From contig OX422187.1 in assembly GCA_949130485.1 (NCBI GenBank), positions 6,331,705 to 6,395,704 on the forward strand: a stretch of 64,000 bases of DNA, read 5' to 3'. This document shows, piece after piece, positions 1-64,000 of the stretch; the first letter of the stretch is position 1; every line of letters starts with the position of its first letter. The notes under the pieces are model-generated. The model made no database searches. It was not told the origin of the DNA and was given only the letters and a program-made list of their open reading frames with translations. This DNA comes from Agelas oroides. Its lineage: Eukaryota > Porifera > Demospongiae > Agelasida > Agelasidae. A program made the translations under genes and the position numbers.

Positions 1-658
1 GGCATACTAAAGTCTTAGCACATGAAACTTGGACCACACAAGCATCACACATAGCTGTCTTTGTGCAGCAAAAATCATCAGCTACATATAAACAGTTCAC
101 AAGTTATGGTGGTTCAAATATTAACCAACTCGCGCACAAGATAACACGTGGTTAAGTTGCCCAGGAAACTGTAAGAAGCGCCCAGTGGCATCTTAAGAAT
201 GGTTATTAGCGACTGACGGAAGCTTTTTTTTAAATATTGAAGCAAATCGCTAATATAGAGCATCATAGCCTGCTCAAAGCCCTGTCCAGGGACTCACCTG
301 GTCATATATTCACTCCAAGTCAAGTAATCATCAAAATCTTCCGTCAATCCCTCAGGGGAGGAGTCTACAAGCCGTATAACTCCGTAAAAGTTCATTCCAA
401 CACTCACAGAAGGCTATTTTTTGTGCAAGAGCAAGCAACTCCGCGTGCCCGGCAGCCATGGCTGGCTAGTTGAGATAATTACATTGTTGCGGTTGACAAA
501 GTGCGCATGCAGCTTCACTAGGCGGGAGATTTGTACAGCAGTCAAGTAGGAAGCCAACATATGCACATAACGTACATGCTTTGTGGTGAAATGAATTTTG
601 TCATGCATTATTGATCTTACTAGCACTCTCTACGGTATCCCCGTAACCATAAGAAAAT
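1..658. other. No gene recognised
   Basis: AT-rich DNA without a convincing exon, terminal inverted repeat or RNA gene. Short open frames here have no recognisable protein character. The catalytic exon expected downstream of the transposase-like gene at 930-1783 was looked for here on the minus strand and not found. Confidence 0.4.
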
Positions 659-765
659 TGACAATTGGAATCCAAAATGCAAACTATATAAAGACAAGAA
701 AATTGACAATTGGAATCCAAAATCCAAAACACAGTAAGATAAAACAATGACAATTGGAATCCAAA
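659..765. repeat. Three spaced copies of an 18-bp motif
   Basis: The motif TGACAATTGGAATCCAAA occurs at 659-676, 704-721 and 748-765, spaced 44-45 bp apart. The DNA between copies is only partly similar. This is a short degenerate tandem array. I see no gene or element that explains it. Confidence 0.7.
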
Positions 766-929
766 CCTCAAAAATCTAAAAGTACAAGAAGATTTGGAAT
801 TGGAAATTAGATCCAAAGTATGAAATGTGAATTTTTAAAGTTGGAAATTTTAATTGTAAGACGTGTCAATTGTCCTTATCTCAAGTACGAGTAGTTTTTG
901 CATTTCAGTTGGCGGAAATATACACTGAC

Positions 930-1783
930 CTTGGAGTGCTAGGGGTGATTGTCGTTTCGTCAAATTTTGCCAATTGTTCCAACAAGTCCTTACAATAAGT
1001 AACTACATCATCTCGATCATGACCATCGAAAAAGACTCCTTTCTGATGGTTGCTCATGTCAAACCCAAGGTAGTGAAGCCATCTGCGAGCAGTTTCACAA
1101 CTTATTTCTACACTAAAACTATCACTGACCCATTTGCAGAACATCTCAATCGTGAGGTTCGGTGCACCCTTCCTGTATGCATTTGAACGTATGTATTTTC
1201 GTGCAGACAGTTGGAAATCTTCATCATGAAGGATAGCATCCGGTTTACCACAAGCTTTCCCCCGTTCAGACGATAGCTCTGTTTGGATGAAGTCAAGGTC
1301 AAGATCATTGAGTGAGCCAGGGTACTGATCTAATGCAGTGAAGTATGCATAAGCCCATCTGCGTACAACTTCTTGAGAAAAACCGGTAGTGGTAGCGGCA
1401 AACTTAGCAGCATCAATAATCCCTTTACCCAGTTCAGTCATTGCTGATGTCATTATTTGAATCGCAAGAGCTTTCTGCACCTCCCAAGACACATTTTTAG
1501 ATACAAAATTGATAATGTACTCTTGTCCTTTGTCAAAAAGTTCTCTATCTTTTGTGTATATGCTATATAGTGTACGAGTATCATCTGATTGGCTTGCCTG
1601 TCTTTTCAGGACTTTTGCTCTCACCTTTCCACCCTTCTCAGCATCTCCTTGAGGTTGAAAATCTGGTACAATGGCTGCAGATACCTTGGAGGTTGACTCT
1701 TCCTTGCAAAGTCTTTGGTTGCAACTTTCAGGCTGGTTGGTCACATCAGCAAGTAGAGCAGCAATGCCACGCTTCCTTGACAT
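930..1783 (-). CDS. Transposase-like protein, N-terminal helix-turn-helix exon (partial)
   Basis: The frame opens at an ATG at 1783 (protein begins MSRKRG) and runs about 284 codons to a good splice donor (CCAAG|GTCAGTG) at 930. An in-frame extension upstream to 2026 is possible but looks non-coding. The last third has two DNA-binding-like helices and the motif FDGHDRDDVV, which I recall from a widespread family of animal and fungal transposase-like proteins whose DDE catalytic domain follows directly. The protein ends just after that motif, so the catalytic part must be in a later exon, and none is visible down to position 1. It is therefore either a truncated relic or continues outside the window. 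The family assignment is from memory. No terminal repeats were identified. Confidence 0.5.
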
Positions 1784-2342
1784 CTTGGGGGGTTGGTTCT
1801 GAAAAGAACCCCGGCCTCTTGGCCCTGAGAAGAAACAGATGGTTGGTTCCGAGAAGAACTGGTCGAACTCGAAGACAAGAAACACTCCATGATACCTCTG
1901 CGCTACCGAACAGCTGATAATAATTTTAGCGCGCATTGAATTGAATATTGAATATTTGTCATGAATTTCATTAACCAATGCGCGGCACAGCGCGTGCGCA
2001 AGCGCATGTGCATACGTAAACGTCACGGATGATTGTCAATGTCATCAATACGTCAAAAACAGCGATCTCTATAGCTCAACAAATACATAAATACAGGCCT
2101 TATAACTCATGGTTCTATGTTAGATAGATGGAATGAACTTTGCATGCAAGTTTACAAAAAAATCTACTCTCTTGCTGTGTAGCACTTTATGCTTCCTGAT
2201 TCTAGGAGTACATGGTATGGGTCTGATGGTGCTTTCGTCTAACCACATGAACTACTTAGGATGTTCTGTGTAATCACCTCCACTTTCCTTAGCAGTAGCA
2301 CCCATGGTTGTGCTCTGTGTGGGATCATCATGCAAAGCAGCT
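1784..2342. other. No gene recognised
   Basis: Upstream flank of the transposase-like gene. No exon, repeat or RNA gene could be supported here. Confidence 0.4.
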
Positions 2343-2594
2343 TCACTGGTCAGTTCTGAGAGGTTGCATGCATGATGCTTCTTTTACCTTCTTCACCAAC
2401 GATTTCTGCTTAAAAAAAGAAGCCCTTTCAATGTTCTTCTCCGGGGCAGAGGCCAACTCTTGTACATGATCAACAAAAACAGGGAGAGACTGTGGTTTTC
2501 GATCAACTTTCAACTTCAGGACGTTGTTTTTGGGCTCACTTGCATTAGTGTAGAACTTCTCAGGGGGATTTCCCGGCTGAGCTGCTACTCTCAC
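2343..2594 (-). pseudogene. Fragment of a minus-strand gene cut by the adjacent retroelement
   Basis: An open frame of about 83 codons, rich in Lys, Glu and Pro, ends abruptly at the boundary of the retroelement starting at 2601. It has no upstream start of its own. Another minus-strand fragment begins immediately beyond the far end of the retroelement, at about 6026, with the same orientation. The simplest reading is that both are pieces of one gene, or of an older transposon gene, that the element entered. The product is not recognised. Confidence 0.35.
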
Positions 2595-2600
2595 ACCCTA

Positions 2601-2787
2601 TGTTGTTTCTGTCGGTTGATTGGAGCAAAACGGAAAGAATTAGAAACGTAGCTCTCATATTATTGGGGCATCCCCATGAGTTGTACGCATGCGTAGATTA
2701 AGTATATAAGGGGAAGCGGGACTGTAAAAGCAGTTTTTTAGCTCTCCTGTACGGCAGGCAAAGATCAGTTGTTCAGTGTGGTCAAAG
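2601..2787 (+). repeat. Left direct repeat of the DIRS-like element
   Basis: 187 bp, nearly identical to 5056-5248, beginning TGTTGTTTCTGTCGG and ending GTGGTCAAAG. It contains a TATA-like stretch (TATATAAGG) about two-thirds along, consistent with promoter activity in the element. No clear target-site duplication flanks the repeat pair. Confidence 0.85.
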
Positions 2788-2829
2788 TTAAGTAGCTAGC
2801 TGGCTGGAGGAGTTATAGAAGAGCACCTT

Positions 2830-3700
2830 GAGTGATATTTTTCTCGATGGACGCATCAACATCAGCGCACGTCGGCAGTGCAGGTCAGCACAAGTCGAAA
2901 CAGCAAAACGTGCAAGGAAACCAGGAGAACACAGGCAGCCAAGGTGCGCTTGCGGCAGTTTTGGCTGCAGTACGAGAGAGTTCGGCGAAACAGGCGGAAG
3001 GCCAGACTAGGCTCGAGGAGCGGCTGAAAACTTTGGAGACGAAGCAGGAAGCATTGTGTGAAAACTCGCAAAGAAGATTCGCAAGGAAAAGCCGTATAGT
3101 TTCAAGTGCAAAGGCCACGAAGTCCAACACGATTTCAATGAGAAAGTGAAAGAAACTCTCGAAACAGCAGCGGAAGCACTTTCCGAGGAGAATTTTCAGG
3201 ATCCGGACAAAGTTACAGCAACCAAAAAGGCCATTGACGAAGGTATTGAGCTGTTGGAACGCAGACAAAAGTTGATCAAGCTAGCCGACTGGTCGGAGTA
3301 CGGATGGTGGACCGTTGAAGAGTACGAGGAAGACGATCTCGCAAAGGACAGTGACGATGAGAAAAGGATTGCAAAGGCGGAGTACCGTGCGGAGAAGAAG
3401 CAGAAAAGGGCTGCAGCCAAGACGGCCTCAAGTAGCAGGAAGAATTTTCGTCCCTTTGATCACCACCGAGGAAATGGAGTGGGCAACGCCACCACCACCA
3501 CGAGGACCGGATACACAGCGGCCCTTGCTTACGGGACGGGGTTTGGAGTACAGCAAGGACAACCCTACCGGCAGTTCAACCCTAGTCCACCCAGACCTTG
3601 CTTTGCCTGTGGAAAGATGGACACGTGCGGAAGGACTGTCCTGGACCTGGTGGTGGAGCCACCTCACTTCCCCGAGCGGGAGGCATATGTAAGGAAAGTG
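2830..3700 (+). mobile_element. Gag-like region of the DIRS-like element
   Basis: Fossil part. It encodes a charged, Lys/Glu/Gln-rich coiled-coil segment followed by a basic region and a CCHC-type zinc knuckle (CXXCXXXGHXXXXC pattern). This is the usual layout of a nucleic-acid-binding structural protein of retroelements. It is no longer one continuous frame. Confidence 0.6.
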
Positions 3701-5010
3701 GAAATGAAACAGTTGTACATGGTGTATATAGCCCACCACATGCACTAATGCACGATAGTAATGCTGATAACCAAGCTGCTCCTGTTGAATGGGAGGGTAA
3801 ATTCGAGGACATAACAACATGGGACACAGTTCCACTAGGTGTAAATTACCCTAGTGTACAAGGGAGATTGAAACACAACGCTGAATTTTGGGAAAATGAG
3901 TTAACAGCCAGTAGTTTTGTGAGAAACATTGTTGCAGTAGGGTATAGGTTGCCATTATTTAGAAAGCCTCCACCGGCATTTTTCAAGAATCACGCTTCAG
4001 CCAGACAAGAATCACAATTTGTAGGAAGTGCACTGCACGAGCTTACACGGGCAGGTTGCATTGTCACAGCTGAACGACAGCCAGTGATTTGCAGCCCATT
4101 GTCAGTAGTAGAGAGTACAAGTGGAAAGAAAAGGCTGGTATTGGACCTGAGATATGTAAACAAGTTCCTCTGGAAAGATAAGTTCAAATATGAAGACATA
4201 AAAACAGCTATCCAAATGATTGAGAAAGGTGACTATGCAATAATTTTTGACCTAAAGCCAGGGTACCATCACGTAGACATACATGCTGACTACTGGGATT
4301 TTCGTGGAAAGGCAAGGATGGGGTTATTGTATATTACATGTTCAGAGTCCTACCATTCGGACTAGCAACAGCTCCATTTGTATTTACCAAGTTGCTCAGG
4401 CCACTGGTAAAGAGATGGAGAAGTAAAGGGTTAAAAGTTGTATTGTATATCGATGATGGCATTTGTGTGGGAGCCACAAAGCAAGCAACAAGCCAAGCAG
4501 CAAAAATGATTAGACAAGACCTAACCCGAGCAGGGTTTGTTATTAATGAAGAGAAGTCAGACTTTGAGCCTAGGCAGAGTGTCACATGTTAGGATTCTCA
4601 TTGGACCTAAATCAAGGAAACATCTCAGTTCCAGAACAACGTATATGTAAACTACAGGAAAGTGTAAGGAAGGTTTCTCCTAGTATGACAGTGCGTCAGC
4701 TAGCAAGCATAGTAGGCCAAATAGTATATATCCATGAATCTAGGGCTCGGTTCTGTAGCCAGGTTGATGACCCGGAGCCTGTACACCATAATCAACTGTA
4801 GGAATACATGGAATGACAAAGTCGTATGGACTGAGGAAGCATGGGGAGAGATAAAGTTCTGGGAGAACAACATAGAGAGCCTGAATGGCAAAGAGATGAG
4901 GTATAGTGCTGGAGCAGTTAGACTCGTGTACTCAGATGCTAGTGATTCAGGGTATGGGGGTTACACAGTGGATGTAGGCCTAACGTTGGTAAATTGTGTT
5001 ATTAATAAAT
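3700..5010 (+). mobile_element. Reverse transcriptase-RNase H region of the DIRS-like element
   Basis: Fossil part. Recognisable blocks are an RT palm motif (LVLDLRYVN), the PFGLATAPFVF block, the YIDD catalytic box, the LGFSLDL thumb-side block, and an RNase H start (VYSDASDSGYGG). The combination LGF...L followed by SDAS...GYGG is typical of DIRS/Ngaro-like elements. The region is broken. Confidence 0.75.
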
Positions 5011-5055
5011 AATGCCTGCCACAGGGGCAAAACCTCTGCAGAAAGATGTGAGAGG

Positions 5056-5248
5056 TGTTGTTTCTGTCGGTTGATTGGAGCAAAACGGAAAGAATTAGAC
5101 AGAAACGTAGCTCTCATATTATTGGGGCATCCCCATGAGTTGTACGCATGCGTAGATTAAGTATATAAGGGGAAGTGGGACTGTAAAAGCAGTTTTTTTT
5201 AGCTCTACTGTACGGCAGGCAAGGATCAGTTGTTCAGTGTGGTCAAAG
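5056..5248 (+). repeat. Second direct repeat of the DIRS-like element
   Basis: About 193 bp, near-identical to 2601-2787. It is followed by a stretch with a pyrimidine tract and AG that resembles a splice acceptor, then by the tyrosine recombinase region. Confidence 0.85.
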
Positions 5249-5342
5249 ACCCACCCACCCAACCCTTATGATGAATTCAATATCTATGTATCCAGTTACA
5301 TGAGAATCTTTCTCTCTACCATCACATGTAGATATTATTGCA

Positions 5343-6020
5343 GTGGGTGTCATGCAAGAGCTTGGAAACATCCGAGAACCTAGGCTTCAAGAGCTAGCAG
5401 CGGGTGTTCCACGAACGTTGCGGTTATCAAGGGCAGAGTCTACTGTACAGAAATACACCAGATCTTTTGATCGTTGGAAGAAGTGGGCAGCGCAATACCC
5501 CAAAATATCAGAGTTCCCAGCTCAACGTGCCCATGTGGCACTTTACCTGCAACACTTACTAGAAACTTCAGAAGCAAAAACAGCAGTGGATGATGCAGTG
5601 AATGCACTGGCATGGGTGCATGAACTAGGAGGGTTGCCATCACAAACGTCTCACCCAACAGTGAGAACAATGCAAGAGAGTGCACATCGCATAAAAGGGA
5701 GGCCAAAAGTGAAAAAGGAACCAGCAACACCACAGTTGCTACAGAAAATGGTCAGTACGTTAGCCCAGGAGTCAGCATCGTTGTTGGACATACGAACTGT
5801 GACTATCTGTCTCCTGGCTTTCTCAGGATTTTTCCGTTTCAACGAGATAGCACAAATAAGATGCTCTGATTTGCAGTTCTCCAGCACCGATGTGGGAATT
5901 AGGGTGCGACAAAGTAAGACTGACCAGTACAGAGATGGGAACGAGGTAGTAATCGCAAGAACCGGGAGTGGTACGTGCCCTGTAGCAATGCTTGAGCGAT
6001 ACATGGCCATGGCAACTCTG
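5343..6020 (+). mobile_element. Tyrosine recombinase region of the DIRS-like element
   Basis: Fossil part. It holds a SAM-like N-terminal domain (AESTVQKYTRSFDRWKKW) and the start of a catalytic domain (LLAFSGFFRFNEIAQIRCSDL), with the first catalytic Arg in the FRFNE box. It does not extend through the distal catalytic box, so it is not complete. Tyrosine recombinases of this type replace the DDE integrase in DIRS-group elements. Confidence 0.75.
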
Positions 6021-6025
6021 CTCCA

Positions 6026-6315
6026 ATGAGCCGTTTGCGGACATCTGATAGTTGCCTTTTGCTACGTGGTAATTTGCCAGCACTACCTGCCATCATTCCT
6101 CCCATTTCTGTATCAATACGTTCAAAAGCAGCTGTTGGTTTGCACTCCTTGGCCACTTTTTTCATTTGCTGGATTGTGCTTTGGTTGGTGCGCTTGTATG
6201 GGGTGCTGCCTTTTGAACTTTTATGGGGAGGCCTAACAATTGCATGCTCCTTGCCCTGAAACTTGTACTGGAGCAGTGTAGGGGAGGAGTAGGACAAGCT
6301 CGATCTAAGAATCAC
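6026..6315 (-). pseudogene. Minus-strand gene fragment on the far side of the retroelement
   Basis: The minus strand reads a Lys-rich protein segment with the blocks KVAKECKPTAAFERIDTEMGG and GKLPRSKRQLSDVRKRL. I recall this pattern from the N-terminal part of transposon-associated proteins in cnidarians and sponges, but cannot name the family. The frame is open to about 6315 and loses sense at the retroelement edge near 6025. It pairs in orientation with the fragment at 2343-2594. It may be an older DNA transposon gene or a host gene. Confidence 0.4.
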
Positions 6316-8390
6316 GTGAAAAAGTTACATTCCATTCTTAGGTATGCGAAAATTCACGGGGATTTACCGAGTTTAAACAAGTAACCGCTCATAGCATCCA
6401 AGTTTGCTGGGGGATCAATGGGGATCAATGCTTGGAACACTTTTGTTCTTAGGTTAGAACATCCCTACATTGTCGGAAAGTTGGAGAATCCTGGATATGG
6501 ATGAGCCCACCTTCCATGCCAAGAAAACTGCATGTTACTGATTGCAGCAGCAAACCAAGGTACATGTTTTAGCTTCAGCGCGGCAAACTACTCTCGAAAA
6601 CTGCACAAATCAGACGATTTCACTGAGCATTACATCATCAGATTGCTGAGTGCAAGTGAGCTTGTCCTACCCCCCCTGGGAGCAGTGCATGCTGGGAAAT
6701 CTGAGACTTTTTGGGTATCAAGTCTAAATTAAAGAGAGAAAAGTACTTTGCTGGGAACCTTAAGATCTAATCTACTTAGAAACTTCAGGTCTCAGGAAGT
6801 GTCATGAGGTAAACAGTTCCACCTAGAAGATCAACCTAGATTTATTGTAAGTGGATGCTCTCAGGTAAGGACAATGAGATCAACTGTTTTTTTTTTTTCC
6901 CCGTGATACAACTGATTTATCATGCGTTCTTAGGTGGTTGTACAGCAGCTGAGCTATTTAGCCCAGGCAGATTAAATGTAGCTTAGCCATTAAAACTTAA
7001 CGGTTTTTCTGTGCACTGGATACAAGGTTAAGCCAGCTGGCTAGTTATTTTCACGTGTGTTGGTGTCAGCAATCATTTGGGATGTCACTGCTTTGTAAGC
7101 ACTCATCACTCGGGCACTGCATGCCCTTGTACCTCATGCTTTTAAGTAAGTTACATCCCTCACAGGTGTGATATAACTGATACATAACCAGTGACCTAGG
7201 CAACACAACCTACAGCTTTCTTAAGTAGTTAGCATAACAATCATGCTTTGTTTTGACCAACCATACCCACTCGGCGAGTTCATCATTAGGCAGATGGTGG
7301 TAGATAACAAATAGTACTAGCTGAAAAAGAACCATCACCAACATGAACATGGCTTAGTAACTACTGCGCATGCATACTATTAGTCTCATTCCTAGACCAC
7401 ATTTTTGTTTACGCCCGCCGGACACGTATACCAACCTCCTTTTAATTTCCACTTGTTCCAGCTGTTCCGGGTTTTCCATACACCCCTAGTACTAGTGTAG
7501 TAAATGTAGAACATTGTGGGGTGAGCCTGAGCAAGCAATGCAGAGCAGTATCGTTTAGCTAACTAAGACTTCATCAGTTTTATTACCAGGTTACAGCATA
7601 CAGGTCATGCATATCTACAGCTTGCAGGGATTAAGTCTGCATGGTCTCCTGCTGACCTCTGTTGACTCTGAACACACTGCCTGGCTTGTCATGCATAGTT
7701 CATACACAGAATGTCTGCTGCTTTCTTGCGTTCTGTAAGTAGCCAGGTTTGTCTTCACAACTTCCAGCCCTCATACAGTAAATGTTCACGCTCCAGCTAC
7801 TCCTCCCAAGCGTCTCTTCTCTCTGTCTTCACCCACACTGCTCATGCTAGAAAGTAGTTTGCAGAGGGGAAACATTACTTATTGTTTGCATGTGGCACAT
7901 GGTTGCATAAACCCAAATCCCTAAATGACAAAGTAGTGGAAGAGGAAAGCTTGGTGAAGATGCCATTGTGAAAAAAGGGGATGTCCCTAATGACTTACAT
8001 GTAATAAGCAAGACTGTTGGTTAGGCCATAATAGATTTTTCTTTGTTTGGAGCCTGTTATTCTATTCTTGTATTATTACAATTTTTCACCTATTATTTAT
8101 TTCCTCTAACCTATATCGTTCTGTACTATGCTTGATCAAAACTTGCGCGGTTAACTAGAACACAATATACAACTCTATAGTGTACACAGGTCTGAGATGT
8201 AAATCTTTTGAGCGACAATTTGATTCTTACTGGGCAGAGAATGAATCGGAAATGTTGAAGAAAACCACACATTATTTTTGATTGTCTAATAATTTCAGCC
8301 TATTATTTCGGCTATCTATTCTCAAAATTATGTTGGCATAATTCATCAAGGCCTACTATTGGTCTTGAAGACATTACACTAGGGCTTGAC
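6316..8390. other. No gene recognised
   Basis: About 2 kb without convincing exons. It contains a T-rich run near 6888-6899 and a number of short direct repeats, but no terminal inverted repeats, tRNA or other RNA genes that I can support. Confidence 0.4.
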
Positions 8391-8590
8391 AATCTGGAAG
8401 GAGCAGCACAAGAAAATCTAGCCCAAGTGAGTCTCCAAGCGGGAACTTAGACACCGTGGAGAAGGTGGCACAAGAGAAGCTGGCCAAACTCAGTGACTCT
8501 GAAACTAAAGTGAAACTAGACCTCCTAGAGCAAGTGATTCAACAGCTTATGGCAGAAGCTGCCCAACTCTATTCACACTCCACCACACTG
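8391..8590 (+). pseudogene. Possible remnant of a coiled-coil exon
   Basis: The plus strand reads helical, Lys/Glu/Gln-rich peptide with a repeated block: GAAQENLAQ near 8400-8430 and KVAQEKLAK near 8465-8490, followed by LLEQVIQQLMAEAAQL. A GTGAGT donor follows the first block and an AG precedes the second, so this could be two short exons or one decayed exon with an internal duplication. No start, partner exons or family were found. Confidence 0.3.
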
Positions 8591-8599
8591 TCTCTATTG

Positions 8600-10370
8600 T
8601 TCATTGTCCAGTGAACCAAACTTTTTCACTGCATGCTGGCTTTTTCTACCTCACCGGCACTCGAAGAGGTGTTCATCTGACTTGTTACTGCTCAATCCAG
8701 AGCGAACTGAAACTGATGTGTGAGGGGGTGGAGGGTGTGATCTGTGACTGTCTTGTAAAATGTGTGTCTAATGGTCCATTCATTTATTTTTTCTCTGGAG
8801 GGTGAGAGATGGTCTGGCTTCATACTAGTTCCAACTTATGAATAATGCCCATGGTGGCACTATTAAATGTTTGCGAAATTCCTCCAAAACTGCAAAGCAC
8901 AAAATTAAATTCCCATAAACATTTGGTAACTATAGAGCCATGAATAGTCTAGCTGATCTGTGATTCAAGTTTGTCTTTGCATCTTCAGGTTTAGTATACT
9001 ATGGTCCTTTATTTCACGTGGCCTTGGGCTGTGATATTCATTTATGTGTTGATCCAAGTTCAAGTACTGTACACTACTAGAACAGCTGCCAAAACTGACT
9101 ACAATTTCTTCACTACTTTGTCAATGATACTCAGCATGTTCTTATGTAAGTATGTGCAGCATGAAGTAATAGCTGGCATGGTGTTACTGTGTGCGGAAGT
9201 GCCGGGTAATTAGTGGTGATAAGTTCAGATGTGGGTCCTTCCTGGCTGCATGTGCTGATACCCAGCGAGATAGCATTGTTGAGGTCCAGGCAAGACAGGA
9301 GTTGCTATGAGTTGTTCACATGTGCAATGTGTGTGTGTACGTGTGTGTGTGTGTGTGCACATAGTTGAAGCAATACAAGTATTGTTTAACAATTTATCAC
9401 ACAACATTACAGAGAAAACCAGTTGCACCCTCACCCTAGATTGTTTGGCATTGGTTACCCTGACTCTGAGCTGGTTGTTCACATACAGCTGGTAGCCTAT
9501 CACAAGGCAGCCATTGCTCCTCCCTTCCTTGTCACACAAAGGAGGCTGCCAACATACCAGCAACGTGTTCTGACCAGGAGGTTTGTCTACACGGAACTCA
9601 GATGGAGGTGAGGGGGATACTGGTAGGGGTGAGGAAGGGAGAAGGGGAAGGAGGAGATTGAAATCATACTTGAACTATCAGGGGATTCAGGGGCTGGAAG
9701 GGGGAGAGTAAGATGTCAAAACAGCTAGCCTATAGCCCAACATAGGCACTGGCTCATGTACCATACACATAGTGAGAATGGCAGTAGAGTACAATGGCCG
9801 ACTTGCATGATAGGATCACGTGATTATTGCTACGCTATGCTGCTCATGCACAACGTGTTCTTCAGCCATCGTTTTGAAATGATCACGAATACTGGAAGCT
9901 TTGCCTCAGTATACTGTATAGCTAATGTGTTAAAGCGTTTCGTACCCAGCACAAATACAGTAATTCTGTTGACATGATTGTGGGGCATTGGCTAAACCGA
10001 CTAAAACCGACTTAAACTGCTTCTCCTTCAACAGCTAGCGATGATGTTCCCAGGGCTTCATTGTACAGCAAGTTCCTGAGATGAAAGTACTGTTGTGGAA
10101 CCATGACCACCGTAGCCCAAACCTCAATTTTAATGACTCACACATAGTATTATGAAATACACATGCCCACACAACTACACGCCCATACACAAACCAGAGT
10201 CAAACTAGGTACAGCAAGAGAGGCTGGAACAAGCATCACGGTGCCTGAAAACAGTACAGACAAGTACTATGCTTGCAATACGCCAAGTGGTCCACGAAAG
10301 CTGGAATGTCTAATCATAACTCTGGTCTGTGGTCTTTGCTGCACTGTAATCTGTGATGATAACCCTGTTT
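8600..10370. other. No gene recognised
   Basis: No supportable exon. It contains a short GT repeat (9329-9356). The best candidate coding scrap is an 18-bp terminal exon at 10058-10075 (minus), discussed under the coiled-coil gene. Confidence 0.35.
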
Positions 10371-10382
10371 CATCAGGAAATC

Positions 10383-10471
10383 TAGCCTCGTTCCCAGGCC
10401 CCACCCAGCTTCCCGTCGCTTGCAGTACAGTTAAGCGACGGAAAGCTGGGTGGGACCTGGGAACAAGGCTA
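10383..10471. mobile_element. Palindromic MITE, 9-bp TSD family, 89 bp
   Basis: Starts TAGCCTCGTTCCCAGG and ends with the inverted counterpart CCTGGGAACAAGGCTA; the two halves pair over most of their length. It is flanked by the 9-bp direct repeat CAGGAAATC (10374-10382 and 10472-10480). Nine-bp duplications are typical of Mutator-like (MULE) transposases, which is the inferred mobiliser. Confidence 0.85.
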
Positions 10472-10836
10472 CAGGAAATCAGTGTACCTACATGGACACA
10501 ATGATGTCTATAAAGTGGGGAATCTGCAGATGACTCCACACAGAAACTTTAATGCCAGCAGTAGCTAGATAGATTTGAAGAGCTGTTTGTACAGCTAGCT
10601 TCATCCCCCTGCGCCCACCCATTAATAATATGTACACAAAACTAGTAGCCAAGTTTATCACGGCATTTAGCTCACCTCAGTTGGCTGGCATCCCAAGATT
10701 GGCTCATAAATGGTCAAAGTTAATCCTCAATAGAACAGCCGCAAAAAGTCTTGAGTTCCATCGATCGTCTCGATCATGAACTATAGCTGACTTTGTACCA
10801 CACTGTCAGCCAGACCCTGACTCCCAGCTGTATCAC

Positions 10837-10901
10837 TAGCCTCATACCCTGGCTCTTTCTCGTAGCATGCGGAAGAGGAAATGAGCCTGGGAACGAGGCT
10901 A
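10837..10901. mobile_element. Palindromic MITE, 9-bp TSD family, 65 bp
   Basis: Starts TAGCCTCATACCCTGG and ends CCTGGGAACGAGGCTA, with the exact 9-bp duplication CTGTATCAC at 10828-10836 and 10902-10910. It is a short, internally deleted member of the same family as 10383-10471. Confidence 0.85.
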
Positions 10902-11050
10902 CTGTATCACGTGATCCTATCATGCCAGTTGGTCATTCCACAGTCACGCACACATGCATCACCTGGTTCATTTATCCCACTGCTCTCTCTACTTTCACCT
11001 GTCACCCCTCCACTCGTCAACCCACAACCTATCAGCCCACCATGTTTTAC

Positions 11051-14000
11051 TCTTGCTGTCAGCCTCTCCTCTAAATCACAAGTGTGTCGCTTAAGTTCCT
11101 CCATCTAATGCGTGTGTGATCAATATATAGGTGCAGAACTTTATAGAACTAATTTATCGGTGTTAAGTACAGGTTCCTCCCCTCACCTCTGACATTAGCC
11201 TAGCCTTCTCCACCTCCAGGTGGGAGACTAATTGCTTTTGATCCTATGAAGGTGTGAGGGTGTGAAGGTGTGAAGGTGTGGTAGCACGGAAGGAGAAACA
11301 AACTGTTCAGTAGGTCTTAGGTGTTTATTTGTCAGACACAAGCATTACACTCTAGTGCATGTACATATAAACATAGAATCTCATACACATATATCCCTGC
11401 TGTTTTGCAGATGGTATCTACACATCTGGTTTATTGTACGAAATAGGACGTGTGTGCATATTATTATACAAAATGGATGTGTGCACATCAAAATGGGCAG
11501 ACAAATGAGATCCAAAAAGATCAACACCCAAAACTAAAATCTCTATGTACATATGTCACAATCCACAACTGTGTGCTGACCTCATATGCTGCTTGTGCTT
11601 GCTGCAGTCTCCCTGCCAGTTGTTGGTTTACATCCTCCACCTCGGCAACCTAGGAGATGCAAATGCTTTCACACACAATGGTTCTACTGATGTCCTTAGG
11701 ACTTGTAAAACAGACCTGTCTCTGTATTGCCTGTTGCTCCTGTGCCTTGCTCTGTAGCTCTTGATATTTCACCTTCAGGTCCTTGTACTTGTCACAAACA
11801 CTCTTACATTCACTCTGTACAGGGGAGGGGTAAGCACACACAGGTTGGGACCAGGGGAGGGGTAAGCACATACAGGTTTGGGCTGAGAGGGGTCACCACA
11901 GATCGAGAGGATTATGATTTTGGGTAACACTGAGTACAAAGCAAGTACATGCTAACTTAGCCTCATACCCAGGCCACGAGGCTAACGCTAACTTTACAGA
12001 TTCTCACTCTTTTACACCTTCACCCCTCACTCCCTTATATCCTCATACTCTCTCACTCTTGACCCTCATGAATGTTTTATACCCATTCTGTGACAGGGGA
12101 GGGGGAAAAGGGTCAGCTACTGTAAACTGCTAGAGGTGATGAATACAAATCTGATAACTATGCAAGCACAAAGAAATTTTCATTCCATACACTCTCACCC
12201 CCCACCTCACATATGCTCACACCTTGAGTTCCTCATACGTGGCCATTCTGTCTTCTTGCTCAGAGTCTATTTGTGCCTCCTCGTCACTACTGCAATGAGA
12301 CATCTGGTTGCCAAACTCATCATCTGGAGAGCAGGGTTGCGCAAGGAGGAGAGTGAGAGGAAAGTGGAAGTGGAGGGGGGATTTAGAAAGGAAGCATTTA
12401 CCAGATTGTAGGGAGGGTGATATCAGAGAGGAAGTGAGGGAGCAGGGGAGTGAAGAAGTTCGTCTTCTTTGAAGGCTGACATTCTTCTGCTTCAACTCCT
12501 CCACCCTTGCATACACATCCTGTATGTTGTGAAGAGATAGAGAAAAAGGAAAGAAGAGATAGAGTAGGGAAATGAGGAATGAGGAGGGAGTGAAGGGATG
12601 GTAGAGGAAGAGAAGGATACTATAGCAGAAATAACTAGCACAAAAACGTACAATGGTGGACTCAGCAAGCCTCCTGTTCTGGTTGACAAGCTTCTTTCTG
12701 AGCTGGTGTTTGAGGCCCGTGTGCTGCCAACTGTGCACTTCCTTTAAGTGCTGCTTAGCTGATTTCTGGAGGGACCAAAAAAAAAAAGGGCATAGCAATG
12801 AAGTAGGTGTATGTACAATTGAAGGGCTGGGAAATAAAACTCAAAATACTGATAGTTACAAGAACTGTACAAATTAAAAATGCACTCCAGTATACGCTAT
12901 GAACCTAAGGCCAAAATGTGGACTTTTTATTTTCAGCTGCTCCTGAAACACATTAAGATAGGAAAACTTTGGATCATGAATCATGTGGATGGCTAAATGT
13001 GCAAAGTCTAAGTGTACACAAGATTTATTTGCACCAAACTGCTCCCTCTACCTGATAATGCCCAAAAAGTCAATTCTTAGTCCCTTATCTAAAATCATCC
13101 TCTCCAAGATTCCACCTACAGTCTGACCACATCACCAACACACACACAAAACAAGTGAAAGGTTTACACATGGATTTGTCCTGGGACTACTTCAATTCCA
13201 CTCTACAGTCCAAAACTTACACTTGATCTCAAAACAACAATTTGGCTATGTTGGCTTAATAAAATTCGACACACACCCCTACTGAAACCAACTAAATCCG
13301 ACTCGAAAGCTCAACTCCCTCCATACAAAACTAGGTGTTTTTTCCTGCTCACCTCTAGGCCAGGGAGCTATGTCCACAAACCTGCTCAATCCCTGTCACT
13401 GCCCCTATAGACTGGAGCCAAGTTACACACATTCTCGATAGGCCTAGTACAAAAATGGGTGGGGCCTACAAGGCCAAAAGTTACCTTTCTACAGTACCTT
13501 TGCCAGACAACTGTGTAATGACAACACTAAAATAAAATCATAATCAAAATAAATAAAATAACAACCGCAACAACAACAACAAAACACTAGAATACTTTTC
13601 TAGCTCATTGAATGTGATACTTGGCTCTTTGTGTATGCAAAGCTTGCTGGAATGTATTTGAATGTGTGTTGGAAAGGCTAAGAGCCATCCTGAAAGACGG
13701 GTGGAAGATTTTTTCAAAGTTCTATCCGGCCACATGAAAATGCTGCCAGACCACTACAAAGGGCTACACACCACATCAAAGGGACATGCCCCTCTTGTTG
13801 ATTCCAGTTGTCACCATGGTAAAACATAAATAGGCCAATGAATTTCGATAGCACCATCATGGCACCCAACCTGCAATTCAAGATTGTCCTAACATAAGAA
13901 CGATGCACACATTGTCAAATCTTCATAATTCCGACTTTGGTATTAGTAGTTAGTAGCTACAAGTTGGGAAGAACACTATTTTGTGGATTAGTCCATTTTA

Positions 14001-16506
14001 CCTTTCATCTCTTGCTCTGATGTAAAGCAAAAACCATACATGCCTACACTGAGTGTGTGTACATGTGTCTATACTGCATGCACCCAGCAATTCAAGATTT
14101 ACCTGTTGGGGCTGCTTTGTTTGTTTCTTTGGAGATCGCAGGGCACTAATTAAGTCATTGATCCTCTTAGTCAGTTTTGCCTTGAGGCATTGCTGCTGGA
14201 ACTCTGCCGCTTCCAGCTTCTTTTGCTAATAGGAGAGTGAGAAGGAGGGAGAAGAGGGAGGAAGAAAGAAGTGTAGGAAGGGATGGAGTGGGGGCCATGC
14301 TGCTAGACACAAACTGTGACCTCACCAGCTCCTTTTCACTCCTCTCTAGAGTTCCCAATTTCTCCTCTAGTTGCTGCACATGGGAACTAAGCTCACGGTT
14401 CTGAAGCATGTCCTTATGCTGACTGTACGGTCCCATCTTCACTCTCTGCAGTTCCTCCTCAGCTTTCTCTTTGTCTGCTTGTGCCTGGGAGAGTCTTGCT
14501 GCCAGCTGGGAGAGTTTATCGTCATGCTGCTGCTTCAGTCTTTTCTGCCCCTTTTCCGCCTCTATCTGTGTCACGCGGAAGGACTTAAAAACGGATTGAT
14601 ACATGAACATAGGCTCTGCCTCAGAAAGTGGGTGCTCAAAGTTCTATCAGCCGCAGTAACAATTAGCTATTACTATGAAGCTTCACTATACTAGTATTTA
14701 TTGTAGGGAGAGACTGGGAACAAGGCTAATTCTAACTTGTGAACTAAACTACCTTTAATACCAGGCAATCCTGCAACCAAAACCTGAGTCTAGTGGTAAC
14801 TATGCACAGGACGGTACATGCTGCATATACTGTCTGCATGCTGTAGGATATTACTATGTCTACCAAGAATCAGTAGCATTGTAGCCATTACCCTCAGAGT
14901 GAGTGTTTACACACCTGCTTCTTGGTGCTGAGGTGTGCTGCTTGCTGGAGTCTCTCCACCTCCACACGGTGCTGATGCTCCATCTCACGAATTTCTTCAG
15001 CCGTGCACCGGTTAGAAGTACATGCTTTCTGGAGTGCTTCCTCAGACTGCCGTCGTTGCGAATGCACCTCAAACAGTTCCTGGGTAAGCTTGTGCCTCTG
15101 TGCAGCAAGTTTACCACTCCACTCTTCCTGCAACTGAAGAGGGTACTTCAAGTGATGTTCATGCTCTTTGAAAGCCATTATGAACGATTTATACTTGATA
15201 GGCCATATATATCAATCAACATCAATCAAGTTTTAATGTTGCCTGTGGGATTGCAGCCAGCCTATGCACTTGGGTTCATTGCAGAGTTTACAAACATGCA
15301 TGTTGAGAGGTGTCTGAGAGGAAGTATAATGGCCTAGCTCAATCTGTAGTTCCTGAGGCCTCTACTTTAATGGATTGAAACCAGTCTAAAGGCTATCTCT
15401 TCCTGTGAGCCCAAACAGTATGTGCAGAGTATGTACATAGGGGTACATAGGGGTACAACACAAACATCAAAAAGGTGCTGGATGAAAACAGATAGTCGAT
15501 AGTGGGAAGCCATAGCCTCGTTCCCAGGCCTCACCCGTTTTTACCTTCTGTTTGCGTTCACAGTAATACACGGGAGCGGAGGACTGGTGAAGAAAGCCAT
15601 GGGCTGTGTAGAACTCCTAATGCGCAGGTAGTACAGTCATATACCCTTTGAACTAGTGGACTTATCAGCATCCAGAAACTCATTTAGGATGCAAACCGTT
15701 TTTGCTTTGGCAATACTCATTAAGTAAATACCCTAGGTATTTATAGCATAATGAATTGGTTGGCAACTTAGATACAGCTTTCCTTGAAAATGTTTGACCT
15801 TGGTTTTGCCTGGGTTGACTTGGATTTGCCAGGTACAACACCATCTTTGACTATGTCCAGCATGACCTGTAAACCTTCTTTACCAGCAAGTATATAAATA
15901 CAGCATACATGAGAGAAGGAGCATAGTCTTTATGCAGCTACGATAAATGACATGCATGCACTAGTGCAGTGTGGTCTCCAATACCTGGGTCTGAAGTTCT
16001 CCCCTCAGCTCCTCCCTCATGTCTCGCCTCTCCTTCTTCCACTCTGCCAGCATAGCCTCATGTGCCGTCTGTGCCGCCTGCGTAGCCTCATCATGCCTCT
16101 TCCGCACGGCGCGCAAATTAGCGTTGAAGTCCTTCGTCAGGCTGTCACGCAGGGACTGGAGGAGAAAGGGGACACAGCCACTAACCCTCCTTTCTTCCAG
16201 GAAAGGGAGTGTTTGCTCATAGGGTCAGTGACTCCCAACATACCTGCACCTCACGGTTCTTTTCTCTCTCCAGTTTCAACCGCAACTCTTCAATCTTTTC
16301 TCTGGCGGTCGCCTGCTCCTTCTCCCTCGCCGCCTTCACCTCGCGTACCTGTAGCGCAAAAACAAGTTAGTGTACGCCCCCGCTAGGGAGAAGAGGAGGT
16401 GGTACGAGGTGTCTACCTTGTCACGGTGGAGCTGTTTTCTGAAGGATCTCTCTTGTTCGAGCTCTTGTTTGAGCTGCGCTACCTGCCGCCTCTCTTGGTC
16501 CGCCAT
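11051..16506 (-). CDS. Long coiled-coil protein, JAKMIP-like
   Basis: Twelve exons with consistent phases give about 518 residues, almost all coiled coil. Exons (minus): 16417-16506 (ATG), 16244-16348, 15985-16155, 14915-15127, 14326-14565, 14103-14225, 12652-12765, 12402-12519, 12223-12323, 11716-11814, 11581-11649, 11187-11243, 11051-11104 (the first listed is the start exon, making thirteen segments in all). All junctions are GT-AG. The N-terminal blocks (LKLEREKNREVQSLRDSL) and the acidic stretch followed by a helix (SDEEAQIDSEQED, then KVKYQELQ) resemble Janus kinase and microtubule-interacting proteins, which bind microtubules and motors. That resemblance is from memory. The 3' end is uncertain: an 18-bp exon at 10058-10075 reading ELAVQ-stop fits the phase after exon 11051-11104. 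A MITE fragment and C/T-rich introns lie within the gene. Confidence 0.7.
15515..15580. mobile_element. Half-copy of the 9-bp-TSD MITE family
   Basis: The left terminus TAGCCTCGTTCCCAGG and adjacent family sequence are present inside an intron of the coiled-coil gene. The matching right terminus is missing, so this is a truncated copy. Confidence 0.6.
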
Positions 16507-17114
16507 TACCATTCAAGCCGCTCAGAGGAGAGCATGCACATTTCCGAAATGACAGATGCAATAAACTCTAAGTACAGACGCCTAGCGAACCAAGTAATTA
16601 GCACAGTGATCACAGTGGATCCTGTCATACGAGCTACGCCCCCTTTTGCAAGTAATAACGCGGGGGGAGGGTTAAATTAACCTAATTAATAATTAATAAC
16701 CGTTAGGCGTCTCCGTGGGCACCCTTGGTGGTGGGATGTGGGACTGCCACTAGTTGGAATGTTTTGTTTGTGTGAGCCTATCCCATTTTGATTGTGCAAG
16801 TAGCTAGCCATGCACACTACTAACATGTGTATTGACTGTAGCTATAGGGCTTCTTCCAAAGATATACCAGAACTTTTTACACAAGGTGCACCAAAATCTC
16901 ATCTCACAGCCAGTCGTTTTGCATTGATTGTGGACTATAAGTTCATTATTAACGGTCAGTTTATAGCTAGCCATTCATTGGTGATTGTGGAAGGCGTAGT
17001 GGGAAACTAGCTGGACCAGTTTCAGAGAAACAAGACTGACTGGCTGAATAAAATACTCATGCTGACAGACATGATACAAGGATGATGAATGACATTTCCA
17101 CTTTCATTGCCCAG

Positions 17115-17228
17115 GTAGTCAGTCCTCAAGTTGTCATAGTACTTCTCCAATAGCGGCTCTTCCAGAAGAAGACCTCTTTCAGCTGAAGTCCAGTGACCAG
17201 CTACACAGAATGACCCTTTCAGAACCAG
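17115..17228 (+). CDS. Orphan plus-strand exon
   Basis: A strong acceptor (CATTGCCCAG) and a perfect donor (CAG|GTAAGTG) bound 114 bp that is open in one frame: 2 nt, 37 codons, 1 nt. The peptide is Ser-rich and then acidic (ALPEEDLFQLKSSDQLHRM), which looks like real protein. No partner exon with matching phase was identified on either side. An opposite-strand reading is also open, but lacks comparable splice signals. Product unknown. Confidence 0.4.
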
Positions 17229-17234
17229 GTAAGT

Positions 17235-17490
17235 GAAGTGCTTGTGACCTTCCCTCTTTCCACCCACCCTCAAACCCTCACCCTCCCTTCTCCCCCCTCA
17301 CACTGTCACATCCTCTCTCCTTCCCATCCTTACACCCTCACCATCACACCCTTCCTCCCCTCCTTCCCATACTCACACACTCCACCCACCCTCAAACCCT
17401 CACCCTCCCTAGCTTCTTCCGGGCCTCACACCCCATCCTTACATGCACCCTCCCTCCGTCACCCTCACACCTCTCTCCTTCCCACCCCCC
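17235..17490. repeat. Pyrimidine-rich low-complexity tract
   Basis: About 250 bp dominated by CCCTCACCCTCCC-like units on the plus strand. It follows the donor of the exon at 17115-17228, so it would be intronic if that exon is used. Confidence 0.6.
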
Positions 17491-18627
17491 AGTGCCCATG
17501 TTTAACTCATTGCATGCAGTTATCCAGTGGTGTTTAGTAATGTGAAAATTGTCATTGAGATGTCGGAGAGCCCATGTTGACAAGCATGTTAGTTAGGCTG
17601 GACTAGTGTATCTAAATAGCTGATCACTGCCAAGTAGGCTTCCTCTTCTTGTTTGAAGCCATTCTCTGCTCACTTTACACTGTTGCCAACTAGCCTGCCC
17701 AATTGTACCACTTAACACTTACAGTCCCGATATAGAGCCAGTTTCCAAGTTGTTAGAGGGTAGAATTTCTACCTCCAGTGAAAACTGGAGGCTGTTTGCT
17801 CCCTGTGTTCAAGTATAAGCTTTGTGTCTGGCTGCCTTGGCCAAATTAATGATGACCACCCCCTCCTACTACCATTCCATAGGTGTGACCTAGCCTCAAT
17901 ACTACTTACCATAAAGGGCCTACCCTCAAGCTTTAGGTTCACAATGAAAGGTGAGTAGTACTATATGGATCACATACGAGGCCTTCCACATGGACTAAGT
18001 GGCGATTATTTGTTAATTTGGGCCACATATGTGGCCTCCAATGTGCATTGAGTTAAACGTTTGTACACTAGATAGTGTGGTGAACTTAAATTCAACCTGC
18101 CCACCTGGATTTTAGCACCTCCAAGCCAGAGAAAGCATGCTGTGTGAGACCAGGCTTATGGTCCACACCAGTGCAATATAACAAACAGACTAGGACAAAT
18201 AACATGGGATTCAAACCAATACTTTTGGGTTGGGTATGATAAGCAACTAATTCTCCACCCATGCTGCCCCTTTAACTACTGTGTCTTTCATGAAGTCGTG
18301 CTTCCTCTTAACAATAGTGTGTATACAAAAGGTCAGGCCTCTTGTGTGGAGCCCGCAAGGGAAGTTTTAGTCTGGTATTTCTCACTGCAAGCAATGTACT
18401 GTCATTATTCTGATACTACATATGCTAAAAAATAATTAGGTTGTGACCTCACATTAGATTGGATCCATCACAAATTCCTGTGGAATTGGATCCGTACATA
18501 AAATTACAGTTATTAGATTCATGATGAATTCCTGGAATTGAATTTCTTGCATAAAATTGGATCATGTGTAGTATTAGAAACTGACTGTACCAATATGGCT
18601 CTCTTGTCTTGCTCATTCCTTTCACAG

Positions 18628-19756
18628 TGATGGGAGTAGCACTGGGCTTCTTGTTCCTCGTCTGCAAACTGACTGTGGCAACAAGAACACTCCTGGCCAA
18701 ATGTTTTATGCCAACATTGTTGGAGTCAACTGTACCATCTTTCTGTCAGTGGAATCCACTGATAAATGGCTAAACATTGACTTTGGAGTTGAGACCAGTG
18801 TTGTAATCATAACTAAAACTGAAACCCCTAACTAACTACTAGGAAAGTAACATCTATAACTATAACCAACACCCCTCAACAGTGGACACCCTCGATATAA
18901 TGGACAATTCTGGAAGTCTTGACTGTCCTTCCATTCACTTCAACACTTAAGCAACCCCAGAATAGTGGACACCCCGCTACTCCGCATAACGGACTGTTTT
19001 GGTGGTCTCAGCTGTACATAAACAATCTTAAATGGCCCCAATTTAGTGGGCACTCGTCAACATTTTCAGCAAGATTATCCATGATTGCTGCTTGAGTTAA
19101 AACTTGATTGCTGTAATCAATATTGCCTACCTTGAATATCCTGACTACAGCAAAGGGGTGTGGCTATGTGATGCAAACATCAGCTATTTCAGTGCCAAAC
19201 ACATTCCACTGTTTCTAGTGGCAGTGCTTATCTTGCTCATCCTCTTCCCCTTTCTTACACTCTGGCTTCTTTTGGTCAGTGGTTGCAGGCCATATCACAC
19301 CTGAGGCTCTTGTCATGGGTCAACAGTGCCAGGCTGAAACCTTTGCAAAGCAACATCACTACACATGTGGACTGCTTCTTCTAGTGTTTGCTTTTGCTCC
19401 TCAGCAAGACTCCAGTGTTAACCTGCTAGCAATTCTAGTGACAATTAATTGGGTTTCTTGTAGCATGGGCCCAAGTCAGTTGAGTTTACCGGAGCTGATG
19501 TCTAGATGCACTGGAATGTTAATTTGTTCTGAACGTGATCATCTTAGATGCTGCCACTTACCATGTCAATCACTCTAAAGGAAATCTGTATGCTGTTGGG
19601 ACACCTCTGTCTCCATAGCATTTACAACATTTATTGGCATCCTTCTCTACCACATCTTCCAACTGTGGAAGAAGGCTTCTAAACTGAACCTAAAGTTCAA
19701 CAGACCAAATATTGTACAAGCTATCAAACACCCATCAACAATCCTGCAAGAGTAGT
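18628..19756 (+). pseudogene. Relic of a sponge-type multi-pass membrane protein (C-terminal region)
   Basis: Conserved blocks of a family I recall as the membrane-spanning C-terminus of large extracellular sponge proteins appear in order: FYANIVGVNCTIF (about 18695-18733), LEYPDYSKGVWLCDANI (about 19131-19180), KHIPLFLVAVLILLILF, FAFAPQQDSSVNLLAILV (about 19390-19445) and TFIGILLYHIFQLW (about 19628-19670), with a stop near 19756. They lie in different frames with segments missing, and a transposon fragment (about 18869-19105) sits between the first two blocks. The gene is therefore dead. The first block follows a good acceptor at 18627. The family assignment is from memory of similar proteins. 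Confidence 0.6.
18869..19105. mobile_element. Fragment of the pogo/Tigger-type MITE
   Basis: About 235 bp aligns throughout with the internal part of the complete element at 43855-44287, including the repeated phrase GTGGACACC versus GCGGACACC. Both terminal inverted repeats are missing. It interrupts the membrane-protein relic. Confidence 0.7.
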
Positions 19757-19923
19757 GTCAGACTTTGTAGTAATCTCTGCATACTTGAGGATAACCTAGA
19801 TGGAGCTTTCTGAACTTGTGCTTTCTGCATTTCTATGGTAATTCTGCTGACACTTTTATTGTGAAGTTATATGATTGTAAATATTTTTGTTATTGTCTGA
19901 TTAATTTTTCATTTGTTATTTCT

Positions 19924-19937
19924 GTTGCCATAGCAAC
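19924..19937. promoter_or_regulatory. X-box-like RFX motif
   Basis: GTTGCCATAGCAAC is a perfect two-sided match to the RFX X-box pattern (GTNRCC, short spacer, RGYAAC). It lies downstream of the membrane-protein relic, not at an identified promoter, so function is uncertain. Confidence 0.3.
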
Positions 19938-20416
19938 ATTACTATTGATTTTCATTAGATATTGTGTGTACATGGATTGTACATCAAGCCTGAAAGAGTG
20001 TGCAAGATCAGTTTTGTACCCTCAAACATTTGCCAACTCATTTTTCATTAAAGCAGTTTTTCTTATGCACATCTATATGAAAGCCATCCACATGGCATAA
20101 TTTTAGTGCATTTTCTGGTCACCCTAGCACAACTGCACGATGACTGAGGCCAGGTAGTGGATGATACACATTGCATGATTGTGCATGAATGGAGCAAATC
20201 TGTATGTCACAGGTGATGAACTAATTACATTGCCATGATCTATCACTGAATAGAGCGGTGACTATAGTTTAGTGTACTGTGGCTACTCAAGGGGGAAGTC
20301 TCTGGCACTGAACTCAGGCCTGTCAAGTCACACTCAATTGACTCCTTTCATATGCTTGCACACAAAACTGGATTATTCTCATGCACTTTTGTTCATGCCA
20401 AGGCCAGGGTACAGAT

Positions 20417-20827
20417 TAGTCTCGTGCCCAGACAACTTTTCGCCGAGCGGGAAAGTAGTCTGGTGAACTGCCTATACCGTTTTGGTTCCAATATTTTGAA
20501 ACTACCATGACGTCACGTCAACTGGATTGTAAATTCAAAAGCGCTCTAGTAAACAGCAAACTCCTAGACAGCCTACTCGTGCTCCTTTCGATAGATACAA
20601 TAGCCTAGTCTACTCACGGCAGCTAGGGTTGCCTGATCAATGTCCATTTCGCTAGTAGATCGTTGGCACACAATGTGGAATGCAATCTTCGATGATGTCA
20701 AGCGTTAAATTAGAAAAGAACAATGCGCCAGCATTCCAGCGCACTTGAACGAAAACGGAATAGGCAGTTCACCAGACCCTTTTTTCCGGCGGGCGCACGC
20801 GAAAAATGCAGTCTGGGAACGAGACTA
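20417..20827. mobile_element. MITE, 9-bp TSD family, long form (411 bp)
   Basis: Starts TAGTCTCGTGCCCAGAC and ends GTCTGGGAACGAGACTA. Inverted homology continues about 60 bp inward, including GTCTGGTGAACTGCC and its complement. The exact 9-bp duplication GGTACAGAT flanks it at 20408-20416 and 20828-20836. No coding sequence. Confidence 0.9.
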
Positions 20828-20836
20828 GGTACAGAT

Positions 20837-22080
20837 GGCATGCATTTTATCCTTATCTAGGCTCATTTATGCACCTATACACACACACCACATTACTCAG
20901 GCCTGGGTTGAATTCCAAAACATGTTCTACGCAGCCAATGGCTACAAGTTGACGCTATTCTCCTTTCCAGGCCATTCTGCCAGTATAAAAGTAGTTCGTA
21001 TTACTGGTGGTTTTGTTGTGTGAATTAATGTGGAATCTCTTGCTCATTCCCATCATGTTCTCCATTCTGAATAGAATTAGAGGAACAGGGCAGCAGTGAC
21101 TTGGTGTGTATGCCATCACTGTCTCATAACTGGACAGAGTAACCAATGCAATTCAATCAGTAATCTGTCACAAGATTGTAACATTTTAAGAACTAGCCTA
21201 CAGTGTTTACTGAAACAAACATGGTTATATTTTAATCATGAACACAAAGATGCAAGCCCTCACACTGATCTGACCACCCGGGTCCACCTGGTGAACCTGT
21301 AGCTAAAAATGGCTATTAGCCTCATTTTCTCCCCAGTTTTTGAACGATGCTAGGAAATATTACATTCCTTTGACTTCACATTCATCGACTAATTCTCCAC
21401 CCTTTGACTGCTGTGTCTCCTTACATAGAAGTTAGCTAATGCAATGATGTTTTTCAATGTATGTAGTATAGGTATGTTGCCATGGAAACCTAGGTAGTAG
21501 AAATGAGGTATGAACACACAATTCTTTCTAGTAATTCCAAAGGCTGTATGTCCCAGAACATCACACAGTCATCAATGCTCATGCTTGATACTTCACACAA
21601 ATACTACCACCATACAGCAAGCAACGGAAAGCCAGGTGGTGGCCTAAGAAAGAGGGTACACAGTCTACTCTCTGGTTACTCTCTCCCCACATGAAGTATC
21701 CCAGCAGCTGCAACTTATTAAATCATACAAATCCAGCTGTAAATCTGCCTTATTCGTGCCTTCCCACCCGCCCCATTGCACAAAACAGAAATCATGATTA
21801 TACTCAATATAGACAAAAAGGTGGCTTACAAACAGTTTCAAGACAGAGGTCTTAGCCGTTTCCAGAAGTAGCATTATAGGAGACATCATCAGCTTAACCA
21901 TCGGCGGCTTTCCAGTCAATTAAGATGCTGCACATAACTGAATATTCCACATGTTACATTTGTCAAGTCAACCCAATCCAGTGCTACCACAGAACAAACA
22001 TGACACCACTAATCATATTCTTGAGGACCAATGAACGGAATGTTGCTTAGGGGTGCCACACAGAGCTATCTAAATTCAAC
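20837..22080. other. No gene recognised
   Basis: No multi-exon gene could be supported. A second X-box-like motif, GTTGCCATGGAAAC, lies at about 21477-21490. Confidence 0.35.
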
Positions 22081-22499
22081 CTATTAATATGCATAAGGGG
22101 AGGGATTGCCTGACTTCCAGCCTGAATTACATGCCTTTAATGCGATTCATTGATCTCAATTTGGACATTAACGACAGTCACAAGCATCCAAGGAGGGTTG
22201 ATTGGACTCATAGCCCGGTTCTGTTTGGGTTTGAGTCCATGAAAGGCTTAGGGCATACTCATAAATATTCAACATCATTTACCCATTCCTTTCAACCCCA
22301 AGCCAAGCTGCCAATGCTTCAACAGAGGTTCATGAGAGTCAACATACTCTAACCCTCCCATTGGACAGCTGACTGAACCCAGGGTTGTTCATGGGTAATG
22401 CTGAGGTCTAGTTAAATCCAACTCATTAATATTCATAAGGCGGACAGAAACCCTCCAGATCTTAGAGCTTGGTCGGGCTTTAATTAGATTCATAGGCTC

Positions 22500-22564
22500 A
22501 ATTAGGGTTAGGTATTTTAGGGTTAAGGCAAACTAGGGTTAGGGCTAGGGCTAGACTTAGGGTC
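22500..22564. repeat. Degenerate interstitial telomere-like repeats
   Basis: Several AGGGTTAGG and TAGGGTTA phrases, interspersed with variants, occur directly upstream of the TTAA-flanked element at 22569. They match the metazoan TTAGGG telomere unit, but the array is short and irregular. Confidence 0.45.
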
Positions 22565-22568
22565 TTAA

Positions 22569-23574
22569 GGTGGCAGTGAAGTCTTTCGGTGGAGGTTAAC
22601 GAAAACATAAACATGGGTTACAGTCAGGACCAGGGTTACTCCTAGTTTCAGGGTTAGGGTTTGCTTTAGGGCAATCTTGCTTTGTCTAATTTTAAAAAGG
22701 GCTTTAGTAGCTCATTAATATATTCATGAACCCCAAATTGCCACTCGATGGACGCATCTACATGCTCACTGTAGGTAGCGTCCTAACCACCAATGTATCT
22801 CAAATCAGTCTGTCCCAGCTTTTGTTCAGAGCTACTCCCAAAGTCAGGCTAGACTCATGTTTGTCGCTACTCTTGGAATGGACAACTTTGACTGCACCAA
22901 AATGAATGCACATTTCAAAAAATTCCCAGCTTGTCTACGGGAGGGGCTCATTCACGAGTGGAAGCAAGCATTAGCTACTAGCCCCACCTCTCACCCTTAT
23001 GTCGCTAAACAACTCACGGTTCTGTTCCCCACACAACTCCTCTGCAGCTTTCTTGTCAACGCCAACGTAGTACCAACGATATATTGCGCATTCTAGTTAA
23101 AGCCCAGCCCAGCACTCGAAGCACCGGGCCACGATCACCTACTAGGCTTGGCATACGATTGCGAGACCTGGGCCTGCCCAATGAGTACAGTCTTGGCCAC
23201 TGAGGCCTTTCTGCTGCTTCTAGACACAAGCTTGCTTTCACAAGCAGGCACTTCACACTACTCACAGCTACTGACACAGCTACTGACACTACAGCACTCT
23301 ACTAAACTCCTTTTCTTGTTTTAAGTCGATCTAAGCTTATCTTCAAAGTTCCGACCACCACATGAGGGGTTCCGCCAGGCCACATCTTAACTAACTTAAT
23401 TATAAACTGATCATTGGATGTCAAAGCCGACAGGAAATGGGGAAAATCTCCAATTTTACGGACAGTGAACGGATGAAGACTCCCGAATCGGACTGTGCGC
23501 TAAAAGTTTACAAAGACACTATCTGCTTGGATTCCAGGTTTGTTGACCTTGAAAACACAGGGTTCCCTGCCACC
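22569..23574. mobile_element. TTAA-flanked non-autonomous DNA transposon, copy 1 (1006 bp)
   Basis: The ends are inverted (GGTGGCAG and CTGCCACC) and directly flanked by TTAA (22565-22568 and 23575-23578). The whole length matches 25547-26540 at high identity. TTAA duplication is the hallmark of piggyBac and Kolobok transposases. No transposase is encoded. A short open frame inside (about 22857-23096) is shared only in part with the other copy and is not treated as a gene. Confidence 0.8.
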
Positions 23575-24126
23575 TTAAAAGAAAAATTCTGAGAAGAGGA
23601 CAACCTCTCTACAAGGGACAAATTGCCCTGTCCCCAATGAATCCTTTGTTCGGACTGTACGCGTAGCTCAACTGGCACCATCGCTTCCTATCTGAGACTG
23701 AAAGCAGTGCAAACTGCAGGCATGTTTTGGGTGTGGGAGCAAGACTAGCTAGCTAGGTGTAGTCTTGTATGCATGTAGTAACTGTTACAAGAGTATAACT
23801 ATAGATATAATATACTCTTTGTCTCTTGAGAAGTGTTACATGCATTCAAACCTGTATCAAGCTATCATGCACTTTGAGTCTCCCAACTAGGCATCTTCCT
23901 GGAAAAAGGCAGGCCTAGATGCAATAATTAAAGTCACCCACTGGAATTTATGGCCATGCATGCCATACAATTACCATCATGCTTCCAAACTTATGTGACC
24001 ACTGCCACTGCATGGAGTACCTGGGACTACTATTCATGTATGCATAATTATGTAACTACCTAGTGATGTAGGTGTGATCATAATTAACATCCAACACTGC
24101 CCACCAACAATACTTCCAAAGTTGAA

Positions 24127-24301
24127 CAGGGGCGGAGACATAGGGGGGGCAGGGGGGGCTCAGCCCCCCCCAATTTTTGTACTAGTTGTACCAGAGAAAT
24201 ACAATATCATCTTGTTTCCAGGATTAGGGCACACCCCCACAGCTTAACATTTAGAACATGAGCCCCCCCCCCCCACTTCTTGGTAGCTGTCTCCGCCTCT
24301 G
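24127..24301. mobile_element. Short hAT-type MITE (175 bp)
   Basis: The terminal inverted repeat CAGGGGCGGAGACA pairs with the right end (CAGAGGCGGAGACA on the opposite strand). The 5-bp duplication TTGAA lies at 24122-24126 and 24302-24306. G-rich and C-rich runs lie just inside the ends, as in the complete hAT element at 30744-33714. Confidence 0.8.
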
Positions 24302-24522
24302 TTGAAGCATCCCACATTGGTAGTTACATACTTGCAACACACAATTAAAGTGCATGGTGAGGTAAGTTTTGTGTTGGTGATTTTCATTTCAATGTAAAAA
24401 ATGAGAGGAGACATAAAAAAAAAGTATGAAGTTGTTTCTTTAAGCTTGACTAACTGGCCTCTGAAACCATAATACACTCAGCTAGCTAAACGTTTGACAT
24501 AGTGCTGTTAGATCATGCTGCA

Positions 24523-27500
24523 CTAGGACGGAACCTCCGCCCCTGGCATGAAATCTCCGCGTAATGCGAAGTGGACTCTCCACTCGAAAACAGTGTAGCT
24601 GCACATCAGTAACTCAAAGTTTTCATGGTAGACATCCATAATGAGATCCGCGATGCCACAAAGTCTGTCTATAAGTAGGTTGACACCAGAGCTGGGGTAG
24701 TGGAACCACCAGGTGATGTTCAAGTGGCACTGGACTGTGGCTTGAGAAGTGTGGAAGATGGGTGTCACTGTAATGTTAGCCAGGTAAATGGTAGTTGGAT
24801 TTCTGGCGTACCCTTGTGATGGAGCTTCCTGCTGGAGGAGGGAGTACAAGGAGGGAACGGGAGGAAGAGAACAGGTCAGCCTATCTACACAAGAGGGTGT
24901 ATGTGAAGGTGTTACCACATACTGTGCCTACTATGACATAATGTGCATGTGTATACTGACAAAGGGAGTGGGAGAGGCAGAAGGTAGCGATAGAAAGATT
25001 CAGTGTGCCAGAAGGAGGGGACACGGAGGTGTTAGCAGTAAGGGATGAAATACACTGGTCCAAAGTGGACAACCACACAAGCCATACCCTACCTCTGTCC
25101 ACATCACATAGTTGCACTGTTCCACAGACAAAGCCATAGATCCTTCCAGAAGTTGACAATGCCTATCGTAGTACCCATGCAATGGACCACCACCAACCTG
25201 CATAGGCGTAGGAAGCAAATTTGAGGTGTAGAGGCCATGCTGTGCCGTGCAAAGCGCTGCTAAAAAAAATGAAATAGCGCGGCGGCGAATTTATTCTAAA
25301 TGTCCACCTTTAGACTGCAAAATAAAGCCTTTTTTCAACGGTGTATAATATTCTAGCCTCGTTCTCAGACCTTCCAGTACAATATTCAATTTATGAGGAA
25401 AACAGATTATACTGACTTCGTTGTCGTTCTCAGGAGACCACCTGGCTAGCTTTCATCGCTTGTACTAGTCTCTTTGAAAATCTGCATTAGCTTCGTACCG
25501 AGCCATCTCACTGCCAAGATTTCGATCACCTTATAGTGTACTTTAACGTGGCGGGGGAAGTCACTCGGCGGAGGTTACGAAAACATAAACCTGGGTTACA
25601 GTCAGGACCAGTGTTGCTCCTAGTTTCAGGGTTAGGGTTTGGTTTAGGGCAATCTTGCGTTGCCTAATTTTAAAAATGGGTTTTAGTAGCTTATTAATAT
25701 ATTCATGAGCCAAAATTGCCACCCGATGGATGCATCTACATGCTCACTGTAGGTAGCGTCCTAACCACCAATGTATCTCAAATCATTCTGTGCCAGCTTT
25801 TGTTCAGAGCTACTCCCAAAGTCAGGCTAGACTCATGTTTGTCACTACTGGAATGGACAACTTTGACTGCACCAAAATGAATGCACATTTCAAAAAATTC
25901 ACAGCTTGTCTACGGGAGGGGCTCATTCACGAGTGCAAGCAAGCATTACTAGCCCCACCTCTCCCCCTTATGTCGCTAAACAACTCACGGCTCTGTTCCA
26001 CACACAACCACCGTTCAGCTCCCTTGGGTACCAGAGTGTAGCACCAACGATAAATTGCGTATTCTAGTTAAAGCCCAGCCCAGCACTCGAAGCACCTGGC
26101 CACGGTCACCAACTAGGCTAGGCATACGATCGCAAGACCTGGGCCTGCCCAATGAGTACAGTCTTGGCCACTGTGGCCTTTCTGCTGCTTCTAGACACAA
26201 GCTTGCTTTCACAAGCAGGCACTACGTACTACTCACAGCTACTGACACTACAGCACTCTACTAAACTCCTTTTTTTTTTTTAAGTCGATCTAAGCTTATC
26301 TTCAAAGTTCCGACCACCACATGAAGGGTACCGCCAGGCCACATCTTAACTAACTTAATTATAAACTGATTATTGGATGCCAATGCCGACAGGAAATGGG
26401 GAAAATCCCCAATTTTACGGACAGTGAACGGATGAAGGTTCCCAAAACGGACTGTGCGCTAAAAGTTTACAAAGACAAAGAATTCTATCAGCTTGGATTC
26501 CAGGTTTGTTGACCTTGAAAACACAGGGTTCCCTGCCACCTTAATCGGAAACGTACGCATGTAACTACATATGAGACTGATGCAACGAAGAGGCTGCTTG
26601 ACCTTAGCCTTGCTTCCAGAGAACGAGGCTAGCTTGAGAGCATGCAGGCTATGAATATTAATTTACGGCCTAAAATGTGTAGCGGCCAAAGCCGCTACGG
26701 CCGCTACGGTTCCTATGCCACTGGTCCGACCTGCATGTGGACAAAAACAGTAAACTGGATATACAACACACAACCATACACAACAAGTGACAATGTAAAA
26801 TATCACTATGTATCAGTACACCCCTGTAAACCTCAGTATACAGTACCTGCACCATGACTGTTGCCACTGAGAGGAAGAAGGCTGCATGTGACCAGTGGTT
26901 CTCTCTTCCCTAGCTCAAGACAAGGGGAGTACAACACAGTGCTGCAGTTCCACTAGACTATGACACTCTAAAACTGGCAGCATTCACAAAGAGGGGGGGT
27001 GGGGGGAAGGAGGGAAGGAGGGGGAAGGGAGGATAAAGATAATGGGTCATGGGGGAAAGTACAAGAGGAGGGAAAGGGAGGGGGAAGGAGAGGGAGGAGA
27101 GGAGGGGGAAAGGAGGGGAGGGAGGCAGAAAGGGGTGGACATTAGGTCATGCATACATATATGAGAGGAGTAACTGGGATGAAGGGATCACTACACATGC
27201 AAGGTGTCTATGTACTGTTCACCTTAAATTGGTGATGAGGATATTCCGGGAGGTAGTCATGTTTCACTCTATCCTCCTCCTCCACGATCAAACTAACACA
27301 CTGCCAGAGATGGGCCAGTGATACTATGTTGGAGAGTGAGTAGCCTCATTCCCAGGCCTCCCCCGTTTTCAACTTCTGTTTGCATTCACAAAGGTAAAAT
27401 GGGGAAGGCCTGGGAACCAAGGCTAGAGAATGAGCAGGTTAGTACTTGCAAAAACATATCACATGGTGTCACATTCCAGGCACTATAAAGCAGGCTCTCA

Positions 27501-28261
27501 AGTATAGGCAGGACATGGCTAGCTGAAATACATGTAGCCAATGTTGATCAACCTTGATATTGTAAGATAAAAGCTTCTATGCCCGGACTGTTATGACTCT
27601 ACTAGTACATCGTCACAACATTTGCTGGCACCCTCACTGTTCTCTCCACCACTGACTTGATTGATATAAAAAATCTGATTCCCACACTGTTGCAGAGTGG
27701 TCTTCAAGTCTGCATCAAGCTAGTCAATGAGGGAGTGGAGGGGGGAGGGGGTGGGGGTGGGGGGGAGAGGTGGAAGTTGGTCACTGACTCACTGAGCATT
27801 GGACACAACTTTATATGAACACAGATGAATGTACATGTATGTGCATGGGCACATTATAATACTCACCCCCACTCACCATTTTACCATTCTTTCTACAAGG
27901 ACATCACTCATGATATAACAATGTCTAGGCCTCCTCATGTTTTTCTATACTGTAATAGCAAGCTGGGTGGAGGCCTGGGTGGGGGTAAGGGAGAGTGATA
28001 GGAAGGAGGGGAGGGAGGAAGGAGGAGAGGGAGGGGAGGGTGGAAGAAGGGAGGCAGGAGGGAAGGGAGGCAGGAGGGGAGGAAGGGGGAAGAGAGGGAG
28101 AGAAGGAGAGGTGAAATAGAGGGAAAGGGTGAGAAGGAGAAGCTCTCACCAACCTGTATGGTAGAGTTTAGGAAGCAGTTGTTTCTCCGTTTGAGGTCAG
28201 TGAACACTTGAGACATGTTCACAGAGGAGACGGGACCAGGATCAGTGTTCGCTGATGACAT
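24523..28261 (-). CDS. Unrecognised five-exon gene, 234 residues
   Basis: Exons (minus): 28150-28261 (ATG at 28261), 27609-27709, 27223-27300, 25093-25197, 24523-24831 (TAG stop). All introns are GT-AG and the phases agree throughout, giving 234 residues, so the model looks complete. I do not recognise the family. The protein has no signal peptide or membrane segment. Its C-terminal third is the most conserved-looking part, with many aromatic and hydrophobic residues (CHLNITWWFHYPSSGVNLL, then YTVFEWRVHFALRGDF), suggesting a compact folded domain. A Cys pair (KCCDDC) straddles the second splice junction. The intron 25198-27222 carries a complete TTAA-flanked element, and two introns carry purine-rich tracts. 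Confidence 0.65.
25547..26540. mobile_element. TTAA-flanked non-autonomous DNA transposon, copy 2 (994 bp)
   Basis: Same family and orientation as 22569-23574, flanked by TTAA at 25543-25546 and 26541-26544. The left terminus is slightly diverged (CGTGGCGGG) and the right terminus (CTGCCACC) is intact. It lies in an intron of the five-exon gene at 24523-28261. Confidence 0.8.
26989..27130. repeat. Purine-rich (GGGAGG) tract
   Basis: Long stretch of almost pure A/G on the plus strand within an intron. Similar tracts lie at 27728-27772, 27975-28140 and 34385-34502. Such tracts can form triplex or quadruplex structures; no other role is visible. Confidence 0.7.
27341..27425. mobile_element. Palindromic MITE, 9-bp TSD family, 85 bp
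   Basis: Starts TAGCCTCATTCCCAGG and ends CCTGGGAACCAAGGCTA. The flanks GAGAGTGAG (27332-27340) and GAGAATGAG (27426-27434) agree at eight of nine positions. It is inside an intron of the five-exon gene. Confidence 0.8.
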
Positions 28262-28708
28262 TCTAAGGGCAGGAATTGTAGATACAAAGAACAAGTGCGC
28301 TATGGCTGAAGTCACAATGGTGCAGGGTTTTTGACAAAGCTGAAGCAATCTGGCTAGTCAAATTTATGTCTTATTTCATCTTCTAAACTTGTAAGTTGCT
28401 GGTTCAACACTAGGTGAGTCATGGGAAGTAAGTTTACCTAGCCCGATAGTTTTAGCTTGGTCATGATTATCCTGCTCTCCACTCTTCCTTCTTTTCTAGA
28501 GCAAATTTGTGTACAATGATGAGTACATACACCTGGCAAATTACCAGGCCTTCCAAAATTTTAGCTATTGAAAAAAGCCACACCTCATGGACAAGTTTGC
28601 AGATGGTCAGGCAAGGGCAGCTCTCCTTATATACCCTGGCTTGTTCCTAACACTTATAGGTTTGTGATAGTGTATTCATTGAGCTATGAATAGCGTTTAC
28701 CAGAGTAA

Positions 28709-28711
<3 letters not shown>

Positions 28712-28770
<59 letters not shown>

Positions 28771-28798
28771 TGCGTGCGTGCATGTGCGTGTGTGTGTA
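28712..28798. repeat. GT microsatellite
   Basis: About 85 bp of nearly pure GT dinucleotide, with a few GC variants towards the right end. Confidence 0.95.
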
Positions 28799-28949
28799 TC
28801 ACCCAAGTGATGACCTCAGATTGACATGATCCATGGCAGACTCAAAGAGGTTAGGGTTAGGGTTATTATTCTGATTTGTGACTGTCTGCATGCATACACT
28901 ATTGCTTGCAAGGGGAAGACCTGATACAGTTCAGTATGTGAGTATCGTC

Positions 28950-30076
28950 TAGTCTCAGGCCCGTAGGCAGGGGGGGTGTTCGAGGGGATTCGCTCGAACC
29001 CCCCTTTTGGCCTCCAAAAAGATTTTAAACACCGCTTAACTGCGCATTTTAAGTACCCTACCGTTTCAAAGTGGTCCACTAGCCTCGATGCTACTAAGAA
29101 TCACCACTGTCCAAACGAGTCTGGTTGCAGCTATGCAGGTTTGTCAGCGCGGAACGCGCACGCAAGCAGTTTTCGCCACTGCGATGAAAGGACACACGTA
29201 AATACGTGTGTAAATAAATTGCTATTTCAGGTGCTCAAGAGTTCACCAGTTGTTCTTCTAGTGAGTCACTGCCAATGATCGAGCGGCAACTGAACAGCCT
29301 TGAGTCATACAAACTTCCTGAAAACGCATGGAAACGTACGGTATATTATGGTGGTCTATAGACATTTTGCTGTCGTATAAGCTTGATGCTTTTCTGACAT
29401 ATTTTCAGTATTCTCTGCATACTATTTCACCATCTGTCACCCCATCTGCTGTTCTGTCAACCGTAGTACCTTCTCTCGTGGAAATTCAATGTCAGCTGGC
29501 TTAGCAAATGCATGCATGGACAGCCAAAAATTGGATACCATACTCCGCAAGCCATGTAGCGTATACTGCTACTACGGCTCTGCTTCTGTCCCAAAATTGC
29601 CTCAGAAGCAATCTCAGAGCATCTGATTCCTAAAAATTTCCTGGGGGAGCATGCCCCCAGACCCCCCTTGTCTTGCATGGTTATACATGCATACATACAC
29701 ATCAGACACCCATGTAACCCCCCTTTCAAAAATCCTGGCTACGGGCCTGAGTCCTGTCCCCATGCAGACCCCACCCTCTCACAAGGAGAAACGGTCTGGT
29801 GAACCAAGTCGAATTTCTTGGGCTAGTGCACACATTTGTGACAGTGTCACCTAGCAAAGTCAAAACATTTTGCACAAAAAACGCTCAATAAAGTTACGGA
29901 TACTCGAGTAGATGTTAAAATTTTACTGTTGTAAGGAAAATGCTTATACGTAATAATTACCGATCTCGCAATCTCATTGCTCCTTATTACTTTTTGGGAA
30001 TAAGCCCAAGAAATTCAACTTCAGTCACCAGACCGTTCTCACCGGGAGGCGGGTGCAGGCTGGGCATGAGACTATA
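28950..30076. mobile_element. MITE, 9-bp TSD family, interrupted by a hAT-type element
   Basis: The right half (29755-30076) carries the family terminus and the internal phrase GTCTGGTGAACC. The left terminus is split a few bases in by the element 28956-29749. The outer flanks AGTATCGTC (28941-28949) and AGTATTGTC (30077-30085) agree at eight of nine positions, supporting one original insertion. The right terminus carries two extra bases before the flank. Confidence 0.65.
28956..29749. mobile_element. hAT-type MITE (794 bp), nested
   Basis: Starts CAGGCCCGTAGGCAGG and ends CCTGGCTACGGGCCTG. The 5-bp flanks AGTCT (28951-28955) and AGTCC (29750-29754) agree at four of five positions. It shares its termini and much of its interior with 49678-50274, including the phrase GGGGGAGCATGCCCCC. 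It has no transposase and sits inside an older MITE. Confidence 0.8.
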
Positions 30077-30551
30077 AGTATTGTCTAGTAATGTCTACCT
30101 ATGGATCACACTGTCACTACGTATGAATTCGAAGTCCACAAGAACGCCCCTTTGTCCAACTTCCTATATTATGTATTCTCATAACCTCATAGCTCTCATG
30201 GTTAGTCTCATTCCCAGACCCTATTAAATAGTTTGGTTCTGAGACAAAATTGTGGTAGTCTTGGGTCACATTCCCATGGCATTAGTAGGTGTGGTGAACT
30301 GAGTCATGCAAGTTGCAAAAATTTCATCTGCTATTTCATGCAAAAGAAATCCGCTGTACAGTTCAAGTTTTTGATCTGTTGTCACAGTGAGACAACTGCT
30401 CGCTAATATATTGCTGCCAACTTTTTCTAATCTACTTGCAGTTTATGTAGAAGAGGGCATTTACTCAAATAATCAGTCTTGACTATATGTCCCCTGGTAA
30501 AACGTGAGGTCTCATACAAGGCTGGTAAGAATAACAATGTCTTTTCTGTAG

Positions 30552-30626
30552 CTATCTGGAAGAACAGCTGGTCATGTACCATGACATATCAACAGCAGCT
30601 GGTGACCTATCAAGCAGTATGGCACA
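30552..30626 (+). CDS. Orphan plus-strand exon
   Basis: An acceptor (TTTTCTGTAG) and a donor (CACA|GTGAGTC) bound 75 bp open in one frame: 1 nt, 24 codons, 2 nt. The peptide begins YLEEQLVMYHDIS and is helical in character. Partner exons were not found. The hAT element at 30744 lies just downstream and may have disrupted the locus. Confidence 0.4.
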
Positions 30627-30743
30627 GTGAGTCACTATACAGTCTACGTATGTGAGTGCTCCTGTGCTTCCCACAACAGTACGTTCTTGCCTAACAAACA
30701 GCCAGGTCCTTTCAAAAATGTTAAAGGATGCAAGCACCTACAT

Positions 30744-33714
30744 CAGGGGCGGCTCAGCAAGTGGTTAGTTGGGGGGGCAAGCTAGTGTGCAAAGCACGCT
30801 CTGCTAGGGGGGTCTGGGGGCATGCTCCCCCAGGAAAATTTTGAAATTTGCATGCTCTGAGGTCGAATCTGGAGCCATGTGAACCCAAGTACTCACCGTC
30901 AATAAAGTTGAATAATCTGCTAGTGTTGGAGCAAGTGAAGACAGGAGATTATGTTAAAAATTTTTGATAATATATATGCACAATAAAGCAAAAATAGATG
31001 TCACCAAAGTATTCCCTATTGGTGACTAAAGTTACCAAAGTATCTGTGCCGTTCATCGTTTGATGAGATGAACTCCTTTGCAATCTCATGTAAATCTAGG
31101 TCATCAGTAAGGTCCTTGTGTATGTGAAGAAGCATACAGTTGTTGAGTCTCTGCTCAGTCATAGATGATCGCAAGTATGTAAGCAAACGTCTTAAAGTTG
31201 AGAAGGCCCTTTCTGATGTAGAAGAGGTGATTGGGACAGTTAAGTAGAGTCGCAACAACTTATGAACTTCTGACAGCATGGTTCTGTATGGAGGTGATTT
31301 CATTGCCTCACAAATAGTGCGAACACTGGTTACTTTCTTCACCTCTGGTAGCGCCTGACGAATGACATCCACAAGAACTCCTAGATGTTTCTCTAGTCTG
31401 TCATAATCCAGGTCAGCTTTAAACACTGATTGCTTAACTTGTTTCAGGTCTTCAGCATAATGTTCTCCATTTGCTGATTTGATCAAAACTGACTCCATGG
31501 CAAGTATAGGCTGCATTAAATCCTTTTGCTCAAATCTGTCCAAAAGTTCTTGAGTAAGGAGGTCACAGGCTGCAAAGTATTGTTGACGAAAGAATTCTTT
31601 GGGTTTACTAAAGTTGTGAGGCTCACTACCACCAAACCTCTTCGGAGGTTTCCTATACCTTGGCAATTTTGGCTCTCCAATTTTCAAGATTTGAGCTTGT
31701 GCTACTGTACTTTCATAGAATGTATCAAAAGCATCATCCTGTCTTTGACGCTGATAGAAAGCTCTCGTTGCATTCACAGCTGAAACTGCTTCTTGGACAG
31801 ATGTGTCTTTTGCTTGTAATACCCTTGATGTTTGTTCGGCAGCACTGAAAAGAAGGTGACCCAACTTCAAACCAAACAACATTTCAAATTTCTCAAGGGC
31901 AGCAAGGACCCCACCAGCCTTCAGACCATACTCATCACGTGTAGTCTGGTTAACCTCTTCCATGGTATCCATGATCACTGAATATTGCTTGATCACAGCA
32001 TCCATTGCTTCTGTTCGTACCGTCCACCGAGTGGGACAGAGGGGTTTGATTCCACATTTTGGCCCCTCACTCTGCATCAATTTCTCATTGAAGAGGTGTG
32101 TGCGCTTAGGAGAGCGCTTTATCAAGCCTACTATTTCTCTCACAATGTCCATAGCATCTCTCAGTAAGTGATTTTGCCGGCCAACATCTTGCAAACAGAG
32201 ATTCAGTGAATGTGCAAGACAGTGTACAGGAAGGGCTGCTGGGACTTCATTTCTGATAAGAGTTGCTAAGCCCTTTCTCTTCCCTTGCATGGCTGCAGCT
32301 CCATCATAAGCTTGTCCTCGACAAAGTGACAAAGGCAGGTTACAACGCAGAAGCATATCTGTCAGCACCAGGTGTAGAGTACTAGCTGATGTGTTAGGAA
32401 GATGAAACAAGCCAACAGAATCTTCACTGATTGTGTAGTCATCGTCAACATATCTGATAGACAGATTCATTTGCTCCCTGCAAGCAACATCAGTTGCCTC
32501 ATCTACAATTACAGCATACCAACTAGGAACACAACATTTAATACGTACCAAAAGCTGTCTCAAAATATTATGCCCCATCAAAGTAATCAACTCGTTCACA
32601 ATTTCATGTGACATGTACTTCCTTTCTTCAATCCAGCTCTTGATGGCAGTACAATCACCTGACCAGGCAGTTAGCAGTTGGTATAAGTTCCCTTCTTCCT
32701 CTGAGTGCCCTCTTAATGCAATGCCTTGTCTCAGAAGGAATTTCATTGCTTCAAGTTGTTTCAGGAGTCCTGCTCGTCTAATACCTTGAACTTTAGCAGC
32801 TTCACTACTCAGTTGCTCATTTATAGAGGGATTGTTAAGGGACCTACACTTTAACCTTGCCTCTAAGTGGGAATCTGAATTCTCGTGGATTCGAAACTTT
32901 TGAACTGCCTTCTTAAAATTATCAAAACCCTTCACAGAAAATGCTACATCACCTTTCTTTGCAAAAGTGAACAGCTTGTGTCTCTGAGCAAACCTACAGT
33001 ACACACAGAAGATTTTCTTGTGGGTGATACATAACGTAATCCATGGAAACATCTTGTACCATGCTGGAAGGAACTTGCGGCCCTTCTTTATGAAGAGAGA
33101 CAGAATGACCTTTTCATTTGGCTGATAGGCTTGCTGGATTTCACTACAGCACACAGTTGTGCAATCACAGCAATCATCTACAACACATACAGCGCCACTG
33201 TATGTACTCGCTTCAGCAGGGTCCAGTTCATCATCCTCGCTGTCTGACTGCGTTAGTTGCTCATCATCACTGTCAACAGTTGTTGGTTCACCGTCTGAGT
33301 CATCATTTCTGGAGTTACTGCTTGTGTCTTTCCTCCTTTTTTCTCCTGACCAAACATCAAACAAACTTGTCTGAACCCCTCGCTTCATATTTAGCATGCA
33401 CGTACCACGCATGTGCGGCTTGTGCACGTGTTGGGCCGTGCACGTGTTTGTCTAATTATAACATTTTAAAGTAAATAAACTTATCCGGTCACACCCACAG
33501 AAAATTCTACTTTGCGAGATGTGATTTGTCCTGGATAGTTCTTTTAAAACCGCATGGTAAAGTAAACCACGCATCGTTGACACTGGCATTTTGATAGTTT
33601 ATTATTACACGTCAAGTAGCAGTAGCCATCTTCGGATTGGGGGGGCAAGGCCCCCCTTATCTGTACTTTGGGGGGGCGTTCGCCCCCCCTGCCCCCCCTG
33701 CTCCGCCGCCCCTG
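30744..33714 (-). mobile_element. Apparently complete autonomous hAT transposon (2971 bp)
   Basis: The terminal inverted repeat CAGGGGCGGC is present at both ends, each followed inward by G-rich or C-rich runs. The 5-bp duplication TACAT lies at 30739-30743 and 33715-33719. The transposase gene runs on the minus strand with no visible break. The 5-bp duplication, in place of the usual 8 bp, points to a hAT5-like subgroup. The same arrangement is seen at 24127, 28956 and 49678. Confidence 0.85.
31016..33427 (-). CDS. hAT transposase with TTF-type zinc finger, 803 residues
   Basis: Single uninterrupted frame. An acidic N-terminus (about residues 35-75) is followed by a TTF-type zinc finger (about 115-190; C133, C141, C144, H181, H187), a DUF4371-like RNase H-fold core with VDEATD (D309) and QAYDGAAAMQG (D375) as the likely first two catalytic acids, and a C-terminal hAT dimerisation domain (about 729-775; SSTSERAFSTLRRL). 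The layout is that of ZMYM1-like and related hAT transposases, which cut the element out of DNA and reinsert it. The start at 33427 is the first Met of the frame; Met6, Met11 or Met14 are alternatives. The gene is not broken, so the element may be recently active or domesticated. Terminal repeats and a target duplication favour a mobile element. Confidence 0.9.
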   Translation of the reverse strand: MHKPHMRGTCMLNMKRGVQTSLFDVWSGEKRRKDTSSNSRNDDSDGEPTTVDSDDEQLTQSDSEDDELDPAEASTYSGAVCVVDDCCDCTTVCCSEIQQAYQPNEKVILSLFIKKGRKFLPAWYKMFPWITLCITHKKIFCVYCRFAQRHKLFTFAKKGDVAFSVKGFDNFKKAVQKFRIHENSDSHLEARLKCRSLNNPSINEQLSSEAAKVQGIRRAGLLKQLEAMKFLLRQGIALRGHSEEEGNLYQLLTAWSGDCTAIKSWIEERKYMSHEIVNELITLMGHNILRQLLVRIKCCVPSWYAVIVDEATDVACREQMNLSIRYVDDDYTISEDSVGLFHLPNTSASTLHLVLTDMLLRCNLPLSLCRGQAYDGAAAMQGKRKGLATLIRNEVPAALPVHCLAHSLNLCLQDVGRQNHLLRDAMDIVREIVGLIKRSPKRTHLFNEKLMQSEGPKCGIKPLCPTRWTVRTEAMDAVIKQYSVIMDTMEEVNQTTRDEYGLKAGGVLAALEKFEMLFGLKLGHLLFSAAEQTSRVLQAKDTSVQEAVSAVNATRAFYQRQRQDDAFDTFYESTVAQAQILKIGEPKLPRYRKPPKRFGGSEPHNFSKPKEFFRQQYFAACDLLTQELLDRFEQKDLMQPILAMESVLIKSANGEHYAEDLKQVKQSVFKADLDYDRLEKHLGVLVDVIRQALPEVKKVTSVRTICEAMKSPPYRTMLSEVHKLLRLYLTVPITSSTSERAFSTLRRLLTYLRSSMTEQRLNNCMLLHIHKDLTDDLDLHEIAKEFISSNDERHRYFGNFSHQ

Positions 33715-33927
33715 TACATAGCTACCTAATGGCAGCTTGTTTGTGGTACAGTATTCATTGACAGTTTATTCACTGAGATATGAATGTGGACTGTTTGACA
33801 GCAAGCTCAGTAATCTCCAGTGGTAGAAGCTCAGTACCCAGTATACTATTGGATACTGTGGTACATTTATGAAGTACACCAGAGGACATGTCCTACGTAC
33901 CTGGGTAGCACTTGGTCACAGCATTTC

Positions 33928-34101
33928 TAGCCTCGTTCCCAGGCCTACCCCGTTTTTTGTTCTTCGGTTTGCATTCAGTATAATACAATATAATACTATA
34001 ATAATATAATATAATAATATTTTTGCACTCTTCCGCCTCTGTGTATTATACTGAACGCAAACCGAAGAACAAAAAACGGGGTAGGCCTGGGAACGAGGCT
34101 A
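33928..34101. mobile_element. Palindromic MITE, 9-bp TSD family, 174 bp
   Basis: Near-perfect palindrome from TAGCCTCGTTCCCAGG to CCTGGGAACGAGGCTA with arms of about 60 bp and an AT-rich centre. The exact 9-bp duplication CAGCATTTC lies at 33919-33927 and 34102-34110. It is one of the best preserved copies in the window. Confidence 0.9.
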
Positions 34102-34384
34102 CAGCATTTCTGAAGAGTCAGGAGAAAGGGAACATCGAACACTTCTGGAGCTGTGTGAATAACACCTGGTGTGTATGTGTGAGGGGGTGAAGAGGGAAAG
34201 GGAAGATGAATTCTGAGTATGTGTGTGTTCACAAAGGGAGAGGAAAGGAAGAAGCTTACCGTGCATTCTACGTTGTTACATCATTCTATCCTAGCCTTTA
34301 GAGACAGCCACGCAGTGTCATGTTGAAAATGGCTGCAGCTCTGGTATGTACACTCACACACATCAAAAGTTGATGCTTATTCAA

Positions 34385-34502
34385 ACAAAAAGAAGAGAGG
34401 GTGAAGGAGGAACGGAAGGAGGGAAGGAGGGAGAGAGGGTGGAGGGGAGGAAGGAGAGAGAGAGGGTGGAGGGGAGGAAGGAGAGAGAGAGGGAGGGAGG
34501 AG
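34385..34502. repeat. Purine-rich tract with GGAGGGAG repeats
   Basis: Almost pure A/G on the plus strand, with two copies of a block containing GGTGGAGGGGAGGAAGG. Low complexity; open frames through it are artefacts. Confidence 0.8.
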
Positions 34503-35129
34503 TGAGAGATGTACACCAGAGCCAACCAACTTACCAACATGTGCTATTTTAATGGATTTTACACTCACATCTCTTTGAAAATGGCAGGCCTAGGTGTTAA
34601 TAGAAAGTCATCCACCGCAGAAGAATGCACACGTTTTAAAGCCCAACATTAGATACATGTAGCCTCATTCCCAGGCCTTCCCACCGTCCAGTTGATGATT
34701 GCTTGCAGTATGCAAAAACAGAGGGAGAAGGCCACATGAATGATGTCAATGTCTACCTAATGTAGGTAGATGGAGGTGGGGAGGGAAGAACGAGCTTGAG
34801 GCCTTTTCTTGTAGTTTTTGTCCCAAGTGGTGGAATTTCAAATGTTTGCGAAGCGAAAAGATACCATTTCTGGTTAAATACGAAGAACGCCTGAGTGAAA
34901 TGCTAGAAGATAAGCAGGCCAGGCTGGGAAGAACAAGCTTACCTGCATAGGGAGTACAATCTTGAACAAGAATAGTTGAACAGGAGGCAAGCTATGTTTG
35001 CATGAAACTGGAAGGCTAAATGATGAAGGCAAGCTGAAAGACAGTATGAGCCTCAACAACTAGTCTTAGAGCATGACTGACCTTCAGGACAAAATGTTTT
35101 TCTGCCACTGTATATAGCTGACCAGCTTC

Positions 35130-35612
35130 CTCAGTTTCCCCCCCCTACATTTGTCTTGTATTGGGAGATGTACAATTCAGAGGTCAGCTTGTTTAGTTCT
35201 AACCTGTACACGGCTTCAATTATCAACAATTAGCTTCCACACAAACGCACTGGGAATATGAGGTGGGGGAATCCCCTTGCATGACAGCACACCACCTTTG
35301 TGTGTGAGTATACAAGCTTTGTATGTGAATAAGGTGAGTGGCAGATTTCTCGCTAGGCCTTTTCCAAAGGACAAAGGACACTGTGCCCTTTGGGGGCTCT
35401 TTAGGTCTGCCTCAGGCTCCCCCCACAGCTGCATTTGCCTTGTATAGGGAGGTATATACAGTTTAGAGGTCAGCTTTTTTTTTTTTACCTCTACAACAAG
35501 AACTAGCATCCACACAAAATACTGAAATACTGGGTGTGGAAGGTGGGGGATTCCCCTTGCATGCTGGCACTCCACTACCTTTGGGTACAAGTACATGTAT
35601 GAAGTGAGTGGT
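35130..35612. repeat. Diverged tandem duplication, unit about 280 bp
   Basis: The stretch 35130-35345 and the stretch 35415-35612 share a series of phrases in the same order: a poly-C, TTGTATNGGGAG, AGAGGTCAGCTT, GGTGGGGGA.TCCCCTTGCATG, and AAGTGAGTGG. They are clearly related but diverged. No protein is evident. Confidence 0.65.
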
Positions 35613-35743
35613 AGCTATTACTCATGGTGTGTGAATGTGTTTATGGGAGGAATGGGGGAGAAAAGGGGGAGGGAGAGTGGAAGCAATGGATACACATACA
35701 GTAGGAAGTTACTTGTTGGAAATTCAGTTATCCAAATCTTCAC

Positions 35744-36201
35744 TTATCCAACCATGCACCCCAAATAATGAGAATTTTTAAATGTCCAGCGCCAGAAGGG
35801 GCTCCTTATTAGAACGGAAGAAATTATGCAAAGGTCAAAGGGCACTTTAATTGGAGCAGCACCTGGCACATGTATTAGAATGAAAAAGGACAGCTGGGCC
35901 ACACGTATGAAGTTGCAGATTGGAGTTGTCAATGATAGGCTCTGAAGAAGAGTGGAAGCTGTTGTGCATGGTGAGGGGCTACCATGTCTATAAAGATGAG
36001 TGGGATCCGTCACAAAAGCTCTTCGATCACCGTTGGATGTTCTTTTGTGGAATGGCAAATTCCTTTCGGTGGGACAAACTCCATGGTGTCTAGCGTACAG
36101 AACACAGCACTTTCTGGGTCACCCCATAGGTCACTTGACAATCTTCTTCTCACTTTCCGTGGATCTGAAGGAATCAGCGACGTATTACTCTGTACTAGCA
36201 C
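35744..36201 (-). other. Possible decayed coding or repeat sequence
   Basis: The minus strand at 36010-36201 reads a fairly convincing peptide (PSDPRKVRRRLSSDLWGD, then VFCTLDTMEFVPP) that stops without a splice signal. The plus strand is also open here. The flanks contain dispersed-repeat phrases such as GGGCACTTTAATTGGAGC and GGGTGCTTACATTGGGA, so this is probably a decayed element. No family was recognised. Confidence 0.3.
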
Positions 36202-36367
36202 GGCTGAAGTAGTCTGTCATGGACACCATTTCGCTCACGCTCAGCACACACACGTAAGTGGATGTGCAACTTCCGCTCCAACAATTTAGGCACCCCCTAA
36301 AATTAATTCCAAAGTTCAAGGATGCTTACAATGGAACGGAAAAAAATTACGATATGCCCTAGGGGGT

Positions 36368-37197
36368 GCTTACATTGGGATGGCACCTACATTAGAAACT
36401 TTAGGGTAATCTGCTTTGCATTCCAGGGTGTTTCACTGATCCAAACATCAACATCCTTCAGTCTCAAATAAGTGACTAATTCCTACTGTACATGTGTAGT
36501 GGTGTCAGTGTACATGTAGGTGATGGGTGTGGTGCTTACATTGGGGTGGCACCTACATTAGAAACTTTAGGGTAATCTGCTTTGCATTCCAGGGTGTTTC
36601 ACTGATCCAAACATCAACATCCTTTAGTCTCAAATAAGTGACTAATTCCTACTGTACATGTGTAGTGGTGTCAGTGTACATGTAGGTGATGGGTGTGGTG
36701 CTTACATTGGGGTGGCACCTACATTAGAAACTTTAGGGTAATCTGCTTTGCATTCCAGGGTGTTTCACTGATCCAAACATCAGCATCCTTCAGTCTCAAA
36801 TAAGTGACCAATTCATACTGTACATGTGTAGTGGTGTCAGTGTACATGTAGGTGATGGGTGTGGTGCTTACATTGGGGTGGCACCTATATTAGAAACTTT
36901 AGGGTAATCTGCTTTGCATTCCAGGGTGTTTCACTGATCCAAACATCAACATCCTTCAGTCTCAAATAAGTGACTAATTCCTACTGTACATGTGTAGTGG
37001 TGTCAGTGTACATGTAGGTGATGGGTGTGGTGCTTACATTGGGGTGGCACCTACATTAGAAACTTTAGGGTAATCTGCTTTGCATTCCAGGGTGTTTCAC
37101 TGATCCAAACATCAGCATCCTTCAGTCTCAAATAAGTGACCAATTCATACTGTACATGTGTAGTGGTGTCAGTGTACATGTAGGTGATGGGTGTGGT
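36368..37197. repeat. Tandem array, five near-identical 166-bp units
   Basis: Units begin at 36368, 36534, 36700, 36866 and 37032 with GCTTACATTGGG, an exact 166-bp period. Units 3 and 5 share private variants (ATCAGCATCC, GACCAATTCATAC), while 1, 2 and 4 share another set, so the array also has a higher-order pattern. The minus strand of each unit carries an open peptide, but 166 is not a multiple of three, so it is not a repeat protein. Confidence 0.95.
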
Positions 37198-37354
37198 GGC
37201 ACAGGAGGGGAAGGGAGAAGATGGATAAGGCACATGTGAGTTTGTGATATGTAAGGACAAGGGAAAGGACGAGAGGGCAGGAAGGTAAGGAAGTAGTGTT
37301 ACCAGTGAAGTATAATGTACATGTTTATGTTATAGTGTGCGAGGGGAGACTTAC

Positions 37355-37425
37355 CAGTCATAGCCTTCTTCCTGTCAGTCTCTGCCTCCTTCACCACCTT
37401 CTGCTTCTGAGCAGCTCGGTCTTCT
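37355..37425 (-). pseudogene. Orphan exon resembling erlin (SPFH family)
   Basis: A 71-bp exon with a good acceptor (CGCCCTAG) and donor (CTG|GTAAGT) encodes AAQKQKVVKEAETDRKKA, very close to the helical segment after the SPFH domain of erlins, ER-membrane scaffold proteins involved in receptor degradation. The exon that would join it at its 5' side, and the rest of the SPFH domain, were not found between here and the second erlin-like exon at 38525-38572, so the copy is probably incomplete. Confidence 0.5.
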
Positions 37426-37431
37426 CTAGGG

Positions 37432-37590
37432 CGAGGAGTGAGTGTGAGGAGTGAGTGTGAGGAGTGAGTGTGAGGAGAGAGTATGAGGTTAGTGTGAGGA
37501 GTGAGTGTGAAGAGTAAGTGTGAGGAGTGAGTGAAGAGTGAGTGTGAGGAGTGAGTGTGAAGAGTGAAGTGTGAGGAGTGAGTGTGAGGG
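37432..37590. repeat. GTGAGGAGTGAGT minisatellite
   Basis: About 160 bp of imperfect tandem units around GTGTGAGGAGTGA, immediately upstream of the acceptor of the erlin-like exon. Confidence 0.85.
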
Positions 37591-37726
37591 TACACTAGCT
37601 ATTGCATACACTTGTGGCAGTCCTGGGTAGATATCAAACATTCCATTCCATATTTCACTTGTGTTACCACATTTCAGTTTGTTACGTATTTCAGTCGTGT
37701 AACTATGCTCAAAGTACAGTAGTGCA

Positions 37727-37828
37727 GAACTTCTGTTAAGAGTGGGGCTCACATGCACTGCATGGATTTGTGTCAGGTGTTCACATATCTACACAGCACA
37801 TATGAGCCCCACCCTTAACAGAAGTTAC
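37727..37828. repeat. Inverted repeat, 26-27 bp arms
   Basis: The left arm reads AACTTCTGTTAAGAGTGGGG and the right arm is its near-perfect complement, separated by about 48 bp. This could be a small foldback element. No target-site duplication was identified. Confidence 0.7.
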
Positions 37829-38524
37829 GAAAGGCGATATGGGCACTAGACAATGAACCTACATACAGAATTGCCTGTTAAATTTGTCAGATTTGCATGG
37901 CAATTCTTGTCTCGCAGACAATGTACAGAATGGTTTTCATGGGATGTGGCTTCACTTCCCGAGGGCAAGAGTTGTGATGTTCATTAGGTGCAAAACTACA
38001 TGCAAGAGAGCACTACATCAAGTCCTTACCACCAGTGCCAAAAGATAAAAGAAGCTGCTTCTCTCAAAGTGAAAATCTTGCTGTACAGCTCCCATTAGAT
38101 TGTGCGTTTGCCTTCTGGAAGTAGGACACTTAATTGACATTTGTAAACCATCTATACATGTAAGACTTGCAGAGGGGGCTTGGCTTGTGAGACTTAATCA
38201 GAGGCGGGGGGGGAGGTTGGTTGATCGACAGCCACTAAATAAGATCAGCAGTAAATGCTTGAATGAAATCCTGTAGCTGTCAAAAGCAACAGTGAGATGT
38301 GAGGGAGAGTGTGTGCACAACTTAATCAGCCACACACCTTGAGCGGGGGTGCTCAGGAGATTCTTCAACCATCCAGCTAGTATCTCCGTCGTATGGTTGA
38401 GTTTGCACTGGCCTGTTAAGGTAGCATGCACAGCAGTTTTCAGCTTTGTCTGTGTATACACTCTTACATAAAATGTGTTGTCAGAATAGCCTTACCAGCT
38501 GGCTCCAACAGTTTATAAACGTAC

Positions 38525-38572
38525 CTTCCTCGATCTTGTGCAGGGAGAACGACACGAGAAAAGCTGCCACTC
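38525..38572 (-). pseudogene. Orphan exon resembling the erlin N-terminus
   Basis: A 48-bp exon with acceptor AAGTATAG and donor GAAG|GTACG encodes VAAFLVSFSLHKIEE, matching the membrane anchor and HKIEEG motif near the erlin N-terminus. No upstream Met exon was found, and the following SPFH-domain exons are missing before 37425. The two erlin-like exons lie in the expected order. Confidence 0.5.
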
Positions 38573-38763
38573 CTATACTTGGACACCAAAGAGCACAACT
38601 GAGTTAGCCACGTCTGTGGAGTGGAGAGACTATCTGTCACTGCACTTCAGTCTTCACTAGTACTGTAGTGAGTCTTCAATTTCACTGTCTGGAACAGACA
38701 TTTGTGGGTGACCGGTTAGTCTCTGAGCTCCAGATCCTTGAAGGCCTTGCAGCACTGCTTCAG

Positions 38764-38880
38764 GGCCGTAGCCTTCAGATTTGAAGTGGTCAGGTTCGTA
38801 GTGCGTGCATAAAATGGGGGTCTTGGGGCACGCTCCCCCAGGAATTGTTGGAATTTAGAGGCTGACACGATATTACAACT
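38764..38880. mobile_element. Fragment of a hAT-type element
   Basis: It begins CAGGGCCGTAGCC and contains the phrase GGGGCACGCTCCCCCAGGAA, a recurring subterminal block of hAT-type elements in this window. The right terminus is not visible. Confidence 0.5.
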
Positions 38881-39180
38881 TTATACCCTCCATACTATAT
38901 ATGTAACCAAAGGGGCAGCAGTTGATCATAATTCTTAATTTGTCATCGCCTTTTCCTTTGTGCAGGAGTTGCTACACTATACCCTCCCACTTTGCCACCA
39001 ACATTTTGAGGCATTGCATGTACAGAACAAGAGCTAATTTCTGAATTTACCCGAGTGTAGCTAATTTTGTCAAGCATGCATTTCTAGTCACAAGTTGCAA
39101 AATCTCAGCAGCAGTCATGATCAGTTGCACACATTGTACACAACCATGTATTGTGTCATTGGTATGCAAGAACTCAATCA

Positions 39181-39903
39181 GCTGGTTACCACTTGTCTAT
39201 ACCTTATGTCATTCACATTGTAAAGCCCCCAGGCCTTCCATTTTACCATACCATGCATGTGTGTACTATTGGTGACACATACCAAAATGCGAGCAAACAT
39301 CCTTGCATGCCACTTGCCTCTGTACAGACATGTTAAGCCAGCTTGACGCTCACAGCTTGTGACGATCACACCAACTGTCTCACTAGTTAGATAACACTGT
39401 ATGTTGTGCTAGGGGTATAGCTCACCATGTAACTGAATTTACTGAACATGTGTGATTAACTCAAATGAAAATTAGCTTAAGAAATGGCCAACTCAAGGCT
39501 GGAGCACAAATAAGTGGCAAAATTAACATTACACAAAAATTATTTCCTTATTAACTTGACTTTCAAAAGAAGTGTAATTAACGTAATACAAATGTAAATA
39601 CAAAGACACTAGTTCCTACACAGAATGCAGATTGAGTCACAGCACTGCTACATTTACTGTTCTATCAGTCAACATTTCACACCGTTGTTTTGCTTTGTAA
39701 CCTTGTACTTTCTTCGAATACACATCAAATAAGGCAGGCAGCAAGCTGTAAAAGCAGTGAGTAGTGTCAGAAAAGCACCCAGTACAAGTAGCATGCCAAA
39801 TCTCACATAATTAACTGTATCACATCTGGAGTCGTTGTCAGTTTTACATCGCACGCATGAAAGAGGACGTTCATTATCAGCTAAAAGGTAGATTGGCAAG
39901 CTC
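39181..39903 (-). repeat. Donor copy of a 0.7-kb segment duplicated at 53051-53722
   Basis: The segment is repeated at high identity at 53051-53722. It covers the last exon end of the membrane-protein gene plus its 3' flank. It is longer than the other copy by about 60 bp (near 39573-39633) and lacks a 12-bp in-frame stretch present there. It starts with GCTGG and ends with CTC, which are shared with the recipient locus at the joints. Confidence 0.9.
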
Positions 39904-40746
39904 GGAATGAGGATGATCACAGTCAGAATCACATACAAATTGATGGGCTTCTTTTGTTTCCTTTCTTGATCTGCCTTACGGCAATCTGCGATTAAAAAGA
40001 CGGCAATAATGATGAACCACCCGATAACGAATTATCCAAAGATGACAAAGCCAGCAATGATTTCGTCTCGGGGACATACTCCAGCAGAATTCGACACCGT
40101 AAGTGAAAACCAGGCATTGATTTTTACAATCATTGCAAGTGCGGCAAGTGTAAAGGTTACAGGAAAGTTATCCTCTTTTTCATTGTTACTTTCTTCAGTT
40201 TCGTTACGAGTATTGAATTTGAAGACACAAGCTGGAAATACATAAATAAGAAATATGGATAGTGCAAGGAGCATTTTCCCATATGTATTGAGGCTGAATC
40301 CATAAAGCAGATTCTGAATTGTCACACCAGGGATCAGGTCGTTTGGTAGCTGCCCTACAGTGAGACTGGTCAGTAGCTGCCCGCAAGTAACATTCATCAG
40401 CTGCACACCTGTGATGTTGCTGAATAGCTGCTCACATATATCATTCTGCAGTATTGGTGGAAGGTTGTCCCCTATGAGGTACAAACAGCCTCCAACTCCA
40501 ATAACAATATTGACAAGCACTTTCTTTGCTTTGGTTTTGTGTCTTATTAGCTTTGCAGAAATCACAGCCCACAGAATAAAATGTCCACAAAATCATTATG
40601 GCAATTGCAGTCGCCAGGATCAATAAAGCAGCCAGCAATGGGCCATTGAATGCTCTTATTCCCAAATAAATTGCGGTTGTCATAACGTCGACCATCAGCA
40701 CCACGGTTAGTGGAGCATCCACCCCATCAAATGCATCAGAAACTCC
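39669..40746 (-). pseudogene. Eight-pass membrane protein, one stop and one frameshift
   Basis: Reading from an acceptor at 40746 (TCATGCAG) to a stop at 39669, about 355 codons encode roughly eight hydrophobic segments with conserved-looking loops (CLYLIGDNLPPIL; a Cys-rich loop with DNERPLSC and CKTDNDSRCD). I recall similar large multi-pass families in sponges but cannot name a function. The frame shifts once near 40575-40590, within the second membrane span, and has one in-frame TAA near 40030-40032. Otherwise it is continuous, so it is a young pseudogene or contains sequencing errors. Upstream exons were not found. Confidence 0.6.
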
Positions 40747-41059
40747 CTGCATGACACAAAAATGCAAGACACGATCATCATAACAACATCAGCAACCTTT
40801 TCATGCAAGTAATTTACACAGTATCAAACAAGAATGTTTGACATAAACGTAAAACGAAGAGAATGCTTTAGCGGTTCGACTCAGTAGTCCTCGTACCCAA
40901 TAGCCTGGGAACGAGACTAGTTACTTAGCACTAGTACGTCAAGGGCCTCGGATACGGTCGGTACCACGCCAAATAATATTTCTGCGACTAGCTAAGATCG
41001 CCACGAAGGATATATCCCGTCCTATTTTTTCTTTTACAGTTTGCCGCTGACGAACAGGT

Positions 41060-41335
41060 TATCTAGAAGTTTTGCATAAATCCTTCCCATGAAGATATTG
41101 TAAAGTTTATATGAAGGATTTATGCAAAACACGTGTTGCATAATTCCTTCCCAAGAGTTACTGGTGGCGTGTTTTGCATAAATCCTTCCCATGAGTAACT
41201 CAAGGTAAGGCTTGCATAATTCTTTCCCATGAGTAACTGAAGGTAAGGCTTGCATAATTCTTTCCCATGCATGAGTAACTCAAGGTAAGGCTTGCATAAT
41301 TCCTTCCCATGAGTAACTCCAGGAAATTTTGGTAC
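41060..41335. repeat. Tandem array of about 40-bp units
   Basis: Repeated units around GCATAATTCTTTCCCATGAG followed by TAACT.AAGGTAAGGCTT. The first part is inverted relative to a stretch at 41105-41125 (GAAGGATTTATGCAAAAC). About five units are recognisable. Confidence 0.8.
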
Positions 41336-41675
41336 TTTTATGCAAATGTCTATTTGACCCTGTGACGAACGGCGCAGTCCGCCGTTGCCAGATTTCAATA
41401 TACGTGGTAACAAGTGGTTGTTAAAACAATGCGAGGTGTTTTGTATATGTAGTTTAGCACTGGCAGTCACCCTCCAGTCACTACAATCTAAAGTACTTAC
41501 CATATTGTAGCAACAATAGATCTACCAACACTTGCGCAGGTTTTTAACTCTTGGGTACCTCTCTGCGTATGGCTGCAGCTCACTTCTACTGGAAAGTCCT
41601 CTGCAGGTTAGGCCAGGCAAACTAGATTTATTGTTTCGCTTCAGCGCCCGCTTCGTCAGAGACGGGATGCACAAA

Positions 41676-41920
41676 ACTTCGAGTACGGAAGTAATTATAG
41701 TCATGTGACATTCAGTAAGCTTATACAAAAACGCGTTGAACCGGAGGCAGTCTTTCAGGTGAAGATTTATGGCAGTCTACATGGTCCAGGTCAGACACAC
41801 GGGTGGAGGATCATTCTATTATTGATGAATCCATGCATGGTTGATAACACTGCCGGTGAAATTGACTTATTGAACTTGATACAGGGATGCTGCAGCCTTG
41901 TGTTTCCCACACTGTGAGAT
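41676..41920. repeat. Left arm of a large inverted repeat
   Basis: About 245 bp, repeated in inverted orientation at about 43305-43575. Shared phrases include ACTTCGAGTACGGAAGTAAT, GGACCATGTAGACTGCCATA (complement) and the GTGAGATGC end. The arms enclose about 1.4 kb. Confidence 0.85.
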
Positions 41921-42609
41921 GCTACATCTCTGGACGTGGTTTTCAACTGTCTTTTCTGTGCCTTTGCCTACTTCTATGAGAACTTTATAAATTGTGTGAC
42001 AGACAACAGTCTGTGAGAGGCTCAAAGGCATTCATTGTAATAGATAGTTTACCTTACTCCGTTGTTTCATTACATAATATTAGTATGTTTAAGAAAAGTT
42101 TTGTTAACTATAACCTATCTTTATAACCTGGGTACATTATACTATCAGCCTTTGCTATTTTATGTATCCATTGCACAAGTTGCATAAAGTTTTCATCAAA
42201 AAAAAGAAAGAAATAAAAAAAAAAGATGGGGATACTGAAAATCATGCCTATAGAAGTTCATCATTTCACAGCTATATGATTTCTGTGTAGCAAATGATGT
42301 TGCAGTTACAGACTGACATACACCCTCTATGATTTGTAGTGCAGTAATAAATGGACCTGAAAAGGTGTGTGTGTACTGGAGCCTGCATCCCAGTTTGCAG
42401 TTTTTTTGTGACTGAAAAACTGATCCAAAGTAAAAGCACTGCAAGCTGCTACAATACAGTTTGCTGCATGCATTAGAATTATAGTGTACCGAGTACATGT
42501 AGCTAAGTCAGACTGGTGTCTGGATGTTTCATACACCTATAGGGACACAAAGCAGTAGCTGGCAGTGTGATCAACCATGAGATCCATCAAGTTAAATTTC
42601 CTGGAAACA

Positions 42610-42859
42610 TAGTCTCGTGCCCAGACCCCACCCGCTAGGTGATATCCAGCTGATTCCTTGGGCTTCATTAAAAATTCATACCTTACAGTTGAAAACTGAT
42701 ACACACCAAAAAAATGCTGTGTCATGATGGTGTTTTAATTCTGCAATGTGATATGCGGATGGAAAATTCTCCCCAGAAAGTAATCAACGTTAATGAAGCC
42801 CGAGGGGTCGGCTAAATGTCACCAGACCTTTTCTCGGGTGGGGTCTGGGCACGAGACTA
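42610..42859. mobile_element. MITE, 9-bp TSD family, 250 bp
   Basis: Starts TAGTCTCGTGCCCAGACC and ends GGTCTGGGCACGAGACTA, with good inverted homology. Its flanks do not form a clear 9-bp duplication. It lies inside the spacer of the inverted repeat 41676-43575. Confidence 0.75.
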
Positions 42860-43304
42860 AGAAATATATTGACCTGGGTCATGCTGAACTTTTTCACTTG
42901 ATAGTCTGGAAATTATCATACTGTATAGCTCATGCATTGAGCTGCCGATAACACTGCTACCTACTGCCTTGTGTTTTCCATGTTATATACAATGGGTAGC
43001 CACTTGTATGTTGCTGATAGAAGCATTCGTGACCAGGACCAAAATGTAGTCACGTGATTACATCAGATAATAATTGGATCCACCTATAAATCAAGCAATC
43101 AAGAGCTTCAGACCAAGAACGATTTCACTGCTCAACAATTTTGATCCTGGTCACAAACACTTCTAGAAGCAAGTGTGACAAGTGACTAGCCCTCGAATTA
43201 TGTAGTGAAAATCCTTGTTGCCGTACCAGTGATTTCAATTTCAGTATAGCAGGTAAACTTGTTTCCAGACAGGGGCCTGGGAATGAGGTTATATAGCAGG
43301 CTGT

Positions 43305-43575
43305 AGAGCATCTCACAATGTGTGAAACACAAGGCTGCAGCATCTCTGTATCAAGTTCAATAAGTCACTTCTTACATTGTCTGAACAATTTCACCTGCAG
43401 CGTTATCAACCATGCATGGATTCATCAATAATAGAATGATCCTCCACCCGTGTGTCTGACCTGGACCATGTAGACTGCCATAAATCATTAGCTTCTTCAC
43501 CTGAGAGACTGCCTCCGGTTCAACGCGTTTTTGTATACCGAATATCACGACTATAATTACTTCCGTACTCGAAGT
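43305..43575. repeat. Right arm of a large inverted repeat
   Basis: Inverted counterpart of 41676-41920, slightly longer because of a small insertion around 43365-43390. Together with the left arm it could form a large foldback. Confidence 0.85.
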
Positions 43576-43854
43576 GTTGTGAACAAAGTGCATCCCCATT
43601 CATTAACTTCATATGTGAGTGGACCGAGTAAAATTTAATGATATTCATAGCACCATGTGACATTAAGATGGGTGTGGTTATTACACATAATATGAGTTAT
43701 ATCAATCAATCAAAATTTTTAATGTCACTCACTAATATGCAATCAGCCTAACAGGCTTATGGTGCATACAAAAGAATTCTCAAACTAAAACCGCGTACAA
43801 CACAAGAATATAGTTCATATAAAAATACGTCAGGGGTACATATGGATGGAATTA

Positions 43855-44287
43855 CAGTGGAACCCCGCTTAACGGACACCCCTCAACAGCGGACTTCCAT
43901 TCACTTCAATACTTAAGCAACCCTGAATAGCGGACACCCCGCTACTCCGTATAACGGACAGTTTTCGCGGTCCCAACTGTACGCAAACAATACTGAACGA
44001 CCCCGATTTAGCGGACACCCGTCGACCTTTTCAACAAGATTGTCCACCATCGCTGCTGGAGTTAACATCTTGACATTAGATTAGCACTGTTACTCGTAGT
44101 AATAGCCTCTGCTTAGCCTTCCCTGCCAGCGTACAGCAAAGGAAACACAGCCACGTTGTGCTCAACAGCCCGATTACGCATACCAGGCCTACCGGAAATA
44201 TACCGGAAGCCCCTGAGTTAGGGACACCTCGCTATAAGGGACAAAATGTTGGTTCCCAATGGTGTCCGTTATAGAGAGGTTCCACTG
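43855..44287. mobile_element. pogo/Tigger-type MITE (433 bp)
   Basis: The left end is CAGTGGAACCCCGCTTAACG, and the right end is its inverted counterpart with consensus CAGTGGAACCTCTCTATAAC. TA dinucleotides at 43853-43854 and 44288-44289 fit the TA duplication of Tc1/mariner-pogo transposases. The interior repeats the phrase GCGGACACCC. No coding capacity. Confidence 0.85.
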
Positions 44288-44689
44288 TATATTGTGTGCT
44301 ATGTGCTGGGATAAAAGCAAAGTGGTGAAACCGTGCAGGTGAATTAAATGAAGACAGTCTTGTGTCAGAGTCCCACAAACAACAAAACACTTAGTGGTGG
44401 AAGACGCACAGACAAGTTGGGGGGGGGCTTCGGGACTGAGCAAGCGCTAAACGCGGAGGTTTACCGCGCGCTTAGCGCACGTAGCTACTCCGACAAAGCG
44501 TACATCTCTATATGAATCACTGCTTCATGTCCTGCAAACATAAGCACTGAAATCTGCAGCTCCCAAGAGACAGCGGTGGCAGTGCCTTGCATACAAAGGC
44601 TGATTCCGAAGGGATCGGGCTCCGAGAAACGACCATACGATGAATCGTCTAAGTTACAGCCAGTTGCCATAAATTTTGGTGTTCTCCGA

Positions 44690-44885
44690 CGGCCTCAGAA
44701 GCACTCTCACACGGTCTAAATTGAAAATTTTTCCTGGGGGAGCATGCCCACAGACCCCCCCTACAATGTTGTGCGTTATATATATGCTCGCAAAAAAAAA
44801 CTGCGCGGGCCGCGCGTGCCGCATGGCCGCACCATCCCCACTCTATGTGTGCCCCCCCCTTCTTCAATTTCTGGATCCACCCCTG
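44690..44885. mobile_element. Fragment of a hAT-type element (right end)
   Basis: It contains the block CCTGGGGGAGCATGCCCACAG and ends TGGATCCACCCCTG, the usual right terminus of hAT elements of this type. The left end is not recognised. Confidence 0.55.
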
Positions 44886-44948
44886 CTGGGGACGATACTA
44901 TGCACCAGAGGAAGTATACAGCGTAATACAAACGGAAGCCTGGATAAT

Positions 44949-44980
44949 TAACCCTCGGCGCGCATGCGCAGCGAGGGTTA
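44949..44980. repeat. Short GC-rich palindrome
   Basis: TAACCCTCG pairs with CGAGGGTTA around a GCGCGCATGCGC core. It abuts the poly-T of the LINE fragment. Confidence 0.6.
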
Positions 44981-44986
44981 CGGTAC

Positions 44987-45671
44987 TTTTTTTTTTTTTT
45001 TTTTTTTTTTACTGAACAAATTTCTTATATCAGGTCATCAGAAGTAGCTAGTAAGCTAATATAAACTGATAACCTACAAAGACAAAAGATAAAACTAAAA
45101 CAAATTTACAATAGCACGCTTAAAAGCAGGTAAGGTAGAAATAGCACTAACATCTGAAGGTAAACTATTCCACAATCTAAAAAAATGAGTTTGAATAAAC
45201 GTTTGAATGCGCACGTGGCTGTACCATGGAGCTGGAGTTAATAGACCGAATAGAATTGCCATAGGGAGTGGATCTAAAAACAGTGGGAAGGTTTGGAAAA
45301 GTAGCAAGCCTGTTAACCATGTTGTAGAATAGGCAGAGTTTTAAACATTTTCTTCTTGTGGCTAATGTTGGAAGGTTGGCGAGTTGCAAGAGTTCCTCAT
45401 ATCCACATCGCCATCGCTTTAGACAAACTTTCAACCCAAACTTCTGAATACCCTCAAGCCTCTCGATGTCTTTCTTCAGGTGAGGATCCCAAACACTACA
45501 AGCATATTCAAGGTGTGGACGAATCAATGACTGGTACAAACGTAGGAGGGTATGTGGTTCTGAATAGAGATAGAACTTTCGATAAAGGACCCCAATAAAT
45601 TTTAAGCGATTTTCTCTGAAAATGCTTCGTTGCGAAGCTAGAGTGTTTCCTGTTGGTACGGCTACGTGATA
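44987..45671 (-). mobile_element. 5'-truncated LINE (non-LTR retrotransposon)
   Basis: On the minus strand this is the C-terminal part of a LINE reverse transcriptase (YQSLIRPHLEYACSVWDP, then a RLWNSLPSDV tail domain), ending in a stop near 45095 and an A-tail of 24 bases, seen as poly-T at 44987-45010. One frameshift occurs at an A-run near 45180-45187. The style is that of Jockey/CR1-like or RTE-like elements. Only about 0.7 kb of the 3' end is present, as expected for an incomplete insertion. Confidence 0.85.
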
Positions 45672-45858
45672 AGTCGGCCATTTTTTACTCCGTATCACGT
45701 AGCCGTACCAACAGGAAACACTCTAGCTTCGCAACGAAGCATTTTCAGAGAAAATCGCTTAAAATTTATTGGGGTCCTTTATCGAAAGTTCTATCTCTAT
45801 TCAGAACCACATACCCTCCTACGTTTGTACCAGTCATTGATTCGTCCACACCTTGAAT
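45506..45858. repeat. Palindrome with 166-bp arms and a 21-bp loop
   Basis: 45506-45671 and 45693-45858 are inverted copies with no mismatch that I can see. The loop is 45672-45692. The left arm is the end of the LINE fragment. The right arm is the first part of the DNA brought in with the R2-like element. The arms would form a very stable hairpin. Confidence 0.9.
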
Positions 45859-48800
45859 TGTGATGGTCACGTGATATAAAATGGCGTGCTGCAAGTGTAA
45901 CAGATCCGGCTCCTGTAAGGGCTGTGCCTGTAGAAAGGCAAAGAAATCCTGCGATAACTGCCTGCCCGGGAAGCTAGGGAACTGTACCAACCGCCAACCT
46001 GCTGTCACACGAACCGCCAACCCCGCCAATACTAACCCCAACCCGCCAACCACAACCACCACTGCCGCGACCAGTCAACTCGGACCTCCGTCCTCAGCGC
46101 CCGACTCCTCTGCACACACTAGTGCCCCAAGTCAGCCCTCTGTTCCTGATACACCTTTCTCCCTCGATGAGCACCCCCCACCGCTACCAGAATATGTCCC
46201 CATGAGCACACCAACGTTCACATGGGGAAAGTTTAGTGGCTCGGCCTTTGCAAAATCCCTAGACGCCACATACGCCGAAGTAGTCCACTGGAGGCGCAAC
46301 CACTTCACTGTTCCTTTTGGCAAGGCAGGAAAAGACTTTGTGAGGGAGTTATCAAGGCTCTACTCAGCCTACGGATCCGCCTCCGCTATGGAATCTGTCG
46401 CCTTAAAGGCTGCCTTGGTGTTCCCAATACTGCTCCTGCAAAAGCCAAGCAGGGCCTCTAAGACCAAACATCACATTACACACCTTGAGAGAAGGTTGGG
46501 GTGGTGGTCCAACGGAGAATTGGACGAACTAGTGAGGGAAGGCAGAGCCATACAACAGAGGCTACCCAAAAGTGGTTCGACCAAGGTCAACTCCAACCTG
46601 GCTCGCTCTTTCTCCAACCTGATGTTCATGGGGAAGTGTAAGGCCGCCCTTGACCTCTTGTCCAGGGAGGAGAAAGGGGGCATTCTCCATCTTGACGATC
46701 CTGTCAACCCAGACGACCCAAACTCACCTACTGTCAGAGAATCACTGATCAGCAAGCACCCCGTAGGCCAACCAGTGTATAACTCATGTATAATTCCAAA
46801 TGAACCACAGGACCCCCACCCCGTGATATTTGAGTCTCTAGACGCCAATGTCATCCGTTCAGCTGCCTTGAGAGTGAATGGTGCCGCCGGCCCCTCTGGC
46901 CTGGACTCCCACGAATGGAGACGTCTTTGCACCAGCCACAAGGGTGCATCAAGAGACCTCTGCGCCTCTCTTGCATCAGTTGCCATAAGGATCAGCACCT
47001 CATATGTGCACCCCTCATCCATAGCCCCACTCCTTGCATGTCGTCTCATCGCACTCGACAAACATCCTGGAGTCCGCCCAATCGGCATTGGAGACACGCC
47101 CCGCCGTATCATTGCTAAAGCCATCCTTTCCATCACACAGCAAGATATCCAGGATGCATCAGGCTGCCAGCAGATGTGTGGTGGACAGATTTCTGGGATT
47201 GAGGCTGCTGTTCATGCAGCACGTCAAGCATTTGACTCAGCGGAATGCGAAGCTGCCCTACTCATAGACGCCACGAATGCATTCAACTCCCTTAACCGCC
47301 AAGTAGCACTGCAAAACATCAGACGCCTCTGTCCCCCAATTGCCACCATCCTAGTCAACTCTTACAGAGCCCCAACAGAGCTCTTTGTGGATTGTGATGT
47401 CATCCTTTCACAGGAAGGAACAACACAAGGTGACCCGCTAGCCATGGCCATGTATGGCCTGGCTACAATCCCTCTCATTCGAAGGCTGAACGGCCCCTGC
47501 AAGCAAGTTTGGTATGCCGATGACTCCGCTGCCTTTGGCTCCCTTGAACATCTACGCAGCTGGTGGGATAGACTGACCACAGAAGGCCCCAGCTATGGCT
47601 ACTTTGCCAATCCTTCCAAAACATGGCTGGTAACTAAAGACCTGCACCTCCAAAATGCAGCCAAGATCTTTGCTGGCTCAGGGGTTAACATCACCCCAAA
47701 TGGTAGGCCTTACCTTGGTGCAGCCTTGGGCTCCCCAGACTTCATCGAGGAACACCTGCGATCTAAGGTCGGGGAATGGACATCAAGTATTACCCTCCTC
47801 AGTGAGATCGCAAAGTCTCAGCCCCATGCTGCCTACTCAGCCCTGGTACATGGCCTTTCAAGCAAATGGTCCTACCTGAGCAGGGTAACCCCTAATATTA
47901 GTCACCTATTGATCCCACTTGACACCGCTTTGAGAACGGAGCTGCTGCCCGCCCTCACTAGTAGGCCCACACCCAATGACCAGGAATGTGCCCTCTTTGC
48001 CTTACCAGCACGGCATGGGGGCTTGGGGATAAGAATCCCCTCCAAGAATGCAGAGAAAGAACTGCAGTCCTCCCAACTAGTCACCTTCTCCCTCGTATCT
48101 CACATCCTTGAACAAAACCAGGAGTATGGATATGACATCATAGCCGATCAGCTGCAGAGCAAGGCCACTATCAGAAATCGGAACAAAGAAATGAGCTCCA
48201 AAGAAGCAGATCACCTCTACAGCTATTTGCCAGCCCAACTGCAGAAAGCAGTGGATCTAGCCAAGGAGAAAGGTGCCTCCACCTGGCTCACAGCTCTCCC
48301 CCTCAAGGAACATGGCTTTTCACTGCATAGGGCTGCTTTCCACGATGCCATGGCCCTGCGATACGGATGGTCTCCCTCAAATCTCCCGCCCATGTGCGAC
48401 TGCGGCAACCATTTCACTGTTGAACATGCACTCTCATGTGCCAAAGGAGGTTTTCCTTCCATCAGGCACAATGAAATCCGCGACCTTACGGCCAATCTCC
48501 TCACAGAAGTGTGTAGCGAGGTGTGCATTGAACCCAACCTGCAGCCAACTACGTCAGACCAACTGTCTGGAGCCACTGCCAATTCACAGGACGGGGCGAG
48601 GCTTGATGTCTCAGCAAATGGAGTGTGGGGTGGGAGATTTGAAAAGACATTTTTTGATGTGCGAGTCTTCAACCCCCACGCCCCCTCTAACAAGAACCAG
48701 ACGCCTTCCGCCTGTTACAGAAAGCATGAGAAAGAGAAAAAACGAGCTTATGAACAGAGGATACGCGAGGTGGAGCACTCGTCTTTCACTCCACTTGTTT

Positions 48801-49212
48801 TTTCGGCCACAGGAGGAATGGGGAGAGAGGCAACCTGTTTCTACAAACGCCTGGCCTCCATGCTCGCTGAGAAGTGGGATCATCCATACAGCACCACACT
48901 CTGGTGGCTAAGGTGTCGTCTGACCTTTTCCCTTATCCGTTCAGCCATCCAAGCCCTACGAGAAGCAAGATCCTCTCGAGGCCAAGCCGCCCACCCTCCA
49001 GCAGCCATAGACCTTGCCATCACTGAGTCCTATATTACACCAGATTTTTAATCTCTTTGTTTCACCCAAGTTTCCTTTTTGTTTTGTACATACGTCACTT
49101 ACTATACATTTTTTGGTGGTTGTTGTTGTTGTATCACGTGCAGTGCATGTGTGTGTTGAATCACCAGTTGAGTTGACGACAAAAAAAAAAAATAAAAAAT
49201 AAAAAAATAAAA
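45693..49212 (+). mobile_element. R2-like non-LTR retroelement with copied flank at its 5' end
   Basis: The exact 13-bp duplication ATTTTTTACTCCG at 45680-45692 and 49213-49225 bounds the insertion. Inside are a 166-bp inverted copy of the upstream flank (45693-45858), a very short leader, a 1056-codon gene (45881-49051) and an A-rich tail (49180-49212). A 3' A-tail and a target duplication indicate target-primed reverse transcription. The gene is intact, so the insertion is recent. Confidence 0.8.
45881..49051 (+). CDS. Reverse transcriptase with CXC N-terminus and restriction-like endonuclease, 1056 residues
   Basis: Uninterrupted frame. A Cys-rich CXC (tesmin-like) module occupies about residues 3-36 (CCKC, CKGCACRK, CDNC). 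A Pro/Thr/Ser-rich linker follows. The RT spans about 330-620, with motif A LLIDATNAFNS (D463), motif B QGDPLAMAMY (about 516-525) and motif C YADD (545-548). A zinc knuckle (C839, C841, H849, C853) leads into a PD-(D/E)XK-like nuclease (RHNEIRD, D904, D909, FFDVRV with D926, then a Lys/Glu-rich helix). This N-finger, RT, knuckle, nuclease order matches R2/NeSL-type retroelements, whose nuclease nicks DNA to prime copying. I recall near relatives in corals and sponges. The ATG is 22 bp after the copied flank. Confidence 0.85.
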   Translation: MACCKCNRSGSCKGCACRKAKKSCDNCLPGKLGNCTNRQPAVTRTANPANTNPNPPTTTTTAATSQLGPPSSAPDSSAHTSAPSQPSVPDTPFSLDEHPPPLPEYVPMSTPTFTWGKFSGSAFAKSLDATYAEVVHWRRNHFTVPFGKAGKDFVRELSRLYSAYGSASAMESVALKAALVFPILLLQKPSRASKTKHHITHLERRLGWWSNGELDELVREGRAIQQRLPKSGSTKVNSNLARSFSNLMFMGKCKAALDLLSREEKGGILHLDDPVNPDDPNSPTVRESLISKHPVGQPVYNSCIIPNEPQDPHPVIFESLDANVIRSAALRVNGAAGPSGLDSHEWRRLCTSHKGASRDLCASLASVAIRISTSYVHPSSIAPLLACRLIALDKHPGVRPIGIGDTPRRIIAKAILSITQQDIQDASGCQQMCGGQISGIEAAVHAARQAFDSAECEAALLIDATNAFNSLNRQVALQNIRRLCPPIATILVNSYRAPTELFVDCDVILSQEGTTQGDPLAMAMYGLATIPLIRRLNGPCKQVWYADDSAAFGSLEHLRSWWDRLTTEGPSYGYFANPSKTWLVTKDLHLQNAAKIFAGSGVNITPNGRPYLGAALGSPDFIEEHLRSKVGEWTSSITLLSEIAKSQPHAAYSALVHGLSSKWSYLSRVTPNISHLLIPLDTALRTELLPALTSRPTPNDQECALFALPARHGGLGIRIPSKNAEKELQSSQLVTFSLVSHILEQNQEYGYDIIADQLQSKATIRNRNKEMSSKEADHLYSYLPAQLQKAVDLAKEKGASTWLTALPLKEHGFSLHRAAFHDAMALRYGWSPSNLPPMCDCGNHFTVEHALSCAKGGFPSIRHNEIRDLTANLLTEVCSEVCIEPNLQPTTSDQLSGATANSQDGARLDVSANGVWGGRFEKTFFDVRVFNPHAPSNKNQTPSACYRKHEKEKKRAYEQRIREVEHSSFTPLVFSATGGMGREATCFYKRLASMLAEKWDHPYSTTLWWLRCRLTFSLIRSAIQALREARSSRGQAAHPPAAIDLAITESYITPDF

Positions 49213-49330
49213 ATTTTTTACTCCGCGGAAAACGCGCATGCGTATGAATCTGGACCACGTGGCTAGCGGCGATTTTGTTCTTGGGAGAGACGTTCTTTGC
49301 GAGTTCGATTATTGGCCATTGGCAGTATGT

Positions 49331-49789
49331 ATGCCTCCAACAAAGGTATGCCCGCAGTGTAAAACTGCTGTACCCGTAAGACGGATGACATGTGAACGCT
49401 GTGATCATGTCTTTCGATCCAAACGAAAAGCAGAGTGTAATTTGCGAGAGAAAGCTATGAAACGTATGATATCAGTAGAATCAGATAGTGTGAAATCAGC
49501 TAGGAAAGCTAAAGATAAGTTGCACAAGGCCTGTAAAAGAGCGTCAGAAACTCATGAGCGAACTTTGTATAGGCAGGAACAAAACAGAATGCGCATGGCA
49601 AGCATGAGAGACTCTGAAACCTTTGAGCAAACTGTGCAGAGGAAAGAGCGAGATAGAATGCACAAAGTAAGCATGAGCAGGCCCGTAGGCAGGGGGGGTT
49701 CGAGGGGGTTCGGTCGAACCCCCCTTTTGGCCTCTAAAAGATTTCATATGCACCGCTTAACTGTACATTTTAAGTGCCCTACCGTTTGA
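49331..49789 (+). CDS. Helitron-associated-type protein with RxSE repeats, tail replaced by a MITE
   Basis: The first good ATG is at 49331. A four-Cys zinc ribbon (CPQC and CERC) is followed by basic repeats (RASETHERTLYRQEQNRMRM, then a second copy with RDSETFEQ and RKERDRMH). I recall such repeats at the N-terminus of Helitron Rep/helicase proteins in sponges and cnidarians. A hAT-type MITE (49678-50274) inserted at the end of the frame. Without it the frame would stop three codons after AGC-ATG, at TAG 50281-50283, so only the last residue was changed and about 37 MITE-coded residues added. The protein is therefore short and carries no Rep or helicase domain here. Confidence 0.5.
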   Translation: MPPTKVCPQCKTAVPVRRMTCERCDHVFRSKRKAECNLREKAMKRMISVESDSVKSARKAKDKLHKACKRASETHERTLYRQEQNRMRMASMRDSETFEQTVQRKERDRMHKVSMSRPVGRGGSRGFGRTPLLASKRFHMHRLTVHFKCPTV

Positions 49790-50274
49790 AATTGGTCCAC
49801 TAGCCTCGATGCTATTGAGAATCACTGCCGTCAAAACAATTGTGGTCGCAGCTATGCGAGTTCGTTCATGGAGGACCAGCGCGGAACGCTCGGGTAAGTT
49901 GTTTACGCCGCTACGATGAAAGGACGCGCGTAAATACGTGCGTAAATAAATTGCTATTTCAGGCGTTCGAGAGTTCACCAGTTGTCTTCCCAGTGATGTC
50001 ACCCAACCTGCTGTTCTGCCAACCTTAGTAGCTTCTCTCTTGGAAATTCGAAGTCATGTGGACAGCCAAAAATTTCTCCGCGAGCCATGTAGCTACTACG
50101 GCTCAGCTTCTGCCCCAAAATGGCCTCAGAAGCAATCTCAGAGCATCTAATTTCTAAAATTTTCCTGGGGGGGGCATGCCCCCAGACCCCCCTACTCTTG
50201 CATTCTTATGCATGCATACATACACATCTGACACCCATGTAACCCCCCTTCTAAAAATCCTGGCTACGGGCCTG
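49678..50274. mobile_element. hAT-type MITE (597 bp)
   Basis: Starts CAGGCCCGTAGGCAGG and ends CCTGGCTACGGGCCTG, with the exact 5-bp duplication ATGAG at 49673-49677 and 50275-50279. It is a close relative of 28956-29749, shorter by about 200 bp. It entered the 3' end of the gene at 49331. Confidence 0.9.
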
Positions 50275-50749
50275 ATGAGATAGTTATTATTGCTAAGTCA
50301 TAACTTAGTCACTGTGCTGTGTCGTGTGTATAAATAGTAACAATGATGTATTGCTGCTCTAAATATAGTATAGATGTAATGACCACAATGCAATGTCATA
50401 TTGCATAGCTGTGTTAATGTAGGTTGCATGATGTCAAATAACCGTAATGTACTGCACTGTGTTAATATTAGGCCCAAGTGCCTAGCTGTCAGAACAGATT
50501 CGAGGACAGACAGTTAGGAATGAATTAATATCAAAAAGCGTGCCATATCAACTCGAGAGCAAACGTCATGATACTATTGTTCATGAGACAGTGATCGATT
50601 CTAGTTAACACACAAGTACAATCACATGCACTGCTGCGCCGAGGGTTTGGCACTTCAGTGTCTTTCATTATTCATAGCTGCTAAGCTGTTTGTACAGTGC
50701 ACCTGTACATGAGTGTGGGCATCATCCATGGCTTCTACGCTTCTTTCAG

Positions 50750-51100
50750 TTGCATGAAGCAGGTACTGAGAGTGAAATTCCAATTCTAAATGCTGAGGTT
50801 GACCCTCGTGTTGCAGCAATGTCATCTGCTTGCCGCTTCAATCCAAGCGATTTAGGTACCGTTCAGTCTCCTTTCTCATTGTCCGATGAGCAGAAATATC
50901 AGATTCTCTCGACCATTCCTGCTAAGCTCAAAGAGTATCCAGTCAATAATCAATAAAAGGCGTTATCAATCGTACTGCACTGAGCAGTTTCCTTTGGTTC
51001 GGTACTCTGCATCACTGGATGGTGTCTTCTGTGGTCCATGCTTTCTGTTTAGTCAAGTCCGATTCAATAGCTACGCATTCACCCCTTCGCTCTGATTATT
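50750..51100 (+). pseudogene. Decayed hAT transposase fragment (TTF zinc finger region)
   Basis: The plus strand reads blocks like those around the TTF-type zinc finger of hAT/ZMYM1-like transposases: a linker ending KEYPVNN and, in another frame, RYSASLDGVFCGPCFLFS with the Cys pair. The change of frame and lack of anything downstream mark it as a relic. It is not closely related to the intact transposase at 31016-33427. Confidence 0.5.
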
Positions 51101-51950
51101 CTAGTTACGCCCCTGTAATAACTAGGTTCATCAGTTGGGCCAAAGTCTCCATCACTCTAAATCCCCATATGCCATCATTTCATCTAAGATGCCATCTGAA
51201 CCGGAAGTTTTGCCCCTTCGCAGGCACCTCACAGCACCTAAGACATCCTGTCACGTTACTTGCCCACACGTCCTATCTTCCCTTTCTGTAATCATTCGAC
51301 CACCATCTCTCTGCTGTTTCTCAAAAATCTTCTCAGTGTTTAGCCAATTCCTCCACCACCTCCATGGGATCATCTATGGTTTTCCACTCTTACAATTCAG
51401 TCTTGAGATGTTCTCTCCTTGCTTTGATATCCCCCCTTCATGTCTGACAAAAAAAAAAAACAGCTTGCAGCTTGGCCCGCCCTCCTCTATGTGTGGTATC
51501 TCCATTACTTATGAGAAGTGATCAGTACTTTTTCATCACAATCATGCTTTTACCAACTAGCTTCTGCTCTGATTGATGGCTTCTGCAAAAATTATTTTCT
51601 CTAGAAGTGGACTTGCTGTGAAATACCAACTTTAATATTTTGCAAGAAGGTTAAATTTTACCAACTTTGCAAATTACTCCTACAATGGAGTTCAGTCTAT
51701 AAGCTAAGTTTGGTCATTTTGTACCTTGTGACTGACTTACTGTTGGACTTTGGCCTCATACCCAGGCTATGCCCTGCACAGAAACCAGGCTGGAGTCCAC
51801 TTAACTGTATATTTGACCATGCACTCTATAATTTCCTCTTGTGTGGCATGGTGGATCCCTGAACAGCTGGATTCTTGTCTAAACTTTCGTGCAATCGTAG
51901 CGGTATATGAGGGAATAGTATTATTCCAGAAACTTTAATATAACAATACA
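51100..51950. other. No gene recognised
   Basis: No exon or element termini could be supported. A run of A (51450-51461) may be a retroposed tail. Confidence 0.3.
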
Positions 51951-51954
51951 ATAC

Positions 51955-52075
51955 ATTCTCAGCAACGTTTTGATCCGATGTGGGCCTTCGTCAGGCTTGA
52001 CCAAATCTGTACAGCTGAGCAATGTGGATGCTTTGCTATAGCTACAGATTTTGTCAAGCCTGATGAAGGTCTATA
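51955..52075. repeat. Inverted repeat with CTGANGA cores
   Basis: The arms GTCAGGCTTGACCAAATCTG (about 51990-52009) and its near-complement (about 52042-52063) enclose about 32 bp. The strand-specific strings CTGATGA and CTGACGA recall hammerhead ribozyme cores found in Penelope-like elements, but the second conserved core (GAAA) is not convincing. Confidence 0.45.
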
Positions 52076-52077
52076 AT

Positions 52078-52150
52078 CTCGTCCCCAGGCCTCCCCCATT
52101 TTCGTTCTTCGGTTTGCGTTCAGTATAATACACGGAAGCGGAAGAGCAGG
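52078..52150. mobile_element. Half-copy of the 9-bp-TSD MITE family
   Basis: Contains the family left-end block TCTCGTCCCCAGGCC and the inner phrase TTCGGTTTGCGTTCAGTATA shared with 33928-34101. The right half is missing. Confidence 0.6.
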
Positions 52151-52509
52151 GGTAGAATCACTAGAATGACTGGGGAACATTGGTTCCTAGAGATGATTGA
52201 CTGGGGGTTACTGGAAGGGAGAGTCACAAATCCTCACAATACAGGGTGGGTCAATTCTTACCTTGGTCACACAAATGGCCAACCCAAACTTGATGGAGTG
52301 CATTGCGTGTGCGAAGCGGAAGCCAGCTGTGCCATGGAACTGCATCCAGACACTTAGCATTTGCTCCGGCAAGTTACACAAAACAGTTTGGAGTTGCTAA
52401 AAGGCATACAGGAAAGCAAAACACCAAGATATCAGGTAGTCTGTATTGTCTACAAGAGGATTGTGCAATAATTCTATTGCAAAAACAAATTGTGTAGCTA
52501 ATGGCTGGA

Positions 52510-53055
52510 CTCTTATACTGTGTAGACCCCAATAGTCTCAGTATTAACATACCTTACCTCGTCTCTATAGCCTGTAAGCTAAACCTTTACGTACCTACTG
52601 AGATGCCAGGTTGCTACAAGGAGCCTAGATATGAAGCTACTCATGATCATTGTCAAAGTAACTCATAAAATGAAGACATCTCTTTAACTCATAGCTAGCC
52701 TTGCTGTGCTTGCTGCATAAAATTACTACCAGCCTATAATAAGTGTAAGCACAGGTTTCAAAGGTACAACTCTACCTATACTTGCACATGTGCAGTTTGT
52801 TTCTGTGAACATCATGAAGAGACTAAGCCGAAAATAGGTGCATCATTTTTTAATGCTCAGAGTACGTAGTGGTTTCATTTCAATTGAATACTTAATCACA
52901 AAAGGAAGTATAATCAACAGACAAAGGCAGCATAAATTTAGTTCTAACAAAACAAGCCTTACTAAAATGCATTTTAGTTTGAGTTTAGACTTGCTCTAGA
53001 GTTCATATAGAGCCATACTCAGAGCGAGAGGGGGTGGGAGTGGAAGAAGGGCTGG
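52510..53055 (-). repeat. Displaced copy of the copper ATPase 3' end
   Basis: 546 bp nearly identical to 53720-54271. It includes the last codons of the ATPase (ending SEYGSI-stop on the minus strand) and its 3' flank. It is not attached to an ATPase gene and cannot be translated from one, so it is a non-functional duplicate. Confidence 0.9.
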
Positions 53056-53722
53056 TTACCACTTGTCTATACCTTATGTCATTCACATTGTAAAGCCCCC
53101 AGGCCTTCCATTTTACCATACCATGCATATGTGTACTATTGGTGACACATACCAAAATGCGAGCAAACATCCTTGCATGCCACTTGCCTCTGTACAGACA
53201 TGTTAAGCCAGCTTGACGCTCACAGCTTGTGACGATCGCACCAACTGTCTCACTAGTTAGATATCACTGTATGTTGTGCTAGGGGTATAGCTCACCATGC
53301 AACTGAATTTACTGAACATGTGTGATTAACTCAAATGGAAATTAGCTTAAGAAATGGCCAACTCAAGGCTGGAGCACAAATAAGTGGCAAAATTAACATT
53401 ACACAAAAATTATTTCCTTATTAACTTGACTTTCAAAAGAAGTGAGTCACAGCACTGCTACATTTACTGTTCTATCAGTCAACATTTCACACCGTTGTTT
53501 TGTTTTGTAACCTTGTACTTTCTTCGAATACACATCAAATAAGGCTGGCAGCAAGCTGTAAAAGCAGTGAGTAGTGTCAGAAAAGCACCCAGTACAAGTA
53601 GCATGCCAAATCTCACATAATCAACTGTATCACATCTGGAGTCGTTGTCAGTTTTACATCTCAAATATGGCACGCATGAAAGAGGACGTTCATTATCAGC
53701 TAAAAGGTAGATTGGCAAGCTC
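53051..53722 (-). repeat. Inserted copy of the 39.2-39.9 kb segment
   Basis: 672 bp nearly identical to 39181-39903. It carries the last part of the eight-pass membrane protein (a DNERPLSC loop and two membrane spans), with a 12-bp in-frame addition (VPYL instead of V) and a deletion of about 60 bp in the 3' flank. It is joined to its neighbours through GCTGG on the left and CTC on the right. Confidence 0.9.
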
Positions 53723-54271
53723 TTATACTGTGTAGACCCCAATAGTCTCAGTATTAACATACCTTACCTCGTCTCTATAGCCTGTAAGCTAAACCTTTAC
53801 GTACCTACTGAGATGCCAGGTTGCTACAAGGAGCCTAGATATGAAGCTACTCATGATCGTTGTCAAAGTAACTCATAAGATGAAGACATCTCTTTAACTC
53901 ATAGCTAGCCTTGCTGTGCTTGCTGCATAAAATTACTACCAGCCTATAATAAGTGTAAGCACAGGTTTCAAAGGTATAACTCTACCTATACTTGCACATG
54001 TGCAGTTTGTTTCTGTGAACATCATGAAGGGACTAAGCCGAAAATAGGTGCATCATTTTTTAATGCTCAGAGTAGTGGTTTCATTTCAATTGAATACTTA
54101 ATCACAAAAGGAAGTATAATCAACAGACAAGGGCAGCATAAATTTAGTTCTAACAAAACAAGCCTTACTAAAATGCATTTTAGTTTGAGTTTAGACAACA
54201 CTGGACTTGCTCTAGAGTTCATATAGAGCCATACTCAGAGCGAGAGGGGGTGGGAGTGGAAGAAGGGCTGG
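53720..54271 (-). repeat. Copper ATPase 3' end, gene-attached copy
   Basis: 552 bp nearly identical to 52510-53055 and continuous with the functional last exon (54219-54363). The duplicate breakpoint falls inside that exon. Confidence 0.9.
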
Positions 54272-54363
54272 AGGTCCCTGGTAGTATCTCGTATTGGCCA
54301 CCCTTTCTCCTGCGAGGAGCATAAGCGTGATCTTGGTAGTTCTCTATCTGGGGCTTGTGATAG

Positions 54364-54423
<60 letters not shown>

Positions 54424-56346
54424 AGGGGGGGGGGGGGGGGGACGTGTGTGCATTATGAATTTGTGTATGCATATGTGTGCATGCATGTCTGGGAATTTGG
54501 CAGAAACTTAGTGTCTGTGCTACCAGCAAATGTTACTCATTGTCATGTCACTGTTAATCATTTATAGGTTGTATTTCATGCACTGTGAGAGGTAGCCTTG
54601 TTCCCATGCAAACACAAGAGCCTGGGAATGAGGCTATGTGAAGAGAGCTAACACACTCAAGTGTACCAGAGGTATCTTAGCAGGAGTGAATTGCAGACCA
54701 CCGAGACAGAGCTCAGTGCCATGGCAGCACTGGCCATCCATGGCTGGAGCTGCACCCCGACTGGTGTCAGTACCCCAGCTGCAATAGGGATACCAATTGT
54801 GTTGTAGAAAAGAGCCCAGGCAAAGTTCATACGGATTTTGCGCACTGTTTGCTTGGAGAGGTGAATTGCTCCAATAACATCAATTAGGTTGTCCTGTAAA
54901 ATTATACAAAGTATGAGAAGTTTATTAGCATGGGTAGAACAGGTCAAACCCAAGATTCTCCCATGGAGATAATGGTAAATCTTTTTCTTAGTTAAATGGC
55001 TTTACAAGTATTGAAGGAGGGTCATTGAGTTTACTTAACGCACAAATGGGAAGACATGCTTTCACCTACTTTAATTTACATGATAAGCAAAGGCCATCAG
55101 CTATTGTTCTTGCCATCCAGCACACCTCTCAAATCAGTTTAAGCACTGATGGCACTGCTAGAGGAAAATGTGTCAGCCCCAACAAACAGATAAGGACTGC
55201 CAACTGGCAGCTTTTCAGCAAGAAGTGATGGTGTCATTCTCAGGGTTGCTGACATTTGCATTGATACAAGAGGGCCCTAACCCTACAGTAGCTTCTCTCA
55301 CTTTCACGAGCACAATGTCAGCGGCCTCCACTGCAACATCAGTGCCTGTGCCAATAGCAATGCCTACATCAGCCTGGGCAAGGGCAGGAGAGTCATTGAT
55401 ACCATCTCCCACCATTGCCACCTGCAAGGAGAGGAAGAGGTAAGTTTTTGTGTAGTAATTATTTGGCGCTGTGGTCTAAATAGCCTTGCAACAAATTGTC
55501 ATAGTCTCTGTTGGCTCTGTTGCCAGTATCCACAATATTGTTTATAATACGTTTAGTAGTTTATGTTCTTCTGCCATGTTCCATCCTTCATCTCTTGTTC
55601 GTACCATGTTTACTGACAGTTCTCGCGCCTGTAATTCAAACGTTATTTGATACAACTATTTGTATGGCACTAGTCTTTGTAAGTCTTATGCATGTGATCA
55701 CATTGCCATTGGTAATCTAGTCAGAGAAATTCGCTCCATGCACACTTTTATCCCTCATTTCAGCCACAGTGAACTGGAAGCAATTGTATCAGTTGCTGTA
55801 TCTTTATAATTTCTATGTACCTTATCTTTGCACCCTTCTATTCGGTGTGTTTATCATAATAATAATAATATAAATTATATGAGCATTTCATGTCAGGAAA
55901 CAGCTAGCTTTACTTCCAGAATTTCCCTTGTCTAGCATTTGCATAATATATAAGCAATCAATTCTTTTCAGCCAGAAAGTCCTTAACCCATTTAAGTTAT
56001 TTCTGGTTTTCCTTGCTGCTGACCTTGGTGCCATCCTCCTGGAGTATAGCCACCTGCTCCTTCTTGTGGTTGGGAAGTACCTCAGCATACACCTCCTCTG
56101 GTGGAATGCCAACCTGAAATAATTTAGATTATACTCAATGTCTGTTGGTTGATAATGAACTCAAGGCTGCCACAATGTGTACTGGTTAGCTCTTACAAAC
56201 GGTCATCTATCAACACATACAGTTTACTGTAGCAGACCACTGTAAATTACATTCTAAGCTGAAACTAGCACTGAATTCTATTTGCCTGCCACCACAATCA
56301 TGGCTCCTTCAAATGTACTTATGTCTTCTGCCACACACACACACAA

Positions 56347-56377
<31 letters not shown>

Positions 56378-59300
56378 CACACCATACACCACACACACAC
56401 CACACACACACACCATACACGACATACACACACACCTCCTCAGCGATGGCTTGTGCAGTTCTCCTGTTGTCTCCAGTAAGCAGAACCACCCTCAGCCCCA
56501 TCTTGTGCAGGGCATGTATGGCGGCTGGAGCCTCCGGCTTAATGGTGTCTGCAATCACCAGAGCTCCCAGTAGGATACCTGAAGGAGAGGAGTCATTGCA
56601 TAGTCACTGTTGCCGTGACTATTACCACAGTTCAGTACTAGTTGCTCCTGCCATCCATTTACATCCTCAGTTTTCTTTAAGCTTTAAAGACGATGTAGCT
56701 ATATGCATGACAGACAAGGGCAACTATACATGACACACAACCTTCAAAGTTTTATCTTCAAGTACAGCCATCCTGACCATAATATTCAGTCAAGGCTGCT
56801 AAATTGAGGTTCAAGTTCTCACTTCTAGTTACAGTTTCTACAGGGTTTCGCTCAAGTATGGACTATCTGCCTGGCAGACAATGTAAGCCAAGCTGCTCAT
56901 TGGATGGGGCCACGGTCATATGCTTTGACGGTATGAAGCTTAGCCATGCTGTGCATGCTTCATACACTTCACAGCTGGTAGGATGTCTGTAGTCTGCATT
57001 TGCTGACTGAGCCTCGCCCCCACAATGTTCTGTAATAATCTAGTTGAGCATATGTAGATTCTGTTGACAATGGCTATTAGTATACTAGTCTCTCCTACCA
57101 TCTACAGCTGCCAGCACTACAGTTTGCCCAAGTTCTTCATATCTCTGTAGGTTCTGCTCCATTTCAGTTGTCACACGCACATTGTTAGCCATCATCCACT
57201 TTCGGTTGCCAATGAATACCTGTGTATCAAAATAAACAGATCTCATTAAAACCACATTCTGACATAACAGGCCCACCAAGCACTGATATTCCTGTTGACA
57301 TGTTGCTCAAATGTCTCCTGGAATCTCTGTTCAACTTAGGAAACTGAAAACCTGGGGAGAGGGTCTTGGACAGAGTATGCTAACCTTGTACTTCTTCTGT
57401 GGATGTGCAGTCCCTACAAGGTCCTGAATATTGCTTGGCACGAGACTGACTTCAGTTGAGGAGTACAGGTGTCTAGTGAGCGTTTCTGAGCTTTCTCCCT
57501 CCTTCACTGCATACCTCTCCACACCACTCACCACACAGTGGAGGCCACGACCAGAAACCGCTTGGAAGTTGCTGCACTCACCTTGTAGACTCCCTCCCAG
57601 CTCCTGTGTAGGGACGACACAGCTAGCTGCTATGCTCAATACAATCAGTGCTGACATTCATACATTAAGAGTGTCATTTACCTAGGCCATCAGCAGCGAA
57701 TGTGTTTTAGAAAGCAAGTAAGAAACATGCCAGGCTACTACACAGCTTATCTTATTCACTGCTGATTGCTTAATTTGTACATGGATGTATTGTATATGGA
57801 TGACAGTAGAAATTGCATGTGAGTCACTTGTTGTTATGAGCATAAGGACTTGCTCATGAATTCAGCCATTTTAAGAAGTGACAAACCACTCTGGACTGTG
57901 CTCAATAGTCTTGTGCCCAGCCCACGCATGCCTCCCGGTTAGAAACGGTCTTGTGAATGAAGTTCAATTTATTGGGCTTATTCTAAATAAGTGGTAAAGA
58001 CCAATGAGGTTGTGCGATCGTTAATTATTAGGTAGCACTTCCCTTACAGCAGTAAAATTAGTTATCTCTACTCGGGTATCCATACTTTTCTTAGTGGGTT
58101 GTGTGCAGAATCTTTGGAATGTTGCTAGGTTACACAGTTGCAAGAGTGTGTGCTAGCCCAAGAAATTTGACTTGGTTCACCAGACCATTTTCCTTGTGAG
58201 AAGGTGGGATCTGGGTACAAGACTATGTGCTATTGGTGTATAGCCAAATGTCTGTTCAAAAAGCTTTGCAGCAAAAGACAAATAACTACCATGCTTTACT
58301 TTTGTGCACACGTTTGAAAGTACGACATTTGAGGTCAAGCCTAACACTTGTAAACTAGAAATTAATTCTGTTGCCAAGCATGCAGAATTTATAAGTCAGC
58401 TTACTGCAGCCATTTATGTTTTGGGCAAAAATTGGATGATCTCAGTGTGTCAAACCTTTCTGGCAAACTCAGTGATGGCCACACCCAGTGGGTGCTCACT
58501 GTTCTGCTCTGCCAAACCAACGATGGCTGTAAACAGCTGGTGGGGACACACCCTCTCTGCCACAAAGAGCATCACATGGGTCACCTCAGGTTTGCCGTGG
58601 GTCAGTGTTCCTGTCTTGTCAAACACAACAGACTTGATCTGGTTGGGAAGAGAGTGTTCGGTAAGCAACTTACATGGTACCATTCTAATTTTTGACATTT
58701 CCATTTGAGGGCTTTATAAGCAACTTGGTTGTTGTTCAAACGTGCATAGCTACTCATGCTTGCTATCCCATTTCTACACGATACAAGGGATCAAATCTGG
58801 AGGTAGGAATGAGGCTATGTTTCATTCCTTGTAGTAATTGAAGCAAATAGAGTCTACACACATAAAATCAATGCCAAAAAATTGTGTGCCAGCAATTATG
58901 CAGTCAATTAGACACACTCATTTAATTTTGATATGCAGTACCATGAACCCTTATACTGCTGTAGCTATGTACTTGATAAAGTAGTATGTACATCTGAAGA
59001 ACAATTGCATGTTATCTTTGTTACCTACATAATTATGCCAAATATGGATAAGGCCAAGTGCAATCACCTGACTGCTATTTTCACACTCCCATCTCCCACT
59101 CACACCAGTGTAGCAGATAAGCCCTAGTATTGGCGAAAACATGTTCTGTACAGTTGGTAGCTTTGCACACCACCTAAGGCCTGCCTTGTTTCAAAGAGAT
59201 GTATTTCACTGCTTGTTCATGCTTGTTGCATGTATTCGTGCCATTTCGGGGAGAAGTGGTAAAACCAGGAACAGTGAAAGGAAACGGCAACAGTCACCAT

Positions 59301-62300
59301 GGCCATTCCTGTTGATTTCACTTTTCTTCAAATGAGCATACATGGCTTGCTGTTGGACCATATAGCTATTGGCACAGATAGTTCCTGTGTCAAAGGTTGT
59401 TTTGTTTGTCATTCCTGTCTACACTGTGGTGACTTTTTCATGGTGAATGTGTAGAGAGACAGAATTAACAGTGTGCCTATCTTACTTAGGGTTCTCGTGA
59501 GACACATGCATTTCACATGGAACTCCTGCTCACATGCACTACAATATTCTTTGCACAAGCCATGGTGTAGGAAGAATTGTCAGTGTAGCTTATGTAGTTC
59601 ACACACCAAGTAGCTAAGAAGTCCATGAAAACCTTCATGGGATGTTGTTTTCAGGCCTCAAATTTCATGTAAACAAAGCTAATGCATATTGCACACATCG
59701 CACACCAATTGCAGTAGCTATCCTCAGCAATAATTTTGCTGCCCTTTTGTTGCATTCGGAATTCCATCTGTGCCAATGGTGTTGATGAGCTATAAACAGT
59801 ATGCATTGGTCAGCAAAACTAAAGTATTGGATGGATACTTTCTTTCAGGGCAATTGCACATGTCTCACTCATTTACTGTAAGCTCCCGAAAATATGTCCC
59901 TCCCTTTTGCACACACTTTTGAGGCAAAAGTGGGGAGGGGGTGTTTGCTCGAATATTCAGTTAATCTTATGCATACCCATGGTTCCTTGTGATGTTATGC
60001 TCGAGGTCACAAATCATGATGACAGCAGTGACTTTCCAGAAGAACAGCCAGCAGCTTTGCTGAACATGTACTACAGGTTGTGTTGATACTAAGCCGAGAA
60101 GCAACAAAGCAACTTGCATCATTAGTGGTGACAGGGGATGACCCTGTGTAAGCTTGTAGCCTACTGTGAGCATTGAAACCTTGGTGGTGACCAGAGAAAG
60201 AGGCTATAGCAATTTCGAGTGTACACACTCGGCAACAGAGCTAAACCAAAAGCTTACTAAAAAGCATGCCCAGAAGACGCTTGCTACAAGGCATTTACAA
60301 AGACCTATGCAAGAAGTTAAAGAGGGGGAAGGGTGTTTGCTTGAAGGGGACGTATTTTCGGGAGCATATGGTACATACCAATCTCACTCATTCTGCATTG
60401 AGTTCTCACTCATTTTTGTTTAAGAGTTTGAGATCTCTGCTTAGTGATGACTCACAGCTAAGTTACCAGTGTGAGGCTGAATTAACAAATTCGGGTGCTT
60501 CAGAGGAACTTGGTGTGGTTGGTGCTTCAGTGAGGCCCAGTCGCAAAATTCTGGTGTATTAACGCCACAACTGGACCACAAGCTGTCCTGAAGTCGAAAG
60601 TCAGCTCACAATTTAGTCATGGACTATGGCCATGTGCATTAATGACCTTAAACAGATAATGCAACTCAGAGTACTGCAGACTGCAGCATCATCTGGTTTT
60701 TAAAAACTTGCGTACTGTCAATAAGCAGAGTTCAGAGGACCCTACAACTTCATATTCATTAATCTCTGAGAACTGAGAACTCATGTGAGAGCACTATACA
60801 TAGACAGTGCAGATACTGTACCATTTCTGTTCCCAATTCTGTCTCCATTTTAACCATTTCTGGTTTACCTCTTCTCTTCCATAAGGCCAGCTTGCAGGGC
60901 TGTAGCAAGCTATTTCAAGGTGGTGTGGCCAAAGTCTACATACCGCATGTAGTATCAACTAGCTATAGGGGGGTCAGGGGCATGCTCCCCCAGGAAAAGT
61001 TTGTTAAATTAGACCCTAGGAAATCGCTTCTGAGGCCATTTTTAGGCCCCAAATCTCATATGTTCTGCAATTCTTAGCAAACAGAATTTCAATAGGTGCT
61101 ACACATAGTCTCTGTGAGGTAGTGATTGGAGATTGCGCGTGTAACATAGTGCACATAGCAGCCACGTATGGAAGGCATACCGCCGCAGCAAAAATAAATG
61201 GCTCGGAGATCGCTTCTTAGCTGTGATCATGGGTAAACAGGAAGCTGATTTACATTGAGTACTGAATGAGTAGTCTTGTTCCCAGGCTCCCGCCCAGCTT
61301 TCTGTCACTGGCACTATGTACTGCCTGCAAACGATGGAAAGCTGGATGGGGCCTGGGGAACGAGGCTCAGATTCTGCGTATGAACTTAGCTGCACGCACC
61401 TACCGCAGGCAGCACGAGCTTCGTCGCAGTAAGGAATGGCCTCGAGTAAACCGAAATGGCTGAAAATCCTAACACAACATACCTTTTTGTCAGTGAAATT
61501 TGCACGATGATGGGCAGCCACTTTTGAGACGGCTCGGCTTACTAGTTCTTGTACGTATGACTTTATGTGTATTCAAAGTGCGCATGTGCATGTTTAGTCT
61601 GCGAAAAAGTGGTCGGGCCAAAACCCCACCAGCCTGACCGTTTGTTATGGCTATGGCTTGTAATAGTCAAATAGGCAAGGTGTGTCTTGCTATTCCAGTA
61701 CCTCAAACCTCCAGCACGTGTCAGTTCTCTCAATTCTCTTGTAAAATGCATTGTGGTCTGGCTAACCTTGTGTGTTGTCTCCAGTGGTTCTCCTCCCTTG
61801 ATGAGGATCCCACTCTGGGCCCCCACCCCCGTCCCCACCATCACAGCAGTGGGTGTGGCCAAACCCAGGGCACATGGGCATGCAATCACAAGAACTGAGA
61901 TAGCATGCAGAAACACATCACTGATGTCATACAAGCATCTGGAGCAGGTGAGGTTGGCATAGGGAGCAGAGTTGTTGCTGGTATTATCATATGTGGTCAA
62001 GTTTGTGGTGTTAACAGTCTCATTGCCAGCATAGCAGGCCTGGAGCAAGAAAATGGTGGGAAGAGGATGGAGTAAATTGTGGGAAGGAAGAGGAAATATT
62101 CATTGTTAGTAGCAGTGTACATGTGATAGGACTTTAGAAAGAAAATGGTGCAGAGGGGCAGAAATGATTATTAGTAGAGATACAGCAGGATTGGAGTGGG
62201 AGAATTGTGGATGGTCAGTTAACCCTCTGAACGTGGTGACCATATATGCATAGTCACATTAAACTTCCTGTCGTCATGGTTACCATATATATATGCTCAC

Positions 62301-62908
62301 AACAAGTTTGTGTGCTTTCCGTGCAAAGCTAAGAAGCTTAATGAGATTTGAGGGTAGGCCCCTCCATAATAAGTGCTAATGAGGCTAGGCCACACCTTTT
62401 GACTGACATCATTGGTTAGAAAGACAGCAAGAGGCGGTACTTATTCGCAGGTGATCGTCAATGAGCCGGGGGCTGCCAAACACGATGCTTTTTCTCGCCC
62501 ACAGGGATCAAGCGTTCTCCATATTTTACTTCAGGTAGGAGTAATAGCTTCAAATAATTGGCTGATTTTGTGGGTATCAGGTGAGAAAATCGGCACCGTT
62601 TCCAACCGCTGATAATGGACAACTTCTGCATTAATAAACTGTCATGAATAATATTGCTTCTGCCGTTCAAATGGTTAATGTAAACTTTACGATAATATGG
62701 CTTGCACATTCTCCTCACTGTGTGAACGGAAGTAACTGTATAGTGTTCTCCATATTAAGTACTATACACTGCCCCCCACCTTGTGTGCTGAAGTGTTGCG
62801 GCAGACTTCAACCACAATGATCCACACAATGAAAGTGAGCAGGGAGAGAATCAGGATGACTGGTACAAAGTAGCCAGCAATGCGGTCTGCAATCCTCTGG
62901 ATGGGAGC
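54219..62908 (-). CDS. ATP7: Copper-transporting P-type ATPase (ATP7-like), C-terminal half
   Basis: Ten exons (minus), all in phase: 62780-62908, 61767-62039, 58456-58638, 57385-57603, 57099-57219, 56436-56578, 56024-56113, 55302-55421, 54667-54893, 54219-54363. They give about 549 residues. The product pumps Cu(I) across Golgi or plasma membrane using ATP. Visible motifs: the CPC metal site in the membrane ([12 protein letters not shown]), the phosphorylation site DKTGT, the SEHPLG nucleotide-binding loop, [14 protein letters not shown] and the last-span MXXS ([11 protein letters not shown]). The metal-binding domains, first spans and actuator domain lie beyond the window. The luminal loop after the GYFVP span is long and carries about seven N-glycosylation sequons. 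The tail has two YXX-hydrophobic sorting motifs (YEIL, YGSI) and no di-leucine. The long intron 58639-61766 holds several MITEs. Confidence 0.95.
54364..54442. repeat. GT microsatellite and G-run at a splice acceptor
   Basis: About 57 bp of pure GT (54366-54422) followed by about 17 G. On the minus strand this is a C-run and CA repeat ending exactly at the CAG acceptor of the last copper ATPase exon, where a normal pyrimidine tract would be. Confidence 0.95.
54593..54636. mobile_element. Minimal MITE, 9-bp TSD family, 44 bp
   Basis: Little more than the two termini (TAGCCTTGTTCCCATG and CCTGGGAATGAGGCTA). Flanks TGTGAGAGG (54584-54592) and TGTGAAGAG (54637-54645) agree at seven of nine positions. 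It lies in the copper ATPase intron, 31 bp from the exon at 54667. Confidence 0.65.
56333..56435. repeat. CA microsatellite touching a splice donor
   Basis: About 100 bp of imperfect ACACAC repeats. On the minus strand it is GTGTGT, starting exactly at the donor of the copper ATPase exon 56436-56578. Confidence 0.9.
57906..58225. mobile_element. MITE, 9-bp TSD family, long form (320 bp)
   Basis: Starts TAGTCTTGTGCCCAG and ends CTGGGTACAAGACTA. It shares the inner phrase GGTTCACCAGACC with 20417-20827 and 28950-30076. Flanks TGTGCTCAA (57897-57905) and TGTGCTATT (58226-58234) agree at six of nine positions. It lies in a copper ATPase intron. Confidence 0.7.
59882..60365. mobile_element. Non-autonomous DNA transposon with GCTCCCGAAAATA termini (484 bp)
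   Basis: The left end GCTCCCGAAAATATGTCCC and the right end (GCTCCCGAAAATACGTCCCC on the opposite strand) are inverted. Just inside each, the phrase GGGTGTTTGCT recurs. No clear target duplication and no coding. It lies in the long copper ATPase intron. Confidence 0.65.
60896..61090. mobile_element. Fragment of a hAT-type element (left end)
   Basis: Begins CAGGGCTGTAGCAAGC and contains the recurrent block GGGGCATGCTCCCCCAGGAA. The right terminus is not recognised. It lies in the copper ATPase intron. Confidence 0.5.
61271..61367. mobile_element. MITE, 9-bp TSD family, worn copy (97 bp)
   Basis: Starts TAGTCTTGTTCCCAGG and ends CCTGGGGAACGAGGCT, with inner homology to 10383-10471 (GAAAGCTGG). 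No clear flanking duplication remains. Confidence 0.65.
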
Positions 62909-63051
62909 CTTGATGGTAGAAGAAGTGTGTATGCATACGTGAGACTAATATCATGATGTCTTGAAAATTATGGGCAATGAACGTTAAACTGTAATGGCTT
63001 ATACATCATGTTATAATGTCTCATTAGAAGAAGTGAGGAATAAATCCCTTA

Positions 63052-63557
63052 ACTCTTTAACAACCGTAGGCTATTTACTGGAAGTGTTTATTAGGCTATG
63101 GATACCTTCCATGGTCCGTGTTTTCACTTCTGCTTGGAACTAGCACTGGAAACTTGGGTGACACATTCTCTGTAGGTTCATGACCTTGGACACACCCACT
63201 CATTAGCAAGCATTCAATAGTCAGGGCACTCCAACCAGAGAGCGCTCCTCTGGACAAAAGCTGCCTAAAATGCCAGAAATGGAGTCCCTACAAGGTGAAA
63301 GGAGCGTTTTCTATGCCCGTTTGTGCAAGAAAGCAGACAAATGGCCCACCTGGCGCTGACCAGGGTTTTTCTACAGCAAGCTGCAACAGCCACCATGTAC
63401 TGTCAGCCAGAGCGGTGCACCCACCCACTTCCCCCTGTCCTCCCCCTGTCCCACCCTTTCTGCTAGCGCAGAACCTATCTTCAAAACGGATTGCGCCAAC
63501 CCATAACATGCGGCCAAAATCTGATGACGCCATATGGCATCATCAGTTGTTAAAGGG
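63052..63557. mobile_element. TTAA-flanked MITE (506 bp), piggyBac-like
   Basis: The termini CTCTTTAACAAC and GTTGTTAAAGGG are inverted (consensus CCCTTTAACAAC), flanked by TTAA at 63048-63051 and 63558-63561. The CCC start fits piggyBac. It is unrelated in sequence to the 1-kb TTAA elements at 22569 and 25547. It lies upstream of the first visible copper ATPase exon, so probably in an intron. Confidence 0.75.
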
Positions 63558-63644
63558 TTAATGCACTGGTCAGAATACACTTCTCTCACATGCTGTATTT
63601 TCACTCATCCTTCAGCTCATAAAACCAGGATCATATTACTTGAT

Positions 63645-64000
63645 AATACCGTATTTCTTCGAATAGACGCCACCCTCGAATAGTTGCCGCCCTCAAATAG
63701 TAGCCACACAATCCGAAGCTCTGAACAAAATAAACGCCGCCCTCAGATAGTAACCACGGCTAGTACCGCTACACGTGCACGCGTGTGCGAATAATTTCTG
63801 ACGACGGTCATCATGCTAGTGCTAGGGCTATTTGTGTTGTACAAGTCGTTTTTCCACGGCTGAAAGCAGGACTGAGAGGCTGCGTGTAGTACTGACAGCG
63901 TCTAGCAACCTTCACCGTCTCACTCGTACGTACCTTATCTAGCCATCATTGATGTCTGCAGGCGGGAATTCCAAATAAATAAATGCCGCCCTCGAATAGT
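63645..64000. repeat. Element with GCCGCCCTCGAATAG repeats, cut by the window end
   Basis: Starts TACCGTATTTCTTCGAATAG. The unit GCC(G/A)CCCTC(G/A)AATAG recurs several times at the left and again at the window end. It looks like a DNA transposon with subterminal repeats. Its right end is outside the window. Confidence 0.6.

What the first reader, a model, noticed from the sequence alone, without database searches (positions are those of the whole stretch)
52510..54271. Insertion of a distant 0.7-kb segment between two copies of the copper ATPase 3' end, with microhomology at both joints
Order seen: copy A (52510-53055), a copy of 39181-39903 (53051-53722), copy A again (53720-54271). The left joint shares GCTGG between A and the donor; the right joint shares CTC between the donor and the start of A. 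This is what two template switches during repair or replication would leave (an MMBIR-type event): the polymerase left A, copied about 670 bp at a locus 14 kb away in the same orientation, and returned to the start of A. All copies are very similar, so the event is recent. No transposon termini or target duplications are present.
Basis: partly seen in the sequence, partly recalled or inferred. Interest (0 to 1): 0.8.

Follow-up and report, generated by a model that had tools for sequence, protein, structure and literature searches.

The report
Templated insertion inside a tandem duplication
Beside a copper-pump gene, a stretch of about 550 bases was copied twice with a piece of another gene from 14,000 bases away between the copies, most likely because DNA copying briefly jumped to the wrong place and back; this is a clear example of a known kind of accident.

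Summary
In detail: A1 (52510-53055), a copy of 39181-39903 (53051-53722) and A2 (53720-54271), with GCTGG shared at the left joint and CTC at the right. A paralogous segment 2 Mb away (C5:8.35-8.37 Mb) has left flank, one A and right flank without the insert, so duplication plus insert is derived. Paralogs of the donor gene continue past the donor's right end, so 39181-39903 is the source. A1/A2 (5 of 542 sites) and donor/insert (8 of 663) do not differ in divergence (p = 0.78; wide intervals). A plain microhomology tandem duplication would join there; instead the copied segment sits exactly in that join, with one base missing. This favours one repair event: a detour to the donor through GCTGG and a return through CTC, a one-template 'cycle of templated insertion' in the terms of cancer genomics. 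The insert also lacks 60 donor bases. No transposon borders, poly(A) tail or intron loss were seen. An assembly or haplotype artefact cannot be excluded without reads. A well-resolved new example of a known kind; interest modest.

The parts
52503..52509 (+). Left copy of the 7-bp direct repeat GGCTGGA that flanks A; present also in the paralog
52510..53055 (+). A1, left copy of the duplicated 3'-flanking segment
53051..53055 (+). Left joint: GCTGG shared by the end of A and the donor
53025..53056 (+). G-rich tract at the end of A1 (|G4Hunter| up to 1.80; 3.1% of random positions as high)
53051..53722 (+). Insert: copy of 39181-39903 less 60 bp (and with 9 bp that the donor now lacks)
53443..53446 (+). 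Place of the 60-bp gap relative to the donor (2-bp overlap TG; overlaps of 2 bp or more are common by chance, P = 0.16)
53720..53722 (+). Right joint: CTC shared by the donor and the start of A
53720..54271 (+). A2, right copy of A
54266..54272 (+). Right copy of the direct repeat GGCTGGA
54365..54441 (+). (TG)n tract 54365-54422 and run of 17 G 54425-54441, 94 bp beyond A: possible stall site (inferred)
39181..39903 (+). Donor (source): region 3' of the stop codon plus about 77 last codons of a minus-strand gene, probably a multi-pass membrane protein (inferred from the sequence; no Pfam hit above cut-off)
54657..62099 (-). Copper-translocating P-type ATPase gene (five exon frames tested), apparent stop at 54657-54659, upstream of the rearrangement in the gene's sense

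Best explanation
One germline DNA-repair or replication accident made the whole structure. SHOWN: the paralog has left flank - A - right flank with GGCTGGA on both sides of A, so this order is taken as ancestral; the insert is a copy of the 14-kb-distant locus; the joints carry 5-bp and 3-bp overlaps; the insert lies exactly in the register of the GGCTGGA/GGCTGGA join with one base missing. INFERRED: synthesis stalled or broke at the G-rich end of A. The nascent 3' end, ending in GGCTGG, could pair with the GGCTGGA before A (giving a plain tandem duplication) or with GCTGG at 39181. It first copied about 660 bp of the donor, perhaps slipping over 60 bp through a 2-bp overlap (or those 60 bp were lost later), then re-paired through CTC directly behind the left GGCTGGA and copied A again into the right flank. 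The result is a tandem duplication of A with a templated insert in its join. The opposite direction of synthesis would leave the same product. The polymerase (MMBIR/FoSTeS or theta-type) is not determined. No function is proposed for the product.
For: Outgroup with a single A, no insert and both GGCTGGA repeats. Donor parentage from C18 and two C3 paralogs that run past the donor's right end and a C18 copy that keeps the 60 bp. Divergences not different: 0.92% and 1.21%, p = 0.78. Derived changes fall on all four copies: 52767 and both indels on A1; 52669, 52820, 52925 on A2; 39736, 39812 and the 9-bp loss on the donor; the 39693 site and the 60-bp loss on the insert. 7-bp repeat in register: P about 0.0005 for two random window positions; 0.002 allowing +/-1 bp with positions drawn from 50-56 kb. 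G-rich tract at the A end: 3.1% of random positions as extreme.
Against: The 3-bp right joint and the 2-bp overlap at the 60-bp gap are not rare by chance (P = 0.055 and 0.16). Six sites were tested for G-richness and two are copies of one another, so that result is weak after correction. GGCTGGA is locally common: 5 places in 51-56 kb, 11 on the + strand of the window. The left part of the donor has no good outgroup: only a 73% match of about 100 bp on C8, which puts the 39430 change on the donor and leaves 39394 and 39468 open, so 4 of 8 donor/insert substitutions stay unpolarised. The divergence ratio is loosely bounded (odds ratio 0.76, 95% interval 0.25-2.3), so events two- to fourfold apart in age would not be told apart. 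No reads were available.
Confidence: 0.68

Rival explanations
1. Two events: a plain tandem duplication of A through GGCTGGA, then a later break exactly at the A|A join, filled with a patch copied from the donor.
For: The 7-bp repeat in register is what a plain microhomology tandem duplication uses; the divergences do not exclude a gap in time.
Against: The second break would have to fall within 1 bp of the join out of more than 550 bp; no uninterrupted A|A join is in the window (the junction string occurs only once, at 52503, as the left edge of A1).
Confidence: 0.12
2. Offset nicks about 550 bp apart gave a break with long overhangs; fill-in duplicated A and end joining captured a double-stranded donor fragment.
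For: Tandem duplications from adjacent nicks on opposite strands are described (passages of PMC5730883; Vaughn and Bennetzen 2014 and Schiml 2016 seen only as cited titles).
Against: Does not predict the 7-bp direct repeat at the two A ends, nor the 5-bp overlap at the left joint; needs a free donor fragment.
Confidence: 0.08
3. A and the donor were first joined in an extrachromosomal circle that then integrated by homologous recombination in A, giving A-donor-A.
For: Gives the same order; circular intermediates with microhomology are proposed for human segmental duplications (PMC7450558, abstract and outline only).
Against: Needs more steps and does not predict that A's ends fall on GGCTGGA repeats.
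Confidence: 0.04
4. Assembly artefact: A1 and A2 are two alleles wrongly placed in tandem.
For: About 1% divergence is a plausible allelic distance (inference); no reads or second haplotype were available; only one complete place found in the assembly.
Against: An artefact does not readily make a 672-bp copy from 14 kb away in which donor and copy each have derived changes, nor place the joints on 5-bp and 7-bp matches.
Confidence: 0.06
5. A mobile element or retrocopy: A as long terminal repeat, or the insert as a transposon or a reverse-transcribed 3' end.
For: The insert covers a gene's 3' end, as truncated retrocopies do.
Against: Homologs of both parts elsewhere run on past both edges of A and past the insert's right border (the left border is not testable so). 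No poly(A) at the insert's sense 3' end and no GT-AG at any of the three placements of the 60-bp gap. By contrast 2601-5248 has many partial copies elsewhere, one starting within a base of its left border.
Confidence: 0.02

Closest known systems
'Cycles of templated insertions' (PCAWG structural-variant class, PMC7025897)
   Same: A string of copied template returns to the host locus and re-replicates a host segment; templates under 1 kb occur; most events involve two junctions (passages read).
   Different: Those are somatic, in human cancers. This is in a reference assembly of a non-human eukaryote (inferred), hence probably germline, has one template only 14 kb away, and its duplication ends lie on a 7-bp repeat.
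FoSTeS / MMBIR complex rearrangements
   Same: Microhomology at switches, copied nearby sequence at the joint (passages of PMC4056370; PMC5120786 abstract).
   Different: The cases of PMC5120786 are human clinical rearrangements; the enzymology is untested here.
Tandem duplications with templated insertions from theta-mediated end joining of failed repair intermediates (C. elegans helq-1 and brc-1)
   Same: Tandem duplications of about 0.1-10 kb (helq-1), microhomology and occasional templated insertions at the join (passages of PMC8654963). brc-1/brd-1 animals also make tandem duplications, mostly 10-20 kb (passages of PMC7368036).
   Different: Templated inserts there mostly map next to the break; here about 660 bp came from 14 kb away. 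The repair proteins of this organism could not be checked.

Membership tests
Cycle of templated insertion | Host segment re-replicated on both sides of the inserted template | tested here: met
   A1 and A2 flank the insert; single A in the outgroup
Cycle of templated insertion | Inserted template still present at its source | tested here: met
   39181-39903 remains, with paralogs running past its right end
Cycle of templated insertion | All junctions arose together | tested here: inconclusive
   Divergences not different, p = 0.78, and 7-bp register, but odds ratio interval 0.25-2.3
FoSTeS/MMBIR | Microhomology at each switch | tested here: met
   5 and 3 bp at the joints, 2 bp at the 60-bp gap; 7 bp between the duplication ends. 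The 3- and 2-bp overlaps alone are not beyond chance
FoSTeS/MMBIR | Replication-dependent synthesis (PIF1/POLD3 type; recalled) | not testable with these tools
   needs genetics
Theta-mediated end joining | Dependence on polymerase theta | not tested
   family searches unanswered; dependence itself needs genetics
Transposable element (LTR or DNA type) | Copies elsewhere sharing defined borders | tested here: not met
   homologs run through the three borders that have homologs; the insert's left border has none
Retrocopy | Poly(A) tail and intron loss | tested here: not met
   no tail; 60-bp gap not GT-AG at any of its 3 placements

The most novel reading that the evidence does not exclude
The locus is a built-in template-switch trap: a G-rich stall site at the end of A, ending in GGCTGG, with a matching GGCTGGA 546 bp back and further GCTGG sites near by. 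Nascent strands leave and return within one base, so duplications and templated insertions recur here and could be caught segregating in living populations. The paralog at C5:8.36 Mb keeps the same pair of repeats around A.
Probability: 0.15. Interest if true: 0.5.

Novelty: new member of a known kind. Interest (0 to 1): 0.3.

Why it matters
The named class of templated-insertion cycles was described in human tumours. A probable germline case in another lineage, with an outgroup for the host locus and for part of the donor and about 1% divergence, suggests the same process feeding ordinary genome evolution, here by pasting the last codons and 3' flank of one gene behind another. The three-way GCTGG match shows where a nascent strand could choose between templates.

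Tried and rejected
Mobile-element origin: searched the own genome with the full structure, the donor and A (only the best candidates are scored); borders are not shared with other copies. A's 7-bp flanking repeats as a target-site duplication of an element A: rejected, because homologs at C5:8.36 and C5:8.03 Mb continue across A's left edge. Retrocopy and intron loss: rejected. Single-strand folding of 100-base stretches at four sites: the stretch around the A start folds better than shuffles (z = -2.8), the other three do not; not used as evidence. Other direct repeats in the window: 2601-5248 is a repetitive element and 22565-26544 a TTAA-ended element pair, not further templated insertions. 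Literature: 'sponge' + 'genome' + 'microhomology-mediated break-induced replication' (sponge was a guess of mine at the host) gave 4 papers, none on this by title (listing only); the host organism was not identified. 'Cycles of templated insertions' + 'germline' gave 9 papers, mostly on cancer by title (listing only). Two further searches gave 3 and 5 papers; of these only PMC4056370 was opened.

A survey of 1.6 Mb around the window for similar structures was planned and could not be run, so no rate is given.

Full report
Check. The window is G000:C5:6331705-6395704 in a 259-Mb, 141-contig assembly, a eukaryote by its split exons (inference). Self-comparison and global alignment confirm A1 52510-53055, insert 53051-53722 and A2 53720-54271, the insert matching 39181-39903 in the same orientation. 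A1/A2: 5 mismatches in 542 aligned sites, with gaps of 4 and 10 bp. Donor/insert: 8 mismatches in 663, with gaps of 60 and 9 bp. The joints share exactly GCTGG and CTC. Against 400,000 random position pairs in the window, overlaps of at least 2, 3, 5 and 7 bp occur with P = 0.16, 0.055, 0.0054 and 0.0005: the left joint and the 7-bp repeat stand out, the right joint and the 60-bp gap do not.

Which copy is original. Genome searches found further partial homologs. A segment at C5:8.352-8.369 Mb, inverted, carries the same ATPase gene and flanks: 52162-52643 and 53957-55505 align to it continuously through the outer edges of A1 and A2, and A is present once there, interrupted by about 3.3 kb after A position 237. 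In the 9.9-kb loci L035, L036, L037 and L041 there is no match to the insert at E <= 1e-8. So left flank - A - right flank is taken as ancestral. The donor's paralogs on C18 and C3 (two) continue past the donor's right end into the body of a minus-strand gene; its 120-aa last open frame has 4 weak Pfam matches, none above a curated cut-off. The C18 copy keeps the 60 bp missing from the insert and nine bases at the place of the 9 bp missing from the donor. Hence the insert is the copy, it lacks 60 bp, and the donor itself lost three codons after the split (or the insert was copied from an allele that still had them).

Ages. 0.92% and 1.21% substitutions (Fisher p = 0.78; exact 95% intervals 0.3-2.1% and 0.5-2.4%; odds ratio interval 0.25-2.3). 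With outgroups, A1 has one derived substitution and both indels, A2 three substitutions, the donor two substitutions and the 9-bp loss, the insert one substitution and the 60-bp loss; a weak C8 match adds 39430 to the donor. One A site and four donor sites remain open. This fits one event and is not what a collapsed or copied assembly error would give, but allelic mis-joining cannot be tested without reads.

The flanking repeat. A's end (54266-54272) and the seven bases before A (52503-52509) are both GGCTGGA, in register, and the paralog has the same pair. A simple microhomology tandem duplication would give ...GGCTGG-A-CTC...; the observed structure is ...GGCTGG-[insert]-CTC..., so the insert occupies exactly that join with one base missing. 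The chance of a 7-bp match at two random positions drawn from 50-56 kb, allowing 1 bp either way, is 0.002, although GGCTGGA occurs 5 times in 51-56 kb. The donor's left end is a third GCTGG. I therefore favour one event in which a strand ending in GGCTGG detoured to the donor and came back to the site where it could have paired directly. The end of A is a G-rich tract (|G4Hunter| 1.80; 3.1% of random positions as high; one of six sites tested, two of them copies of one another), and a (TG)n plus 17-G tract lies 94 bp further on; a stall there is inference.

What it is not. Among the scored matches no copy elsewhere shares the testable borders as an element would; the insert has no poly(A) tail and its 60-bp gap is not GT-AG at any of its three placements. 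A is 3' flanking DNA about 386 bp beyond the apparent ATPase stop, not coding. The gene is a copper-type P-type ATPase: TIGR01511 matches all five exon frames tested and is the best hit on two of the five; single exons stay below the whole-protein cut-off.

Known kin. PCAWG's 'cycles of templated insertions' re-replicate a segment of the host chromosome around copied templates (passages of PMC7025897). Replication-based models predict copied nearby DNA at joints and are said to be indistinguishable from one another by breakpoints (passages of PMC4056370). Theta-dependent tandem duplications in helq-1 worms carry microhomology and occasional templated inserts (passages of PMC8654963); those of BRCA1-deficient worms also depend on polymerase theta (passages of PMC7368036). 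This locus works like these; pathway membership needs genetics. It is a new example of a known kind.

Noticed in passing
22565-23578 and 25543-26544: Two 1-kb copies (90.7% alike) that begin with TTAA and end CTGCCACCTTAA, the first beginning TTAAGGTGGCAG: a TTAA-ended inverted-repeat element pair, piggyBac-like (label recalled).
   Followed up: partly
2601-5248: 2.6-kb repetitive element with 187- and 193-bp direct repeats at its ends; many partial copies in the genome, one starting within a base of its left border.
   Followed up: partly
45506-49051: A 353-bp palindrome (45506-45858) directly before an uninterrupted 1058-aa open frame with a reverse transcriptase domain.
   Followed up: no
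36365-37198: Tandem array with a period of about 166 bp, shifted copies 97.6-98.8% alike.
   Followed up: no
C5:8352101-8371900 (L041, L035): Inverted paralogous segment holding the copper ATPase gene, 76-92% alike by piece, 2 Mb from the window.
   Followed up: partly
39850/39851: The donor gene's last exon lacks nine bases (three codons) whose place is filled both in its own copy at 53051-53722 and in the C18 paralog.
   Followed up: partly
C8:5227764-5227877 (L015): A 73% match of about 100 bp to the middle of the donor's 3' region (39397-39496): part of that region is shared with another place.
   Followed up: partly
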